From the NCBI GenBank assembly GCA_019459285.1, contig JAIBEL010000029.1:124001-188000 (forward strand): a DNA stretch of 64,000 nucleotides. Direction: 5' to 3'. This DNA comes from Rhizobium sp. GTDB taxonomy: Bacteria > Pseudomonadota > Gammaproteobacteria > Burkholderiales > Thiobacillaceae. Shown one piece after another: positions 1-64,000 of the stretch. The translations under genes were made by a program, and so were the position numbers. Position 1 is the stretch's first letter. Each line of letters begins with the position of its first letter. The notes under the pieces are model-generated. The model did no database searches and was not told the DNA's origin. It saw nothing but the letters and a program-made list of their open reading frames with translations.

Positions 1-130
1 CGTTCTTCAGTGCTATATCCGCACAGGGGTAATCCGTCGAGTCATTCCCATATTTTTCGATCGCCACCTCAAGCTCAGCAATAACCTCGCTCGCAAGGAG
101 CACGAAACGTTCGATGGCTGGCTTATTCAC
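1..130 (-). CDS. hypothetical protein, 3' part cut by window edge
   Basis: An open minus-strand frame begins at a GTG (130-128), the first start after an in-frame stop, and runs 43 codons to the left edge without a stop. It would encode a short, moderately acidic segment with no motif I recognise. The surrounding DNA is poorer in GC than the rest of the window and there is no strong ribosome binding site. Codon use is not clearly that of the neighbours, so this could be a foreign gene or chance. Low certainty. Confidence 0.3.
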   Translation of the reverse strand, partial: MNKPAIERFVLLASEVIAELEVAIEKYGNDSTDYPCADIALKN

Positions 131-566
131 TCTTGCACTCTAACAGTTAATATAGAGACCCGTGGGTCCGGACGTTTTTAATAATAGAGACAGGCATTTC
201 GTGAGTCTATCGTCTTGATTCTTATGTAGATGTTCGTCCAGCTGTCTCTTTATTACGTTATGCGAAAGGAGACACAGGCTGTCCGGATTATGCCCCTGAT
301 TTTTTCCCTTAACTACTAGGATCGAACCTCATGGGGGCGGCCAACGCCCCGCCTGCTCGATTAAGTTTCCATCGTTTGGGTTGCTTCACTGACTGTTCTT
401 GGCCAAGAAGCTGACGTGATGTCTAGCTGACAGGACGGGCTGCTTCGGCCGAAGTTCGGCCGGCCGTGACCTCCTCTCCCACCTGCGGCTTCGTATCCAT
501 AGCGGTCGACTGCCTACACAGCCAAAGTGGCTGGGCGCGCGCAGCGCCGTCGCCTGAAATCCCCGA
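131..566. other. intergenic region, AT-richer, with perfect palindromes
   Basis: No convincing gene lies here. The left two thirds are AT-richer than the rest of the window. Visible structures are a 5-bp inverted repeat GACCC/GGGTC at 157-168, a perfect 14-bp palindrome TTCTTGGCCAAGAA at 396-409, and a dyad of CGGCCGAA and TTCGGCCG around one central base at 446-462, in GC-rich DNA just beyond the 3' end of the diguanylate cyclase gene. The composition change near 400 suggests a junction between core DNA and acquired or decaying sequence. The palindromes may be terminators or remnants of a dispersed repeat. Confidence 0.5.
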
Positions 567-1898
567 TTACTTCTGGCCCCCGGGCAGGGTTGACACCTGG
601 AAGCGGTTGCCGCCATTCCGCTTGGCTTCATACATCGCCTGGTCGGCATGACGGATCAGTTGCGTGTAATCGCCGGAATGTTCGGGATACAGCGCGATGC
701 CGATGCTCGGCGGGACATGTACCCGATGCCCGGCCAGATCGAAAGGCCGCTCGAGGGCTATCCGGATTTTTTCGGCGACGACCAGGGCGCACTCCGGAGG
801 CGAAACGTCATTGAGCAGCACCAGGAACTCGTCGCCGCCGACGCGGCCGATGGTGTCCGATTCACGTACGCACTGCTTGAGGCGATGGGCCACTTCCTGC
901 AGGAGCAGGTCGCCGACTTGATGCCCCAGGGCGTCGTTCACCTGCTTGAATTTATCCAGATCGAGATAGAGCAGGGCAAGCGAGGTACGGTGCCGTTCTG
1001 CGTAGCGCAGCGCGGCCTGCAGGCGATCATGGAACAGTTCGCGATTGGGCAGGCCGGTCAGCGGGTCGTGACGCGCGATGTGCTGCAGCCAGGCTTCCAT
1101 CTGCTTGCGCTCGATCACGGGCGCAACCTGGTTGGCGACGAACTGCAGCAGTTCGACATCTTCCACGGTATAGCGGGCCTCGGCGTGATAGTTCTTCACC
1201 ATGAGGGCCCCGATGACGCCCTTCTTCGCATTGAGCGGAACGCCCAGCCAGTTCAATGCATTTCCCTTGGCATCGGGCGTCAGCAGCAAAATTTGCCCGC
1301 CCCGGATGATCTCCTCGCTCAGTGCTGCCGCATCCGGTTCCGTGTGCGACGGGTCGTGTTCGTCGACCAGATACGGAAAGCTCAACGCGTCCCTGTCTTC
1401 ATCGTAAAGCGACACGAAGAAATTGGTGGCGGGCAGCAAGCCGCCGATGATCTGATGGATTTGCTGAAACAGGGTGACGAGATCTTCCGCCCAGTGTGCG
1501 GCCTCGGAAATGGCATACAGGGCCGCCTGCATGGAGTCGGCGCGTTTGCGTTGGGTCACGTCGCGTGCCACGGCGACCCGTACCAGGTCCGTCTCGGACC
1601 ATCGGGCCGACCACATGACATGGACGATCTGGCCGTCCTTGCGTACATAGCGGTTCTCGAAATGGGGCTGGGGTTGGCCGGCGACGATCTCGGCCGCGGC
1701 CTGCAGCGTCCGCGGCCGGTCTTCATGAAACACAAAATCGATCATCGGCTTGCCGATCATCTCTTCGGGGGTGTAGCCGAAGATGCGTTCGCACGCGGCG
1801 CTGACGAACACAAAGTGCCCCTGCGTATCCACGACGCAGATAGCGTCGAGCAGCAGGTCCAGAACATTGTTCAGGGAAACGGGGCTATTCGTCTTCAT
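567..1898 (-). CDS. PAS-GAF diguanylate cyclase (GGDEF)
   Basis: Predicted soluble 443-residue sensor cyclase that would make cyclic di-GMP from two GTP. An N-terminal PAS/PAC domain (about 10-118) is followed by a GAF-like domain (about 125-265) and a GGDEF domain (about 275-436). The active-site loop GGDEF is intact at 354-358. An RxxD inhibitory site (RESD, 345-348) stands exactly five residues upstream, so product inhibition is likely. There is no membrane segment or EAL domain. It is transcribed away from the DRE-TIM gene at 2165, with a 266-bp divergent region between. The stimulus sensed by PAS/GAF cannot be read from sequence. Function confident, signal unknown. Confidence 0.93.
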   Translation of the reverse strand: MKTNSPVSLNNVLDLLLDAICVVDTQGHFVFVSAACERIFGYTPEEMIGKPMIDFVFHEDRPRTLQAAAEIVAGQPQPHFENRYVRKDGQIVHVMWSARWSETDLVRVAVARDVTQRKRADSMQAALYAISEAAHWAEDLVTLFQQIHQIIGGLLPATNFFVSLYDEDRDALSFPYLVDEHDPSHTEPDAAALSEEIIRGGQILLLTPDAKGNALNWLGVPLNAKKGVIGALMVKNYHAEARYTVEDVELLQFVANQVAPVIERKQMEAWLQHIARHDPLTGLPNRELFHDRLQAALRYAERHRTSLALLYLDLDKFKQVNDALGHQVGDLLLQEVAHRLKQCVRESDTIGRVGGDEFLVLLNDVSPPECALVVAEKIRIALERPFDLAGHRVHVPPSIGIALYPEHSGDYTQLIRHADQAMYEAKRNGGNRFQVSTLPGGQK

Positions 1899-2075
1899 GC
1901 AAGCGCAGCCATGGGATGGGCAGCCGATCCGGATCGGTCATGGGGCTCCATTGTTGCTGCATAAAATTTCTCGCTGCATATCCTGTCGAGTCACGGATCG
2001 CTCCCTGGAGCAGCTTTCAGACGCCCCTATTCTAGCCTGTACGGCCGTGAACGCCGACACGCTGCCAGGTAGCGC

Positions 2076-2093
2076 GAATGACAAAAGTCATTC
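2076..2093. promoter_or_regulatory. 18-bp dyad in divergent promoter region
   Basis: GAATGAC and GTCATTC form perfect 7-bp arms around a 4-bp AT centre, 72 bp upstream of the gene at 2165 and about 180 bp from the divergent cyclase start. The symmetry and spacing suit a dimeric regulator. No cognate regulator can be named from the sequence. Confidence 0.45.
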
Positions 2094-2164
2094 CACAATA
2101 GGGGCGGCCGCATTTGCATTGCCCCGACTATTCGTTTCAACCCATTCACTAGTCCGGAATAACC

Positions 2165-3460
2165 ATGCCTCGCTCACCCGATACGTTCACCCAGGCCCAC
2201 GCCATTCTGGCCGGGGCACAGGAAAAAATCGACCGGCTCCGCAGCATGCAGCCGTATCTGATCGACCTGTCCCTGCGGGAAAACCCCGTTGGCGCACGCA
2301 TAGGCCAGACGCTCGCAGACAAGCTGGCCATTCTCCCCAGGCTGCGCGAGTTCGGCTTCCGCAACATCCTGCTGGGTACGCTGGATTACGCCATGCCGGA
2401 TGAACTGGAGGTCGACGACGATTTCATGATGTATCTACGCGACCACCAGCTCGATATGAACGGCTGCTTCGCGTTCACCGACATCGGCATCGCGGCGGCC
2501 GACGGCACTTTCACGCCCTCGCCTTCGCAGCGCAAGCTGCAGGCCTATGGCGTGCCCAACACCCTGCACGAAATCTATCTGAGCAAGGCGGGCATGGCCG
2601 GGCAGTATGGCCTGGAGACACTGCGGCGCAGCCTGCCGGCCAGCATCGCGTGGCTCAACGCCAACATCCGCGGCGACGATGGCGGCAGGCCGCGCATCCT
2701 GATCAATATCGTGGACGGCTGCGATGCCTTCGCGGAAGATCCCGATACGGCCTGTTCGATCCTGAGCCTGCTGGCCGAACAGGCCATCGAAGGCATCAGC
2801 ATCGAGGACGACCGCGGCACCTACCTGCCTTTCCAGGTGGGCGCGTTCGTCGCGGTGGCCCGCAGCTTCCTGCCGCCGCCGCTGAAACTGCTGGTGCACA
2901 TGCATGCCGGCGGCGGTTTCGAGAATGCGTCCGTGATCGAGGCGCTGCTCAACGGCGCGGATGGCGCCTGGGGCGGGCTGCCCAAGCGGGCGGCGATCAT
3001 CGGCCATGCCTCGCTGGGTGAATTGATCGCCAATCTGGTGCGCGTGGGCAATCCCCACATGCAGGCCAGCTACCGCCTGGATCAGCTGCTGCAGCTGGCC
3101 ACGCGGCTTCAGGTGCTGGACGAGGAGGAGCCGGTCCCCGACGACCTTCCGGTACTGGGCAACAACGCCTACCGCCTGCCTTTGAGCTTCTTCCGCCAGC
3201 AGGCGGGGCGCTTCATGGACCTGCCGCCGGAAGCCATCGGCGGCGCCTACCAGTATCGCATCTGCCCGGTCGTCAGCGATGCGGCGGTGATCGCCGGGCG
3301 CCTGGCCGAAGTCACGGGCCAGGCAGCGGAAAGCTTCCCGGAAGGCGTGCTGGACCGCATGATCCGCCTGATGCGCCGCGACCTGCGCGCCGGCAAACGG
3401 ATCGCCTACGACGAGCCGGAACAGTTGTTGCAGCTTTTTGCTCGCGCTTCGCGACTCTGA
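2165..3460 (+). CDS. DRE-TIM metallolyase-like (HMGL/isopropylmalate synthase superfamily) protein
   Basis: A 431-residue protein whose first ~300 residues resemble the HMG-CoA lyase / 2-isopropylmalate synthase TIM barrel. The sequence around 34-45 (DLSLREN, then GARIG) sits where the family has the metal-binding LRD...R signature, but Asp is replaced by Glu. HMHAGGGFENASV at 245 fits the metal-binding HxH strand, which is usually HxHND. The following segment with NGADGAWGGL matches the usual barrel end. The C-terminal ~120 residues match nothing I know. It is not a standard LeuA, NifV or HMGL; substrate unknown. It stands alone between two cyclic di-GMP genes. Superfamily assignment is fairly safe, function is not. 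Confidence 0.7.
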   Translation: MPRSPDTFTQAHAILAGAQEKIDRLRSMQPYLIDLSLRENPVGARIGQTLADKLAILPRLREFGFRNILLGTLDYAMPDELEVDDDFMMYLRDHQLDMNGCFAFTDIGIAAADGTFTPSPSQRKLQAYGVPNTLHEIYLSKAGMAGQYGLETLRRSLPASIAWLNANIRGDDGGRPRILINIVDGCDAFAEDPDTACSILSLLAEQAIEGISIEDDRGTYLPFQVGAFVAVARSFLPPPLKLLVHMHAGGGFENASVIEALLNGADGAWGGLPKRAAIIGHASLGELIANLVRVGNPHMQASYRLDQLLQLATRLQVLDEEEPVPDDLPVLGNNAYRLPLSFFRQQAGRFMDLPPEAIGGAYQYRICPVVSDAAVIAGRLAEVTGQAAESFPEGVLDRMIRLMRRDLRAGKRIAYDEPEQLLQLFARASRL

Positions 3461-3562
3461 GGTGTAGGGTCGCCCTCCGGGCGCGCGGAATTCCTCGCCT
3501 CGATACGCCGTAGTATGCTGAACGGCGCGAACATATTCCCCTGCTGATCGGGTGCCTCCCCA

Positions 3563-4504
3563 ATGACTGACAGTTCAAAAGACACTGAAATCGACAGCGC
3601 GGTCTACAAGACCCTGCTGGAATCGACCAAGGCCATCCCCTGGAAGATCGACTGGCAAACCATGCGTTTCGCCTACATCGGGCCGCAGATCGAAAGCCTG
3701 CTCGGCTGGTCGCCGGCAAGCTGGGTGACCGTGGAAGACTGGGCGACCCGGATCCATCCCGAGGACCGGGAGCGGGTGGTCAATTTCTGCGTCGCGCAGT
3801 CCAAGGCCGGAACCGACCACGAAGCCGACTACCGCGCCCTGACGCAGGACGGCGATCACGTCTGGATCCGCGACGTGGTACACGTGGTCCGCAACGACGC
3901 CGGCGAAGTCGACGCTCTGGTCGGATTCATGTTCGACATCAGCGAGCGGAAAAAGACCGAGGAACAACTGGTCATCCTGCAGAAGGAACTGGAGGCGCTG
4001 TCTTTCAAGGACGGTTTAACCGGCGTTGCCAACCGGCGCATGTTCGACTCCATCCTGGAAGTGGAATGGGCCCACGCACGACGCAACAACCAGCCGCTGT
4101 CGGTCATCATGCTCGATATCGATTACTTCAAGCAGTACAACGACTGCTATGGCCACATCGAAGGGGATGCCTGCCTGAAACGGGTCGCCCAGACCCTGAA
4201 TTCGGCTGCGACCCGGGCACGCGATCTCTTCGCCCGCTTCGGCGGGGAAGAATTCGTGCTGGTGCTGCCCGGAACAGACGAAGGGTCGGCGGCGAAGATC
4301 GCCGAGCGCTGCCGCAGCCTGATCTTCAAGGAACAGATTCCGCACGCGCAATCCCCGGTCAGCCAGATCCTCACCGTCAGCCTCGGGGTCGGCACGATCA
4401 TCCCCTCGCACCAGGACGACCCGCTCGCATTCATTGAAGCGGTGGACAGACGGCTTTATCAGGCGAAACAACACGGCCGGAACTGCATCGTCAAAGGTCA
4501 TTGA
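3563..4504 (+). CDS. PAS diguanylate cyclase (GGDEF)
   Basis: A 313-residue cytoplasmic protein with one PAS_3-type domain and PAC tail (about 20-130), a short helical linker and a GGDEF domain (about 148-310). The catalytic loop is GGEEF (227-231), a functional variant. An RxxD inhibitory site (RARD, 218-221) lies five residues before it. It would make cyclic di-GMP in response to a PAS ligand that cannot be identified here. It follows the DRE-TIM gene by about 100 bp on the same strand, so cotranscription is possible. The start ATG is the first Met of the domain architecture. Confidence 0.92.
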   Translation: MTDSSKDTEIDSAVYKTLLESTKAIPWKIDWQTMRFAYIGPQIESLLGWSPASWVTVEDWATRIHPEDRERVVNFCVAQSKAGTDHEADYRALTQDGDHVWIRDVVHVVRNDAGEVDALVGFMFDISERKKTEEQLVILQKELEALSFKDGLTGVANRRMFDSILEVEWAHARRNNQPLSVIMLDIDYFKQYNDCYGHIEGDACLKRVAQTLNSAATRARDLFARFGGEEFVLVLPGTDEGSAAKIAERCRSLIFKEQIPHAQSPVSQILTVSLGVGTIIPSHQDDPLAFIEAVDRRLYQAKQHGRNCIVKGH

Positions 4505-4759
4505 GCCCGCCCTGAAGGCGCGCCACCCTGCTTCCTCCCGGCTCTCCCTTCCTGGCGCACCTTCTTGCTCGCCGCTTCGCGCCGTCCGTCAGGCGTGCCC
4601 GCGCCACGGAAGACATCTGCCTTCGCCCCTTACTCGCCTGGCCCCCTCATAAGGAGATGCCCGGGTCTTGATTTGGCGGGATATAGGTCTAAATTGAATG
4701 TGTAGCCGCAATGGCGGCCAACGTCCGTTGTCAAACAACCTGTTTCAAAGGAGACCATC
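4505..4759. other. upstream region of hsp20
   Basis: 255 bp without a gene. The part nearest the chaperone gene carries a plausible sigma-70-like pair, TTGATT and TAAATT about 16 bp apart, near 4669-4696, and a good AGGAG ribosome binding site just before the ATG at 4760. I could not make out a clear heat-shock sigma-32 promoter or a ROSE-type hairpin by eye. Confidence 0.35.
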
Positions 4760-5203
4760 ATGGCCAACCTCTCGCGTTACGATCCATTGAACCTCGCCCG
4801 CATCGATCCTTTCGGCGATATCGACGACCTGTTCAAGGGCTTTTTCGTGCGCCCCGCGCTCTTCGAAGGCCAGCCGCAGATGCAGATCAAGATGGACGTG
4901 AAGGAAAACGACAAGGCCTATACCGTGCATGCCGACATTCCGGGCGTGAAGAAGGAGGACATCCACGTCAGCATCGAAGGCAACCAGGTTTCGATCAGCG
5001 CCGAAACCAAGATGGAGAAAGAAGAGAAGGAAGGCGAGAAAGTGCTGCGTTCGGAGCGTTACAGCGGCAAGGTGTCGCGTAGCTTCACGCTGGCCCACGA
5101 CGTCGACGAAGCCCAGGCCCAGGCCAAGTACAACGATGGCGTGCTGGAGCTGACCTTGCCGAAGAAGGCCGTTACTTCAGCCAGGAAGCTGGCAATCCAG
5201 TAA
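4760..5203 (+). CDS. Hsp20/alpha-crystallin small heat shock protein
   Basis: A 147-residue small heat shock protein, an ATP-independent holdase that would bind unfolding cytoplasmic proteins. The N-terminal arm (about 1-40) is followed by an alpha-crystallin domain (about 42-135) with the signature strand GVLELTLPKK near the C terminus and the typical DIPGVKKEDI segment. The expected C-terminal I-x-I/V-like tail is weak (KLAIQ). AGGAG precedes the ATG by 7 nt. It faces the methyltransferase gene at 5324, with a strong hairpin between them. Confidence 0.95.
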   Translation: MANLSRYDPLNLARIDPFGDIDDLFKGFFVRPALFEGQPQMQIKMDVKENDKAYTVHADIPGVKKEDIHVSIEGNQVSISAETKMEKEEKEGEKVLRSERYSGKVSRSFTLAHDVDEAQAQAKYNDGVLELTLPKKAVTSARKLAIQ

Positions 5204-5219
5204 CCCGCCACGGGAGCCC

Positions 5220-5252
5220 GGTGCGGCGCCATTTATTTATGGACGCCGCACC
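5220..5252. terminator. hairpin between convergent genes
   Basis: GGTGCGGCG pairs perfectly with CGCCGCACC. An inner CCA/TGG pair and one bulged A enclose a T/A-rich loop. It lies 17 nt beyond the hsp20 stop and 70 bp from the end of the facing methyltransferase gene. No long U tract follows, so bidirectional termination or mRNA 3' protection are both possible. Confidence 0.5.
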
Positions 5253-5323
5253 TCGATCGGCGTCCTCAAGCACATCATTGGCCAGGCCATACAGGGCGGT
5301 ATGCTGTCGGCCCGGTTTCGGTA

Positions 5324-5965
5324 TCAAGCCCTCTCGCCGGTCGCCAGCAGCAGTCCGCCCCACAACAGCTTGGTTGACATCCCCTGTTCCAGTCGGCGAG
5401 CCAGACGCATAGCTGAAGGCAAGAAAACGGCCGAGTGCAAGGTCAGCTTGGAGACCGGCAGACCAGTGAAGAATGCACGCACTTCGCCTGGAGTATGCCA
5501 GCGGGCACCGTGATAGGCGCCGCTGCCGCCGTCGCGCCCTTTTTCCCGATACAGAAGACTGGACCGGTTGAGCCAGCCGATGGCAAAGCGGCGGCGCGCC
5601 ACCCGCACGATCTCGGCCACGGCCCGGCGTTCGTCGTCGACGAAGCACAGTGCGGCGATGGACAGCACGTGGTCGAAGCTGGCATCGCCGAACGGCAGGT
5701 CGCGCGCATCGCCTTCCACCCAGTTCAATGCCGGGCTGCTGTGGGCGCGCGCGTAATTCAGCCAACCCGGATTGGGGTCGAGTCCCGTGGCGACGAGATC
5801 ATCGGCTGCGGCGCGACGCGTGAACCAGCCGGTGCCGCAGCCGACGTCGAGCAGGCTGTTCCCTGCCTGCGGCGCAAGCAGGCGCGAAACCAGCGCGTAT
5901 TCGGTTTCGCCGATCCAGCGCCCGCGCGGGGTGGCGTACCAGGCGTCGTAGTCGGCGGGATTCAT
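5324..5965 (-). CDS. class I SAM-dependent methyltransferase
   Basis: A 213-residue protein of the Methyltransf_11 type. The glycine-rich SAM loop LLDVGCGTGWFTRR lies near 38-51, an acidic strand end (TGLDPNP) near 60 and the EGDARDLPF motif near 83. These are the usual SAM-binding elements. The C terminus is slightly hydrophobic (KLLWGGLLLATG) but not a clear membrane segment. Small-molecule substrate unknown. It follows the 66-residue ORF at 6010 by about 45 bp on the same strand and may be cotranscribed with it. Confidence 0.85.
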   Translation of the reverse strand: MNPADYDAWYATPRGRWIGETEYALVSRLLAPQAGNSLLDVGCGTGWFTRRAAADDLVATGLDPNPGWLNYARAHSSPALNWVEGDARDLPFGDASFDHVLSIAALCFVDDERRAVAEIVRVARRRFAIGWLNRSSLLYREKGRDGGSGAYHGARWHTPGEVRAFFTGLPVSKLTLHSAVFLPSAMRLARRLEQGMSTKLLWGGLLLATGERA

Positions 5966-6009
5966 TTCGTCAGTGACTGCCAGGCACGGATCAAGGCATC
6001 GGTCGCCTG

Positions 6010-6210
6010 TCAGTTGGACAACCAGCGAACATGAATCCGCGCCGCCCCCTCAACGCGCGCCTGATGCACCGCCGTCTTGGCGGCGCGCCCGTAAACAGGG
6101 TCGGACGGAAGATTGCCATAGTGCAACCGCAGATAAAGTGACATCTCCCCGTCGACCCATAGATCGATCGACGTGGCGGCGTTGCAGTCAAGGTGGACAG
6201 GATCGCTCAT
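6010..6210 (-). CDS. small hypothetical protein (66 aa)
   Basis: A 66-residue ORF starting at ATG 6210, whose ATG overlaps the stop of the upstream PLP-enzyme remnant (ATGA). That arrangement suggests it was once the next gene of an operon and relied on translational coupling. The product is soluble, with alternating hydrophobic residues around WVDGEMSLYLRLHYG and a basic C-terminal half. I do not recognise a family. A longer frame upstream exists but has no start with a ribosome binding site. Moderate confidence that it is a real gene. Confidence 0.5.
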   Translation of the reverse strand: MSDPVHLDCNAATSIDLWVDGEMSLYLRLHYGNLPSDPVYGRAAKTAVHQARVEGAARIHVRWLSN

Positions 6211-6317
6211 GCAAGTGCCTGATAGAGATCGGCGATCAAGTCGTCCGCATTTTCCAACCCGACCGAGAGGCGCAGCATGGCGGGGGATATGCTGCCGAAC
6301 GGGGTGCCGAACAGCTT
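6207..6317 (-). pseudogene. C-terminal remnant of a Cys/Met-metabolism PLP enzyme
   Basis: Translation of the minus strand gives a 36-residue tail ending in a stop. It contains LRLSVGLENADDLIADL, the C-terminal signature of the cystathionine gamma-synthase / O-acetyl- or O-succinylhomoserine sulfhydrylase family. No start, lysine-PLP site or other domain precedes it, and upstream the frame soon loses family resemblance and meets the TauE/SafE gene. The parent gene has therefore been deleted down to its last ~110 bp. Its stop still overlaps the start of the next small ORF. Confidence 0.75.
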
Positions 6318-6343
6318 GACGCATCTGCACGTTCCACGTCACA

Positions 6344-7147
6344 TCAGCCTCCCATCACATTCTTGAACAGGATATACGTCGCAACCACCACCAGGAACCA
6401 GGCGAAGCTGCGTTTCAGGCCCTCCTGCGACAATCGGCTGGAAAAACGCGCGCCAGCGAAGCTGCCCAGCACGGTTACCGCGGTAAAGCCGGCCATGATT
6501 TCCCATGAGATCGGCACGCTGCCCAGATAGCCGGCGAAGCCCACGGAGGAATTCGCGGCCACTATGGCAAGCGAGGTAGCCACTGCCTGCTTGATGGGAA
6601 TGCCGGAGAGCAGTACCAGAGTCGGGACGATGAGGAAGCCGCCACCCACCCCCACCACGCCGGTGAGCAGCCCCACCGAGATGCCGGCCAGGGCAATATA
6701 GGCCATGCAAGGAGAGAAATAATGTCGGCAGCCATTCATGGCCAACGTCCCGTCAGCCGAAAGCATGGATCCGGCTGCAGGGGCCGGCAAAATGGCCGGC
6801 TTTCGCTGCATGCGCCAGGCGGCGGCATACATCACCAGCGCAAACAGGCTGAGCTGGACGATTGCAGGAATCGCCACGCCCAGGCGCGTACCCGTGAAGG
6901 TGCCGAACGCGCCAAAGGATGCGAAAACCAGCGCCACCTTCAGGTCCACATTGCCGCGGCGGGCGTGATTTATGGCCGCCAGCGTGGCAGTCACCGCTAC
7001 CACGCCCAAGCTCATGGCAATGGCTGACTTGGGCTCCACATGCAGCAGATACACCAGTGCCGGCAGGGCGATGATGGATCCCCCGCTGCCCAGGAGGCCC
7101 AGGACGAAGCCGGTACCGAGACCAGCCAGAATTGCGAAGACGTCCAT
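6344..7147 (-). CDS. sulfite exporter TauE/SafE family permease
   Basis: A 267-residue integral membrane protein with about eight hydrophobic segments and the two glycine-rich repeats typical of TauE/SafE (LLGSGGSIIALPAL near residue 20 and GVVGVGGGFLIVPTLVLL near 165). Family members export sulfite, sulfoacetate or other small sulfur or organic anions across the inner membrane. The start is ATG 7147, with GAGG five bases upstream; a GTG two codons earlier lies inside that site. The gene follows an ArsR-rhodanese regulator and has a near-perfect 26-bp dyad in front, so regulated export of a sulfur oxyanion is a good guess. Confidence 0.88.
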   Translation of the reverse strand: MDVFAILAGLGTGFVLGLLGSGGSIIALPALVYLLHVEPKSAIAMSLGVVAVTATLAAINHARRGNVDLKVALVFASFGAFGTFTGTRLGVAIPAIVQLSLFALVMYAAAWRMQRKPAILPAPAAGSMLSADGTLAMNGCRHYFSPCMAYIALAGISVGLLTGVVGVGGGFLIVPTLVLLSGIPIKQAVATSLAIVAANSSVGFAGYLGSVPISWEIMAGFTAVTVLGSFAGARFSSRLSQEGLKRSFAWFLVVVATYILFKNVMGG

Positions 7148-7162
7148 ATCCACCTCGGCTCA

Positions 7163-7188
7163 AGTATTCAAACGATCGCTTGAATACT
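7163..7188. promoter_or_regulatory. 26-bp inverted repeat, probable ArsR-type operator
   Basis: AGTATTCAA and TTGAATACT form perfect 9-bp arms around ACGATCGC, itself almost symmetric, so only the central flanks break the dyad. It lies 16 bp upstream of the TauE/SafE start and 57 bp beyond the stop of the ArsR-rhodanese gene. The size and symmetry fit an ArsR/SmtB-family dimer, and the adjacent regulator is the natural candidate. Confidence 0.7.
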
Positions 7189-7244
7189 GGGCGAGGGAAA
7201 GACGCCTGTCAATCAATATTTGAGACGGATTGAACCCGCTACGC

Positions 7245-7907
7245 CTAATCCCGCGTCCCGCTATCGACGGGCCGACTTTCGGCCTTCCATTCGGGAAAGC
7301 CGTCTTCAAGGCGGCGCGCCTGGTAACCCGCTTCACGCAACCGGGCCACGGCCTCGAAGGCCAGCATGCAGAAGGGGCCGCGGCAATAGGCGACGATTTC
7401 CTGCCCGTGCGGCAGGGCTTCCAGGTGTTGCGGCAGCTCATCCACCGGGATATTGATCGCGCCGGGGATGTGGCCCGCCTGGTATTCCGTGGCAGGCCGC
7501 ACGTCGATGACCATGGTCTCGCCTGCCTTGACCCGGGCCATCAACTCGTCGCGCCCTACGGGAGTCAGCGCGTCGCGTGTATCGAAGTGTTCACGCACAA
7601 TGCGTTCCACCTCGGCCAGATGTTTTTCCGCGATGTTGCCGATACAGCCCATCAGGGTCGGAATCTGGTCATCCGACAGACGGTAAATGACCTGCAGCCC
7701 CTCCCTGCGTGATTCAGCCAGGCCGGAATCGCGCAGTATCTGCAGGTGGTGCGAGGTGTTGGCAACCGACATGCCTGTTGCCTGCGCCAGGGCATCCACG
7801 CTCCTTTCGCCCTGCGCCAGCGCCTCCAGCAATTCCAGCCGATTCGGGCTTGCAAGCGATTTGGCGACACGGGCGAATTGCTCGAACAACTTCTTTTTGG
7901 GGTTCAT
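7245..7907 (-). CDS. ArsR-family regulator fused to a rhodanese domain
   Basis: A 220-residue protein. Residues about 8-95 form an ArsR winged helix with the recognition helix in SVANTSHHLQILRDSGL. Residues about 115-212 form a rhodanese domain with the loop YCRGPFC. The leading Cys is the expected persulfide-carrying nucleophile and a second Cys stands five residues later. The paired Cys of BigR/SqrR-type sensors are absent from the winged helix, which has one Cys. The rhodanese loop may therefore be the sensor of sulfane sulfur, by inference. Immediately upstream of the TauE/SafE gene; paralogue of the gene at 12000. Confidence 0.9.
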   Translation of the reverse strand: MNPKKKLFEQFARVAKSLASPNRLELLEALAQGERSVDALAQATGMSVANTSHHLQILRDSGLAESRREGLQVIYRLSDDQIPTLMGCIGNIAEKHLAEVERIVREHFDTRDALTPVGRDELMARVKAGETMVIDVRPATEYQAGHIPGAINIPVDELPQHLEALPHGQEIVAYCRGPFCMLAFEAVARLREAGYQARRLEDGFPEWKAESRPVDSGTRD

Positions 7908-8073
7908 AGTTAATTATCCCCGTAAACGCCGGACCTATCGATGGCCGATCATCCATCCAACGGGGCTGAAGTTGGCGAGTCCGACAAGGCGCACCTTGAG
8001 AGCGGGGGTCAGCTGACCGAATCCCGCCCAAGCTGGCTGCGGCAGAGAATCCGGGACATGGGCCCGGGGCTGC

Positions 8074-8391
8074 CTACGCCCCTTCCAGCATACGTTCCAG
8101 AGGCGCTTCCAGGGCCTCGGCCAAGCCAACCAGGCTTGCTTCATCCAGCCCCGCCACCGCCAGTACCGAGTACAGATCTGCCGGCATCAGGATGACCCCG
8201 TCCGCCGGCTGAGCGGGGATACCGTTCACCAGCAGCGAAGGAAAACCCGAACCATGCGCGTCTCGCTCGGTGCTGAATACGACTTCCGTCCGGGCATGCA
8301 GGCTGGCGGCCAGTACCTCGGCATAGCCGGCATAGAGGCCGCATCGCCCGCCCGGGGGATGTTGGGAAATGACACGAATATGCAAGGCCAT
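8074..8391 (-). CDS. small hypothetical protein, thioredoxin-like fold possible
   Basis: A 105-residue soluble protein with a good AAGGG ribosome binding site five bases before its ATG. The N-terminal strand (HIRVISQ) and a following Pro-Pro-Gly-Gly-Arg-Cys turn, one helix (GYAEVLAASLHA), a strand and a G-F-P-S-L-L-V-N-G segment suggest an Rdx/SelW-like or thioredoxin-like fold. Only one Cys is present, so a CxxC mechanism is excluded. It is the last gene of the run that starts with the MBL hydrolase, 44 bp after the transglutaminase-like gene. Function unknown. Confidence 0.65.
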   Translation of the reverse strand: MALHIRVISQHPPGGRCGLYAGYAEVLAASLHARTEVVFSTERDAHGSGFPSLLVNGIPAQPADGVILMPADLYSVLAVAGLDEASLVGLAEALEAPLERMLEGA

Positions 8392-8435
8392 CGTTACCCT
8401 TCAATGACACTGATTAAGCAAAATCATGGCCACGC

Positions 8436-9392
8436 TCAAGCTCCTGCCAGGTGGCTGACGATGCTGTACCCCTGCGCGCCCGCCTCGATGCCGAGCGGAA
8501 CGCCAGCAGCCTCGACGTAGGGCGCGGTAAAGAGATTGAGCGGCCCGCCCGCCGCTGGCGGCTCGAGGCGGAAGTCGCGGGCGTGATTGTAGGCGATCCA
8601 GTTGGCCTCGGCGCCGCCCAGGAGAAACGCATCAACTTCACGCCGCAACGTCTCGGGCACACCTGCGTCGGCCAGCTTCAAGGCATCGGCGGGATCGGCC
8701 GGCACCCAACCGAGGCCCCCCAGATAGATCTCCGCCCGGGTATGCAGCGCCTGGGTGACATCGCCGGAGGCCCCGAGTGCGGAATCGAAACGCGACGGCG
8801 CGGCGCGGATGCCCAGCATCGTGCGCGCCGGCAGGCCCGCTGCCCGGCACAAAGCCACCAGCAGCGAATTGATGTCCACGCACTTGCCGCAGAATTCCCC
8901 GGCCGCCAGCATCGCCGGCACATCGCCCAGCCCGCACCAGGCGACATCGAAGCGGCGCTGGGCATGGGTCAGGACCCAGTCATAAAGAGCACGCAGCTTG
9001 GCCGCGGGCGTGTCCCGGCCCTGCGTGATCGCCTCGGCGCGGGTGCGGACTGCGCCCTCGACAGGCAGATGCACGCTCTCTGCCAGGTAGCGCCGCGCGT
9101 CCTCGGGCAACGGGGCATCCATGCTGGCCTGCGCAAGGTCGAAGACCGCCTCCTGTGTCTCCATACGGACGGAGACGGTCAATCGAGGATCGTTCCGGAC
9201 GCCCGGCCAGCGTACGAACAGGATGGGTGCGCCATGCGCCGGGTCGTGATGGAGTGCAGGCTTGGCATGGTTGCCATTGCATTCAAGCGCCAGCCGCCAT
9301 TGATGCGAGGTATCTTGCGGCACGGGCAGCCACAGGGCTAGATCCTGGAAGCTACCCTGCAGCGCCAGTTGGAACGTCAGATCGATCTGCAC
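8436..9392 (-). CDS. transglutaminase-like superfamily protein
   Basis: A 318-residue protein. The first ~110 residues form a beta-rich region like the N-terminal domain of bacterial transglutaminase-like proteins. A papain-fold core follows with all three catalytic positions visible: Cys in FCGKCVDINSLL, His in LHTRAEIYLG and Asp in WVPADPAD. It has no signal peptide or membrane segment, unlike many relatives, so a cytoplasmic protease or amidase-type activity is possible. I chose GTG 9392. A TTG at 9410 overlapping the stop of the rhodanese gene (TTGA) is an alternative. Tight coupling to a rhodanese gene is unusual. Confidence 0.82.
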   Translation of the reverse strand: MQIDLTFQLALQGSFQDLALWLPVPQDTSHQWRLALECNGNHAKPALHHDPAHGAPILFVRWPGVRNDPRLTVSVRMETQEAVFDLAQASMDAPLPEDARRYLAESVHLPVEGAVRTRAEAITQGRDTPAAKLRALYDWVLTHAQRRFDVAWCGLGDVPAMLAAGEFCGKCVDINSLLVALCRAAGLPARTMLGIRAAPSRFDSALGASGDVTQALHTRAEIYLGGLGWVPADPADALKLADAGVPETLRREVDAFLLGGAEANWIAYNHARDFRLEPPAAGGPLNLFTAPYVEAAGVPLGIEAGAQGYSIVSHLAGA

Positions 9393-9406
9393 GGCACGGG
9401 TCGGAC

Positions 9407-9862
9407 TCAATGCCCGGCCGGCTGGCTGGCGCGCGCATTGGCCTCGAATCCGCCCTTCTTCTTCCAGCCCTCGATGCCGTCCTGCAGCACCTTGACGTTG
9501 TCGTAACCCAGCAGACGCAGCGCGAACACCGCCTGCGCGGACAGCGAACCGGAGTTGCAGTACACCACCACCATGCGGTCCTTCGGCAATTCGGCGCGGC
9601 GCGCCACCGCCTGCCGCCACTCGATGTTGACCGCACCGGGGATGTGTTCCTTGGCGTACTGCGCGGCGTCGCGCGCGTCGACGATGAAGACCTTTTTCCA
9701 GTCGTCCGCCGGGATCTGTTCCGGCCAGATCAGGCTGCTGCCGTATTCGGTGAAGTCCATATAGCCGGACAGTGCATCGACCACGGCGGCGTTTTCTTCG
9801 GCGTGCACGGGCGCTGCGAATAGTGCGAGGCTGGCAAGCAGGGCGGCCAGGGTTCTGTTCAT
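9407..9862 (-). CDS. periplasmic single-domain rhodanese
   Basis: A 151-residue protein with a cleavable signal peptide (about 1-21, ending in VHA) and one rhodanese domain (about 45-140). The catalytic loop begins with the Cys in VVVYCNSGSLSAQ. It should carry or transfer sulfane sulfur in the periplasm. The sequence before the domain contains YGSSLIWPEQIP, seen in PQQ-associated or thiosulfate-related rhodaneses. It sits 22 bp after the MFS gene and its stop abuts the transglutaminase-like start, so it is part of the same operon. Confidence 0.9.
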   Translation of the reverse strand: MNRTLAALLASLALFAAPVHAEENAAVVDALSGYMDFTEYGSSLIWPEQIPADDWKKVFIVDARDAAQYAKEHIPGAVNIEWRQAVARRAELPKDRMVVVYCNSGSLSAQAVFALRLLGYDNVKVLQDGIEGWKKKGGFEANARASQPAGH

Positions 9863-9884
9863 GGGATTTCCTTGGTCAGGACGA

Positions 9885-11192
9885 TCAATCGTCGGCCGGG
9901 TTGAGCCGCGGGTGGGTTTCCTCGCACGCCATCAGGACGATGAGGCCCGAGACGAACATGGCGGCGGCGGTGAACCAGAATCCCGCCTCGATGCCGCCGA
10001 ACAGCGCGGCCACCGCGCCCAGCAGCAGCGCGCCGATGCCGTAGCCGAGGTCGCGCCAGAAGCGGTAAATGCCGATGGCCGAGCCGCGCCAGTTGGGGTG
10101 GGCGATGTCGGACACGGCGGCGGACAGCGTGGGGTACAAGAGCGCCATGCCGAAGCCCATCACCGCGGCGGCGAACGACCACCACAACTCGCCATCGCCC
10201 AGCAGTACCAGGGCGACGCCGGTACCGCACAGCCACATGCCCCAGACGATGGGCTGCTTGCGGCCGACGCGGTCGGACAGATGGCCAGTGAAGAACTGCG
10301 ACATGCCCCAGACGAAGCCATACACACCGACCACCCAGCCGATGCCGGGCAGGGACAGCCCTCGCTGATGCAGGTAGACCGGGAAGAACACCCATACCAG
10401 CGCATCGACGAATTTCTCCACCAGGCCGGCCTGGCTGATCGACGCCATACGCGCATCGCGCCACGACATCAGGGTGAACACGTCCCAGGTGCTGGGCTTG
10501 TCCGCGATGTTGGTGGGGTAGCGCGGCTTCGGCCCGGTCATCTGCCCGGCCGCGTACTTCTTCCCCTCGGCCTGCGCCCACGGCAGCGTGTCCTTGACCC
10601 ACAATAGCGTCAGCAACCCGGCCAGCAGGATGACGGTGAGGCCGAACAGCATCAGGCCCTGGCGCGGCCCGAAGGCGGTGGCCATATAGCCGGTGACGAT
10701 ACCCGCGACCGCGACGCCGAAGTAGCCGGAGAACTCGTTGAGGCCGATGGTGAGGCCGCGTTGGTTGGCGGTGGTGAGATCGAGCTTGGAGGTCTGCGTC
10801 ATCGACCAGGTGAGCCCCTGGTTCACGCCCAGGAGCACCGTCGCTGCGACGATCCAGTTCCAGTTCGGCGCGTAGAGGATCATGAAGGGCATCGGCACCG
10901 CTGCCAGCCAGCCGAGGAACAGCACCTTCTTGCGCCCCATGCGCTCGGACAGGCGGCCGGCGACGAAGTTGAGCGTGCCCTTGACGAAGCCGAAGGCGGT
11001 GACGAAGGCCATCAGCATCATGAACGAGCCCTTGGCCACACCGAACTCGGTTTCGGCGAGCGCCGGCACCACGGTGCGGAACATGCCGATCGTGAGGCCG
11101 ACGAGGAACACCTGCACCAGCTGGTGCGAGAACTGGGCGAAATTATTGCGGATACCGTAGCGGTACTCCGCCACACCCTGGGTCAGCAACAT
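9885..11192 (-). CDS. MFS transporter
   Basis: A 435-residue major facilitator with about 12 hydrophobic segments, the loop motif GRLSERMGRKKV between helices 2 and 3 and its echo GHLSDRVGRKQP in the second half. The substrate is not evident. The start ATG 11192 lies 2 bp beyond the stop of the MBL gene, so translation is probably coupled. Because it is flanked by a persulfide dioxygenase-type protein and a periplasmic rhodanese, a sulfur compound (sulfite, thiosulfate or an organosulfur) is a reasonable but unproven cargo. Confidence 0.87.
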   Translation of the reverse strand: MLLTQGVAEYRYGIRNNFAQFSHQLVQVFLVGLTIGMFRTVVPALAETEFGVAKGSFMMLMAFVTAFGFVKGTLNFVAGRLSERMGRKKVLFLGWLAAVPMPFMILYAPNWNWIVAATVLLGVNQGLTWSMTQTSKLDLTTANQRGLTIGLNEFSGYFGVAVAGIVTGYMATAFGPRQGLMLFGLTVILLAGLLTLLWVKDTLPWAQAEGKKYAAGQMTGPKPRYPTNIADKPSTWDVFTLMSWRDARMASISQAGLVEKFVDALVWVFFPVYLHQRGLSLPGIGWVVGVYGFVWGMSQFFTGHLSDRVGRKQPIVWGMWLCGTGVALVLLGDGELWWSFAAAVMGFGMALLYPTLSAAVSDIAHPNWRGSAIGIYRFWRDLGYGIGALLLGAVAALFGGIEAGFWFTAAAMFVSGLIVLMACEETHPRLNPADD

Positions 11193-11194
11193 GG

Positions 11195-11926
11195 TCAGTT
11201 GCCCAGGTTGAAGGCGACCATACGATCCATTTCCGCAGGACGCGGCGGAATGGCTTCGGTCAATGCGGTCACGAACGCGTCCCGGCTCATCGCCAGCATG
11301 GGGTTCCAGCGCTTCTCGAAGCCGATCGTCGACATCGGCTTGCCGGACATGCCGGCGCCGCAGGCGCTGCCCGAGGTATGGCCGGGATACAGCTCGACCT
11401 CGGCCGGCAGCGTCAGCAGGCGCTGGTGCAGCGTGCCGTAGAGCTGTCCCGCCATCTCGATTTCCTTGCCAGCGAGATCGGGCCGTCCGGCGCTGCCGAC
11501 GAACAGGGTGTCGCCGGTCAGGACGAACCATGGCGTCTCGGTACGACGCTTGTCGGTCACCAGCAGGCAGATCGAATCCGGGGTGTGGCCGGGGGTGTGC
11601 AGCACGTCGACAAAGACGTTGCCAACGTCGATACGCTGGCCATCCTTCAGCGGCTCGAACGGGTAGTTCACGCGCCCCTTATTGGACTCGTGCAGGCAGT
11701 AGGCTGCCCCGGTTCTCTCGGCCAGGGCACGCGCGCCGGAAAAGTGGTCGGCGTGGACATGCGTGTCGATGACGTGGGTGATTTTCACGTCCTGTTTCGC
11801 CGCTTCCTCGAGGAACCACAACTCATCGCCCAGAACGGGATCGACGACGACACCGACATGGCAGGAACCGCAGCCGAAAAAGTAGGACAGGGTGGCGTCC
11901 TTGGCCAGCAATTGACGAAAGAACAT
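11195..11926 (-). CDS. MBL-fold persulfide (sulfur) dioxygenase-like hydrolase
   Basis: A 243-residue metallo-beta-lactamase-fold protein with the metal motif THVHADH, the later HTPGH, GDTLFVG and YPGH ligands, and the ETHE1/Blh-type layout. Such enzymes oxidise glutathione persulfide to sulfite, using a mononuclear iron. The residues after YPGHTSGSACGAGMSGKP resemble the sulfur dioxygenase branch rather than glyoxalase II. First enzyme gene downstream of the second ArsR-rhodanese regulator; the gap holds a heptamer repeat. Sulfite made here could be exported by the nearby MFS or TauE/SafE protein (inference). Confidence 0.88.
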   Translation of the reverse strand: MFFRQLLAKDATLSYFFGCGSCHVGVVVDPVLGDELWFLEEAAKQDVKITHVIDTHVHADHFSGARALAERTGAAYCLHESNKGRVNYPFEPLKDGQRIDVGNVFVDVLHTPGHTPDSICLLVTDKRRTETPWFVLTGDTLFVGSAGRPDLAGKEIEMAGQLYGTLHQRLLTLPAEVELYPGHTSGSACGAGMSGKPMSTIGFEKRWNPMLAMSRDAFVTALTEAIPPRPAEMDRMVAFNLGN

Positions 11927-11945
11927 GGAAGTCTCCTCGATGGGA

Positions 11946-11994
11946 AGTGGTGAGCGGTGAGCGGTGAGTGGTGAGTGGTGAGCGGTGAGTGGTG
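11946..11994. repeat. heptanucleotide tandem repeat, 7 copies of AGYGGTG
   Basis: Seven uninterrupted 7-bp units, AGTGGTG or AGCGGTG, fill the gap between the ArsR-rhodanese stop (12000) and the MBL start (11926); an eighth degenerate unit touches the stop. Related arrays occur at 51767, 57797 and 63062. The repeat separates the regulator from the rest of its likely operon, leaving about 19 bp for the MBL ribosome binding site. Confidence 0.9.
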
Positions 11995-11999
11995 AGTCG

Positions 12000-12662
12000 T
12001 CAGGACTCGGCCAGCGGCAGGCCAGCCGCCTGCCATTCGGGGATGCCGTCGGCGATCTTCTGCGCGCGGTAGCCGTGCTCCTTCAGCAGCGCCACCGCCT
12101 CGGCGGACATCATGCAGAATGGCCCGCGGCAGTAAGCGACGATGTCCTTGTCGGCCGGCAGTTCCTTGATGCGCTGGCGGATTTCCTCCAGCGGCATCGA
12201 ACGCGCAAACGGCAGATGGCCGCTGGCGAATTCGACGGATGGACGCACGTCGATCACCACCACGTCACCACGCCGCGCCTTCTCCATCAGCGAACGCCGC
12301 GTTTCGGTATCGAGCTTTTCCGGCGCGGCGAAGATCTGGTCCATGGCCACTTTCAGTTCGACCAGATGTTCTTCCGCCACCGTGCGCAGGTTGACCCACA
12401 GGGCGCTGACGTCCTCGCCCGACAGCCGATAGGCGATGAAGCGGCCATCGCGCTGCGCCTCGACCAGGCGCGCCGCCTTCAGCACCTTGAGGTGCGCGCT
12501 CGCCAGCTTGATGTCGATGTTGGCTTCGGCTGCCAGGGCATCCACGGTCTTATCGCCCTGCGCCAGAATTTCCAGCAGTTCCAGCCGTTTGGGACTGGAG
12601 ACGGCTTTGCCGATGCGGGCGACCTGTTCGTAGAGCAGGTCCTTGGTTTGACGTTTGTTCAT
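12000..12662 (-). CDS. ArsR-family regulator fused to a rhodanese domain
   Basis: A 220-residue paralogue of the protein at 7245. It has an ArsR winged helix (about 8-95, recognition helix around DIKLASAHLKVLKAARL) and a rhodanese domain (about 118-215). The catalytic loop is again YCRGPFCM, followed by EAV. The winged helix has no Cys at all, so any thiol sensing must use the rhodanese loop. It heads the run MBL-MFS-rhodanese-transglutaminase-like-small protein and probably controls it. Its own promoter region carries a small AT-rich dyad at 12681. Confidence 0.9.
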   Translation of the reverse strand: MNKRQTKDLLYEQVARIGKAVSSPKRLELLEILAQGDKTVDALAAEANIDIKLASAHLKVLKAARLVEAQRDGRFIAYRLSGEDVSALWVNLRTVAEEHLVELKVAMDQIFAAPEKLDTETRRSLMEKARRGDVVVIDVRPSVEFASGHLPFARSMPLEEIRQRIKELPADKDIVAYCRGPFCMMSAEAVALLKEHGYRAQKIADGIPEWQAAGLPLAES

Positions 12663-12680
12663 GAAACGAACATTCGCACG

Positions 12681-12694
12681 ATTATTAGATTAAT
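12681..12694. promoter_or_regulatory. AT-rich dyad upstream of ArsR-rhodanese gene
   Basis: ATTA-TTAGAT-TAAT, 18 bp before the start codon at 12662, is a short inverted repeat in a locally AT-rich stretch. ArsR-family autoregulators often bind such sites. It does not match the 26-bp dyad at 7163, so the two paralogues may have different targets. Confidence 0.3.
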
Positions 12695-12940
12695 GCAAGA
12701 TCCATTTCGACCGGCACGCCACTTAACCACCACGCCCGCGTACTGGCTGCGGATTGATTTTTCGCAAGAGTAGTTGGCCTATAGTGTGGTAAATACGTCC
12801 CGCCCATCGGGCCGCATGACCCCAAACAAAGGCATACAGCGCCCGATGGCTCAGCGTGTTCAAAACAACGAAGAATGGAATTTGATGGTCCCAGACAGTC
12901 GACCGCATGATGACGCCCCCCTTGGCAAGGGCGCCATCCC

Positions 12941-13645
12941 ATGAAGCCGAATTGCACCAACCCCGAATGGATCGGCCGCGCGAAATGCGCCGTGTGTGAC
13001 GTACGCAACTTCGTCCTGTTCTCGGGCCTGTCCATGCACGAGCTGGATACGATCCTGCAGCCCATCGACAATCTGCATGTGCCCCAGCATGCAGTGCTGT
13101 ACGAGCAGGGGGCGGCAGCGCCCAGTGTCTTTACCCTGCGTCACGGACTCATCAAGCTCAAGGTCGACCTGCCCAACGGCGGACAGCGCATCGTGCGGCT
13201 GTTGCGGCCGGGTGACGTGGCCGGCATGGAAACCCTGGTGGGCGAGCGTTATCACCACACCGCCATCGCCCTGCAGGATGCTGATGTCTGCCGCATCCCG
13301 CGCGAGGTCGTCATCCAGCTCGACAAGACCAACCCGAGCGTGCACCAGGCCCTGCAGCAGCGCTGGCAGCGCTCGATAGACCAAGCCGATCATTTCATCG
13401 TGGCACTCTCCACCGGCCCGGCGGAAGCCCGCATGGCGCGCCTCCTGATCACGCTCGGTTGCACCGGCACGTTGCCGGAAACGCTGATGCCGAGCCGCGA
13501 GGACATGGGCGCCCTGCTCGGCATCACGACCGAAACGGCCAGTCGCATCATGGCCGAATTCAGGCGACGCGGCCTGATCCATATCGAAAAAGGCGGCTGC
13601 ATCGATTACGACTACAACGGATTGACGCAACTGGCGCAGGGCTGA
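12941..13645 (+). CDS. Crp/Fnr-family regulator with FNR-like cysteines
   Basis: A 234-residue protein with a cyclic-nucleotide-type sensor barrel (about 28-145), a dimer helix and a C-terminal winged helix (about 170-230) whose recognition helix reads TTETASRIMAEF, with the E..SR core of FNR proteins. It has Cys at 5, 16, 19 and 117. The N-terminal CxxC plus a barrel Cys resembles the four [4Fe-4S] ligands of FNR (20, 23, 29, 122), though the spacing differs. An oxygen- or redox-sensing role is likely. Its target may be the site at 13679 before the next gene. Confidence 0.87.
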   Translation: MKPNCTNPEWIGRAKCAVCDVRNFVLFSGLSMHELDTILQPIDNLHVPQHAVLYEQGAAAPSVFTLRHGLIKLKVDLPNGGQRIVRLLRPGDVAGMETLVGERYHHTAIALQDADVCRIPREVVIQLDKTNPSVHQALQQRWQRSIDQADHFIVALSTGPAEARMARLLITLGCTGTLPETLMPSREDMGALLGITTETASRIMAEFRRRGLIHIEKGGCIDYDYNGLTQLAQG

Positions 13646-13678
13646 ATTGCCTGTTGCCTAATTGATACATTTGGTGCA

Positions 13679-13692
13679 TTGACAATTCTCAA
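13679..13692. promoter_or_regulatory. FNR-like box
   Basis: TTGACAATTCTCAA matches the TTGAT-N4-ATCAA consensus except at the two inner positions. It lies 34 bp past the stop of the Crp/Fnr gene and 116 bp before the outer-membrane protein gene, a plausible activation distance. One half alone (TTGAT) recurs at 13662. Confidence 0.45.
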
Positions 13693-13807
13693 TTTGATCA
13701 GGTAGCGAAAATTAATCTCTTAGAATTGGATCCAGTTTTGCCTGACCCGTTGAAACCCCAATAACGAAAGGGAAGGCGCCAGCAGGCGGTCTGCCCGGAG
13801 AATACGA

Positions 13808-16492
13808 ATGAAATATGCTTTGAAGCCGCTGGCCGCATGCATGGCCACCCTGTTTGGTGCCGCATCGTTCAACGTGTGGGGCGCACCGCCGGCCACGCCC
13901 CCAGTCCAGACCCAGAACCAGAGCCCTAGCGGCGCCCAGACCGGCGCACCCGTTGCCACGGCCCCGACCGTGCTGGCGACCCGCCCGATGACGTCGGTCT
14001 TCCCGACGCAGCCGGACGAGTTCCCCGGCATTCCCTGGGGATCGTTCCTGGTGTTCCCGGAAGTGTCGCTGGCCGCCACCTACGACGACAACATCTACGC
14101 CGAGCGCCCCTACACCGCCCCGCGCACCTACGTGACCGATGACGTGGTCTACACGCTGTCGCCGTCGATCGCGCTCAAATCCAAATGGACGCGGCACGCG
14201 CTGAACTTCGATGCGGGCGGCGACTTCGACCGCTACCGCAACCACAACTCGGAAAACGTCAACGACTACTGGCTCGGCTTCGACGGCCGCTATGACCTCA
14301 GCCCAACGACCAACGTGTTTGGCGGCGTCCGCCACTCGCGCGATCACGAAGACCGTTCCACCCCGGGCAGCGACATCGGGCAAATCAAACCGACTCTGTA
14401 CGACCACGAGGAAGCGCACCTCGGCCTCGCCCATTCGTTCGGCGCCTTCCGTCTGCGACTCGGCGGCACGTACGACCAGTACGACTACAAGAACGGGATT
14501 GACGGCGCCTCCGGCCTGCCGACCAACAACGACTACCGCGACCACAACCTGAACTCGCTGGGCGTGCGCCTGGGCTATGTGCTGTCGCCCCGATACGAGC
14601 TTTTTGGCCAGGTGGCAACCGACAATCGCCGCTACGACAATCTGATCCCCGGCCAAAGCTTCAATCGTGACTCGGACGGTTACCGTGCCGCGGCCGGGGT
14701 GAAATTCACCCTGCAACCCCAGCGCCTGACGGGCGAAGCCTTCGCCGGCGTGATGGGTCAGAATTTCGACTACACCGGATTCTCCGACATCACCAAGCCG
14801 TATTTCGGCTTGCTGACCGTCTGGAAGCCGACATCGCTGACAACCGCGACCCTCTTCATCGACCGCTCGCTCGAAGAAACCACCGTCTTCAGCGGTCCCA
14901 GCTATGCCTCCAGTTCGACCGACACGACCTACGGCTTCGAGGTGGAACGCCACCTGACCAGCAAGCTGTCGGTCAACGGCCGCGCCGCCTACACCCACAG
15001 CGACTTCAACGACTTCGCCCGCGTCGACAAGATCGTCGACGCGGGCGCCGGCCTGCGCTACTACGTGATGCCCAACGTCTATCTGGGTGCCGACCTGCGC
15101 ATCATCGACCGGGCCTCCAGCGACATTGCTGCGCAATACAGCCGCAACCAGATGCTGGTCAGCGTCGGCTACACCCCGGCGCGCAACCGCGACTACGCCA
15201 TCATCCCAGAACGCGAGGCAGGCGCCCCCGAAGCGCCGCGTGCGCAAGGCGTGTATTCCGGCTTCTATCTGGGCGCCCAGATGGGTCATGGCGGGTTGAC
15301 CACGGCAACCTGGGGTCCACGCGGCGGCGGCGGCAGCGACACCGCCGGCATGGGCGACTTTGGCGCCAGCTACGCGTTGTTCGGCGGCTGGGGCACCGAG
15401 CTCGCCGACAACTGGTATCTCGGCGTCGAACTCGACGGCGGCGACAGCAACGCCAACTGGAAACACCGCAAGATCAAGAACGACGCCCCCACCGTATTGG
15501 TGGACAAGGACAGCAACTATGGCCTGAGCCTGCGCGCCGGCTACCTGCTCGACGGCGGCATGCTGTACGGCAAATTCGGCAAGGTGCGGACCGATTTCCA
15601 TACCTACTACACCGAGAACCAGTTCAGTTCGGGCGCCTACGACCGGGATCAAACCCTGACCGGCAACCGCGTCGGGCTGGGCCTTGAAATCCCGGCTTCG
15701 CGCAATCTGTTCGTGCGCACCGATTACAGCGTCACCCGCTATGGCAGCTATGACGTGCCCTATCAGTCTTCCGGCGGCGGCGCGACCACGACAGAAACCT
15801 TCAAGACCGGCGACGCCGTCTTCAGTCTCGGTCTCGGCTGGCGTTTCGGCGGTCAGCGTCCCCTCGTCGCCACACGCCCGGCCACCGAACTGCGCGGCCT
15901 CTATATGGGTGCCAACCTCGGTCACGGCACCCTGGGTAGCCGGCTGACCGGCACCCAGTACGATAGCGGGGTCGGCCCCTATGACTTCACCGGCGACTTC
16001 GCCCGCTCCGGCTTCAGCGGCGGCTTCTTCGCCGGCTACGGCTATACCTTCAGCCAGATCTATGTCGGTCTGGAACTGGAGGCGGAGGCGGCCAATTTCG
16101 GCTGGGAACACGAACGGGATACCGCAGGCTCGGGCGGCCGCGACTTTGCCTCGGAGAAACGCGGGGGCTATGGCGGCAGCATACGGATCGGTTATGTGCT
16201 GCCCAACGGCAGCCTGCTCTACGGCCGCATCGGCCAGGTGCAGACCCGCTTCAATACGTTCTACAGCCGGGGCGCCGGTACGCCGGTCAACCAGAGCGAC
16301 AATTTCGACGGTACACGCGTCGGCCTCGGCGCCGAGATTCCGGCCTCGCGCAACACCTTCGTTCGCATGGACTACAGCTATACCCGCTACAACGATCCGG
16401 TGACGGTCAGCCCCCAGCAACCGACGGCAGACATCATGCGCTTCGACAACACGGAAACCTTGGCCCGCCTGGGCCTCGGCTATCGCTTCTAA
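13808..16492 (+). CDS. outer-membrane protein: large barrel plus two duplicated small barrels
   Basis: An 894-residue exported protein. Signal peptide about 1-26, Pro/Gln/Thr-rich linker to about 60, then a BBP2-like outer-membrane barrel (about 70-475) rich in aromatic beta hairpins. Two OmpA/opacity-like domains follow (about 485-690 and 700-894). Both begin with a GxYxGAxxGHG segment and both contain EIPASRN followed by FVRxDYSxTRY, proof of an internal duplication. The chain ends in YRF, the terminal Phe expected for BAM recognition. Three barrels in one chain is unusual; alternatively the small domains could form one barrel together. Possible roles are adhesion, export or porin activity. 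Followed by a terminator. Confidence 0.85.
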   Translation: MKYALKPLAACMATLFGAASFNVWGAPPATPPVQTQNQSPSGAQTGAPVATAPTVLATRPMTSVFPTQPDEFPGIPWGSFLVFPEVSLAATYDDNIYAERPYTAPRTYVTDDVVYTLSPSIALKSKWTRHALNFDAGGDFDRYRNHNSENVNDYWLGFDGRYDLSPTTNVFGGVRHSRDHEDRSTPGSDIGQIKPTLYDHEEAHLGLAHSFGAFRLRLGGTYDQYDYKNGIDGASGLPTNNDYRDHNLNSLGVRLGYVLSPRYELFGQVATDNRRYDNLIPGQSFNRDSDGYRAAAGVKFTLQPQRLTGEAFAGVMGQNFDYTGFSDITKPYFGLLTVWKPTSLTTATLFIDRSLEETTVFSGPSYASSSTDTTYGFEVERHLTSKLSVNGRAAYTHSDFNDFARVDKIVDAGAGLRYYVMPNVYLGADLRIIDRASSDIAAQYSRNQMLVSVGYTPARNRDYAIIPEREAGAPEAPRAQGVYSGFYLGAQMGHGGLTTATWGPRGGGGSDTAGMGDFGASYALFGGWGTELADNWYLGVELDGGDSNANWKHRKIKNDAPTVLVDKDSNYGLSLRAGYLLDGGMLYGKFGKVRTDFHTYYTENQFSSGAYDRDQTLTGNRVGLGLEIPASRNLFVRTDYSVTRYGSYDVPYQSSGGGATTTETFKTGDAVFSLGLGWRFGGQRPLVATRPATELRGLYMGANLGHGTLGSRLTGTQYDSGVGPYDFTGDFARSGFSGGFFAGYGYTFSQIYVGLELEAEAANFGWEHERDTAGSGGRDFASEKRGGYGGSIRIGYVLPNGSLLYGRIGQVQTRFNTFYSRGAGTPVNQSDNFDGTRVGLGAEIPASRNTFVRMDYSYTRYNDPVTVSPQQPTADIMRFDNTETLARLGLGYRF

Positions 16493-16520
16493 GTTACTGA
16501 ATCCGAGGCAAATTTAATCG

Positions 16521-16552
16521 ACGGCCATTGCGAAAAATCAATGGCCGTTTTA
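16521..16552 (+). terminator. rho-independent terminator after the barrel gene
   Basis: ACGGCCATTG and CAATGGCCGT pair perfectly around an A-rich 8-nt loop and are followed by TTTTA. It ends the transcript of the outer-membrane protein gene 29 nt past its stop. Confidence 0.85.
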
Positions 16553-16648
16553 AAGGGACCTGCTAGTCTTCAATTGTAATCAATGTAATTTTGGCCCGGT
16601 CGCGAGGTCGGGGGCAAAAAGTCGAAGTCATCAAATATGGAGAGATAC

Positions 16649-17782
16649 ATGACATACCCCACATACAATTTCAAAAAACTGATCCTCGCTGGCGGCACGA
16701 TGTTTGCGATGCTGGCCATTCCACTGGCCGTCAGTTCGGTGACCAGTCTGGATCTGGGCGTGATTTCGGCCGCTCATGCTGCAGATGATGGCGGTTCCTC
16801 CAAGAAGAGTGGCGGCCACAAAGGCAAGGCCGGCAGCCAGAAGGGCACTCAGGGCAAGGGCGGCGCATCGAGCAACAAGATTTTCCGCATTCCGGCCGCT
16901 GAGGAAGACAGCGATCGCCCGGTGTGGGCGGGCGTGAAGGGCGGCAAGTCCGGTGGTGGCGGCAAGCCGGCCGGGGCAGGCAGCAAGAAAGGCGACCTGT
17001 ATGGCGACATGGTCGTCCTGCTGCGCGACGCCAACGGTGCGCCCATCCTGACCTCCGCCGGCTTGGTGCAGGTCGTCGCCTACGTCTACGATGCCTCCGG
17101 CAACCTGGTTCCGATGAAAGACGCCTCCGGCAATCCGGTGGTGATTCCCTACAATGCGGACGGCGATCTGGTGACCGAGATCAACGGTGTGCCGGTCTAT
17201 TCGGCTGAAGTCGATCTGGGCCGTCTGAGCGTGGGCCGCGCACCGAGCAAGGTACTGGATCATTCGCTGACCGAAGCGCTATCCAAGCTGACTGCGGGCG
17301 CCGTGACCCTGGACTCGACCGGCCGTCTGGCGGTGGATGGCGTGACCATCGACTCGCCGCTGGAAAACCTGGCGCTGTACGACAAGTACATGACCACCGG
17401 TTCGCTGCCGGGCGTGACGCTGCCGGCCGGCTTCAATCCCGCATCCTTGCTGGCGGCCGCTTCCGACAAGTACGGCAGCATCAGCGTGGATACCGTGGTC
17501 TACATGAACTCCATCCTCGGGGTCAACAGCACCACGTACTACAACTTCTCCACCACCAACTACGATCGCTACACGACCTGGAAGAACGCGACCGCACAGA
17601 TCCTGGTTCTGCAGCCGGATGGCGTGACGTATAAAGTGGAAACGGTGAACCTGTACGACGCGGTGTTCAACGACACCAACTGGGTTGACCCGACGCCAAC
17701 GGGCGGCGCGGACGATTTCGCGACCGCTGCGGACGACTACCGGGCCGTGATCGAGTTCGTTCACGACAACGCCGTTCGTTGA
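16649..17782 (+). CDS. secreted hypothetical protein (377 aa)
   Basis: The start ATG 16649 is preceded by GGAGAG at the right distance; an ATG four codons upstream sits on that site. A long signal peptide (about 1-42, ending in SAAHA) leads into a basic Gly/Lys/Ser-rich linker (about 45-110). A folded region follows, with repeated NGAP/DASGNxVP-type turns around 125-170, and the chain ends as an aromatic, Asn/Thr-rich C-terminal half. There are no Cys in the mature part. I recognise no family. Placed between the triple-barrel protein and the His-rich protein, it may be a secreted partner or cargo. Confidence 0.72.
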   Translation: MTYPTYNFKKLILAGGTMFAMLAIPLAVSSVTSLDLGVISAAHAADDGGSSKKSGGHKGKAGSQKGTQGKGGASSNKIFRIPAAEEDSDRPVWAGVKGGKSGGGGKPAGAGSKKGDLYGDMVVLLRDANGAPILTSAGLVQVVAYVYDASGNLVPMKDASGNPVVIPYNADGDLVTEINGVPVYSAEVDLGRLSVGRAPSKVLDHSLTEALSKLTAGAVTLDSTGRLAVDGVTIDSPLENLALYDKYMTTGSLPGVTLPAGFNPASLLAAASDKYGSISVDTVVYMNSILGVNSTTYYNFSTTNYDRYTTWKNATAQILVLQPDGVTYKVETVNLYDAVFNDTNWVDPTPTGGADDFATAADDYRAVIEFVHDNAVR

Positions 17783-17789
17783 TCGCTTG

Positions 17790-17811
17790 ACCGGGCGGTT
17801 CGCCGCCCGGT
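17790..17811 (+). other. UUCG-tetraloop hairpin between genes
   Basis: CCGGGCGG and CCGCCCGG close a TTCG loop, extended by an A-T pair. No T tract follows and the next gene starts 28 bp later, so this is probably an mRNA stabiliser or processing site rather than a terminator. Confidence 0.6.
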
Positions 17812-17838
17812 GCATTACACGCAACAGGAGTTTTCAGC

Positions 17839-18171
17839 ATGAATGCTTACAGTAAATGGGCGACGCTGGTGTTGCTGGCAGCTGGCCTGACAACGGGCAG
17901 CGTAGTGACGTATGCAGCCGACAGCCACACCGACAGCCATTCCGATAGCGGTCATTCGGACGGCAAGAAGGGCCCGAAGTACATGGGCGGCGGCAACAAG
18001 GGGGGCAGCCACAGCAGCAGTGCCCACAAGGGTGGCAGTTCGCACCATGACAGCTCGGAAGGCGGCAGCAAGTCGGTGGAAGGCAAGATTTTCCACGGCA
18101 ATTCCGGCGGCCACGACGAGGCCAGCGCCGAAGCGGGTCATACAAGCAGCGGCACCGAGCACACGCATTGA
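17839..18171 (+). CDS. exported His/Ser/Gly-rich small protein
   Basis: A 110-residue protein with a signal peptide (about 1-27, ending in TYA) and a low-complexity mature part made mainly of His, Ser, Gly, Asp and Lys, finishing in EHTH. About a dozen His and many Asp suggest divalent metal binding in the periplasm or outside the cell, by composition only. AGGAG precedes the ATG by 8 nt. It follows the secreted protein by 56 bp and is closed by a strong terminator, so the two form one unit. Confidence 0.75.
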   Translation: MNAYSKWATLVLLAAGLTTGSVVTYAADSHTDSHSDSGHSDGKKGPKYMGGGNKGGSHSSSAHKGGSSHHDSSEGGSKSVEGKIFHGNSGGHDEASAEAGHTSSGTEHTH

Positions 18172-18191
18172 TCGTTGATTCGTTGCAGGAC

Positions 18192-18222
18192 AAAGGGCAC
18201 ACGGTTGGTGTGCCCTTTTTTT
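18192..18222 (+). terminator. rho-independent terminator
   Basis: GGGCACAC and GTGTGCCC pair around GGTTG, flanked by AAA/TTT that extend the stem, with a run of eight T. It ends the transcript of the secreted-protein pair. Confidence 0.92.
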
Positions 18223-18388
18223 GTCCCCAGGCCCACTGACACACACTGCCACACACTGATGCCGGCAGGACACACGCCCGACACCCCCGCTGCCTAAGAT
18301 GCTTTCCATCGGCCGACGCGAACAGTTCGATACACGATCGCGGCTGCCGAGTGATGTTTCACTTTCAATTCTTTAAAGGAATCAGATC

Positions 18389-18559
18389 ATGAAAAGCATT
18401 CTTCAAGCTGCAGTACTCACCTCCCTGCTCGCTTCGTTTTCGGCCTTTGCCCATCACCCTGCCGAAGACATCGTCGATGAAGAAACCTGGGCGATGATCG
18501 ACGAGAACGTGGCCGACACGCCGCATGCCGACCTGGATTTTTCCAGCATGGGTCTCTGA
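18389..18559 (+). CDS. small exported acidic protein (56 aa)
   Basis: The ORF starts at ATG 18389 with AAAGGA eight bases before it. Its product has a signal peptide (about 1-21, ending in AFA) and a 35-residue acidic mature part rich in Asp and Glu that begins HHPAED. No Cys. No family recognised. A strong G+C hairpin follows the stop by about 43 nt. The clean signal peptide, ribosome binding site and terminator make it a convincing gene despite its size. Confidence 0.65.
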   Translation: MKSILQAAVLTSLLASFSAFAHHPAEDIVDEETWAMIDENVADTPHADLDFSSMGL

Positions 18560-18601
18560 TCTCCGGGTACCGCTTGAAGCGGCCTATCCTCGGCAACCAC
18601 G

Positions 18602-18637
18602 CCGGCCTCCTGATGCCATGTGTCAGGGGGCCGGTTT
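18602..18637 (+). terminator. probable terminator after the 56-aa gene
   Basis: CCGGCCTCCTGA and TCAGGGGGCCGG pair over 12 bp with one G-U wobble around a 9-nt loop, followed by TTT. It also lies just beyond the 3' end of the facing queD gene, so it could serve both. Confidence 0.7.
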
Positions 18638-18668
18638 CGTGTTGCGCCTGGTCTGCGTTGCGCAGCTG

Positions 18669-19022
18669 TCAGCCGCGGTAGATACACCCCGCGTCGTGAG
18701 CCTCCATGACCGAGACGGCGCTCAAGCCAGGCAGCGCCGGCTTGAGTTGCCGCCACAGCCACACGGCCAGATTTTCGCTGGTCGGGTTGTCCAGGCCGTC
18801 GATGTCGTTGAGGCAGCGATGGTCGAGCGCGGCATGGATGGGGCGCCAGGCCGTCTCGATGTCGGCGAAGTCGAGCACCCAGCCCAGCACGGGATCGATG
18901 TCGCCGCTGACGGTCAGTTCGACCTTGAACGAATGGCCGTGCAGGCGCGAGCAGGGATGGGATTCCGGCAAGGCGGGCAGGCGGCGCGCGCATTGCAGGT
19001 GGAAGATGCGGAAGATGTCCAT
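18669..19022 (-). CDS. queD: QueD-like 6-carboxy-tetrahydropterin synthase
   Basis: A 117-residue member of the PTPS/QueD family, which converts dihydroneopterin triphosphate to 6-carboxy-tetrahydropterin in queuosine synthesis. It keeps the catalytic Cys24 and the Zn ligands His28 and His30 in HPCSRLHGHSF, the LDH motif, NPTSE, and the end AGCIYRG. The third Zn ligand, normally His in the AAHRLP segment, is Arg here (CARRLP, residue 13). That may be a subfamily trait or a sign of altered metal binding. Length matches E. coli QueD (about 120). No other que gene is in the window. Confidence 0.88.
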   Translation of the reverse strand: MDIFRIFHLQCARRLPALPESHPCSRLHGHSFKVELTVSGDIDPVLGWVLDFADIETAWRPIHAALDHRCLNDIDGLDNPTSENLAVWLWRQLKPALPGLSAVSVMEAHDAGCIYRG

Positions 19023-19125
19023 ACGATATTTTCGCGCATGTCGCCCGCGCTGGCTATGCGGCGGCTATCGGACACCGGTCGCCCCGGCTACACTATGCGC
19101 CGTCCTGTCTTGCTGGGGAGCGAAC

Positions 19126-19572
19126 ATGTCGGTGTCTCGTCTGTCGGTTGCCGCGCTTGCCGCATTCGCGCTGTTGTCGCTCGGTGCATGCTCCCGCGAC
19201 AATGGACTCACCCTGTCCGCGCCCGATGCCTATGCCCAGGTCCAGGCCGGCACGCTCACGCTGATCGATGTGCGCACCGCCGACGAATGGCGGCAAACCG
19301 GCGTGGCCCAAGGCGCGCTGCGCATCAACATGGCGAACGCACAGGGTGAGGCCGGATTCGTCCGGCAGGTGGACGCGGCACTGGGCGGCGACAGGAATGC
19401 GCCGATCGGCCTGATCGGTCTCGCCGGCAGTCGCGCCACCAATGCCCAGAAAGTGCTCCGCGAGTCGGGTTTCAACCATGTCTACACCATCAAGGAAGGC
19501 ATGCTGGGGAGCAGTGCCGGGCCGGGCTGGATCGCACGCAAACTCCCGGTTGAGCCCTGCCCGCGTTGCTGA
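19126..19572 (+). CDS. rhodanese-fold lipoprotein lacking the catalytic Cys
   Basis: A 148-residue protein with a lipoprotein signal (lipobox LGAC, Cys22) and a rhodanese fold (LIDVRTADEW near 48-57). The loop that should begin with the nucleophilic Cys reads GLAGSRATNAQ, with no Cys, so sulfurtransferase activity is not expected. It may be a binding or structural relative. Two Cys remain at the extreme C terminus (PCPRC) and could form a disulfide. Start ATG 19126 has GGGAG seven bases upstream. It ends 11 bp before the facing GDCCVxC gene. Confidence 0.8.
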   Translation: MSVSRLSVAALAAFALLSLGACSRDNGLTLSAPDAYAQVQAGTLTLIDVRTADEWRQTGVAQGALRINMANAQGEAGFVRQVDAALGGDRNAPIGLIGLAGSRATNAQKVLRESGFNHVYTIKEGMLGSSAGPGWIARKLPVEPCPRC

Positions 19573-19582
19573 CGCCGCCCCC

Positions 19583-19798
19583 TCATCCCCGACAGTCTGC
19601 CCCTGCCTGGACAGGCGGACAGGGCACGGTGCCGTATGAACAGAAGACGCAGCAGTCTCCCGGTAGCGGCATCAGTATTGTGTGACACCCTTCGCACTCG
19701 TAATACCACTGGCAGGCGTCGGTAGGCATGGTCTCGGTCTTGCCATGGCCGCAGACCGGGCAGGTCAGCGTGGACTCCAGAGTGTATTTCGCGTCCAT
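19583..19798 (-). CDS. GDCCVxC-domain cysteine-rich protein
   Basis: A 71-residue protein with ten Cys: CPVC near the N terminus, CEGC at 35-38 and the family signature GDCCVFCSYG at 48-56, followed by a terminal CPP. NCBI names this family GDCCVxC domain-containing (seleno)protein. Its function is unknown, but it co-occurs with mercury and metal resistance genes. Start ATG 19798 is chosen because the longer frame would run through the promoter. It is transcribed divergently from a MerR gene, across a mer-type operator whose -35/-10 elements point toward it. Confidence 0.9.
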   Translation of the reverse strand: MDAKYTLESTLTCPVCGHGKTETMPTDACQWYYECEGCHTILMPLPGDCCVFCSYGTVPCPPVQAGADCRG

Positions 19799-19828
19799 TG
19801 AGGCTTTGCCGATTGCTTCGATGGACGT

Positions 19829-19860
19829 AGCATAAGTTCCGTACCTACGTACGGAGTCAA
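19829..19860 (-). promoter_or_regulatory. mer-type operator-promoter
   Basis: On the minus strand, TTGACT (19860-19855) and TTATGC (19835-19830) are separated by 19 bp, or TATGCT by 20 bp. That is the stretched spacer typical of MerR-activated promoters. The spacer contains the dyad TCCGTAC/GTACGGA (19838-19855), nearly that of Tn501 merO. GGAG at 19853-19856 also serves as ribosome binding site for merR, so the operator overlaps the regulator's own translation start. Confidence 0.85.
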
Positions 19861-19861
19861 G

Positions 19862-20275
19862 ATGCAAGGTCTGACTATTTCAAAGCTGGCACAGGAAGCC
19901 GGGGTCAACGTCGAGACGATCCGCTTCTATCAACGCCGCGGCCTGCTGGCGGAACCGGACAGGCCTCTGGGCGGCATCCGCCGCTACGGCCAGGCGGACG
20001 TGGCGCGCATGCTGTTCATCAAGGCGGCGCAGCGCATCGGGTTTACGCTGGACGAGGTCGCGCAGCTATTGCAATTGGATGACGGCACCCAGTGTTCGGA
20101 TGCCCGCGCCATCGCCGAGCGCAAGCTCGCCGATGTGCGCACGCGTCTGGCCGACCTGCAACGCATCGAGGGCGTATTGACGCAACTCATCGGCCGCTGC
20201 GCCGGCATGCGGGGCAAAGTACGCTGCCCTTTGATCGACGCGCTGCAACCGCCGCTTGCTCATGACGACGCGTAG
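19862..20275 (+). CDS. merR: MerR-type mercury-responsive regulator
   Basis: A 137-residue MerR protein with the N-terminal winged helix (about 5-72, [16 protein letters not shown]) and a dimer coiled coil. Cys78, Cys113 and Cys122 have exactly the spacing (35 and 9) of the Hg(II)-binding Cys82/117/126 of Tn501 MerR, and the end reads [10 protein letters not shown] as in true MerR. It should repress and, with Hg(II), activate the divergent Cys-rich gene. No merT, merP or merA is nearby. The start codon lies two bases beyond the promoter it controls. Confidence 0.9.
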
Positions 20276-20289
20276 CGCCCGCGCCAGAC

Positions 20290-21426
20290 TCAGGCAGCCA
20301 GTTCCTTCACCAGCGTATTGCGGCGACCGGTTTCGCTGCCGGTGAGCGCGAAGCCCTGCAGGCGACCGTGGTCGTCGACATGCAGTGCGCAGACGCCGGT
20401 ATCGCCGCACGCCACTTTCCAGCCCCCTGCCGCGCTGAGTTTGGGCGGCAGCACGGCCACCGGATGCGCCGGGGTTTTCACCATCACCGGCATGGCCGGA
20501 TACACCACCGGTGTCGGCGTGCCGGTGAGCGTGGCGGCCAGCGCGCGCGCCTGGACCATCAGCGGCTGCACATAGGGCAGGTTCTGGCCTTCCACCTCGG
20601 CACAGTCGCCCAACGCATACACATTCCGTGCACCCGTTTCCAGCAGGCGGCTGGTCTGGATCCCGCGCCCGACCGGAATGCCCGCCGCCTGCGCCAGTTG
20701 GATACGCGGCCGCAGGCCGATCGCGGAAAGCACAACATCCGCAGCGACAGTATCGCCGTTGTCCAGCGTCACCCGATACCCTGCAGCGGCCGCCTCCACG
20801 CTACTTCCCGTTCGTCCGAAATGCCACGTCACGCCCAGCGCGGCAAGGCTATCGGCCAGACGCCGGCCGGCCTCGACCGGCAACAACCGCTCCAGCGGCC
20901 ACGCGCCCAGGTGGACCACGTCGACCGTGAAACCGGCGTGCACCAGATCGTTGGCGAACTCGCAGCCGATCAGGCCGCCGCCAAGCACCGTGACGCGCTT
21001 TTTGCCGTCGAGGGCATCGCGAAAGACCGCGTAATCGGCCAGATCATTCACCGCCAGCACCGCGACCGCGCCGTTGCCGGAGAGACCGTGCGGAATCGGG
21101 TCGGCCCCCAGCGCGAGCACCAGCTTGCCGTAGTCGAGCGCGCCACTGCCGGTTTGCACGCGTTGGTTCTGCGTATCAATCGCGGTCACGCGGGTATGCG
21201 CGAGCACCGTTGCCTGCAGGTCGGCCGCCATTTTCTCCGCACTGGCACCCGCCAGCGCCGCTGCAGACCTGCCCGCTGCCAGGGCGTTCGACAGATTGGG
21301 CTTGGAATAGAAGGCGCCGTCATCCGCCGTGACGAGTGTGACTGGCGTGCTCGTGTCGCGCTTGCGGATTTCCTTCAGCAAGGTGTAGCCGGCAAGACCC
21401 GAGCCGACGATGACGATGGGATGCAT
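20290..21426 (-). CDS. rubredoxin-NAD(P)+ reductase-like flavoprotein
   Basis: A 378-residue FAD/NAD(P)-dependent pyridine nucleotide-disulfide oxidoreductase. It has an N-terminal FAD motif (IVIVGSGLAGYTLLKEIRK), an NAD motif near 145 (VTVLGGGLIGCEFA), and the second FAD motif NVYALGDCAEVEG near 270. It matches rubredoxin reductases in length and layout and would pass electrons from NADH to the rubredoxin encoded upstream at 21486. A C-terminal beta domain follows. Gene order rubrerythrin-rubredoxin-reductase on one strand supports a single peroxide-reducing pathway. Confidence 0.9.
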   Translation of the reverse strand: MHPIVIVGSGLAGYTLLKEIRKRDTSTPVTLVTADDGAFYSKPNLSNALAAGRSAAALAGASAEKMAADLQATVLAHTRVTAIDTQNQRVQTGSGALDYGKLVLALGADPIPHGLSGNGAVAVLAVNDLADYAVFRDALDGKKRVTVLGGGLIGCEFANDLVHAGFTVDVVHLGAWPLERLLPVEAGRRLADSLAALGVTWHFGRTGSSVEAAAAGYRVTLDNGDTVAADVVLSAIGLRPRIQLAQAAGIPVGRGIQTSRLLETGARNVYALGDCAEVEGQNLPYVQPLMVQARALAATLTGTPTPVVYPAMPVMVKTPAHPVAVLPPKLSAAGGWKVACGDTGVCALHVDDHGRLQGFALTGSETGRRNTLVKELAA

Positions 21427-21485
21427 AAAAAACTCCTGGAGAATGGAGGCCGCATCGGCGCGGCCTCGTATACGTTCAATGGCGC

Positions 21486-21659
21486 TCAGACGGCCGTGAT
21501 TTCAACCATCTCGAAATCCGCCTTGGCCACGCCGCAGTCGGGGCATTCCCAGCCTTCCGGCACGTCCTCCCAGCGGGTGCCGGGGGCGATGTCATGCTCC
21601 GGGTCGCCTTTGGATTCGTCATAGATGTAACCGCAAACGATGCATTGCCAAGCTTTCAT
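21486..21659 (-). CDS. rubredoxin
   Basis: A 57-residue rubredoxin with Fe-binding CIVC (6-9) and CPDC (39-42) and the usual aromatic core (Y11, Y13, W30, W37). It carries single electrons between the reductase at 20290 and an acceptor, here most likely the rubrerythrin at 21702. Start ATG 21659 has AAGGAAA upstream; an earlier in-frame ATG has no ribosome binding site. About 40 bp separate it from rubrerythrin. Confidence 0.95.
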
Positions 21660-21701
21660 GATATTTCCTTTCAATCGATCAAGTCGTCTTCAACAATTCG
21701 T

Positions 21702-22175
21702 TCAGGCGGCAATCGCGTCTTTTTGCGCCTGGTAGTACTTCGCGTGCTTCTCTTCCACCTTGGCCAGCGCGGCGAAGCGCTTGGCGGCCTTGTCCAGCAC
21801 CGCCTTGAACCTCTCGGCGTGCTCCTTCGATTCGGCGATCTGCTCGTCCATCTCGGCCACCGCAGCGGTATTTCCCTCGATCATCGCCTCGTGGCGGAAT
21901 TTCGGATACATCTCGGTGTACTCGTGAGTCTCGCCGTCGATCGCATACTGCAGGCACTTGGCCGGCGTCATCGTTTCGTCGGCGAACAGCAGCTCGGCAT
22001 GGCCGAAGGCGTGCAGCATTTCCTGCGCGGCGGTGTCTTCGAACACCTTCGCGGTCGCTTCGTCGCCCACCTTGCGGCACTGGCGTGCGAACCACAGGTA
22101 CTTGATGTGGGCCATGGACTCGCCGGCAAAGGCGGCTTCGAGGTTCTGGATGGTCGGGGACGTCGTGTTCTGCAT
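21702..22175 (-). CDS. rubrerythrin (diiron domain only)
   Basis: A 157-residue ferritin-like four-helix protein that reduces hydrogen peroxide. Glu and His ligands are visible in the paired helices (NLEAAFAGESMAHIKY, EMLHAFGHAEL, EYTEMYPKFRHEAM, EKHAKYY). The C-terminal rubredoxin domain of classical rubrerythrin is missing; the separate rubredoxin gene just downstream replaces it. First gene of the rubrerythrin-rubredoxin-reductase unit. Its promoter region carries the conserved element at 22222. Confidence 0.92.
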   Translation of the reverse strand: MQNTTSPTIQNLEAAFAGESMAHIKYLWFARQCRKVGDEATAKVFEDTAAQEMLHAFGHAELLFADETMTPAKCLQYAIDGETHEYTEMYPKFRHEAMIEGNTAAVAEMDEQIAESKEHAERFKAVLDKAAKRFAALAKVEEKHAKYYQAQKDAIAA

Positions 22176-22221
22176 GATTTGCTCCTGTTCGGTTGATTTA
22201 TGATGTCAATCAAGACAGGAG

Positions 22222-22255
22222 CAATGTTAGAGAAAACAAATATATCGATCCAACG
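22222..22255 (-). promoter_or_regulatory. promoter-like element A (shared with 45249)
   Basis: Read on the minus strand: CGTTGGAT, one variable base, GATATAT, five mostly variable bases, then TTCTCTAA. It matches the element before the DsrC-like gene at 26 of 34 positions. TTGGAT and TCTAAC would form -35 and -10 hexamers 16 bp apart. It ends about 47 bp before the rubrerythrin start. Confidence 0.6.
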
Positions 22256-22306
22256 GAAAGCTTGGATGACAACGATTGATGATATCGATCGACCTACCTG
22301 AGCCAC

Positions 22307-25300
22307 TCAGGCGAAACGGGCGCGCCAGCGCCGCAGGGCCGCCTCCATCCGCGCCATGCTGACGTAGAAGGTGGGAGTGATGTAGAGCGTCAGGAACTGC
22401 GAGAAGAACAGGCCGCCGACCACGGCGATGCCGAGCGGGCGGCGCGCCTCGCCGCCGGTTCCGAAGCCGATGGCAATCGGCAGGGTGGCGAAGATGGCGG
22501 CGAAGGTGGTCATCATGATCGGCCGCAGACGCACCAGGCAGGCCTCGACGATGGCATCCTCGGCGCTCATCCCCGCACGCTGCCGGGCCAGGGCGAAGTC
22601 GATCATCATGATGCCGTTCTTCTTCACCAGTCCCACCAGCAGGATGATGCCGACGAAGCTGAAGATATTGAGTTCGTCGTTGGCCAGCAGCAGCACCAGC
22701 AGCGCACCGAACCCGGCCAGCGGCAGCGCGGTGAGGATGGTCAACGGATGGCCGAGATGCTCGTACAGGACTGCCAGCACCATGTAGATGATCACGACGG
22801 TGAACAGCAGCAGCAAAGGCAGCTGGACCGTCGATTCCTGGAACTTCTGCGCCGCGCCGGTGAATTCCAGCTCCACCTCGGGCGGCACGACTTCGCTGGC
22901 GGCATCGTATGCCGCGGCCAGCGCGGCATCGAGCGAGACGCCCGGCGCGAGATTGAAGGACAGCGTGACGGCCGGCTGCTGACCGTAGTGGTAGACCGCG
23001 ATCGGACCCACGCCCGGATCGACCCGTGCCACGGCATCCAGCCGCGTAATGCCGCCCGCTGCCGTTTTCAGGGGCAGCTGGCCGATGACTGCCGGATCCA
23101 GCTGGGCTTCGGGCAGCGTCTTGACGCTCACCACGTACTGGTCGCTCGTGCCGTAGATCTCGCTGATGCGGCGCCCGCCCAATGCGTCGTACAGCGTTTG
23201 CTGGACCTGCTGGGAGGTGATGCCGAGCCGGGCGGCTTCCAGCGGATCGAGCGTAACGCGCAATTCGGGATTGCGCAGTTCGAGATTGCTGTCGACGTCC
23301 TCGATCTGGGGCAGCGCTTCCAGCCGCTTCTCGACCTCGACCGACGCTGTCTTCAGCGCCTCGAAATCGCCCGAGATGAGCGTCAGCTGGTAATCGCTGC
23401 TGGAGGCCAGCGCGCCGACGTTGATCGAAGCCGGGTTCTGCAAAGTGACATTGACGCCGCTGACCTTGCGGGTGATCGCACGCAGTTCGTCGATCACCTC
23501 ATCTGCGCTCTTGCGCGTCCCGCGCGGCGTCAGCCGTATCACCAGCCGCCCGATGTTGCCGCCGGTCACGCCGCCGCCGCCCTGGCCAGCACTCGACATC
23601 AGGCCTTCGACGGCCGGGTGCTTCTGCACGAGTGCGGCGAGCGTCTGCTGGCGCTTGGCCAGCTCGTCGAACGGAATGCCTTCCGGATACTGCACGCTGG
23701 CGAAAATCATTCCGGAGTCGACGCGCGGAATGAATCCCTGCTTGACGTGACCGGCCAGCCACAGCATCGCGGCCAGCACGATCCCCGAGAACAGCAGCAT
23801 GCCCCCCCGGTGGCGCATCGACGCACGCAGGGTGTCGCCATAAAAATCGCGGAAGCGATTGAAACCCGTATCGAACAGGCGCGACAGGCGATTGTTGAGC
23901 GGCTCGTTGACCAGCCCGCGCGCGCACAACATCGGTGTGAGCGTCAGCGCCACCACACCGGAGAGCAGCACGGCGACGCCGATGCTCACCGCGAATTCCT
24001 GAAACAGCCGCCCGATCATGCCGCCCATGAAGAGAATGGGCAGGAAGACGGCAGCAAGCGAGATGGTCATCGACAGCACGGTGAAGCCGATCTCCTGCGC
24101 GCCGTCGAGCGCAGCCTGCATGCGCGATTTGCCCATTTCCATGTGACGCGCGATGTTCTCGATGACCACGACCGCGTCGTCGACCACGAAACCGATCGCC
24201 AGCGTGATCGCCATCAGGCTCAGGTTGTTGAGGCTGTAGCCCAGCAGGTGCATGAAGGCGAAGGTGCCCAGCAGCGAACTGGGCAGCACCAATGCGGCGA
24301 TCAGCGTGGCACGGACATTGTGCAGGAAGGCAAAGATGACGAGGATCACCAGACCCAACGCGAGCAGCAGCGTGAAGTTCACCTCGTGCAGCGAATCCTT
24401 GACGAAGCGCGAACGGTCGAAATGCACCTGCAGGCGAACGCCATCGGGCAGTTCGGCCTCGATCTGCGGCAGCATCGCGCGAATGCGGTCGGCGACCGCG
24501 ACCGTGTTCGCACCCGGCTGGCGCTGTACCGCCAGCACGATGGCGCGGGTACCGTTGTACCAAGTCTTGCGTTTGTCATCCTCGACGCCATCCTCGGCCC
24601 GGCCGAGGTCTTTCACCCGCAGCGCGGTGCCATCGTGATAGGCAACGATGATGTCGCCGAAGTCCGCCGCATTGGCCAGCGCCACCGGCGCCTTCACCGT
24701 ATAAGCGCGGCTGGCGCCGTCGAGCGTTCCGGACGGCAGGTTGGCATTGGCATTCTGTACCGCCTGGATCACGTCGGCAAAAGTCAGCCCGCGCTGCTGC
24801 AGCTTGGCAGGGTCGAGGTAGAGGCGCAGCGCATATTTCTGCGAACCGAACACCAACACCTGCGCCACGCCGGACAGGCCGGACAGCTTTTGCGCCACGC
24901 GCGAATCGGCGATGGCGTCGAGCTCGGTCAAGGGTAGGCGTTCGGCCGACAGCGCCAGATACATGATGGGCGAATCGGCCGGGTTGATCTTCCTTAATTG
25001 AGGCGGGTCCATGCCCTGCGGCAGGTTGCGCGCCGCCTGCGCGATCGCGGTCTGCACGTCCTGCGCAGCGGCATCGATGTCGCGCCCGAGTTCGAACTGC
25101 AGCGTGATGCTGGTCGAGCCCTGGCCCGATTGCGAGCTCATCGACTCGATCCCCGCCACGGTCGCCAATTGCCGTTCCAGCGGCGTCGCCACGGTGTTGG
25201 CCATGGTCTCGGGGTTGGCACCGGGCAAGGAAGCACTGATGCGCAAGGTCGGAAAATCCACCTGCGGCAGATCGTTCACTGGCAGCTGCTTGTAGGCGAT

Positions 25301-25378
25301 CGCGCCGAACAGCGCCATCGCCAGCACCAGCATCAGCGTGGCGACCGGGCGCTCGATGAAGAGCCGCGACAGATTCAT
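22307..25378 (-). CDS. RND efflux permease (HAE1 family)
   Basis: A 1023-residue inner-membrane proton antiporter with the standard RND plan: helix 1, a large periplasmic loop, helices 2-7, a second loop, helices 8-12. The proton-relay Asp pair is visible in AIGFVVDDAVVVIENI. It resembles the MdtBC/MuxBC/TriC branch in length and in the start MNLSRLFIERPVAT. Its ATG overlaps the adaptor stop (ATGA). Operon order is tolC-like, adaptor, permease, the full tripartite pump. Substrate unknown (drugs, bile salts or metals). Confidence 0.95.
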   Translation of the reverse strand: MNLSRLFIERPVATLMLVLAMALFGAIAYKQLPVNDLPQVDFPTLRISASLPGANPETMANTVATPLERQLATVAGIESMSSQSGQGSTSITLQFELGRDIDAAAQDVQTAIAQAARNLPQGMDPPQLRKINPADSPIMYLALSAERLPLTELDAIADSRVAQKLSGLSGVAQVLVFGSQKYALRLYLDPAKLQQRGLTFADVIQAVQNANANLPSGTLDGASRAYTVKAPVALANAADFGDIIVAYHDGTALRVKDLGRAEDGVEDDKRKTWYNGTRAIVLAVQRQPGANTVAVADRIRAMLPQIEAELPDGVRLQVHFDRSRFVKDSLHEVNFTLLLALGLVILVIFAFLHNVRATLIAALVLPSSLLGTFAFMHLLGYSLNNLSLMAITLAIGFVVDDAVVVIENIARHMEMGKSRMQAALDGAQEIGFTVLSMTISLAAVFLPILFMGGMIGRLFQEFAVSIGVAVLLSGVVALTLTPMLCARGLVNEPLNNRLSRLFDTGFNRFRDFYGDTLRASMRHRGGMLLFSGIVLAAMLWLAGHVKQGFIPRVDSGMIFASVQYPEGIPFDELAKRQQTLAALVQKHPAVEGLMSSAGQGGGGVTGGNIGRLVIRLTPRGTRKSADEVIDELRAITRKVSGVNVTLQNPASINVGALASSSDYQLTLISGDFEALKTASVEVEKRLEALPQIEDVDSNLELRNPELRVTLDPLEAARLGITSQQVQQTLYDALGGRRISEIYGTSDQYVVSVKTLPEAQLDPAVIGQLPLKTAAGGITRLDAVARVDPGVGPIAVYHYGQQPAVTLSFNLAPGVSLDAALAAAYDAASEVVPPEVELEFTGAAQKFQESTVQLPLLLLFTVVIIYMVLAVLYEHLGHPLTILTALPLAGFGALLVLLLANDELNIFSFVGIILLVGLVKKNGIMMIDFALARQRAGMSAEDAIVEACLVRLRPIMMTTFAAIFATLPIAIGFGTGGEARRPLGIAVVGGLFFSQFLTLYITPTFYVSMARMEAALRRWRARFA

Positions 25379-26487
25379 CGATGCGTGCCTTCGAGCTTGA
25401 CCTTGCTGCCCGCCTTGAGGCGTTGCGGAATCTCGATCAACACCGGCTCGCCGGCGCGCAATTCGCCTTCGACCACTTCCTCGCCGTCGAGACTGCGCGT
25501 CACGTTTACCGTCTGCACGACGGCCTTGCCGCCACGCACCACATACACATACGAGCCGACCTGCGCGTGCTGCAGCGCGGCCTCCGGCACCACCTTGACG
25601 TTCGGTTCAACGCCCAGCAGCAGGCGCAGCCGCACGCCTTGTCCCGACAGCAGCGCGCTCGGCGCCCCGGCCAGCCGCACCTTGATCGGGACCGCGCCCG
25701 TGGTGGCATCGATCTGCGAATCGACGAACACGAGCTCGCCCTGCGCCCGGACAGTGCGATCCGTATCCCGGAACACCTCGGCCGTCACCTTGCCATGCGC
25801 ACGTGCAGCCGCAAGCTCGGGCCAGTCCTGCTGCGACACGCTGGCCCGCACATCGAGCGTGCCGGGCGCCAGGATCGTCGTGAGCGGCGTCCCGCCCGCC
25901 TGCACCAGCGTGCCGGGGCGTACGGCAATACGCCCGACGCGCCCGTCGATCGGCGCGCGAATCTGTCCATATGCCACATCCAGCTGCGCCGCCTCCAGCT
26001 CGGCGCGCGCGGTGCCTGCGCGCGCACGCGCGGATTCCAGTGCCAATTGCGCGTCGGCAAATTCCTGGCGGCTGATATAGCCCGATTTCATCAGTGGACT
26101 GAGGCGGTCGAGTTTCTGGACGGCATCGACCGTTTCGGCGCGGGCGCCGGCCAGCGTCGCCTGGCTTTGCGCGATGCGTGCCTGCGCGGGGCGGCTATCC
26201 AGGCTGAAAAGGACCTGCCCCGCTCGCACGGCGTCGCCTTCCTGCACATGCTGGCGCAACACCGTGCCGCCGGTCTGGGCGACGATGGCGACCTGCTGCG
26301 CCGCCTCCAGCGTGCCGGGCAGGTCGATCACCCGCGGAAAGTCGCGCACCGCCACCGGGACCGTCCTGACGCTGAGCGCACGATCTCCGCCGCCCTTCTT
26401 GTCGCCGGATGCTGAATGCTGGATGCGATAGGCCACCCCGGCCATCAATCCGAGTATGACGACAACCAACAGAATGCGCATTTTCAT
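25375..26487 (-). CDS. RND periplasmic adaptor (membrane fusion protein)
   Basis: A 370-residue adaptor with an N-terminal membrane anchor (MRILLVVVILGLMAGVAY), the lipoyl-like hairpin halves (TGGTVLRQHVQEGDAV near 95 and APIDGRVGRIAV near 185), an alpha-hairpin between them and a beta-barrel domain after. It links the permease to the outer-membrane channel. The start ATG 26487 overlaps the stop of the tolC-like gene (ATGA), and its own stop overlaps the permease start. Confidence 0.94.
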   Translation of the reverse strand: MKMRILLVVVILGLMAGVAYRIQHSASGDKKGGGDRALSVRTVPVAVRDFPRVIDLPGTLEAAQQVAIVAQTGGTVLRQHVQEGDAVRAGQVLFSLDSRPAQARIAQSQATLAGARAETVDAVQKLDRLSPLMKSGYISRQEFADAQLALESARARAGTARAELEAAQLDVAYGQIRAPIDGRVGRIAVRPGTLVQAGGTPLTTILAPGTLDVRASVSQQDWPELAAARAHGKVTAEVFRDTDRTVRAQGELVFVDSQIDATTGAVPIKVRLAGAPSALLSGQGVRLRLLLGVEPNVKVVPEAALQHAQVGSYVYVVRGGKAVVQTVNVTRSLDGEEVVEGELRAGEPVLIEIPQRLKAGSKVKLEGTHR

Positions 26488-27881
26488 GGCGGGCTCGCAG
26501 GAGAGGTGGCGGGCAGGCGGCCCAAGGCATGATTCAAACGGGAAAATGCCGCCAGCCAATCGCTATCGGCCTGCGCCTGCGCCTGGCGCGCGCGCGCCAG
26601 ATCGGCTTGGGCGGTCAGCCATTCGAGCAGGCTGCCGACGCCGGTCTTGTAGCGCGCTTCGGCCGCCTGGGCCGATTCGCTGGCACTGTCGAACTGCGCC
26701 CCCACGCCTTCACGCTGGACTTGAGCCTGGCGGACATCGTAATAGGCATCGGCCACCGCCAGCGCAACCTGGCTGCGCTGCGCCTCCGCATCGGCCTGCA
26801 GGCGCTCGGCATCGCGCGCGGCGGCGCGCGCCTGCGCGGCCAGTCGCCCGCCGTCGAACAGCGGCATCGTCACATTCACGCCGACGCTGTAGGTCGTCGA
26901 CGGCGAGCGATCGCTGTCCAGAAACAGCGTGCGCCCGGTGTTGGCTGCCAGCGACAGGCTCGGCCAGCGAGCCGCGCGTGCACGCTCGGCCTCGAAGCGC
27001 GCGCTGGTCGCGGCAGCCTGCAGGGCTTGCAGGTCGGGGCGATTGCGCTGGGCCTCCTGCAGCAGATCGGCCAGCAAGGTGGTGGTCGCCAGGGGGTCCG
27101 GCGGCACGGCCTGCCAATCCAGTTCCAGTGTTTGCGTCTGGGCGATGCCCGCGGCCTGTTTCAACGCGGCTTCCGCCTTGGCCCGGTCACGCTCCGCCGC
27201 CTGGCGTGCCAGTTCGGCCTCGACCAGCGCAGCCCGTGCACGCAGCTGGTCGGCACGCGACGCCAGCCCGCCCCGCAGCCTGGCGTCGACCGCGTCGAGG
27301 CTGGCGCGCAGGGCGGTTTCCTGCTGGATCTGGGCGGTGACCTGCGCACGCGCGGCCAGCAAGGCAAAATAAGCAGCCTCCACTTCGGCGACGGTATCCT
27401 GCAGGGTGCGGTTGCCGGTCAGCAGACTGGCAATGAGTTGATAGCGCTGGGCATCGATGCTGGCGGCGCGCGCGCCGAAGTCGACCAGCACATAGGCCAG
27501 GCTGAGGCTGGGGCCGTAGCGATTGAGCGTGGGGACGGTCGCGCCCGAACTGGACAGCGCACGGCTCTGGGTGAAATTCAATTGCCCCGTGAGCGTCGGC
27601 CAGTTGGCTGCGCTGGCGGCATCCAGCCGCGCCGCCTCGGCCTGGATGCCGAGCCAGGCCGCACGCGTCTCCGCCCGTTCGCGTAGCGCATGGTCGGTCA
27701 GGGCGGCCAGGCTGGCAAAGCGCACGACGCCCGTTGGCGTCGCAGCCGGAACGGCCAAGCCATCCGGCTGCAACCAGAAGGTGCCGGGACGCTCGGGCAG
27801 GTCGAACGCTGCCGCCCGCGTCCACAGTGGACACAGCGCCAGCGACGCGCATAGCAGGAAGCGATGCAGGATGGTGTTCAA
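26484..27881 (-). CDS. TolC-family outer-membrane efflux protein
   Basis: A 465-residue outer-membrane channel with a signal peptide (about 1-24), two repeats of long coiled-coil helices rich in Ala, Arg and Gln (around 60-240 and 270-450) and short beta segments (SLSLAYVLVDFG, GVNVTMPLFDGG). It lacks an N-terminal lipobox Cys at the cleavage site, unlike NodT-type lipoproteins. First gene of the tripartite pump operon. Upstream lies a 254-bp divergent region toward the PhoX-like gene. Confidence 0.92.
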   Translation of the reverse strand: MNTILHRFLLCASLALCPLWTRAAAFDLPERPGTFWLQPDGLAVPAATPTGVVRFASLAALTDHALRERAETRAAWLGIQAEAARLDAASAANWPTLTGQLNFTQSRALSSSGATVPTLNRYGPSLSLAYVLVDFGARAASIDAQRYQLIASLLTGNRTLQDTVAEVEAAYFALLAARAQVTAQIQQETALRASLDAVDARLRGGLASRADQLRARAALVEAELARQAAERDRAKAEAALKQAAGIAQTQTLELDWQAVPPDPLATTTLLADLLQEAQRNRPDLQALQAAATSARFEAERARAARWPSLSLAANTGRTLFLDSDRSPSTTYSVGVNVTMPLFDGGRLAAQARAAARDAERLQADAEAQRSQVALAVADAYYDVRQAQVQREGVGAQFDSASESAQAAEARYKTGVGSLLEWLTAQADLARARQAQAQADSDWLAAFSRLNHALGRLPATSPASPP

Positions 27882-28135
27882 GGTGAGGGGATTCTAAACG
27901 AGTCCATCAGACGACAGGGGGCGCATCACCGAGTTCCGCTCTGCGCCCGGCAGGGAATCCGGATTTTTCCTGCAGCATGGCGAGGATGCAATACGCATGA
28001 CATATCGCCTCGTTAGGATGCCTCGCGTACTGATTCGATCGACATCCGGCATACGGTGCCCTCATCAGCCTGCTTCCGTAGTCGATCCGTACCAGTCATC
28101 AGTACAAACTCCATTTACGATCAAGGGAACTCCAT
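27882..28135. other. divergent promoter region, efflux operon / phoX-like gene
   Basis: 254 bp without a gene. GCAGGGAATCC and GGATTTTTCCTGC (about 27949-27972) form an interrupted hairpin near the efflux side. AGGGAA precedes the phoX-like ATG. I see no clear regulatory gene for the pump and no strong promoter hexamers on either strand. Confidence 0.4.
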
Positions 28136-29524
28136 ATGACACTCAAGAAACTCTCGCTCGCCATCGGCCTGGTTCTGGCCGGTTCATCGGCCTTCGCTGG
28201 CGGCGCATCCTTCGACCGCTTCATGCCCATGACCGGCGACGTCGGCGCCGGCACGCTGCCCGAGTCGGCCCCCTACAAGCTGGCCTCGCCGCATTTCAGC
28301 CAGATGACCATCGTGGCCCGCGACCCCGCCCAGGCCCACCGCTTCGACAGCGGCAACTACGACATGCACACCGTGAACGAGAACGGCCCCGAAGCCGGCC
28401 GTTTCCTGTTCACCGTGTTCGAAACCGGCCAGGCCGGCATCCAGCGCACCGATCTACGCACCATGCAGACCGAAACTATCTGGCACAGCCCCTCCGCCGC
28501 ACCCGCGCTGGACAGCCACGTGTCCTTCGACGCCTCCCGCTGGACCCCGTGGGGCACTTTCCTGACCGCCGAAGAATCGTGGAGCGATCCGGCCGGCCCG
28601 ACCAGCAAGTACGGCCGCCTGTTCGAAGTGGTCAATCCGCTGGCCGCACCCGCCGACATCGTGATCAAGCACCGCGACATCCTGCCGCGCGTGTCGCACG
28701 AAGGCCTGGCGTTCGACCAGAAGAACAACCTGTACTTCATCGACGAGCGCGACAATAGCCACATCTTCAAGTTCACCTCGGCCAACCCGCAGGCCGACAA
28801 CGGCGACGACTTCTTTGCCGCCGGCCAGACCTTCGTGCTGCGCGTGGGCGACGGCACGGTCAAGGAAGCCACCGGTGCCGCCACCTGGGTTCCGCTGACC
28901 GACAACAACGGCGTCGCCCTGCCCGGTGCCGTGGTCGTCACCGACCCCAACGGCCTGGCCGCGATCGACGGCCGCGCCACCCCGAACCTGCCGGCGTTCC
29001 TGGGCACCAACTTCGACCGCCCGGAAGATCTGGAAATCAAGACGCTGAAAAACGGCAAGCAGCAGCTGTATGTGGCAACCACCACCAACCACAAGGTGTT
29101 CTCGATCGACCTGCGCAGCAACACGGTCAAGCTGTTTGCCAGCCGCGACACGCTGGACATGGCCACCAAGCAGCCGGCCGGCAGCGCCTTCACCAACCCC
29201 GACAACCTGGCGATCGACGCCGACGGCAACATCTACATCGTCGAAGACCAGCCGGGCGGCATCGAAGACATCTGGTTTGCCAAGGACGAGAACGACGATG
29301 GTGTCGCCGAAGCCATCGGCAAGTGGGCCAGCCTGTCGACCAAGGGCGCGGAAAGCACCGGCCTGTACTTCGACAAGTTCAAGCCGAATGTCGCTTACGT
29401 CAACGTGCAGCATCCCGACAGCGGCGTCGATCGCACCATCATGATCAGCACGCCGTGCCCGCAGGCGAAGTATGACCACGACGACGACCATCATGGTCGC
29501 GACCGCGATCACGACCGGGATTGA
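28136..29524 (+). CDS. PhoX-like (DUF839) exported phosphatase-family protein
   Basis: A 462-residue exported protein with a signal peptide (about 1-22, ending in AFA). It is a beta-propeller-like PhoX/DUF839 protein with the motifs WTPWGTFLTAEESW, RVSHEGLAFD and NPDNLAIDADGNIYIVEDQ. PhoX enzymes are Ca/Fe-dependent alkaline phosphatases; related DUF839 proteins may bind metals without this activity. The last 17 residues are almost all His, Asp and Arg, an unusual metal-binding-like tail. It stands alone, with its own terminator. Confidence 0.85.
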   Translation: MTLKKLSLAIGLVLAGSSAFAGGASFDRFMPMTGDVGAGTLPESAPYKLASPHFSQMTIVARDPAQAHRFDSGNYDMHTVNENGPEAGRFLFTVFETGQAGIQRTDLRTMQTETIWHSPSAAPALDSHVSFDASRWTPWGTFLTAEESWSDPAGPTSKYGRLFEVVNPLAAPADIVIKHRDILPRVSHEGLAFDQKNNLYFIDERDNSHIFKFTSANPQADNGDDFFAAGQTFVLRVGDGTVKEATGAATWVPLTDNNGVALPGAVVVTDPNGLAAIDGRATPNLPAFLGTNFDRPEDLEIKTLKNGKQQLYVATTTNHKVFSIDLRSNTVKLFASRDTLDMATKQPAGSAFTNPDNLAIDADGNIYIVEDQPGGIEDIWFAKDENDDGVAEAIGKWASLSTKGAESTGLYFDKFKPNVAYVNVQHPDSGVDRTIMISTPCPQAKYDHDDDHHGRDRDHDRD

Positions 29525-29581
29525 ATGAGCCGGCGCTGAGCCGACCTTCAACTCGCCGTCAGCAGCTTGACGGGATCAGGC

Positions 29582-29616
29582 GCCCTGCCGGTGCAAGCCG
29601 GCAGGGCTTTCTTTTG
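29582..29616 (+). terminator. rho-independent terminator after phoX-like gene
   Basis: GCCCTGCCGG pairs with CCGGCAGGGC around a 6-nt loop, followed by TTTCTTTT. It lies between this gene and the convergent metE. Confidence 0.9.
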
Positions 29617-29638
29617 CGCAGACAAACCACTGCACTGG

Positions 29639-31918
29639 TTATTGGATTGTGGACTGCACCGATTCCCGCATGGTGCGGGCCGCCGCCACCATGTTGGCGA
29701 GCGCCGTTTCGGTTTCCGCCCAGCCGCGCGTTTTCAGTCCGCAGTCGGGATTGACCCAAAGCTTGTCGGGCGCGATCACCTGGGCCGCCTTTTCCAGCAG
29801 GCGCGTCATGTCCGCCACATCGGGAATGCGCGGGCTGTGGATGTCATACACGCCGGGGCCGATTTCGTTCGGGTAGCTGAACTCGCCGAAACCGCGCAGC
29901 AGCTCCATGTCCGAGCGGCTGGTCTCGATGGTGATGACGTCGGCATCCATGGCCGCAATCGCGGGCAGGATGTCGTTGAACTCCGAATAGCACATGTGGG
30001 TGTGGATTTGCGTCGCATCGCTCACCCCCGACGCGCTGATGCGGAATGCCCGGCTCGCCCACTCGAGATATGCGGCCCAATCGGCTTTCCTCAATGGCAG
30101 GCCTTCCCGGTAGGCCGGTTCGTCGATCTGGATGATGCCGATGCCGGCCGTTTCGAGGTCGGCCACTTCGTCGCGGATCGCCAGCGCGATCTGCAGGGCG
30201 GTGGTTGCGCGCGGCTGGTCGTCGCGCACGAACGACCATTGCAGCATCGTCACCGGGCCGGTCAGCATACCCTTCACCGGCTTCACGGTCAGCGACTGCG
30301 CATGGCGCGCCCAGGCCACTGTCATCGGCCGTGGGCGCGACACGTCGCCATAAATGATCGGCGGCTTGACGCAGCGGCTGCCGTAGGACTGCACCCAGCC
30401 GTTCTGCGAGAACGCAAAGCCGGCCAGCTGCTCGCCGAAATATTCGACCATGTCGTTGCGTTCGGCTTCGCCGTGCACCAGGACGTCGAGCCCCAACGCT
30501 TCCTGTTTCTCGATGGCGTGCCCGATCTCGTCCTGCATGGCAGCGATGTAATCGGCCTCCCCGAGCGCACCCGCCTTGAAGCGGGCACGCGCATGACGGA
30601 TCTCCGGCGTCTGCGGAAACGAGCCGATGGTCGTGGTGGGGAAATCCGGCAGCTTGAAACGTGCACGCTGCACGGGCTGGCGAACCACGAACGGGCTGTT
30701 GCGCACGTCGTGAATGGAAGTCAGGGCGGCCAGCCGCGCAGCGACCGCCGCGTCGTGCACGCGCGATGAAGCCCGGCGGGAGGCCAGCGCCTGGGCATTG
30801 GCGGACAGTTCCGCAGCCGCCGCCTGACGCCCCTGGTTGAACGCGGTTTTGAGCGTGGACAAGGCCGCGATCTTGTCGTCGGCGAATGCCAGCCAGTTGC
30901 GGAGCTCCGCATCCATTGCAGTTTCGCCCGCCAGGCTCGCCGGCACATGCAACAGTGAACACGAAGGCGCCAACCACAGCCGGTCGGCTAGGCGCGCATG
31001 CAGGCCCTCGAAGCGATCGAACACGGCGTTCAGATCGGTCTTCCAGATATTACGGCCATCGATCACGCCGACCGACAGCACCTTGGTGGCAGGTAGCCAG
31101 TCGATCACCTGGGCAAGCTCGTCGCCGCCGCGCACGCAATCCACATGCACGCCGGCCACCGGCAACTTCAGCGCCACCAGCAGGTTCTCGCGCAGCGGCC
31201 CGAAATAGCTGGCGAGCAGGAGCTTGACGCCCGCGCCGTTGAGGGCGTGATAGGCGCGTTCGAAAGCCGACCGCCACTCGGCAGGCAGGTCGAGCGCGAG
31301 GGCAGGCTCGTCGATCTGCACCCATTCGACCCCTTGCGCCTTCAGGCGCGCCAGAATCTGCGCGTAGACCGGCAGCAGCCGGTCGAGCAGGTCGAGTCGA
31401 TTGAAGCCCGCCGTCTTTTCCTTGCCCAGCCACAGGAAGGTCAACGGGCCGATCAGCACCGGCTTGGCGGCGAACCCGGCCGTCTGCGCCTCGGTCACCT
31501 CGTCGAATAGCCATCCGGGATCGAGCGCGAAATGCGTGTCCGGTTTGAACTCGGGGACCAGATAGTGATAGTTGGTATCGAACCATTTGGTCATCTCCAT
31601 CGCATGGCACGCGGCATTACCGCGCGCCAGCTGGAAATATTCCGATAGCGCGATCCGCCCGCCAAAGCCGAAGCGTTCCGGCGCGCATCCGAGCAGCGCG
31701 ACATGGTTCAGCATCTGGTCGTAGAACGCAAAGTCGCCCACCGTCACGAAATCCAGCCCGGCCGCATGCTGACGCCGCCAGTTGGCCTGGCGGATGCCAC
31801 TGGCCACGGCCTTCAACGCGGCTTCGTCGATTTCGCCGCGCCAGCAGGCTTCCTGCGCAAATTTCAGTTCGCGATTCGGACCGATCCGCGGAACGCCCAA
31901 TACGTGTGTCCGTGCCAT
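29639..31918 (-). CDS. metE: cobalamin-independent methionine synthase
   Basis: A 759-residue MetE that transfers the methyl of 5-methyltetrahydropteroyl-triglutamate to homocysteine. The N-terminal barrel starts [13 protein letters not shown]. The catalytic barrel has the Zn ligands His and Cys in [11 protein letters not shown], a Glu further on and Cys in [12 protein letters not shown] place the start at ATG 31918, with GGGAG seven bases upstream and the native MARTHVLG opening. It is divergent from metR, the classical arrangement. Confidence 0.97.
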
Positions 31919-31967
31919 GTGCATGCTCCCAAGAAATGATGGACACCATGATGCCGATGCGAATAAC

Positions 31968-32003
31968 ATGAAACAAACGAATATTTTTCATTGTTTATAT
32001 GAA
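31968..32003. promoter_or_regulatory. MetR-like operator between metE and metR
   Basis: ATGAA (31968-31972), TTCAT (31987-31991) and ATGAA (31999-32003) form two overlapping inverted repeats built from the TGAA/TTCA half-sites of the MetR consensus. The spacings (14 and 7) are not the classical N5. The last half-site covers the metR start codon, compatible with autorepression. Confidence 0.55.
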
Positions 32004-32934
32004 TGTTACTCATATCGAGCTGCGCCACCTGCGGCTGCTGCAGGCCGTAACGGAAGCAGGCGGGCTGACTGCCGCGGCCGAACGCCTGCACCTTACGCAG
32101 TCGGCGGTGTCGCATCAGCTGAAGGCGCTGGAAGACGCGCTGGGACTGCCACTGATCGAACGCGCCACGCGTCCGCTTGGCCTCACCGCCGCCGGGCGCC
32201 GGCTGTTGACGCTGGCGCATGCGGCACTGCCGCAGGTGGATGCGGCGCTGCGCGACCTGGCCAAGCTGAAAGACGGCGACGCCGGCGAATTGCGCATCGC
32301 TGTGGAGTGCCACACCTGTTACGACTGGCTGATGCCCGCCATGGATAGCTACCGCGACGTCTGGCCCGGGGTGGAACTTGACCTGCTGGGCGGTTTCCAG
32401 GCCGACCCCGTGGGCCTGCTGCTGGACGGGCGCGCCGATCTCGTCATCACGTCGGAAACCGTGCCGCGCGCAGGCGTCGCGTATGCGCCGCTATTCGGCT
32501 TCGAGATGCTGGCGCTGCTGCCGCCGGATCATCCGCTCGCCGCGAAGAAATGGCTGCTGCCGGCCGACTTTGCCGGCCACACCCTGATCACCTATCCGGT
32601 GCCGGAAGACCGCCTCGACCTGATCCGCCGCGTGCTCGCGCCGGCCGGAATCAAACCGGCGCGGCGCGAAGCGCAATTGACGGTGGCCATCCTGCAGCTC
32701 GTCGCCAGCCGCCGCGGACTCGCCGCATTGCCGGCGTGGGCGGTCGCGCCCTATCTCGAACGCGGCTACATCGCCGCACGCCGCATCGGCAAGCACGGCC
32801 TGTGGGCCGAACTGCACGTCGCGGTGCGCGAGGCCGATACGGCGCGCGCTTACGTCGCCGACTTCATCGAAACCGTGAAACGCGACAGCTTTGCCCGACT
32901 GCCTGGCATCCGCCCGGCTATCATCGCACCATGA
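31999..32934 (+). CDS. metR: LysR-family regulator MetR
   Basis: A 311-residue LysR regulator with an N-terminal winged helix (about 5-65, LTAAAERLHLTQSAVSHQLK) and a two-lobed effector domain. It matches MetR, which senses homocysteine and activates metE. Divergent from metE across about 80 bp. Its stop overlaps the start of the ModE-like gene (ATGA), an odd link between methionine and molybdate regulation. Confidence 0.92.
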   Translation: MNVTHIELRHLRLLQAVTEAGGLTAAAERLHLTQSAVSHQLKALEDALGLPLIERATRPLGLTAAGRRLLTLAHAALPQVDAALRDLAKLKDGDAGELRIAVECHTCYDWLMPAMDSYRDVWPGVELDLLGGFQADPVGLLLDGRADLVITSETVPRAGVAYAPLFGFEMLALLPPDHPLAAKKWLLPADFAGHTLITYPVPEDRLDLIRRVLAPAGIKPARREAQLTVAILQLVASRRGLAALPAWAVAPYLERGYIAARRIGKHGLWAELHVAVREADTARAYVADFIETVKRDSFARLPGIRPAIIAP

Positions 32935-33278
32935 CACCCCGCCTCACCTTTCGTCTCATCCTCGGCGACGACATCGCGCTCGGACCCGGCAAAGTCGAGC
33001 TGCTCGAAGCCATCCGCGAAACCGGTTCCATCGCCGCGGCCGGCCGCACCATGGGCATGAGCTACAAACGCGCCTGGCATCTGGTTGACACGATGAACCG
33101 CTGTTTCGCCCATCCGCTCGTCGAAGCCAGCAAGGGCGGCGCGCACGGAGGGGGAGCGCAGCTCACGCCGCTGGCCGATGAAGTGATCGCCCTGTACCGC
33201 CATCTGGAAACCCGCGCCCGCAAGGCCACCGAGGCGGACATGGCCAAACTCGCCCGGCATCTGCGGACGGACAACTAA
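32931..33278 (+). CDS. stand-alone ModE N-terminal DNA-binding domain
   Basis: A 115-residue protein with only the LysR-like winged helix of ModE (about 15-80: GKVELLEAIRETGSIAAAGR, MSYKRAWHLVDTMN). The molybdate-binding MOP/TOBE domains are missing, so it cannot sense molybdate by the E. coli mechanism. It may act as a constitutive binder, or with another sensor. It is translationally coupled to metR and lies upstream of the mod genes, whose promoter has a ModE-type box. Confidence 0.9.
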   Translation: MTPRLTFRLILGDDIALGPGKVELLEAIRETGSIAAAGRTMGMSYKRAWHLVDTMNRCFAHPLVEASKGGAHGGGAQLTPLADEVIALYRHLETRARKATEADMAKLARHLRTDN

Positions 33279-33292
33279 GTCGGCGCACGCCC

Positions 33293-33547
33293 ATGCTGAC
33301 ACTCGACAAACTCAATATCTATCGACGCTTCGATGGCGACCTGGACGGCTGGGCACGAACTGCGAACGGCCACGACGCCTCGGGCATCACGGACGCCGAC
33401 TGGCACCTGATCGAAGACCTGCGACAAGCGCTTGCCCTGATCGCCGCAGGGCAGGCGTCGCGGACGTTCGCGGCCTCGTTCGAATCGCGCCTCCGCGACG
33501 CGACTGCAGACGAAGCCACGCGACAGGCGCTGCGCGCGTTGCGATAA
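33293..33547 (+). CDS. small hypothetical protein in the mod region (84 aa)
   Basis: An 84-residue soluble protein, Ala/Asp/Arg-rich, helical in the second half (EDLRQALALIAAG and beyond), 14 bp after the ModE-like gene and 88 bp before modA. I know no family. Its position suggests a role in molybdate homeostasis, or it may be a general small protein carried in the operon. The spacing and codon pattern look genuine. Confidence 0.65.
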   Translation: MLTLDKLNIYRRFDGDLDGWARTANGHDASGITDADWHLIEDLRQALALIAAGQASRTFAASFESRLRDATADEATRQALRALR

Positions 33548-33581
33548 CCTGCCCGGAGGTGCATCGCTTGTTCTCTCCCTA

Positions 33582-33609
33582 TTCGATATGACATACTGGA
33601 TATATCGAA
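33582..33609. promoter_or_regulatory. ModE-type box upstream of modA
   Basis: TTCGATAT and ATATCGAA are exact inverted copies separated by 12 bp, resembling the two halves of the E. coli ModE site. The site ends 26 bp before the modA start. It would control modABC separately from the upstream metR-modE unit. Confidence 0.75.
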
Positions 33610-33635
33610 ACGTGCAGCTTACCCAGGGGACCTTC

Positions 33636-34388
33636 ATGACACGCGTATTCAAGCAACTGGCATCCATCCTTGTGCTGTCCGCATCCGCCAGCCTGCCCGC
33701 CGCAGCTGACACGGCGCATATCGCCGTTGCCGCCAACTTCGCCGCGCCGATGAAGGTGCTGGCCGCACGGTTCGAAGAGGCAACCGGCCACACGCTCACC
33801 CTGTCGTCCGGTTCGACCGGCAAGTTCTACGCACAAATCAAGAACGGCGCCCCGTTCGACGTGTTGCTGGCCGCCGACGACGACACGCCGGCCCGGCTGC
33901 AACGCGAAGGCGATGCCGTCGCCACCCGCAACTACGCCATCGGCAAGCTTGCCCTGTGGAGCGCCAACGCCAATCTGATCGACGGCACCGATGCCGTGCT
34001 GAAGCAGAACCGTTTCGGCAAGCTTGCCGTCGCCAACCCGAAGCTGGCGCCTTATGGTGCGGCCGCCAAGGAAACCCTGACCAAGCTCGGACTCCTCGAT
34101 GCGGTCGCGAGCAAATTCGTGGTAGGCGAGAACATCGGCCAAACCTATCAGTTTGCCGCCAGCGGCAATGCCGACCTCGGCTTCGTCGCCCTGTCCCAGA
34201 TCATGCAGGACGGCAAGCTGACCCAGGGCTCGATGTGGCTCGTACCCAGCCAGTTGTATTCGCCTATCCGCCAGGATGCCGCCCTGCTGAAGCACGGCGC
34301 CGGCAATGCGGCTGCGCGCGCGCTGCTTGATTTCCTGGGAACGCCGGGCGCGCAGGCTATCATCCGCAGCTATGGCTACGACCTGTAA
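33636..34388 (+). CDS. modA: molybdate ABC transporter substrate-binding protein
   Basis: A 250-residue periplasmic binding protein with a signal peptide (about 1-24, ending in PAAA) and the ModA signatures AVAANFAAPM, SSGSTGKFYAQI and FDVLLAADDD. It binds molybdate or tungstate and delivers it to ModBC. The start ATG 33636 has AGGGGA upstream; the open frame extends 16 codons further, into the ModE box. First gene of modABC, 3 bp before modB. Confidence 0.96.
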   Translation: MTRVFKQLASILVLSASASLPAAADTAHIAVAANFAAPMKVLAARFEEATGHTLTLSSGSTGKFYAQIKNGAPFDVLLAADDDTPARLQREGDAVATRNYAIGKLALWSANANLIDGTDAVLKQNRFGKLAVANPKLAPYGAAAKETLTKLGLLDAVASKFVVGENIGQTYQFAASGNADLGFVALSQIMQDGKLTQGSMWLVPSQLYSPIRQDAALLKHGAGNAAARALLDFLGTPGAQAIIRSYGYDL

Positions 34389-34391
34389 TCC

Positions 34392-35071
<680 letters not shown>

Positions 35072-35075
<4 letters not shown>

Positions 35076-36136
35076 GCCGGATCGAAGGACGGTTCCGCGC
35101 CACGCTCGGCGAGTTTTCGCTCGATGCGGATTTCAGCGTGCCGTCGCACGGTGTCACCGCCCTGTTCGGCCAGTCCGGTTCGGGCAAGACGACGCTGCTA
35201 CGGCTGATCGCCGGGCTCGCGCGTGCGCCAGGACGCCTCGTCGTCGACGGCGAGGTCTGGCAGGACGAGTCGGTCTTCGTTCCCACCCACCGCCGCGCGC
35301 TCGGCTATGTCTTCCAGGAGGCCAGCCTGTTTCCGCACCTGTCGGTACGCGCCAACCTGGAATACGGCTGGAAGCGCGTGCCGCCCGCGGAACGCACCAT
35401 CCAGTGGGATGAAGTGGTCGACTGGCTGGAACTGGCGCCACTGATCGCGTTGCGGCCGCATCAACTGTCGGGCGGCCAGCGCCAGCGCGTGGCGATCGGC
35501 CGCGCGCTGCTGTCGTGCCCCCGACTGTTGCTGATGGACGAACCGATGGCCGCGCTCGACACAGGCGCACGCGCCGACATCCTGCCGTACCTGGAACGGC
35601 TGCATCACGCACTCGAACTGCCCCTGCTCTACGTCAGTCACGCGCTCGACGAAGTCACGCGCCTGGCCGACCACCTGCTGCTGATCGAGGCCGGCCACCT
35701 CGTCTACCAGGGGCCTCTGACGGAAGGCCTGACCCGGCTCGATCTACCCTTGGCGCACCGCGACATCGCCGCCACCCTCGTCGAGGCCACCGTGATCGCG
35801 CACGACCGGGCGCTCCAGCTCACCCACGTCGCCCGCGGTCCCGTCGTGCTGGAATTGCCTGGCCTGCACGGTTCGCCCGGCGCGCCGCTCAGGGTGCGCG
35901 TCGCTGCACGCGACGTCAGCCTGACGCTGTCCATGCCGCAGCAGACCAGCATCCTGAACCTGCTGCCGGCCCGGGTCATCGAGCTGGCCGACGATGCGCC
36001 CGGACAGGTATTGGTGCGGCTGGCGCTGGACGACACAGTACTGCTCGCGCGTATCACCCGGAAATCGGCACTGCTGCTGGGACTTCAGCCTGGCACACCG
36101 GTGGTGGCCCAGGTGAAAAGCGTGGCCGTGGCCTGA
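35072..36136 (+). CDS. modC: molybdate ABC transporter ATP-binding protein
   Basis: A 354-residue ABC ATPase with Walker [10 protein letters not shown], signature [15 protein letters not shown], Walker B LLLMDEP and the H-loop (VSHALDE). The C-terminal ~70 residues (about 285-354) form the MOP/TOBE molybdate-binding domain, which can give feedback inhibition. That matters here because the local ModE lacks such a domain. ATG 35072 overlaps the modB stop. Confidence 0.96.
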
Positions 36137-36150
36137 GGTAACGGCAGAAC

Positions 36151-36513
36151 CTACAGTTCGGAAAACAGGTACGCCAGCAGCGCGAAACCGAGCAGCACGA
36201 CCGACAGGTTCATCGCGATCCCGCCCCAGGTGCAATAGCGCTCGGGAATTTCGATCGGCTTCAGGGTGCGCAGCACGCGTCTGAACTGCACGATGGAAAA
36301 ACCGATCACGACCAACGCCAAACAGATGAAGGCAATGCCGATCCAGAACGACAGGTCCCGTCCCACATGGCCGGTCTGACGCAGCACATGCAGAAACAGA
36401 CCGAAGCGTTCGAGCACGAAGCCGAAGGCCATCAGGGTCAGGCCAGTGCGGTTCCACGCCATCAGCGTGCGTTCGGCGGCGAAAAAGACGCGCGGGTCGT
36501 TGAGATCGGACAT
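36151..36513 (-). CDS. DUF202/YidH-family membrane protein
   Basis: A 120-residue inner-membrane protein with three hydrophobic segments (about 22-45, 55-78, 96-117) and the DUF202 opening FAAERTLMAWNRTGLTLMAFG. Function is unknown in the family. It starts 2 bp beyond the oxyR stop on the same strand, so it is probably cotranscribed with oxyR and may belong to its regulon. Confidence 0.88.
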   Translation of the reverse strand: MSDLNDPRVFFAAERTLMAWNRTGLTLMAFGFVLERFGLFLHVLRQTGHVGRDLSFWIGIAFICLALVVIGFSIVQFRRVLRTLKPIEIPERYCTWGGIAMNLSVVLLGFALLAYLFSEL

Positions 36514-36515
36514 GC

Positions 36516-37421
36516 TCAGACAGGCTCCACTTCAGTGGGTAAAGTCGCTTTCAGCGTCGCAGCGAGGCGTTCGAATGTCTCGGGAAACGGCGCACGCTTG
36601 CGCCACACCAGGCCGATGGTGCGGCCGGGCGCGGGTTTCTTGAACGGACGTATTTCGACCGCCTTTTTATTGACACGCGGCGCAGCATCCACCGACAACG
36701 CCGGCAGCAGCGTCAATCCCAGCCCCATGGCCACCATCTGGCGCAGGGTTTCCAGGCTGGTCGCGCGCACCTCCTCGCGCCCGCGCGAGCCGGTGCCGCA
36801 GACGTCGAGCGCCTGGTCACGCAGGCAATGGCCCTCGTCGAGCAACAGCAGCTTCTCCTTCATGATGTCCGACACCTTCAGTACATCCTGCTTGGCGAGC
36901 GCGTGGCCAGCAGGCAGCGCGGCGAAAAACGGTTCGTAGAACAGCGGCTCGACACGCAGGCTGTCGTCGGTCACAGGCAGCGCCAGCAGACCCGCATCCA
37001 GCCTGCCGTCAACCAGATGCTCCAGGATCTGCGGTGTCATCTCCTCGCGCAGCAAGAGGCGCAGCCCCGGATGCTTCCTGTGAACCAGGGTCAGCGCGTG
37101 CGGCAGGTAATACGGTCCCAAGGTAGGAATGACACCCAGATGAAGCGTGCGCGACATCGGATCCTGCGCGTGCTTGGCGAGTTCGCGGATACGTTCGGAT
37201 TCTTCGACGATATTGCGCGCAGCCGCAAGAATCTCCCGGCCGATAGGGGTAGGCGTGACACGCTTCAGACTGCGGTCGAACAAGGTCACACCGAGGAAAT
37301 CCTCCAGCTTCTTGATCTGCGTCGACAACGTCGACTGGGTAATGAAGCAGGCTTCGGCGGCGCGGCCGAAGTGCCCGTGATCGGCCAGGGCCACCAGGTA
37401 TTTCAGCTCTTGAAGGGTCAT
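36516..37421 (-). CDS. oxyR: LysR-family hydrogen peroxide sensor OxyR
   Basis: A 301-residue LysR regulator with an N-terminal winged helix and the redox Cys pair in DEGHCLRDQALDVC. Counting gives Cys199 and Cys208, the same numbers as E. coli OxyR. Peroxide forms the disulfide and activates catalase and other defence genes; the katG promoter at 39632 has a matching half-site. Upstream (37422-37557) holds its promoter region and nothing else obvious. Confidence 0.95.
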   Translation of the reverse strand: MTLQELKYLVALADHGHFGRAAEACFITQSTLSTQIKKLEDFLGVTLFDRSLKRVTPTPIGREILAAARNIVEESERIRELAKHAQDPMSRTLHLGVIPTLGPYYLPHALTLVHRKHPGLRLLLREEMTPQILEHLVDGRLDAGLLALPVTDDSLRVEPLFYEPFFAALPAGHALAKQDVLKVSDIMKEKLLLLDEGHCLRDQALDVCGTGSRGREEVRATSLETLRQMVAMGLGLTLLPALSVDAAPRVNKKAVEIRPFKKPAPGRTIGLVWRKRAPFPETFERLAATLKATLPTEVEPV

Positions 37422-37557
37422 GGAGGTTTTGCGTTTCAGTCGGCTATCCCGAAAGCCGTATTAGACAACGGAAGCGACCACGCATGAAGCCTCCAAATCC
37501 CGTTGTGCCTTACCCGCAAAAACGCCGATCCCCAATGCGCCATCCAGCCGCGACCGT

Positions 37558-39282
37558 TCAGCGCATTTTCTCGCGCAAGGTTTCCTCTTCGATCAGGCGG
37601 CGGTTAGGCCCGAGCAGGTCGCGCAGCGACAAGGTACCGATGAGATGCATGCTGGCCAGATCCTTTACCACAGGCAGGCATCCCGTTTCGAGCTGGGCCA
37701 TGCGCCCTGCGGCTGTGCGTGCGGTCGCCCCCGGCAGAAGCACGTGTTCGGGCTGCAACGGAATGAGCACATCCATGCAGCGGGCCGGTGAGCATGCATG
37801 TTTGCGCAGCGTCGGATAATCGAGCATTCCCAGTACACGCCCTTCGCCGATCACGGGATAGGTCCGATGCGGGTCATGATCGCCGCAATAACGCGACCAG
37901 GCATCCGCCACTTTCATCGCACCGTCGAGCGCTATGACGTCGGGGTTCATCAGATCGCTCACGTGCTGGCGCTCCAGCGGATCGACACCATATTCGCGGA
38001 AGATGTGCAGGCCACGACGCGCGATCTTCTCGGTCATGATGGAGCGCTTCATCGTCAGCGTGGTCAGGCCATAGGCCACGGCAGTCGTCAGCATCAAGGG
38101 CAGCAATGCCTCGCTGTCGTGCGTCAGACCGAAGGCGAAAACAATCGCGGTGAGCGGCGCGCCAAGCGTGCTGCCCAGCACACCCGCCATGCACACGAGC
38201 GCCCACAGGCTGGGAGAACCACCCGGCAGATAGGGGGCCAACAAGGTGCCCAGGCCGGCTCCCAGCATCAGCAATGGCGCGAGCACGCCTCCCGAAGTCC
38301 CCGAACCGAGTGCAACGACCCAGATGATCGCCTTCACCGTCAGCAGCGCGATCGCGGCTGCGACAAGCAGATGGCCATTGAGCAGGTCGCCTATGACGTC
38401 GTAGCCCATGCCCAATGCACGAGGTTCGAGATAGCCTCCGACCCCTACAATCAGACCTCCGATAGCTGGCCACCACATCCAGTGCAGCGGAAGCTTGTGG
38501 AAACCGTCCTCGATCCTGTAGAGCGCCAACGTCAACAGCGCAGCCAATACGCCGCACAACAAACCCGCGGCAACGCATGAGGCAAACGCAATCGTGGAAA
38601 CCGGGTCAGTATGCAAGGGGAAAAGCGGACCCGGCTCGAACACGAAGTTACGCAGAAAGCCGGCCACGGCACAGGCAAGCGCCACGGGCAACAAGCTGCG
38701 TGGGCGCAGCTCGAACAGCAACAACTCGACGGCCAGAAGCAGCGCCGCGACAGGCGTGGCGAAGATTGCCGTCATTCCGGCGCATGCGCCCGCGACCAGC
38801 AAGGTTTTACGCTCGGCAGCAGTAAGATGCAGGTACTGCGCAACCAGCGAGCCCAACGAGCCGCCTGTCATGATGATAGGGCCTTCGGCGCCGAACGGAC
38901 CACCGCTGCCGATGACGATGCCCGACGAAAGCGGTTTGAGTACCGCCACTCTCGCCGACATCTGGCTCTTGCCGAACAGGATGGTCTCCATGGCTTCGGG
39001 AATGCCATGGCCCCGGATCTTTTCGCTGCCGTAACGCGCCATGAATCCCACCAGCAGCCCCCCTATCGCCGGCACCAGAATGACGCCCATTCCCAGCGTA
39101 TGCTGCGCCGGCGAGATGTCGGCCCACGATAGGCGCTGGTAAAAAAACAGATTGGTAAAGAAGTGGATCAACGCGAGCAGTGCAGCGGCCGCAAACGTAC
39201 TGGCAACGCCTATCAACAAGGCAACGCCGGACACCATCACGAGCCGGCGGTCGACTGAATAATCCCGCTTGGCATACATCAC
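37558..39282 (-). CDS. ClC-family chloride channel/antiporter with CBS domains
   Basis: A 574-residue membrane protein with the ClC selectivity motifs GSGGPFGAEGP (the external gating Glu is kept) and GSGTSGGVLAP near 330. Two CBS-like domains follow at about 440-560. A Glu-rich VELLLFELRP segment stands where the internal proton Glu of exchangers lies, so Cl-/H+ exchange is possible. CBS domains suggest regulation by nucleotides. Located between oxyR and katG; a link to peroxide stress is only positional. Confidence 0.92.
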   Translation of the reverse strand: MMYAKRDYSVDRRLVMVSGVALLIGVASTFAAAALLALIHFFTNLFFYQRLSWADISPAQHTLGMGVILVPAIGGLLVGFMARYGSEKIRGHGIPEAMETILFGKSQMSARVAVLKPLSSGIVIGSGGPFGAEGPIIMTGGSLGSLVAQYLHLTAAERKTLLVAGACAGMTAIFATPVAALLLAVELLLFELRPRSLLPVALACAVAGFLRNFVFEPGPLFPLHTDPVSTIAFASCVAAGLLCGVLAALLTLALYRIEDGFHKLPLHWMWWPAIGGLIVGVGGYLEPRALGMGYDVIGDLLNGHLLVAAAIALLTVKAIIWVVALGSGTSGGVLAPLLMLGAGLGTLLAPYLPGGSPSLWALVCMAGVLGSTLGAPLTAIVFAFGLTHDSEALLPLMLTTAVAYGLTTLTMKRSIMTEKIARRGLHIFREYGVDPLERQHVSDLMNPDVIALDGAMKVADAWSRYCGDHDPHRTYPVIGEGRVLGMLDYPTLRKHACSPARCMDVLIPLQPEHVLLPGATARTAAGRMAQLETGCLPVVKDLASMHLIGTLSLRDLLGPNRRLIEEETLREKMR

Positions 39283-39432
39283 ATGATTTTCCTGGATTTC
39301 ATTGGCATCTGTCCTGAAGACGTCGATTGATTCGCATGGATGAAGTCCTGCGTCAAACCCGGCACGAACTCGGTTGTCCGCATGTCACCGCAGGCCTGCC
39401 AGGCTGGAGCAGCCCAACAATTCGAACGTCCC

Positions 39433-39457
39433 GAATATATCACAACGCGATATATCC
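39433..39457. promoter_or_regulatory. AT-rich dyad upstream of the ClC gene
   Basis: GAATATATC and GATATATCC are inverted copies with one mismatch, seven bases apart, about 150 bp upstream of the ClC gene and 265 bp before katG. It superficially resembles the ModE-type site at 33582. Regulator unknown. Confidence 0.35.
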
Positions 39458-39631
39458 AGCGGACGCCCGGAACTGTTGCCGACGGGCCGGCCCTCGGCAT
39501 GAACGGGCGTACAAAACGTATGCAGGGCCGGATGAAGCACGGACCCATCCACCCCCTCTCGGAATCAGCGATAGAAGTCCTCTCAAACCAACGACGTGGG
39601 CCCTGCCATGACGTTCGCTTTTATCAATGGA

Positions 39632-39646
39632 ATAATTTCAAACTAT
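39632..39646. promoter_or_regulatory. OxyR-like half-site before katG
   Basis: ATAATTTCAAACTAT fits the OxyR core ATAGNTNNNANCTAT with one mismatch, inside a 19-bp near-perfect dyad (39630-39648). It is 77 bp upstream of the katG start. The second OxyR half expected 7 bp further is poorly conserved. Confidence 0.55.
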
Positions 39647-39713
39647 TCATAAGACAAATATCCATTCGTGGCTTTAAATGCAGACACTCCGCAGTGGAGC
39701 CGAATATCGATAG

Positions 39714-41894
<2,181 letters not shown>

Positions 41895-41951
41895 TGTGCT
41901 GGAAGAACGCGGTTGCCTGGTCGCCAACCCGGCAAGGCCCGCAAGCAGGAC

Positions 41952-41973
41952 GCCCGCCCCACGCGGGGCGGGC
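41952..41973 (+). terminator. GC hairpin after katG
   Basis: GCCCGCCCC and GGGGCGGGC pair around ACGC, 58 nt past the katG stop. No T tract follows. It may stop transcription with rho or protect the 3' end. Confidence 0.5.
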
Positions 41974-42010
41974 ACGCGAATTGAATCTGGGATTTTGAAG
42001 AGGCCCAAAA

Positions 42011-42316
42011 ATGAAAGCCATCCTGATCAACCCGGAAAACCGGTCCGTCAAAGCCATCGATATCCGTGACCGCGACGACATCGTCAAACTGATCGGTTTC
42101 GACACACTCGAATCCGATACCGTCGGGACGGAAGGCGATCGCCTGTATTTCGATGAAGCGTGTTTCCTGCGCGGCGGCGCCGGCCGCTTCCAGATCGACA
42201 CCGTCATCCCGGTCTCGGGCAAGGCCGTGATCGCGGGCACGGCCAGCGATGGTGCCACGCTGCGCGATGCCGCGACGGACATCGGGACGCTGCACAGCCG
42301 CATCAAATACATGTAG
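42011..42316 (+). CDS. hypothetical protein (101 aa), DUF3846-like
   Basis: A 101-residue soluble protein opening MKAILINPENRSVKAIDI, with an acidic strand-turn centre (LESDTVGTEGDRLYFDEA) and a second half of beta segments (FQIDTVIPVSGKAVIAG). The opening and size recall DUF3846-type small proteins, but I am not certain. AGAGG lies upstream of the ATG. First of several small genes before the acetyltransferase. Confidence 0.6.
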   Translation: MKAILINPENRSVKAIDIRDRDDIVKLIGFDTLESDTVGTEGDRLYFDEACFLRGGAGRFQIDTVIPVSGKAVIAGTASDGATLRDAATDIGTLHSRIKYM

Positions 42317-42335
42317 ACAGATGGAGGACACAACC

Positions 42336-42422
42336 ATGCTGAAGAACTGGCAAAACGATCTATTCACGGCCTTGGCCATGCTGGGCGCCGGCATCGAGGG
42401 CGTCGGCCTGGAGATGACATGA
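42336..42422 (+). CDS. 28-aa ORF coupled to the acetyltransferase
   Basis: ATG 42336 has GGAGGA eight bases upstream, the best site nearby. The product is 28 residues, weakly hydrophobic in the middle (LFTALAMLGAGIEG). Its stop overlaps the ATG of the acetyltransferase (ATGA), so it may be a leader that couples translation, or the truncated head of a lost gene. No family. Confidence 0.4.
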   Translation: MLKNWQNDLFTALAMLGAGIEGVGLEMT

Positions 42423-42961
42423 CACGGCCTGCCGTATTCATGCGTGCACCCGCAACCACGGCCAGGCTCCGGCTGGCGCATGCGGACGATCTTGCCGCGC
42501 TCAATGGCGTCATCGAGCGCGCGATCATGACCTGGCGGCTGCCCGAACGGGTCAAGCGACTGAGCCTGCCGAGCTACCGCTATCACCCGCACGACCTGGA
42601 CCATCTGCACCTCGTGGTGGCGGAGAATGCCGATCGCGTTGTCATCGGCGTCGCCGCCTGGGATACGGCCCATCCGCGCGATCTTCGGACCGGGCAGCAC
42701 GCACTGCTATTGCACGGGCTCTACGTCGATCCTGCCTATCAACGCCGTGGCGTCGGCGCACGGCTGCTCGAAGCGGTGGAGACCGCCGCGCAAGCACAGG
42801 GGTTCGATGGCGTACTGGCCAAAGCCCAGGCCGATGCCGTCGCATTTTTCGAAGCAAGCGGGTGGCAACGGCTGCCGATCGAGGATCCGAAGCGGGACTA
42901 TCCGCATCGTTTCTGGTGGTTCGCCCATTCCAGGACTCGGCCTGCCGTCACAGGCCATTGA
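42419..42961 (+). CDS. GNAT-family N-acetyltransferase
   Basis: A 180-residue acetyltransferase with strand beta-4 LHGLYVDPAYQ and the acetyl-CoA pyrophosphate loop QRRGVGARLLEAVE near 113-126. Typical one-domain length. Acceptor unknown. Its start overlaps the 28-aa ORF. A 29-bp piece of its own sequence (42794-42822) recurs inverted at 43271-43299. Confidence 0.85.
   Translation: MTRPAVFMRAPATTARLRLAHADDLAALNGVIERAIMTWRLPERVKRLSLPSYRYHPHDLDHLHLVVAENADRVVIGVAAWDTAHPRDLRTGQHALLLHGLYVDPAYQRRGVGARLLEAVETAAQAQGFDGVLAKAQADAVAFFEASGWQRLPIEDPKRDYPHRFWWFAHSRTRPAVTGH
42794..42822 (+). repeat. 29-bp inverted repeat, copy 1 (inside the GNAT gene)
   Basis: A perfect 29-bp match, beginning GCACAGGGGTTC, to the reverse complement of 43271-43299. 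Weaker homology extends about 10-15 bp on both sides. This copy encodes part of the second half of the acetyltransferase. Confidence 0.85.
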
Positions 42962-43102
42962 TGTCACCTATCAAGAATATAGTTTTTTTGCGTTTCCAGA
43001 ATAGGATGGGGTGCGGTCAAATGAATGCCCGACCATCGTTGTCGGGACAAACCAAGCAGTCTCTGGCACAGCTTCTATGCTGACACATCGAGGAGAGCGA
43101 TC

Positions 43103-43207
43103 ATGGCATTAAGTTTGTACAGCATTTACTGGAACTGGCGGCGCGAAGTGGCAGCCGAGCGGATTGCTGCGCAATACGGCGAGGACGTGCCGCTCGGCAT
43201 CGGTTAA
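43103..43207 (+). CDS. 34-aa ORF with strong ribosome binding site
   Basis: AGGAG stands 7 nt before ATG 43103. The product starts with a short amphipathic, aromatic stretch (MALSLYSIYWNWRREV) and continues as a charged helix. It could be a small membrane-associated peptide. An upstream in-frame ATG at 43025 has no ribosome binding site. It is followed at once by scrambled DNA, so it could also be the head of a truncated gene. Confidence 0.45.
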   Translation: MALSLYSIYWNWRREVAAERIAAQYGEDVPLGIG

Positions 43208-43270
43208 CCGGACTGGCCCATGGATCTTGCGCAACCTGAACAGACCGCGACCTCGCACTCGACCTGGACC

Positions 43271-43299
43271 TTGGCCAGTACGCCATCGAACCCCTGTGC
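43271..43299 (-). repeat. 29-bp inverted repeat, copy 2
   Basis: The reverse complement is identical to 42794-42822 in the GNAT gene. The minus-strand frame reads QAQGFDGVLAK as in the acetyltransferase, then diverges and stops. It is thus a fragment of a second, inverted acetyltransferase copy, not a chance match. Confidence 0.85.
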
Positions 43300-43317
43300 C
43301 TGCGCGTCGGCCTCCCG

Positions 43318-43440
43318 CTCACCAGTGCCATCGCCATCCAGGACATCCCCAAGGGACTGGCCGTCGCCATGGCCCTGAAGGTCGCCGGCCTGATGGCAGG
43401 ATGTGCGGTGATGCTGGTGGTGGATACCGCACTGGGATAA
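43318..43440 (+). pseudogene. remnant of a ZIP-family metal transporter
   Basis: The plus strand translates to 40 residues and a stop. IAIQDIPKGLAVAMAL corresponds to the metal-binding helix (HNIPEGLAV) of ZIP transporters, though the His is Gln and the Glu Lys. It is joined directly to GLMAGCAVMLVVDTALG, the C-terminal helix. The middle part is deleted and there is no start. Both metal ligands are lost, so it is dead even as a fragment. Confidence 0.75.
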
Positions 43441-43469
43441 TTTTTCAATCCATTTTCAAGGAGGCGACC

Positions 43470-44033
43470 ATGGCAAAAGCCAAAGCTGAATCGACACCCC
43501 AACACCCCTTCCTCACCGACATCAAGACCTTGCGCGCCCGCGCCCGCAAGCACATCGAGAACGGCGCCGTCACCGACGGCTACCGGGCCGATCGCACCAC
43601 GGTCGTCAAGCTGCTGAACGAGGCACTGGCCACCGAACTGGTGTGCATCCTGCGCTACAAGCGGCATTTCTTCATGGCCAGCGGCATCAATGCCGACGCG
43701 GTGGCACAGGAATTCCTGCAGCATGCCACCGAGGAACAAGGTCATGCGGACCTGATCGCCGCACGCATCGTCCAATTGAAAGGCGAGCCCAATTTCGATC
43801 CGGAAGGACTGGCGATGCGCTCGCATGCCGAATACGTCGAAGGCGACTCGCTCGTCGACATGATCAAGGAGGACCTGGTGGCCGAACGCATCGCGATCGA
43901 GAGCTACGGCGAGATGATCCGCTACCTGGGCGACAAGGACGTCACCACACGCCGCATGCTGGAAGACATCCTGGCGATGGAGGAGGAACACGCCGACGAT
44001 CTGTCGAGCCTGCTGGAAGACCTCGGCCGCTAG
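43470..44033 (+). CDS. ferritin-like protein (bacterioferritin/Dps-type)
   Basis: A 187-residue four-helix protein with the diiron ligand pattern: Glu in LNEALATELVCILRY, Glu/His in EEQGHADL, Glu in DLVAERIAIESY and Glu/His in EEEHADDL. A basic N-terminal tail of about 40 residues may bind DNA, as in some Dps relatives. Iron storage or peroxide protection is likely. GGAGG precedes the ATG. It converges on the HPP gene at 44056. Confidence 0.88.
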   Translation: MAKAKAESTPQHPFLTDIKTLRARARKHIENGAVTDGYRADRTTVVKLLNEALATELVCILRYKRHFFMASGINADAVAQEFLQHATEEQGHADLIAARIVQLKGEPNFDPEGLAMRSHAEYVEGDSLVDMIKEDLVAERIAIESYGEMIRYLGDKDVTTRRMLEDILAMEEEHADDLSSLLEDLGR

Positions 44034-44055
44034 ACGCGGGATCTGGCCCTGCGCG

Positions 44056-44856
44056 CTACCTGGCCGCTTCGGCGGCCGGCTCGGGCGTCAGCCCTGCCGT
44101 TTCGGCAGCATGCTGGTGATGTCCCAGCGCTAGGGCATAAATTTTCTGCAGATCCTCTTCACTGACGTCGATGAAGGTATCGATCTGGCTCAATGCGTAA
44201 ACCAGATCGCTGTGCGGGATCATGCATTTTTCGTCTGTGTCGGCAGCGTCCGCCGTAGGTTCGGACACCACCGCCATGCGCCACCACGCCTGCGGATAAC
44301 GCCGCCAGGAAAACGGGAAATTGTAGGCCGCGGCTGCGAGCAGGATGATCACCGTATTGATCATGATGGGCATCACGACGAATCCGTACCCCAGCGCATG
44401 GACGGACCCGCCCCCCACGACGGCCGTGATGGCGGTGGCCCCCCCGGGCGGATGGAGACAGCGCAGGGGATACATCAAGGCAATGGCCAATCCGACAGCC
44501 ATCGACGCGGCCAGCATGGGTTCGTGGCCCAGCCACTGCTGGCTGGCGACGCCAGCCAGCGCCGACACCAGATGGCCGCCAAACACCGACCAGGGCTGCG
44601 ACATACCGCCGTGCGGGGCGGCGAACAGCAGTACAGCTGAGGATCCCATCGAGCTTGCGACCAATACGGCAACGTGACTGCCCACCAGGAGACTGCTGAC
44701 CCACCATACCAACAGAATACCGAACAGTCCGCCCACACCCGATATCCAATGCTCGCGTTCCGAAACCGTATAACCGATCTTCAGCGCGTTCCAGCCCTGT
44801 ACGAGGCCGGCCCATTTCCGAGCGGCGCGCTCCGAGAACGTGTAGTCAGCTTTCAT
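44056..44856 (-). CDS. HPP-family membrane protein with C-terminal domain
   Basis: A 266-residue inner-membrane protein with four or five hydrophobic segments and the family signature LHPPGGATAI near 145. HPP proteins have been linked to nitrite transport in chloroplasts and cyanobacteria, so anion transport is a guess. About 80 extra C-terminal residues end in an acidic helix and a His-rich bit (GHHQH). Start ATG 44856 has AGGAGA upstream, 17 bp after the DsrC-like stop, so the two are cotranscribed. Confidence 0.85.
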   Translation of the reverse strand: MKADYTFSERAARKWAGLVQGWNALKIGYTVSEREHWISGVGGLFGILLVWWVSSLLVGSHVAVLVASSMGSSAVLLFAAPHGGMSQPWSVFGGHLVSALAGVASQQWLGHEPMLAASMAVGLAIALMYPLRCLHPPGGATAITAVVGGGSVHALGYGFVVMPIMINTVIILLAAAAYNFPFSWRRYPQAWWRMAVVSEPTADAADTDEKCMIPHSDLVYALSQIDTFIDVSEEDLQKIYALALGHHQHAAETAGLTPEPAAEAAR

Positions 44857-44873
44857 CGTTCGGGGTCTCCTGC

Positions 44874-45221
44874 TCACACATCGAGCATCAGTTTCAGCGG
44901 CTTGCGCATGCCTGCGACGCGGCATGCCTGCTGGCCATAGCCATGCGGAAACAGGTCGTACAGGGCCTGCTTGGCGACACGCTTATCCCGTCCGCCTTCG
45001 GCCAGGTACTGGATCACCCGGCGCGCCTCCGGCACGCTTTCGGTGTCGCCGTACCAGGCACGGATGAAATCGATCACCTGCCAATGGGCGGGCGTCAGCG
45101 CCAGGCCGTCTTCGGCCGCCAACAATTGAGCAACGGCCCGGCTCCAGTTGGCGGAATCGAGCAAATAGCCCTCGTTGTCGCGCTCGGGTATCAGACTGGC
45201 CAGTTCGGCTCGGCGGTTCAT
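44874..45221 (-). CDS. DsrC/TusE-family protein lacking the penultimate Cys
   Basis: A 115-residue DsrC-fold protein with the usual end pattern LFPHGYGQQACRVAGMRKP. The inner Cys (CysB) is present, but the penultimate Cys (CysA), 11 residues later, is replaced by Leu and the tail is extended by four residues. DsrC proper has both and TusE keeps CysA; a protein with CysB alone should not do the trisulfide chemistry of DsrC. A regulatory or persulfide-carrier role is possible. First gene before HPP; promoter element B lies upstream. Confidence 0.88.
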   Translation of the reverse strand: MNRRAELASLIPERDNEGYLLDSANWSRAVAQLLAAEDGLALTPAHWQVIDFIRAWYGDTESVPEARRVIQYLAEGGRDKRVAKQALYDLFPHGYGQQACRVAGMRKPLKLMLDV

Positions 45222-45248
45222 GGCAGGCTCCTTGTTCTTGAGACGAGC

Positions 45249-45282
45249 CCAGTTTAGAGAACTCTTATATATCCATCCAACG
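45249..45282 (-). promoter_or_regulatory. promoter-like element B (shared with 22222)
   Basis: On the minus strand: CGTTGGAT, G, GATATAT, AAGAG, TTCTCTAA. TTGGAT and TCTAAA are 16 bp apart, the same geometry as element A, and the spacer is also conserved. It ends 28 bp before the DsrC-like start. Confidence 0.6.
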
Positions 45283-45300
45283 ATAAATTTTGGTGTTTAA

Positions 45301-45317
45301 TATCGGCAAAACCGATA
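45301..45317. promoter_or_regulatory. LysR-type operator dyad
   Basis: TATCGG and CCGATA are perfect inverted copies around CAAAA, a T-N11-A LysR box, nine bases before the LysR-type gene. The divergent DsrC-like promoter is about 20 bp away, so one site could serve both genes. Confidence 0.7.
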
Positions 45318-45325
45318 CTTGAAAT

Positions 45326-46180
45326 ATGGACACCGAACTCGCTCGTACTTTCCTGGCCGTGGCCGCCACTGGCAACTTCGTCGCTGCGGCGAGCCGTCTC
45401 CACGTCACGCAATCAACCGTCAGCGCGCGTATTCATACGCTGGAAACCGCACTGGGCGCACGCCTCTTCCACCGTGGGCGCAACGGTGCCGAACTGACGC
45501 CTTCTGGAAAACGCTTTCTGCGCCACGCCAAGCACTTGGTCCGCACGCTGGAGCAGGCCCTGCACGACGTCGGCCTGCCGCAGGGGTTTCGCGACGTGCT
45601 GACCCTGTCGGGGCGCATCGCGCTGTGGGAAGGCTTCCTGCCGCACTGGGTGGACTGGATGCGCAAAGCCGCGCCGGACGTCTCGTTGCGTCTCGAAATC
45701 GGTTTCGAATCCGACATCATGCAAAGCCTGATCGAAGGGACGGTGGACATCGGTGTGATGTATACGCCGACCTCACGCCCCGGGCTGGTAGTGGAACCGC
45801 TGTTCGACGAAACCCTGCTGCTGGTGACCAACGACCTTGCGCGCGGCTGGCCGGACGAAGGCTACATCCACATCGACTGGGGCCCGGAATTCCATGCCCA
45901 GTTCAGCGACCACTATCCCGATGCGCCGCCGCCCACGCTGGTCGCCAACATCGGCTGGCTGGGCGTGCAACAGCTCCTGACCTATGGCGGCAGCGGGTAT
46001 TTCCCGCGACGCCTGGTGCGCCACTATATTGACGACGGCCTGCTATGGCATGTGCCGGACAGCCCGCAGTTCAAGCTGCCCGCCTATATGGTGTTCCCGC
46101 GCGACAGCGAGAGCGACAGCGCCACCCTGAAGCAAGCGCTCGACGGCTTGCGAGAACTGGCCCAGGCGGAACAGTCGTGA
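45326..46180 (+). CDS. LysR-family transcriptional regulator
   Basis: A 284-residue LysR regulator with an N-terminal winged helix (about 4-62, NFVAAASRLHVTQSTVSARI) and an effector domain containing IGFESDIMQSL and GVMYTPTSRPGL. Effector unknown. It is transcribed divergently from the DsrC-like/HPP pair and has a dyad at its start, so it probably controls that pair and itself. Not a close relative of CysB or MetR by eye. Confidence 0.9.
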   Translation: MDTELARTFLAVAATGNFVAAASRLHVTQSTVSARIHTLETALGARLFHRGRNGAELTPSGKRFLRHAKHLVRTLEQALHDVGLPQGFRDVLTLSGRIALWEGFLPHWVDWMRKAAPDVSLRLEIGFESDIMQSLIEGTVDIGVMYTPTSRPGLVVEPLFDETLLLVTNDLARGWPDEGYIHIDWGPEFHAQFSDHYPDAPPPTLVANIGWLGVQQLLTYGGSGYFPRRLVRHYIDDGLLWHVPDSPQFKLPAYMVFPRDSESDSATLKQALDGLRELAQAEQS

Positions 46181-46199
46181 TACGGACAGGGCAGGCCGC

Positions 46200-46595
46200 A
46201 TGAACCGGCGCCTTGTGCGCGGGGTGGGCCTGCTGGCCGCCGTGCTTTTTCTGACAGGCTGCTTCACCGACGCCGCGACCCGGCTGGCCTATGACATCGA
46301 ATCCGGCGTGAACCGCATGAACCGGCTGAACGAAGCACGCTACAGCATCCGCCACACGCCCGCGGAATCCAGCGAATGCACAGGCCCTTACACCGTGCAG
46401 TTCGACAAGGTCGGGGCCTTGGTCGTGTGGTGCAAGGATGCAGCCGGAAACGTCGTCGCAAGCGGCAGCACGTCGTATCACGCGCGCTTCATCGATACAC
46501 CGACAACCTATATTCTGGACAAGCCGGCCGGTTCAACTCTGGCGATAGACCTGGAGCGCCGCGCAGGCCGCGTGGTCGTGACCGACGTGCACTAA
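46200..46595 (+). CDS. hypothetical lipoprotein (131 aa)
   Basis: A 131-residue protein with a lipoprotein signal (lipobox LTGC, Cys21) and a small beta-rich domain. Two further Cys, in SSECTGPYTV and VVWCKDAAG, could form a disulfide. No family recognised. It starts 20 bp after the LysR gene, so it may be read from the same transcript. A short hairpin (CTCAGC/GCTGAG) follows the stop. Confidence 0.7.
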   Translation: MNRRLVRGVGLLAAVLFLTGCFTDAATRLAYDIESGVNRMNRLNEARYSIRHTPAESSECTGPYTVQFDKVGALVVWCKDAAGNVVASGSTSYHARFIDTPTTYILDKPAGSTLAIDLERRAGRVVVTDVH

Positions 46596-46615
46596 CCCCT
46601 CAGCAGGGCTGAGAC

Positions 46616-47227
46616 TCAGCTGCCTGGCTTCCGCGCCACCAGGTCGATCAGGGCCGACATGCCGTGATGATGGCAGCCCTCGCGGATGACGGATTCATGC
46701 TCGGCCAGATGCAGGATGTCCCAGTCGCCGAACCAGTCGCGCAGCAAATCGGCGGTATACATGTTGACCGCGCTGGGCGGGCCGCCGGTGCCGAATTCGA
46801 TCTGCTTCGGCGTGTAGCCCTGCAGAATCAGCAGCCCGCTCGGCTTCAGGCAGCGGCGGATGCCGGCGATGACATGATCGCGCTCGGGAGGCGGCGCGAA
46901 CTGGATGAAGATGGCCGCCACCAGATCGTAGGCCGCTTCCGGCCAATTCCAGCCGAGAATGTCGGCCTGCTCGAAGTCCAGCGCCACGCCGCGGACGGCG
47001 GCCAGCTTGCGGGCCTTTTCAAGCGCCACCGGCGACACGTCGACCGCATGCACCCTGGCGCCCTGCTCGGCCAGCCACACGCCGTTGCGGCCTTCGCCGT
47101 CCGCGACGGACAAGGCCTGCATCCCGGGCTTGATGTACGCAATCTGGCTTTCGAGAAAGCGGTTGGGTGCGGTGCCGAAGATATAGTCGTCGGTGGCATA
47201 CCGCGCGTCCCAGAAACTCGAACTCAT
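46616..47227 (-). CDS. SAM-dependent methyltransferase (TehB/thiopurine-type fold)
   Basis: A 203-residue methyltransferase with the SAM motif LSVADGEGRNGVWLAEQG near 38-55 and the acidic VHAVDVSP next. The opening FWDARYATDDYIFGTAPNRFL resembles TehB-like and small-thiol methyltransferases. Start ATG 47227 lies 11 bp beyond the dsbC stop. Substrate unproven; tellurite or thiol methylation are candidates. Confidence 0.82.
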   Translation of the reverse strand: MSSSFWDARYATDDYIFGTAPNRFLESQIAYIKPGMQALSVADGEGRNGVWLAEQGARVHAVDVSPVALEKARKLAAVRGVALDFEQADILGWNWPEAAYDLVAAIFIQFAPPPERDHVIAGIRRCLKPSGLLILQGYTPKQIEFGTGGPPSAVNMYTADLLRDWFGDWDILHLAEHESVIREGCHHHGMSALIDLVARKPGS

Positions 47228-47237
47228 CCCGCCATCC

Positions 47238-47948
47238 TCACTTGGCGTTGGCGGCGAGCAGTTTTTCGAGCTGCGCAGCCGGCACCATGCCGGGCACGCG
47301 TTGGCCGTTGGCAAAGAACAGGGTCGGCGTACCGGACACTTTCAGCTTGTTGCCCAGCGCGATGGTCTCCTCCACCGGGTTGCTGCACTTGCCGTCATTC
47401 TTGGGCACCGCTCCGCTCGTGATGTAGTTTTCCCATGCCTTGTTGCGGTCGGGCGCGCACCAGATCTGTTTCGAGGTCTGGGTGGCCTGGGGATGCAGGC
47501 CCTCGATCGGATAAAGGAAGGTATACACCGTGATGTTGTCGACCTTGGCGAGCTCGGCCTCGAACTTGCGGCAATAGGGGCAATCGACGTCGGAAAACAG
47601 GACCAGTTTGCGCGCGCCGTTCCCTTTGACGGTTTTCAGCGCATTGCCGAACGGAAAGCTGTCCCATTTCACGGCCTGCAACTGGTTCAAACGCGCCTGG
47701 GTCAGGTTGGCGCGGTTCTTCAGGTCGATCACGTCACCGGCGAACACATATTGCGCCTTTGCATCCACATAAACCAGCTGACCGTCGAGATAGACCTCGA
47801 ACAGGCCGCTGTAGGGCGTCTTCTGGACCGAGCTGATGGTGGCGCCCGGAAACTGCTGCGTCAGCGCCTTGCGGATGACCGCTTCATTGGCCTGCGCGGT
47901 CGCAGCGAACAGCAGGGTTGCGGCCAGCGCCAGGGAGGTGGATTTCAT
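47238..47948 (-). CDS. dsbC: thiol:disulfide isomerase DsbC
   Basis: A 236-residue periplasmic isomerase with a signal peptide (about 1-20), an N-terminal dimerisation domain and a thioredoxin domain with CPYC (Cys123/Cys126) and cis-Pro TPTLFF. A second Cys pair occurs further on (WCAPD, GKCSNP), as in E. coli DsbC. It repairs wrong disulfides. ATG 47948 has GGAG upstream; a TTG four codons earlier lies on it. Confidence 0.93.
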   Translation of the reverse strand: MKSTSLALAATLLFAATAQANEAVIRKALTQQFPGATISSVQKTPYSGLFEVYLDGQLVYVDAKAQYVFAGDVIDLKNRANLTQARLNQLQAVKWDSFPFGNALKTVKGNGARKLVLFSDVDCPYCRKFEAELAKVDNITVYTFLYPIEGLHPQATQTSKQIWCAPDRNKAWENYITSGAVPKNDGKCSNPVEETIALGNKLKVSGTPTLFFANGQRVPGMVPAAQLEKLLAANAK

Positions 47949-47977
47949 TCGAGACTCCAAAAAAACATCATAAAAAC

Positions 47978-49138
47978 CTAGGACATCGCCTCGCGAACCA
48001 GGGCTGCCTTCATCGGCGGCAGATGATCCACGATCCGCATCCCGGCATTGCGCAGCCAGCCGGCGCGCGCGTCGGCAAACAGATGATGCAGGCCATGGGT
48101 GAGCGCCTGCATCCGTCGCACCGGTTCGGCACGCTCGCGGGCATAGCGTTGTAACACACGGACGTCACCGCAATAAGAACGGGCTGGGCGCCGGGCCAGC
48201 ACGTCGACCAGGATTTCGGCATCGCCGAAGCCCAGATTGACGCCCTGCCCCGCCAGCGGGTGCACGCCATGGGCCGCGTCGCCGATCAGCGCCACGCCGG
48301 GCGCAACGATGGCATCCACCCGGATCAGCCGCAACGGGAATGCTGCAGCGGGCGTGAGCAGACGCAGGTCGCCCAGCCGATCGTGGCCCGCCGCACGCAC
48401 CTTATCGGCCAGGGCCGCACCGTCCAGGGCAAGCAGTTCGTCCGCATGGGCTGTCCGGGTTGACCAGACCATCGACATACGGTTCCCTCCCAGTGGCAGC
48501 CAGGCCAGGATATCGCTGTCGAAAAACCACTGGAACGCAGTGCCGCGGTGCGGACGCTCGCATTCGAAATTGGCGACCACCCCGCTCTGGCCATAGGGCG
48601 TCAACGTCGAAGTCAGGCCCGCCCATTCACGGATACGCGAAGCGGCGCCGTCGGCGCCGACGACGAGGTCGGCCTCCAGCATCGTGCCGTCGGCCAGTGC
48701 CAGGTGGGTGACGGCGCTGTTCCCGACAAGGGATTCGATCGCTGCGGGGCAGTGGAGCGCCACATTGCCGTCGGCCTCGATCGCCTGCCACAAGGCATGC
48801 TGCAACCGTCCACTTTCGAGTATGGTCGCCAGATGCGACACGCCCGACTCGTAGGCATCGAGACGGATCGTGCCGTGGGCGTCACCCGTCACGTCCATGC
48901 GATACACCGGCTGGATACGATCGGCGTCCAGCCGCTGCCAGGCGCCGATGCGTTCGAGAAAGCGCTGCGGGGCCGGACTGATGGCGTAGATGCGCGTGTC
49001 CCAGATGTCGGTCGGGACCTGGGGCGGCTGGCGCTCGACCAGCGCAACCCGCACGCCCTGTCGCCCGAGCGCCAGGGCGGCCGCCGTACCCACCAGCCCG
49101 GCGCCGACGATGACGACCTGATAGCGGTCGCCGCTCAT
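47978..49138 (-). CDS. UbiH/UbiI-family FAD-dependent ubiquinone hydroxylase
   Basis: A 386-residue flavoprotein monooxygenase with the FAD motif VVIVGAGLVGTAAALALG at the start, DG..S around 210 and the second FAD motif GVALIGDAAHGVHPLAGQG near 285. It hydroxylates the ubiquinone ring, most likely the C5 or C6 step. Its ATG overlaps the stop of the other hydroxylase (ATGA). The exact regiospecificity (UbiI, UbiF or UbiL type) cannot be decided by eye. Confidence 0.92.
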   Translation of the reverse strand: MSGDRYQVVIVGAGLVGTAAALALGRQGVRVALVERQPPQVPTDIWDTRIYAISPAPQRFLERIGAWQRLDADRIQPVYRMDVTGDAHGTIRLDAYESGVSHLATILESGRLQHALWQAIEADGNVALHCPAAIESLVGNSAVTHLALADGTMLEADLVVGADGAASRIREWAGLTSTLTPYGQSGVVANFECERPHRGTAFQWFFDSDILAWLPLGGNRMSMVWSTRTAHADELLALDGAALADKVRAAGHDRLGDLRLLTPAAAFPLRLIRVDAIVAPGVALIGDAAHGVHPLAGQGVNLGFGDAEILVDVLARRPARSYCGDVRVLQRYARERAEPVRRMQALTHGLHHLFADARAGWLRNAGMRIVDHLPPMKAALVREAMS

Positions 49139-50267
49139 CCGCGCGCACCGAACATCATGCGCCGCGCGACGAAGGTTTTGAGCGGCGGCAAGGCTTCCAG
49201 CGCCAGCAGCCCCAGGCCGCGCGCATGGCGCAGCGGCGCGACATCGTTGGAGAACACCCGCACCAGGAAATCGGTAAAACCGAGGCCGCCCATCACGTCG
49301 GCTCGACGCCCGCGGGCATAGGCCGCCAGCATGGTCGTGCTGCCTATCTCTGCCTCGGCCGTGTCGCCGCACAGGTTTGCCAGTTCCCAGGCATCGCGCA
49401 GGCCGATGTTGAAACCCTGGCCTGCCACCGGGTGCAGTGTCTGCGCAGCATTACCGATGCGCACGACGCGCCCGGCCGCTTCGCTGCCGGTATATGCCAG
49501 CCTGAGCGGAAAGGTCTTGCGCGGGCCGGCCTGGAGGAACAGCCCCTGACGACCGCCGAAGTGGCGCTGCAAGGCAGCGAGAAATTCCGCGTCCGCAAGG
49601 GCGGCGATGCGCTGGGCCTCGTCGCTGCGCGCGGTCCATACCAATGCGTACCGATCGTCCTTCGGCAGCAGGGCCGCCGGTCCTTGGGGTGTAAATCGCT
49701 CGAAAGCCTGGTTGGCGTGCGGCAGTTCGGTCTCGACGTCGCACACCACGGCCATCTGATCGTAGTCGCGTTCGAACCTGGGCGGCGGCGCCTTGTCACC
49801 GCGCCCGCCGTCGGCCACCACCACCAGCGGTGCCGCCAGCGTACGTCCATCTGCGGCATGCAGGGTCGCGACCTCGGCGCCGGACTCGATACGGTCCACC
49901 GCCACACCATAGTCGACCGCGACACCCGCATCGCCCAGCATCCGTTTCAAGGCGGCGGTGAGTTCGGCGTAGGGCAGCACGTAGCCCAATGCCGGCACGC
50001 CGATTTCTTCTGCCGCAAGCCGCGCCACGCCGAACGCACCGCGCTGGGAAACATGGATGCGGGTGATGGGCGTGACGTCGTGCAACCGGTTCCACACGCC
50101 GAGACGTTCGAGAATCAGGCGCGAACCGTGCGACAACGCCAGCGTCCGCGTATCGGCGCGCGCGTCGGCCGGCTGCGCCTCGAGCACGCGTGCGGCGATG
50201 CCCTGCTGCCGCAGCGCCAGCGCACACACTGCGCCGACTGGACCGGCGCCAACGATCAGGACACGGC

Positions 50268-50283
<16 letters not shown>
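49135..50283 (-). CDS. ubiH: UbiH-family FAD-dependent ubiquinone hydroxylase
   Basis: A 382-residue paralogue of the previous protein with FAD motifs VLIVGAGPVGAVCALAL and VVRIGNAAQTLHPVAGQG. In the latter the usual GDAAH is GNAAQ, which is typical of UbiH. Following pepP directly, as in E. coli, supports UbiH. ATG 50283 overlaps pepP by 16 bp; a GTG at 50271 overlapping its stop (GTGA) is also possible. Confidence 0.9.
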
Positions 50284-53282
<2,999 letters not shown>

Positions 53283-53334
53283 ACTGCTCCGAATAACGCT
53301 GTTTCTGATAACCCTGGCCCGGATTTTACATCGC

Positions 53335-55527
53335 TTGTCCACCTTGCCCGGCTTTACGCTCGTTGTCCTGTTGCTGACTGCCGGTTCTGCGGTGGCGGAC
53401 GGGCTCGTGCTGAAAAAGGATGTCGAACTGAAAGGCTCGACGGCGGCGGGCAAGGAAGGGCCGCTGTTCCTCACTGCGGACAAGATCGAATCGACCGCCC
53501 CCGGTGTCATCGAGGCCAGCGGCAAGGTGGCAGCCCGCCAGGCCGGGCTGAATTTCTTCGCCGACTGGTTACGCTACGACACCACGCAGAATCGGGTGGA
53601 GGCACGCGGCCGGGTTCGTCTGGAACAGCCCGCGCTGCTGGTGGATGGCGATGCGCTCAAACTCGACCTGGACGACTATAGCGGCGAACTCACGCAGCCG
53701 GTCTACCATTTGGTCGCGCAGAATGGCCGAGGCGACGCCAGCCACATCGACTTCGTTGACAAGGAACACTACAAGCTGCAGGAGGCCACCTACACGACCT
53801 GCCCGGTGGACAACGACGACTGGTTTCTCGAGGTGGACGACCTCGATATCGACAAGAGCCGCAATGTGGGAACGGCACGCAACGCCTCGCTCCATTTCCT
53901 CGGCGTGCCGATCCTGTATACGCCCTGGATGGATTTCCCGCTCAACGACGTGCGCAAGAGCGGCGTGCTGGCCCCCACCTTCGGTACCACCCAGCGCAGC
54001 GGCGTCGACTTCCTGGTGCCCTACTACCTCAACCTCGCACCCAACTATGACGCCACGCTGTATCCGCGCCTGCTGTCCAAGCGCGGTGTGCAGCTGGGCG
54101 GCGAATTCCGCTATCTGCTGAACGACGTCCATGGCGTGAACCGCCTGGAGTACCTGCCCAACGACAACGTCGCAGGCCGTTCGCGCTGGAGCGCCGCGCT
54201 GAACAACATCTACCGCCTGAACGACACGACCGAGGCCGGCATGCTGTTCAACCGCGTGTCCGACAACGATTATTTCCGCGACCTGTCCAATCTGCTGGCC
54301 GTCACATCGCTCACCCAACTCAACCGCGAATTCTGGGTGAGCACCCAGCACGCCAACTGGAGTGCGGACATTCGCGCGCAAAGCTACCAGACTCTGCAGG
54401 ACTCTACCTCCGCCACGCCCATCCTCGAACCTTACGCACGGCTGCCGCAGGCGCGCCTGGGCATCTCGAAAACGTTCGAGAACGGGCTGGAATTCAAGAT
54501 GGACAGCGAAGCCACCCATTTCGCCCATCCCACCCAGGTCGAAGGCACGCGGGTGCTGGCCTATCCGACGCTACGCCTGCCGCTCACCAACTCGTTCGGC
54601 TTTCTCACGCCGCAGATCGGCTGGCACAGCACCTACTATGCGCTGGACGATCGCGCACCGGTGCAACACATCAGCCGCAGCCTGCCCATCTTCAGCCTCG
54701 ACAGCGGCGTGACCTTCGAGCGTCCGTTCCACTTTGCCAGCCAGGATTACACACAGACACTGGAACCACGCGCCTACTACGTCTACGCGCCCTATCGCGA
54801 CCAATCGAATATTCCGGTATTCGATACCGCGCTGCTGGATTTCAGCTACGCGCAGATGTTCACCGAGAACCAGTTCATCGGCGGCGACCGCGTCAACGAC
54901 GCCAACCAACTGACGGTTGCCGTCACCAGCCGGTTCACCGAGGCGACCAGTGGGCTGGAGCGGCTGCAGGTCACTCTTGGCCAGCGCTATTATTTCGGCA
55001 CGCAGCAGGTCACCTTGCCCGGCGTCTCACCCCGTACCAGCAATACCACCGACCTGCTTGCCGCCGTCAGTGGACAAATCACGCGCGACTGGCGCATCGA
55101 CACCGCGTGGCAGTTCGATGCCCAGAACGGGACCACCATCCGCCAGAACCTCGGCGCGTCCTATCGGCCCAGCCCCGGCCGCGTGTTGAACCTGGGTTAC
55201 CGCTTCATCGATCAGACCACGGAACAGGTCGACCTGTCCGCGCAGTGGCCGCTCGCCCAGCGCTGGTACGGCATGTTCCGCTACAACTATTCCTTCAAGG
55301 ACAACAAGCTGGTCGAAGGCCTGGCCGGGTTTGAATACAATGGCGGATGCTGGGCGCTGCGCGCGGTGCTGCAACGACTGGCAACCAAGGAAAACCAGTC
55401 CACCGATGCGTTGTTCTTCCAGCTGGAGTTGAACGGAATGGGCCGCATCGGCTCCAATCCGCTCGACGTTTTGAAACATAGTGTTCCCGGATACAGGCCT
55501 AGCAATGAAATTATTCAAACGCCCTGA
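53335..55527 (+). CDS. lptD: LPS-assembly protein LptD
   Basis: A 730-residue outer-membrane barrel that inserts lipopolysaccharide. Signal peptide (about 1-23, ending in AVADG), OstA-like N domain (about 40-150) and a large barrel. The YTTCPVDNDDWFLEV segment supplies the N-terminal Cys and the terminal GGCWAL segment another; the disulfide that LptD needs can form. A TTG start at 53335 gives the cleanest signal peptide; an ATG further upstream would overlap amgK. The last 23 bp overlap surA. Confidence 0.93.
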   Translation: MSTLPGFTLVVLLLTAGSAVADGLVLKKDVELKGSTAAGKEGPLFLTADKIESTAPGVIEASGKVAARQAGLNFFADWLRYDTTQNRVEARGRVRLEQPALLVDGDALKLDLDDYSGELTQPVYHLVAQNGRGDASHIDFVDKEHYKLQEATYTTCPVDNDDWFLEVDDLDIDKSRNVGTARNASLHFLGVPILYTPWMDFPLNDVRKSGVLAPTFGTTQRSGVDFLVPYYLNLAPNYDATLYPRLLSKRGVQLGGEFRYLLNDVHGVNRLEYLPNDNVAGRSRWSAALNNIYRLNDTTEAGMLFNRVSDNDYFRDLSNLLAVTSLTQLNREFWVSTQHANWSADIRAQSYQTLQDSTSATPILEPYARLPQARLGISKTFENGLEFKMDSEATHFAHPTQVEGTRVLAYPTLRLPLTNSFGFLTPQIGWHSTYYALDDRAPVQHISRSLPIFSLDSGVTFERPFHFASQDYTQTLEPRAYYVYAPYRDQSNIPVFDTALLDFSYAQMFTENQFIGGDRVNDANQLTVAVTSRFTEATSGLERLQVTLGQRYYFGTQQVTLPGVSPRTSNTTDLLAAVSGQITRDWRIDTAWQFDAQNGTTIRQNLGASYRPSPGRVLNLGYRFIDQTTEQVDLSAQWPLAQRWYGMFRYNYSFKDNKLVEGLAGFEYNGGCWALRAVLQRLATKENQSTDALFFQLELNGMGRIGSNPLDVLKHSVPGYRPSNEIIQTP

Positions 55528-56815
55528 ATGGCGCCGCCCGCACTGGGTCCTGGCGCTGCTGATCGCCATGTCGGTCCTGTCGCCGGCACACGCAGCCGTG
55601 CAGGAGCTCGACCACATCGTCGCCGTCGTCAACGACGAGGTCATCACGCGCCAGGAACTCGCCCGGCGCTACGACGAGGTCGTGCGCAATCTGTCGCGGC
55701 AGAACACCCCGCTGCCGCCGCGCGATGTGCTGGAAAAACAGCTGCTCGAACGCATGGTGACCGAGCTTGCGCTGCAGCAGCACGCCCGCGCCACCGGCAT
55801 TCGGGTCGACCCGACGCAGGTCGAGCATGCCCTGCAGCGCATCGCCGCCCAGAACAAGCTCGACATGGCTGGGTTGCAGGCCGCGCTTGAGAAGGACGGC
55901 CAGAGCCTCGACAGCATGCGCAACACCATCCGCAACGAGCTCCTGATTGCCCGCGCGCGCGAACGCGACGTCGACAACCGCATCTCCGTCAGCGACGCCG
56001 AAATCGAAGGCTATCTGCAGACGCAGGCCCAGCAAGGCGTGGAAACGGAATACAACTTCGCCCACATTCTGGTCACCGTGCCGGAAAACGCCTCGCCCGA
56101 GCAGATCCAGGCACGCCACGCGCGTGCCGAGGACATCGTCGCCCAGCTCGCCAAAGGTGCCGATTTCGCCCAGTTGTCGGCCAGTTATTCCGACGCTTCC
56201 AACGCGCTGCAGGGCGGCGAATTCGGCTGGCGCGCCAGCGGCAAGATTCCGACCCTGTTCGCCGATGCGCTGAAATCGATGCAGCCGGGCCAGATCAGTC
56301 CGATCCTGCGGAGCAGCAACGGTTTCCATATCCTCAAGCTCATCGACAAGCGCGGTCTCGATGCCACGCTCACCGTAACGCAGACGCACGCGCGCCACAT
56401 CCTCATCAAGACCAACGAACTCACCTCGGAAGCCGACGCCCGCAACCGTCTGCTGCAACTCAAGGAACGCATCGAGAACGGTGCGAAATTCGAGGACATG
56501 GCACGTCTGCAATCCGAAGACGCCAGTGCCTCCAAAGGCGGCGACCTCGGCTGGATCAATCCGGGCGACACCGTCCCCGAATTCGAGAAAGCCATGAATG
56601 CGCTGAAGCCCGGCCAGATCAGCGACCCCATTCAGACCCCTTTCGGCTGGCACCTGATCCAGGTCCTTGAACGACGCAACCAGGACGTCACGCAGGAACG
56701 CCAGAAGCTGCTGGCACGCCAGGCCATCCGCGAACGCAAGGGCGATGAGGCCTTCCAGGACTGGGTGCGCCAGATCCGCGACGCGGCCTATGTCGAAATC
56801 CGCCCGATCGACTGA
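55505..56815 (+). CDS. surA: periplasmic chaperone/prolyl isomerase SurA
   Basis: A 436-residue periplasmic chaperone for outer-membrane proteins. Signal peptide about 1-29 (SPAHA), SurA N domain about 30-165, then two parvulin domains (about 175-275 and 286-390) with the NFAHILV and THARHILI openings and GWRASG and GWINPG motifs. It starts within lptD, so lptD-surA-pdxA are coupled. Start ATG 55505 has a clear signal peptide behind it. Confidence 0.95.
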   Translation: MKLFKRPEWRRPHWVLALLIAMSVLSPAHAAVQELDHIVAVVNDEVITRQELARRYDEVVRNLSRQNTPLPPRDVLEKQLLERMVTELALQQHARATGIRVDPTQVEHALQRIAAQNKLDMAGLQAALEKDGQSLDSMRNTIRNELLIARARERDVDNRISVSDAEIEGYLQTQAQQGVETEYNFAHILVTVPENASPEQIQARHARAEDIVAQLAKGADFAQLSASYSDASNALQGGEFGWRASGKIPTLFADALKSMQPGQISPILRSSNGFHILKLIDKRGLDATLTVTQTHARHILIKTNELTSEADARNRLLQLKERIENGAKFEDMARLQSEDASASKGGDLGWINPGDTVPEFEKAMNALKPGQISDPIQTPFGWHLIQVLERRNQDVTQERQKLLARQAIRERKGDEAFQDWVRQIRDAAYVEIRPID

Positions 56816-56837
56816 CCGCCCCGGATTGCGCGAAGCC

Positions 56838-57815
56838 GTGGATTTACCCCACCTCGCCCTGACGGCAGGCGAACCCGCGGGAATCGGGCCCGACCTGTGC
56901 ATCGCCCTGTCGCAACACGCCCTGCCGTGCCGGCTGTCGGTCCTCGGCGACGTCGAGGTGCTGCGGGCCCGCGCGGCCCGGCTCGGCATCGCGGTCGACT
57001 TCAGTTGCGGCGACACTGCGCCGGTGCACCAGCCTGGCTGGCTGCACGTGCGCCACCTCCCTGTCGCCGCCCCCGTTACGGCAGGCACGCTCGACATCCG
57101 CAACAGCGCCCATGTGCTGGCCCTGCTCGACGCCGCCCTCGCAGGCTGCCTGGACGGGTCATATCACGCCGTCGTCACGGCGCCGGTGCACAAGGGCATC
57201 ATCAACGATGCCGGTTTCGCCTTCACCGGCCACACCGAGTACCTGGCCGACCACAGCGGCACGCACCGGGTCGTCATGATGCTCGCCGGCGGCGGCCTGC
57301 GCGTCGCACTCGCCACCACCCACCTGCCCTTGCGCGCTGTCGCCGACGCCATCACGCCCGACCTGCTCGTCGAAGTGATCCGCATCCTGCATGCCGACCT
57401 GCAAAGCAGGTTCGGCATCGCCCGGCCGCGCATCGCCGTCGCCGGCCTCAATCCCCACGCCGGCGAATCCGGTCATCTGGGCCGTGAGGAAATCGACATC
57501 ATCGAACCCGTGCTCGACCGCCTGCGCAGCGAAGGCCTGGACCTCGTCGGCCCGCAACCTGCCGACACGCTCTTCTCGCGCATTCGCCACGAGCCCTGCG
57601 ACGCCGTGCTGGCGATGTATCACGACCAGGGTCTGCCGGTGCTCAAGTACGCCAGTTTTGGCGCCGGCGTGAATGTGACGCTCGGCCTGCCGTTCATCCG
57701 CACCTCGGTCGACCACGGCACCGCGCTCGACCTCGCCGGCAGCGGGCGGGCGGAAGCAGGCAGCCTGCTCGCCGCAATCGACATGGCGCTGGAGATGGTG
57801 AACAGTGAACGGTAA
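56838..57815 (+). CDS. pdxA: 4-hydroxythreonine-4-phosphate dehydrogenase
   Basis: A 325-residue PdxA, which oxidises and decarboxylates 4-phosphohydroxy-L-threonine in pyridoxal phosphate synthesis. Metal ligands lie in [25 protein letters not shown] and [25 protein letters not shown] is also typical. GTG 56838 puts the [11 protein letters not shown] motif at the usual distance; ATG 56790 inside surA is an alternative. The last codons (MVNSER) lie in a heptamer repeat, whose TAA ends the gene. Confidence 0.93.
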
Positions 57816-57874
57816 GCCGTGAGCGGACATCCCCAGTTCACTCACCACTCACCGCTTACCGTTCACCATTCACC
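57797..57874. repeat. heptamer repeat with inverted arms between pdxA and rsmA
   Basis: Four variant units (GGTGAAC, AGTGAAC, GGTAAGC, CGTGAGC) at 57797-57824 are followed by inverted units (57840-57874: ACTCACC, GCTTACC, GTTCACC, ATTCACC). 57797-57817 can pair with 57854-57874 with two mismatches. The left arm codes the pdxA end; the right arm stands immediately before the rsmA start and leaves no normal ribosome binding site. Confidence 0.85.
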
Positions 57875-57877
57875 GCC

Positions 57878-58657
57878 ATGCACACCCCCCGCAAGCGCTT
57901 CGGCCAGAACTTCCTCATCGACGACGGCATCATCCACGCCATCGTCAACGCCATTCATCCGCAGACGACCGACATCGCCGTCGAGATCGGCCCCGGCCTC
58001 GGCGCGCTCACCCAGCCGCTGCTCGAACGCCTGCCGCACCTGCATGCCGTCGAACTCGACCGCGACATCGTCGCGCGCCTGCAAAGACGATGGCCGGCCG
58101 ACCGCCTCACCGTGCACAGTTGCGATGCGCTGAAGTTCGATTTCGCGCAACTGGGCCACGACCTGCGCATCGTCGGCAACCTGCCGTACAACATTTCCAC
58201 GCCGCTGCTGTTCCACCTGATGGATTTCGCCGCGCACATCCGCGACATGACCTTCATGCTGCAGAAGGAAGTCGTCGAACGCATGGTCGCTGCGCCGTCC
58301 ACCTCCGACTTCGGACGGCTGTCGATCATGCTGCAGCGCCGTTTCCACCTCGAATGGCTGCTCGACGTTCCACCCACCGCCTTCGACCCGCCGCCCAAGG
58401 TCGACTCCGCCGTGGTCCGCCTGATCCCCAAGACCCCCGCTGAAATCGTCCCGCTCGACGAGGCGCTGTTTTCGCGTGTCGTCGCCGCCGCGTTCTCGCA
58501 ACGTCGCAAGACGCTCAGGAATACGCTTGGCAGCCTGATGACACCCGACGATTTCGGCGCGCTCGGCATCGACTCGGGATTGCGCGCGGAAGCGCTGGCC
58601 GTGGCCGATTACGAAGCCATCACCCAGCGTCTGGCCAGCCGAGGCAGCACGCCATAA
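57878..58657 (+). CDS. rsmA: 16S rRNA dimethyladenosine transferase
   Basis: A 259-residue RsmA/KsgA that dimethylates A1518 and A1519 of 16S r[12 protein letters not shown] opening, SAM motif [10 protein letters not shown], catalytic NLPYN, and [10 protein letters not shown] and [12 protein letters not shown] near the end. Its ATG lies directly beyond the heptamer repeat with no Shine-Dalgarno, so translation may depend on coupling or on an unstructured leader. Confidence 0.95.
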
Positions 58658-58750
58658 CCCTTTGTCTTTCTTGGGGAAAGGACGGCCTGAGCCCGCTCAA
58701 GAGTTGTCTCCGGTAGCCGTTAAAACTGCAGCGCCCTACCCGAGTTTTTC

Positions 58751-60481
58751 ATGAATAACGTCCCGCCAAAGCCGGCGACGGCCTGCAGCCCGTACCTGGA
58801 ACCTGATATCGAGCGGGAACTGCTGCGCGCCTATATCGACAGCGCCAGTGACGGCATATTCGTCGTGTGCGACGAGATGAAATTTCACGTGGCCAACCCC
58901 CTCCTGGCCACGTGGCTCGGGGTCGACGAAGCCGAATTGACCGCACATGGCGAACGGCTGCCGATTACCGACCTGTTCGGCGTGGCCGAGACCGAGGCCG
59001 AGTTCCGCGAACATTTCAGTGCCGCCCTGCACGGCCAGCCTGCACGTTTCGAGGCGGAGATCCGGCCACCGCGCGGCGAGCCACGCTGGGTCGAAATCAG
59101 CATGAATCGCGTGGGCCTGGAAGCAGGCGAACTGGTAATCGGCATCCTGCGCGACATCACCGACCGCATGGTGCTGCAAACTGCGCTGCGCCATCATGCC
59201 AGCCATGACGATCTGACCGGGCTGGCCAACCGGCGCGAATTCCAGCAACGCCTGCGCACACTGGTCGATGCGCTGCCAGCCAAGCGCGGTCCGCATGCCC
59301 TGATCTATGTCGATCTCGACCAATTCAAAGTGGTCAACGATACCTGCGGCCACCTGGCCGGCGATGAATTATTGCGCCAGCTGGGGCTACGCCTGAAACG
59401 GCTGGTGAACCCACGCGATGTGATCGCGCGCCTGGGAGGCGATGAGTTCGGCTTGCTGTTGCACGATTGCGGTATTGAAGAGGCGATGCGGCTGGCGGAG
59501 TCGCTGTGCGACGCCGTGTCCCACTATCGCTTCGCGTGGGACGGACGCGGTTTCGAGATCACCGCGAGCGCCGGCGTGTGCGCGATCGACGGCGACACTA
59601 TCTCCGTGGAAGACGTGCTGAGTGCAGCCGACGCGGCCTGCTATGTCGCCAAGGACCAAGGGCGGAATCGCGTACAGCTGTATTTCGGCGGCGAAACCTG
59701 CAAGGGCAAGCGCCAGGAAATGCAATGGGTGACACGCCTGCAGAAGGCGCTGGAAGAAAACCGCTTCCAGATGTGGCAGCAGCGGATTCTCGATCTCAAA
59801 GGCGGGATCGACCCACACAGCGGCCACGTCGAAATGCTGCTTCGCCTGATCGACGAGGAGGGTAGGGTCGTCGCACCGGGCGTGTTTTTCCCGGCGGCCG
59901 AACGCTACGGCCTGATGCCCGCGATCGACCGCTGGGTCATTCAGCACCTGCTGCGGGACAACCCGCGCAGCCCCGTGCTGGCGGACTCGGCGCGCCGCGC
60001 GGAAATGAGATATGCCATCAATCTGTCCGGCGCCAGCCTCAACGACGACAAGTTTCTCCTCTTCCTGGAAGATGCCCTGCGCCGCACCCGCATGGCCACC
60101 CCGGCATTGTGCTTCGAAATCACCGAGACCGTGGCAGTGGCCAATTTCGGGCGCGTTCGCGAGGTGATGCAGCACCTCAGGCAGTTCGGCTGCCGGTTTG
60201 CGCTGGACGACTTCGGCAGCGGCATGTCGTCGTTCAGCTATCTGAAGAATCTGCCCGTGGACTCCCTCAAGATCGACGGGGCGCTGGTGCGGAATATCGT
60301 CGACGACGCTGCCGACCTCGCCATGGTCGAGGCCATCACCCGTGTCGGCAGCGTGCTCGGCCTGAAGATCGTTGCCGAATTCGTCGAGACCGATGCCACC
60401 CTGCAGCGCCTGCGCGAGATCGGCGTCGATTATGCGCAGGGCTACGCCATCCACCGCCCCGAACCCATGCAAGCAAACTGA
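58751..60481 (+). CDS. PAS-GGDEF-EAL cyclic di-GMP protein
   Basis: A 576-residue protein with PAS (about 25-138), GGDEF (145-312) and EAL (325-572) domains. GGDEF is intact at 229-233, but the inhibitory site reads NPRD, so feedback control is probably weak. The EAL signature is EMLLR at 361 and the later motifs FEITET, DDFGSG and LKIDG keep the metal and catalytic residues. A dual or phosphodiesterase-biased enzyme is likely. No membrane segment. Confidence 0.93.
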   Translation: MNNVPPKPATACSPYLEPDIERELLRAYIDSASDGIFVVCDEMKFHVANPLLATWLGVDEAELTAHGERLPITDLFGVAETEAEFREHFSAALHGQPARFEAEIRPPRGEPRWVEISMNRVGLEAGELVIGILRDITDRMVLQTALRHHASHDDLTGLANRREFQQRLRTLVDALPAKRGPHALIYVDLDQFKVVNDTCGHLAGDELLRQLGLRLKRLVNPRDVIARLGGDEFGLLLHDCGIEEAMRLAESLCDAVSHYRFAWDGRGFEITASAGVCAIDGDTISVEDVLSAADAACYVAKDQGRNRVQLYFGGETCKGKRQEMQWVTRLQKALEENRFQMWQQRILDLKGGIDPHSGHVEMLLRLIDEEGRVVAPGVFFPAAERYGLMPAIDRWVIQHLLRDNPRSPVLADSARRAEMRYAINLSGASLNDDKFLLFLEDALRRTRMATPALCFEITETVAVANFGRVREVMQHLRQFGCRFALDDFGSGMSSFSYLKNLPVDSLKIDGALVRNIVDDAADLAMVEAITRVGSVLGLKIVAEFVETDATLQRLREIGVDYAQGYAIHRPEPMQAN

Positions 60482-60495
60482 ATAGCGTCCGGCGC

Positions 60496-61575
60496 TCAGT
60501 CCTGCAGGAAGGGATAGTCGGTGTAGCCTTTCGCTTCGCCGGTATAGAACGTTGCGTAGTCAGGCGGGTTGAGCGGCGCACCGCGACGGAAGCGCTCGAC
60601 CAGGTCCGGATTGGCCAGCAGCAGCCGGCCGAATGCAATCGCATCGGCTGCACCTGAGCTCAGCGCAGCCTGCGCGGTCGCAAAGTCATAGCCATTGTTG
60701 CGGATCAGGTTGCCCTCATACAGCGCGCGCAGCCTGTCGTAATCGAATGGGAGCCACTGTTCCCTTGGCGCGCCACCGGTTCCCTGCAGCACGTCCAGGA
60801 AAGCCAGCCGCAGCGGATTCAGCTGGGCGACGACATAGTCGAAGGTCTCCTGCGGATTGTCGTCACTGAGGTCGTTGAATGGCGTCACCGGCGACAGCCG
60901 CACGCCGACGCGCTCGCTGCCGATCTCACTGCATGTCGCGTCCATCACCTCCAGCAGCAGGCGCGCACGGTTTTCCTTGCTGCCGCCATAGGCATCGGTG
61001 CGCTGGTTGGTCGACGACCGCAGGAACTGGTCCAGCAGGTAGCCGTTACCGGCATGCACCTCCACACCGTCGAACCCCGCATCCATCGCATTGCGCGCAG
61101 CCCGGGCGTAGGCGGCGACCAGTGCGGGGAGTTCCTCGGTGCGGAGCGCGCGCGGCGTGACGAAATCCTTCATGCCCTCCCCGGTGAACACCTGACCCGC
61201 CGGGCGGATCGCCGATGGCGCGACCGGCAGGATGCCGTCGGGCTGCAGGTCGGGATGCGAAATCCGCCCCACATGCCACAGCTGCAGCGCAATTTTTCCA
61301 CCGGCATCATGCACCGCATCCGTTACCTGTTGCCAGCCCGCGATCTGTTCGGGCGTATGGATGCCGGGCGTGCGCGGGTAGCCGTGGCCCTCTGCACAAA
61401 TCGGCGTCGCCTCGGTCAGAATCAGGCCGGCAGACGCGCGTTGCCGGTAATATTCGGCGGCAAGCGGCGTCGGCACATTGCCGGCGCCGGCCCGATTGCG
61501 CGTCAGCGACGACATCACCACACGGTTGGCGAGGTTGATGGCGCCGAAGCGGGCGGGCGAGAAAAGATCGGTCAT
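60496..61575 (-). CDS. old-yellow-enzyme family NADH:flavin reductase (NemA-like)
   Basis: A 359-residue FMN barrel opening LFSPARFGAINLANRVVM, with the HAGNGYLLDQFLRS segment bearing the conserved Asn/Tyr and the later GFDGVEVHAGN motif. It reduces activated alkenes, maleimides or nitro compounds. Start ATG 61575 is chosen; the longer frame to 61632 has no site. A short open stretch upstream (about 61589-61699) codes an orphan fragment. Confidence 0.92.
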   Translation of the reverse strand: MTDLFSPARFGAINLANRVVMSSLTRNRAGAGNVPTPLAAEYYRQRASAGLILTEATPICAEGHGYPRTPGIHTPEQIAGWQQVTDAVHDAGGKIALQLWHVGRISHPDLQPDGILPVAPSAIRPAGQVFTGEGMKDFVTPRALRTEELPALVAAYARAARNAMDAGFDGVEVHAGNGYLLDQFLRSSTNQRTDAYGGSKENRARLLLEVMDATCSEIGSERVGVRLSPVTPFNDLSDDNPQETFDYVVAQLNPLRLAFLDVLQGTGGAPREQWLPFDYDRLRALYEGNLIRNNGYDFATAQAALSSGAADAIAFGRLLLANPDLVERFRRGAPLNPPDYATFYTGEAKGYTDYPFLQD

Positions 61576-61762
61576 ATTGGCTATCCTTGGAGTTGCATCG
61601 TGCGGGCACGGTTGAGCAAGCAGGCGACGCATGGTGCGACCTCCAGCAGGCCTGCGAGTTCCTCCTGATGGCCATTGCCACCGGAACCAGCGTGCCCCGC
61701 GGGCCCCTAACGAGAACCTGACTTAGTCTTCCTCCATTTCAACCCGACTGAAAAAATCTTCC

Positions 61763-62440
61763 ATGCACAAACCATTCATCGCCGTTCCCCTGCTGGCCAC
61801 CCTTCTGCTTTCAGCCTGTGCAACCAACGACCTGGGCGAACCGCGCGATCTGAACAAGACCCAGACGGGGGCGATCATCGGCACGGTCAGCGGCGCCGCG
61901 CTCGGCGCGATCATCAACCACAGGAACCGCGGCAAGGGCGCGTTGATCGGCGCGGTCGGCGGCGGCCTCACGGGCACCGGCGTCGGCTACTACATGGACC
62001 AGCAGGCCAAGGATCTGCAAAAGCAGTTGCAGCCGGAAATCCAGCGCGGCGACATCAGCGTGGAGAAACGCCCGGGAGACAACGCCTTGCTGGTCAGCAT
62101 GACGTCCAACACCGGCTTCGATACCAACTCCACCGTCCTGAAACCGGGCTATCTCCCGACGCTGAACAAGATCGCCCATGTCCTGAATCAATACGGCAAG
62201 ACCACGGTAACCGTGGTCGGCCATACCGACAGCGTGGGCACGCACGCCTACAATCAGGCCTTGTCCGAACGGCGCGCGCAGTCGGTGCTGGATTACTTCG
62301 CCAGCCAGAACGTCAATCCGCTGCGCCTGGAGTCCTACGGCAAAGGCGAAACGGAGCCGCGCGCGGATAACGCCACAGAAACCGGCCGCCAGTTGAACCG
62401 CCGCGTCGAATTATGGATTCTCCCCGTGGTCGCCAATTGA
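61763..62440 (+). CDS. OmpA-family glycine-zipper lipoprotein (YiaD-like)
   Basis: A 225-residue lipoprotein (lipobox LLSAC, Cys19) with a glycine-zipper segment (about 36-80, GAIIGTVSGAALGAI) and a C-terminal OmpA peptidoglycan-binding domain (about 110-222, GHTDSVGTHAYNQALSERRA). It anchors the outer membrane to peptidoglycan. It resembles YiaD. Starts about 190 bp after the divergent reductase gene. Confidence 0.9.
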   Translation: MHKPFIAVPLLATLLLSACATNDLGEPRDLNKTQTGAIIGTVSGAALGAIINHRNRGKGALIGAVGGGLTGTGVGYYMDQQAKDLQKQLQPEIQRGDISVEKRPGDNALLVSMTSNTGFDTNSTVLKPGYLPTLNKIAHVLNQYGKTTVTVVGHTDSVGTHAYNQALSERRAQSVLDYFASQNVNPLRLESYGKGETEPRADNATETGRQLNRRVELWILPVVAN

Positions 62441-62465
62441 ATCCGCACCCCGCCCGGAAGCACTC

Positions 62466-63065
62466 ATGATCGGCCACCCTGCACACTTCAATCAGACCCT
62501 GGCCCTGTTCGACATGGCCAATGCGGAAGACCCCAACCTGGACGAAGGCCAGCCCAAGGAACTGCTCTACGGCCACCGCATGTCGGAGATGATCGGCCGC
62601 TATGCGCCGGATGCATCAGAGGCGGCGCAGCTGGCGGTACGCGCCCAGCACATCCGGCGCTGGACGGTGCCGCGCAGCCGCTACCCGATGACCAAGGAGG
62701 GCTACCATGCGTGGCGGACGGGGCTTTACACGTTTCACGCCGACACGGCCGGCGAACTGATGCGTCAGGCTGGCTATGACGACGCCATGATCGAACGCGT
62801 AAAGAAGGCGGTGGGCAAGCGCGGCATCAAGGTCAACCCCGATACGCAATTGCTGGAGGACGTCGCCAACCTCGTCTTCATCGAGCATTACATGCTGGGC
62901 TTCGCCCTGAGCAAGCCCGATTACGACGAGGCGAAATGGCTGGTGATCATCCGGCGGACCTGGGGCAAGATGTCAAAAGATGCCCAGGCCTTTGCCTTGT
63001 CCGGCCAGATCAGGCTACCCGAGTCCCTGGTCCCGTTGATCACCAAGGCGATTGACGGACCGTGA
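62466..63065 (+). CDS. DUF4202-domain protein
   Basis: A 199-residue soluble protein with the DUF4202 features FDMANAEDPN, PKELLYGHRMSEM, RAQHIRRWTVPRSRYPM and a FHADTAGELM helix. His and Glu are conserved in positions suggesting metal binding (HD-like), but the function is unknown. It starts 26 bp after the OmpA-like gene, so they may be cotranscribed. Its TGA stop lies inside the heptamer repeat. Confidence 0.9.
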   Translation: MIGHPAHFNQTLALFDMANAEDPNLDEGQPKELLYGHRMSEMIGRYAPDASEAAQLAVRAQHIRRWTVPRSRYPMTKEGYHAWRTGLYTFHADTAGELMRQAGYDDAMIERVKKAVGKRGIKVNPDTQLLEDVANLVFIEHYMLGFALSKPDYDEAKWLVIIRRTWGKMSKDAQAFALSGQIRLPESLVPLITKAIDGP

Positions 63066-63120
63066 GTGGTGAGTAGCATGTGCCTCTCACCGCTCACCAC
63101 TCACCACTTACCACTTACTC
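63062..63120. repeat. heptamer repeat with inverted arms between DUF4202 and gloA
   Basis: GTGAGTG and GTGAGTA at 63062-63075 are followed by five inverted units (CTCACCG, CTCACCA, CTCACCA, CTTACCA, CTTACTC) at 63086-63120. The stop codons of both convergent genes fall inside it. The arms can fold into a hairpin and might act as a bidirectional terminator. Confidence 0.85.
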
Positions 63121-63519
63121 CTTGCTCCATCCCGCCGTCCCTTTTTGGATGAACTCGATCGGGTAGCCGTCCGGGTCCTCGATGAAGGCAATGACTGTCG
63201 TGCCGTGCGACATCGGACCGGCCGGGCGCAGGATCTTGCCGCCCTTCTCGGCGGCTGCGTCGCATGCGGCGTATGCGTCGTCGACCTCGATGGCTATATG
63301 GCCGTAGCCGCTGCCTACCTCGTACGTGTCGACGCCCCAGTTGTAGGTCAGTTCAAGCACGGCTGACCTGTCCTCGCTGTCGTAGCCGACGAAGGCCAGG
63401 GTGAACTTGCCGCCCGGGTAATCCTTGCGGCGCAACAGTTTCATGCCGAGGACGTTCGTGTAGAAATCGATCGAGCGGTCGAGATCGCCCACTCGCAACA
63501 TGGTATGAAGGATTCGCAT
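63115..63519 (-). CDS. gloA: glyoxalase I (lactoylglutathione lyase)
   Basis: A 134-residue enzyme that turns the methylglyoxal-glutathione hemithioacetal into lactoylglutathione. The metal ligands His5, Glu56, His74 and Glu122 have the numbering of the Ni-dependent E. coli enzyme. Its stop TAA lies in the heptamer repeat. Confidence 0.96.
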
Positions 63520-63540
63520 TATGGTTACACCTGGCTGGTG

Positions 63541-64000
63541 TTATACAAGAAACAGGGAGTTACCCATTGTGCGCAACTCGGCGCGCCTTGCCAATGCATC
63601 GGGACACAGTTCGGCAACCACCGCCCAGAAACGCGGCGAATGATCGAGATGGACGAGATGGGCCAGCTCGTGCGCGGCGACGTAGTCGATGAGCGCAAGC
63701 GGCGCCTGCACCAGCCGCCAGTTGAGACGAATATGGCCGCGCCGGGTGCAGCTGCCCCATTGCGTCTGTGCGTCGGACAGTGCAAAGCGGCTGGGCCCGC
63801 GCCCCAGTCTGCGTGCGATGCGCGCAAGCCGCCAGGCCAGCAAACGTTCGGCACGGGCAAGCAGCCAGTCGCGCACCAGTTCATTGGCATCCGCGTCCAG
63901 CGGCGCATATACCCGCAGGGTGTTGCCGTGCCGGCGTACCTCGTGAAACAGCGAGGACCGGATATCGAGCCTCAACCGGCGTCCCAGATAGCGCAGTTCG
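63541..64000 (-). CDS. YgjP/SprT-like metallopeptidase, 5' part cut by window edge
   Basis: The minus-strand frame is open to the right edge (152+ codons). It has WGSCTRRGHIRLNWRLV and the zinc motif HELAHLVHLDHSPRFW, with a third His nine residues after the second. This is the YgjP-like (DUF45/M48-type) family. The segment just inside the edge (ELRYLGRRLRLDI) continues the family domain, so the TTG at 63975 is not the start. It ends 21 bp before the gloA start and probably leads the same unit. Confidence 0.88.
   Translation of the reverse strand, partial: ELRYLGRRLRLDIRSSLFHEVRRHGNTLRVYAPLDADANELVRDWLLARAERLLAWRLARIARRLGRGPSRFALSDAQTQWGSCTRRGHIRLNWRLVQAPLALIDYVAAHELAHLVHLDHSPRFWAVVAELCPDALARRAELRTMGNSLFLV

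Follow-up and report, generated by a model that had tools for sequence, protein, structure and literature searches.

A putative sulfane-sulfur-responsive operon of Thiobacillus with a transglutaminase-like gene as candidate accessory

Organization of the locus

The window, meaning the whole stretch of 64,000 nucleotides that was analysed, contains six minus-strand genes with gaps of 73, 2, 22, 14 and 44 bases, which agrees with the initial annotation once the open reading frames are checked; the 73-base gap is, as described there, filled with a repeat, and the second ArsR-rhodanese gene and the TauE gene reported nearby were recovered with Pfam. The features are listed below.

12672-12691, minus strand: candidate operator of unit 1, AATCTAATAATCGTGCGAAT, overlapping a promoter-like -10 (AATAAT)
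12000-12662, minus strand: ArsR-rhodanese repressor 1 (ORF; Pfam rhodanese and ArsR HTH)
11946-11997, no strand assigned: tandem repeat with a 7-base unit (7.4 copies), lying between regulator 1 and PDO
11195-11926, minus strand: PDO, MBL-fold persulfide/sulfur dioxygenase-like (ORF; Pfam Lactamase_B)
9885-11192, minus strand: MFS carrier (ORF; Pfam MFS_1), ATG at 11192, with a longer frame in the ORF list
9407-9862, minus strand: single-domain rhodanese (ORF; Pfam Rhodanese)
8436-9392, minus strand: transglutaminase-like gene, TG (ORF; Pfam Transglut_core), GTG start
8074-8391, minus strand: small ORF of 105 aa
7245-7907, minus strand: ArsR-rhodanese repressor 2 (Pfam), with a promoter-like site at 7913-7941
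7166-7185, no strand assigned: palindromic operator before tauE, ATTCAAACGATCGCTTGAAT (sequence pattern)
6344-7153, minus strand: TauE/SafE sulfite-exporter family protein (Pfam TauE profile, 3.7e-47)
5965-9405, no strand assigned: block absent from the closest relative, containing TG, the small gene, regulator 2, tauE and remnants

A longer TG frame in the ORF list, reaching to 9620, would overlap the rhodanese gene. The dN/dS values against relatives were 0.05–0.32 for regulator 1, PDO, MFS and rhodanese, 0.17–0.24 in four comparisons for TG, which is under purifying selection, and 0.12–0.27 for the small gene, so that these genes are more than chance reading frames. The scans for promoters (2 promoter-like sites, 1.1 expected) and terminators (12 terminator-like sites, 4.9 expected) are by themselves no evidence.

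Conserved core of the operon in Thiobacillaceae

The order ArsR-rhodanese, PDO, MFS was kept in 39 of the 42 fetched family loci without TG and in 5/5 family loci with it, and a rhodanese comes after this core in 22 of those 42; the tail is variable. The expectation of a gene order shared by related genomes thus held for regulator, PDO and MFS and failed for the tail, while the proposal that a rhodanese-fused ArsR regulator governs a unit for handling persulfide is supported by the core order together with a palindrome in 51/51 upstream regions. In the class sample, regulator and PDO accompany the MFS gene in just 6/18 loci, so the carrier also exists without PDO.

The PDO of 243 aa contains the motifs THVHADH (55-61), H114, D139, H183 and GRPD, and the residues at 55-61, 114 and 139 are what we take to be the iron-ligand histidines and aspartate. 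It thereby shows the MBL fold and ligand residues of the persulfide dioxygenases ETHE1, Blh, SdoA and SdoS; its matches include solved persulfide dioxygenases, and the profile search returned Lactamase_B-type matches alone, with no fused sulfur transferase. According to PMC5584763, the SdoS subgroup of sulfur dioxygenases takes in Thiobacillus enzymes, which makes the window PDO a candidate member; the same paper describes a dsrE-like gene downstream of sdo1 in A. caldus. The rhodanese at 9407-9862 exhibits a Sec-type signal peptide (by eye) and a cysteine in CNSGSL.

The nearest described system is the bigR operon (BigR, Blh, TauE) of Xylella and Agrobacterium, which (PMC5823870) has in common with the present unit an ArsR-type repressor over the -10 region, a sulfur dioxygenase, a sulfur transferase and a sulfite exporter. 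Blh is a sulfur transferase fused to a dioxygenase, whereas the PDO here is unfused; the present unit also includes a carrier of the MFS type and a rhodanese that is exported, with TG and the small gene as extras. PMC10812762 deals with a YedE transporter and not with an MFS carrier of the window type.

Regulators and candidate operators

Regulator 1 contains no cysteine in its HTH part and regulator 2 contains one, and both harbor CRGPFC in the rhodanese domain. Among 52 type-1 regulators, 40 have no HTH cysteine, seven have one and five have two, those of the latter two groups all lying in the first 25 residues of the counted stretch, as counted by position. BigR uses Cys42 and Cys108 (PMC5823870), whereas regulator 1 lacks HTH cysteines and is rhodanese-fused; SqrR, sHdrR and SoxR are, according to PMC12423496, ArsR-type sulfane-sulfur repressors of pdo, rhd and transport genes whose ArsR domain has a conserved pair of cysteines, whereas here the conserved cysteines lie in the rhodanese domain. 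The BigR/SqrR cysteine pair was not found, by position, in either window regulator, and the rhodanese-domain CRGPFC may be the sensing site of both. A sulfur sensor whose sensing cysteines lay in an attached rhodanese, and not in the part that binds DNA, would provide a clean, testable case.

The palindromic site precedes the regulator 1 type gene in all 51 upstream regions, the window included, although the window's own site at 12672-12691 is an imperfect palindrome (4/7 pairs). Operator scores have a maximum of 20, toward which the three N positions always count as matched, and the pattern was derived from the same sequences on which it was scored, the genome-wide count being the separate check: at ≤3 mismatches, two sites were observed in the 3.38-Mb genome, before regulator 1 and before TauE only, which helps to make the core testable. 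At 3 mismatches the tauE-type pattern matched the window at 15 places, where 8 were expected by chance, and the tauE site alone was exact. The TauE gene in the tail of locus L184 has its own palindrome (15/20), which runs against a simple rule of operator-less tail TauE genes. The site over the promoter of the sulfur-oxidation unit is, from its sequence and position, a candidate operator.

The ArsR/SmtB-type HTH would also suit an operon responding to soft metals or mercury in place of sulfane sulfur, the thiol chemistry being common to both, and a MerT gene (Pfam) with a MerP-like gene (by eye) lies within the L037 operon, just as some exported TG paralogs adjoin mer-type genes (see below). 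This is very improbable: of the operons read, a single one has merT, the genes for PDO, rhodanese and TauE belong to sulfur metabolism, and the HTH is free of cysteine in most type-1 regulators (40/52).

Variable tail and the block 5965-9405

The closest relative, G106 (locus L150), lacks window positions 5965-9405; window positions 5964 and 9406 map to its positions 6295 and 6302, with six bases between the flanks, and the six genes are therefore not one conserved unit. The candidate of a six-gene conserved unit was rejected on this ground and on that of the variable tail, and the single six-gene system of the initial annotation is likewise not upheld, as the small gene does not stand behind TG in the 5 named TG orthologs and TauE has its own operator. 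The block also contains part of a gene for a PLP enzyme of Cys/Met metabolism, beside which a possible cysteine-desulfurase remnant was observed (a weak match, 37% over 35 aa, E 0.04).

TG was found directly after the rhodanese in 5/5 named orthologs, so that it belongs with the operon, and it is missing from the same operon in 42/42 other family loci examined, so that it is dispensable. Its suggested role as an operon member accordingly stands in position, since the search for its neighbourhood in relatives returned the rhodanese each time, and falls short in breadth, since an ortholog is present in only 7/117 family genomes (2 of the 7 in pieces only). Downstream of TG, TauE is present in L037 and L038 and no listed gene in L039-L041. 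In the class sample, TG had a match at E ≤1e-30 in 4/369 genomes, the window's own among them, the other three being 33–38% paralogs.

These patterns could be read as TG being a passenger, carried with the small gene, regulator 2 and TauE in a block that recombined into the end of an otherwise standard PDO operon, without a sulfur function. The absence of the block from the closest relative with precise boundaries, the PLP-enzyme fragment inside it, and the dS and identity profile favor such recombination: the rhodanese is closer to TG-bearing L037 (dS 0.34) than to the sister strain L150 (0.70), while for regulator, PDO and MFS the lowest values are those against the sister strain (0.23–0.36). 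We nevertheless regard a passenger TG as unlikely, given the purifying selection on TG in all four comparisons and its place after the same-operon rhodanese in every named ortholog despite differing downstream genes.

The transglutaminase-like protein

TG exhibits the triad C171/H217/D233 on a predicted papain-like core, which places it in the transglutaminase-like superfamily, and it has no export signal. With the extra C168, the catalytic cysteine becomes part of a CGKC motif; C168 is fixed in the operon clade and was not seen in the paralogs, although its gain counts as a single evolutionary event, which limits its weight. The catalytic cysteine lying in the CGKC pair led to the proposal of a persulfide-linked enzyme, and TG is a transglutaminase-like thiol enzyme whose chemistry is predicted. 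The tree has 41 rows (the window, L037-L040 and 36 paralog rows); it omits the incomplete ortholog L041 as well as L054-L062, which repeat genes already included but with longer flanks. It recovers the operon clade firmly as one group, yet on a long branch that joins further long rows, which leaves the position of the clade relative to the paralogs uncertain.

The best fold match is 3isr, a transglutaminase-like putative cysteine protease of Cytophaga hutchinsonii (16% identity), for which we know of no sulfur context. With this match, its fold and its triad, TG might be nothing more than a cysteine protease or amidase of the cytoplasm, cleaving for example glutathione conjugates or a regulatory protein, with CGKC incidental. 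That is possible but somewhat doubtful in view of Cys168 being fixed in the operon clade alone and of the paralogs lying beside thiol or selenium genes in 21/25 family loci, by a list chosen afterwards.

Genomic context of the exported TG paralogs

Exported TG paralogs were observed between selA and selB, or adjoining dsbD or formate-dehydrogenase genes. The listed context genes, picked after the neighbourhoods were seen, occurred near the paralogs in 21/25 family loci and in 2/105 control chunks, which are surroundings of the MFS operon in the same family and not random genome; the 25 loci come from 28 genomes with an exported-type paralog, the other three having given no locus. The class/phylum set had a listed neighbour in 14/24 rows, or 13/22 once each of the duplicate pairs L033/L231 and L035/L219 is counted as one. 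SelA is present in 37/117 family genomes, and by a hand tally ignoring kinship selA occurs in 18/28 genomes with an exported-type paralog and 19/89 without. By eye, paralogs L228-L231 adjoin MerT- or MerP-like genes, and a paralog on a Providencia plasmid, where 5 of 66 records of plasmid TG relatives were examined, adjoins an annotated MerT.

We tentatively suggest, with less than even confidence, an undescribed transglutaminase-like branch in chalcogen (sulfur/selenium) thiol chemistry, in which exported members would act in periplasmic thiol redox and in the maturation of selenoproteins or formate dehydrogenase, while the Thiobacillus branch would have moved to the cytoplasm, acquired the CGKC pair and joined a persulfide operon whose switch is a sensor with a rhodanese domain. 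No description of a TG-selenium link was found in the literature searched, among the matches listed; transglutaminase stands in a single table entry of PMC5322559, for an enzyme from a different organism, and among the matches listed the only other paper with the word is PMC6267555. A lead beyond the window comes from several lineages in which transglutaminase-like proteins are encoded within or next to genes for selenium use, disulfide reductase and formate dehydrogenase.

Proposed mechanism

The operon core is ordinary, whereas TG is an unusual enzyme with relatives often beside selenium and thiol-chemistry genes. We consider a putative sulfane-sulfur-responsive operon of Thiobacillus, with TG as a recruited accessory, the rather probable reading; it is probably a switchable gene set by which a sulfur-oxidising bacterium senses and burns off reactive sulfur. 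The ArsR-rhodanese repressor would occupy the palindrome across its own -10 region, and persulfide or polysulfide, the presumed ligand, would load the rhodanese-loop cysteines of CRGPFC, releasing the repressor and allowing transcription. PDO would then oxidise low-molecular-weight persulfide to sulfite; sulfite or a substrate would cross the membrane, in a direction we infer, through the MFS carrier, which would fill the position held by TauE in the bigR operon; and the exported rhodanese would handle periplasmic sulfane sulfur. Next to this unit, the second ArsR-rhodanese and TauE would make up another, controlled from a separate operator. TG comes from a family that is for the most part exported and is linked to genes for selenium and thiol redox; as a putative cytoplasmic member, it might be gated by, or work through, a persulfide on its CGKC pair.

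The small protein

The protein encoded at 8074-8391 belongs to a family without a name, with one invariant cysteine (GGRC), and gave no Pfam or NCBIfam match and no match in plasmids at E 0.01. It had been called thioredoxin-like, which was not confirmed: Thioredoxin_13 appeared weakly in 2 of 26 family members (best E 0.13; the alignment holds 26 of 28 extracted rows), the best Pfam E-value among these relatives was 0.036 (Transglut_core, one member), and PDB profile matches were at E 1.3 and worse. Its single-sequence model has the order beta-alpha-beta-beta-beta-alpha-alpha at low confidence (pLDDT 55) and is for that reason too weak for a fold search. Among the relatives, TauE lies within 1.5 kb of the small gene in 19/30 loci.

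Organization of the persulfide operon

The window corresponds to C34:124001-188000 of a 3.38-Mb draft genome of 74 contigs, and its six-gene unit is a known type of persulfide operon in which the regulator layout is new and the tail movable. The order, strand and gaps of the six genes (73, 2, 22, 14 and 44 bases) all agree with the initial annotation, and the repeat said to fill the first gap was found there as a 7-base tandem repeat. The proposed gene families likewise match, with one exception, the small protein of 105 aa, which lacks a family assignment.

8074-12662, minus strand: operon of ArsR-rhodanese regulator, persulfide dioxygenase-like gene (PDO), MFS carrier gene, rhodanese, transglutaminase-like gene (TG) and small gene
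8436-9392, minus strand: TG
7245-7907: regulator 2
6344-7153: TauE, forming a neighbouring unit with regulator 2

The MFS gene is present in 66 of the 117 genomes of the family Thiobacillaceae and in 27 of the 369 of the class sample, the window's own counted. Around it, we examined 42 family loci without a TG ortholog, 18 class loci and five named TG-bearing loci, where the regulator and PDO lie upstream of MFS in 39/42, 6/18 and 5/5, respectively. The three family exceptions are L153, where the fetched stretch ends at MFS, L188, where the regulator is divergent and of the second type, and L207, where PDO is present and a search for the regulator found none. Among the five TG-bearing loci, the regulator and PDO of metagenomic L041 (6230-7619) give split matches and so are broken or misassembled. 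The next best matches to PDO within the window's genome are at 32% identity, plus a fragment at 42%. Rhodanese follows MFS in 22 of the 42 family loci, and the tail genes of these loci differ (small gene 11, TauE 9, second MFS 7, second regulator 5), with TG downstream of the MFS operon in none of them.

The small-gene family (about 105 aa) shares a single cysteine (GGRC), invariant across the 26 members aligned, and was found in 37/117 family genomes and, at E 1e-8, in 3/369 class genomes, the window's counted. TauE lies within 1.5 kb of it in 19/30 loci, and a DsrE-type gene follows it in some (Pfam on one). It is a sulfur-cassette gene, whose position behind TG in the window is happenstance.

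In L037, PDO and MFS are separated within the persulfide operon by a MerT gene (7482-7838) and, just after it, a MerP-like gene. A CRP/FNR-type regulator (12941-13645) lies divergent to the operon, a position conserved in 8 of the mapped relatives.

Regulators and operator-like sites

Sites resembling ATTCTAA-N6-TTAGAAT (threshold 15 or more of 20) were detected in 51/51 type-1 regulator upstream regions that could be cut out, window included, against 1.5% of shuffles, the pattern being derived from the same regions scored. At 3 or fewer mismatches, the pattern occurs in the whole genome at just two positions, 12672-12691 and 7166-7185; the reversed control pattern has no such match. The search for ArsR-rhodanese fusions in the genome yielded only two, both located in the window, a third match being the rhodanese part alone. 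Operator-like sites precede TauE in 8/14 upstream regions, the window's included; none stands before the tail TauE of the operon in L037, L038, L162, L173 and L179, nor before TauE in L207, and L184 is exceptional in that TauE lies in the operon tail, yet has a site scoring 15 of 20.

Known sensors of this kind rely on a pair of cysteines in the ArsR domain (PMC12423496, PMC5823870), whereas the conserved cysteines here are in the rhodanese domain. The HTH part lacks cysteine in 40/52 type-1 regulators, and the rhodanese domain carries CRGPFC or CRGPYC in 51/52, the exception (L041) being a truncated reading; in the window, regulator 2 has CRGPFC together with a single HTH cysteine. We infer that the rhodanese-domain cysteines do the sensing.

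Origin of the tail

Of the nearest TG orthologs, those with named carriers (L037-L041) occur in Thiobacillus denitrificans RG and in four genomes from metagenomes, labelled Thiobacillus (two), Hydrogenophilales and Proteobacteria; the window's genome is accordingly taken to be Thiobacillus. L150, the locus of the closest relative (G106), matches the window at 94.8% over 3000-5964 and 90.4% over 9406-16998, with only six bases separating the ends that match 5964 and 9406. Because these flanks nearly abut, block 5965-9405 (TG, small gene, regulator 2, TauE) is either an insertion in the window or a clean loss in G106. The regulator, PDO and MFS are closest to L150 in synonymous distance (dS 0.23-0.36), whereas the rhodanese is at 0.34 to TG-bearing L037 vs 0.70 to L150; these distances favour an exchange.

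Within the block, 6210-6293 encodes 28 aa that are 75% identical to the C-terminal end of a PLP enzyme of the Cys/Met type; in another genome, that enzyme adjoins the small gene. A weaker stretch resembling a cysteine desulfurase is found nearby (about 6083-6187). A methyltransferase gene occupies 5324-5965 (Pfam), and a like gene lies directly 3' of rhodanese in L150, and also in L159 and L189 (by eye).

Genomic context of the transglutaminase-like family

What is really surprising here is the family of transglutaminase-like genes from which the operon recruited TG. The window's own genome holds a 41% paralog between selA and selB, and the 25 family paralog loci showed selA and selB (14), dsbD (6), formate-dehydrogenase genes (1) or none of the listed genes (4). 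Any listed gene occurred in 2/105 control chunks, which came from around the MFS operon of the same family rather than random genome, the list having been chosen after the neighbourhoods were seen. Beyond the family, selD, mnmH, tlpA-like, selB, fdh or merT neighbours occur at 13/22 distinct loci.

The five annotated plasmid regions examined that carry a TG relative agree in part with the paralog context: selD, TG, selB, selA and fdhE are grouped together in Rhizobium sp. CC-CFT758; TG adjoins cysteine desulfurase, TusA and DsrE in Paracoccus ferrooxidans, with selB and selA ~5-6 kb to either side; selB is 4.4 kb from the TG relative on S. meliloti pSymA; a Providencia plasmid has a TG-MerT pair; and the Alloyangia pacifica region has none of these neighbours.

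In Thiobacillus genomes (L056:6939-11449, L054, L002), and in 14 of the 25 family loci overall, selA and selB flank a transglutaminase-like gene that carries an export signal, SelA and SelB being confirmed by Pfam on L056; the gene in this position looks like a selenium or formate-dehydrogenase accessory gene not described before. Exported transglutaminase-like genes of a second clade stand tail to tail with dsbD (6 of 25 family loci, among them L014, L022, L024 and L025), and others lie directly 5' of MerT- or MerP-like genes (L228-L231 by eye, L238 annotated).
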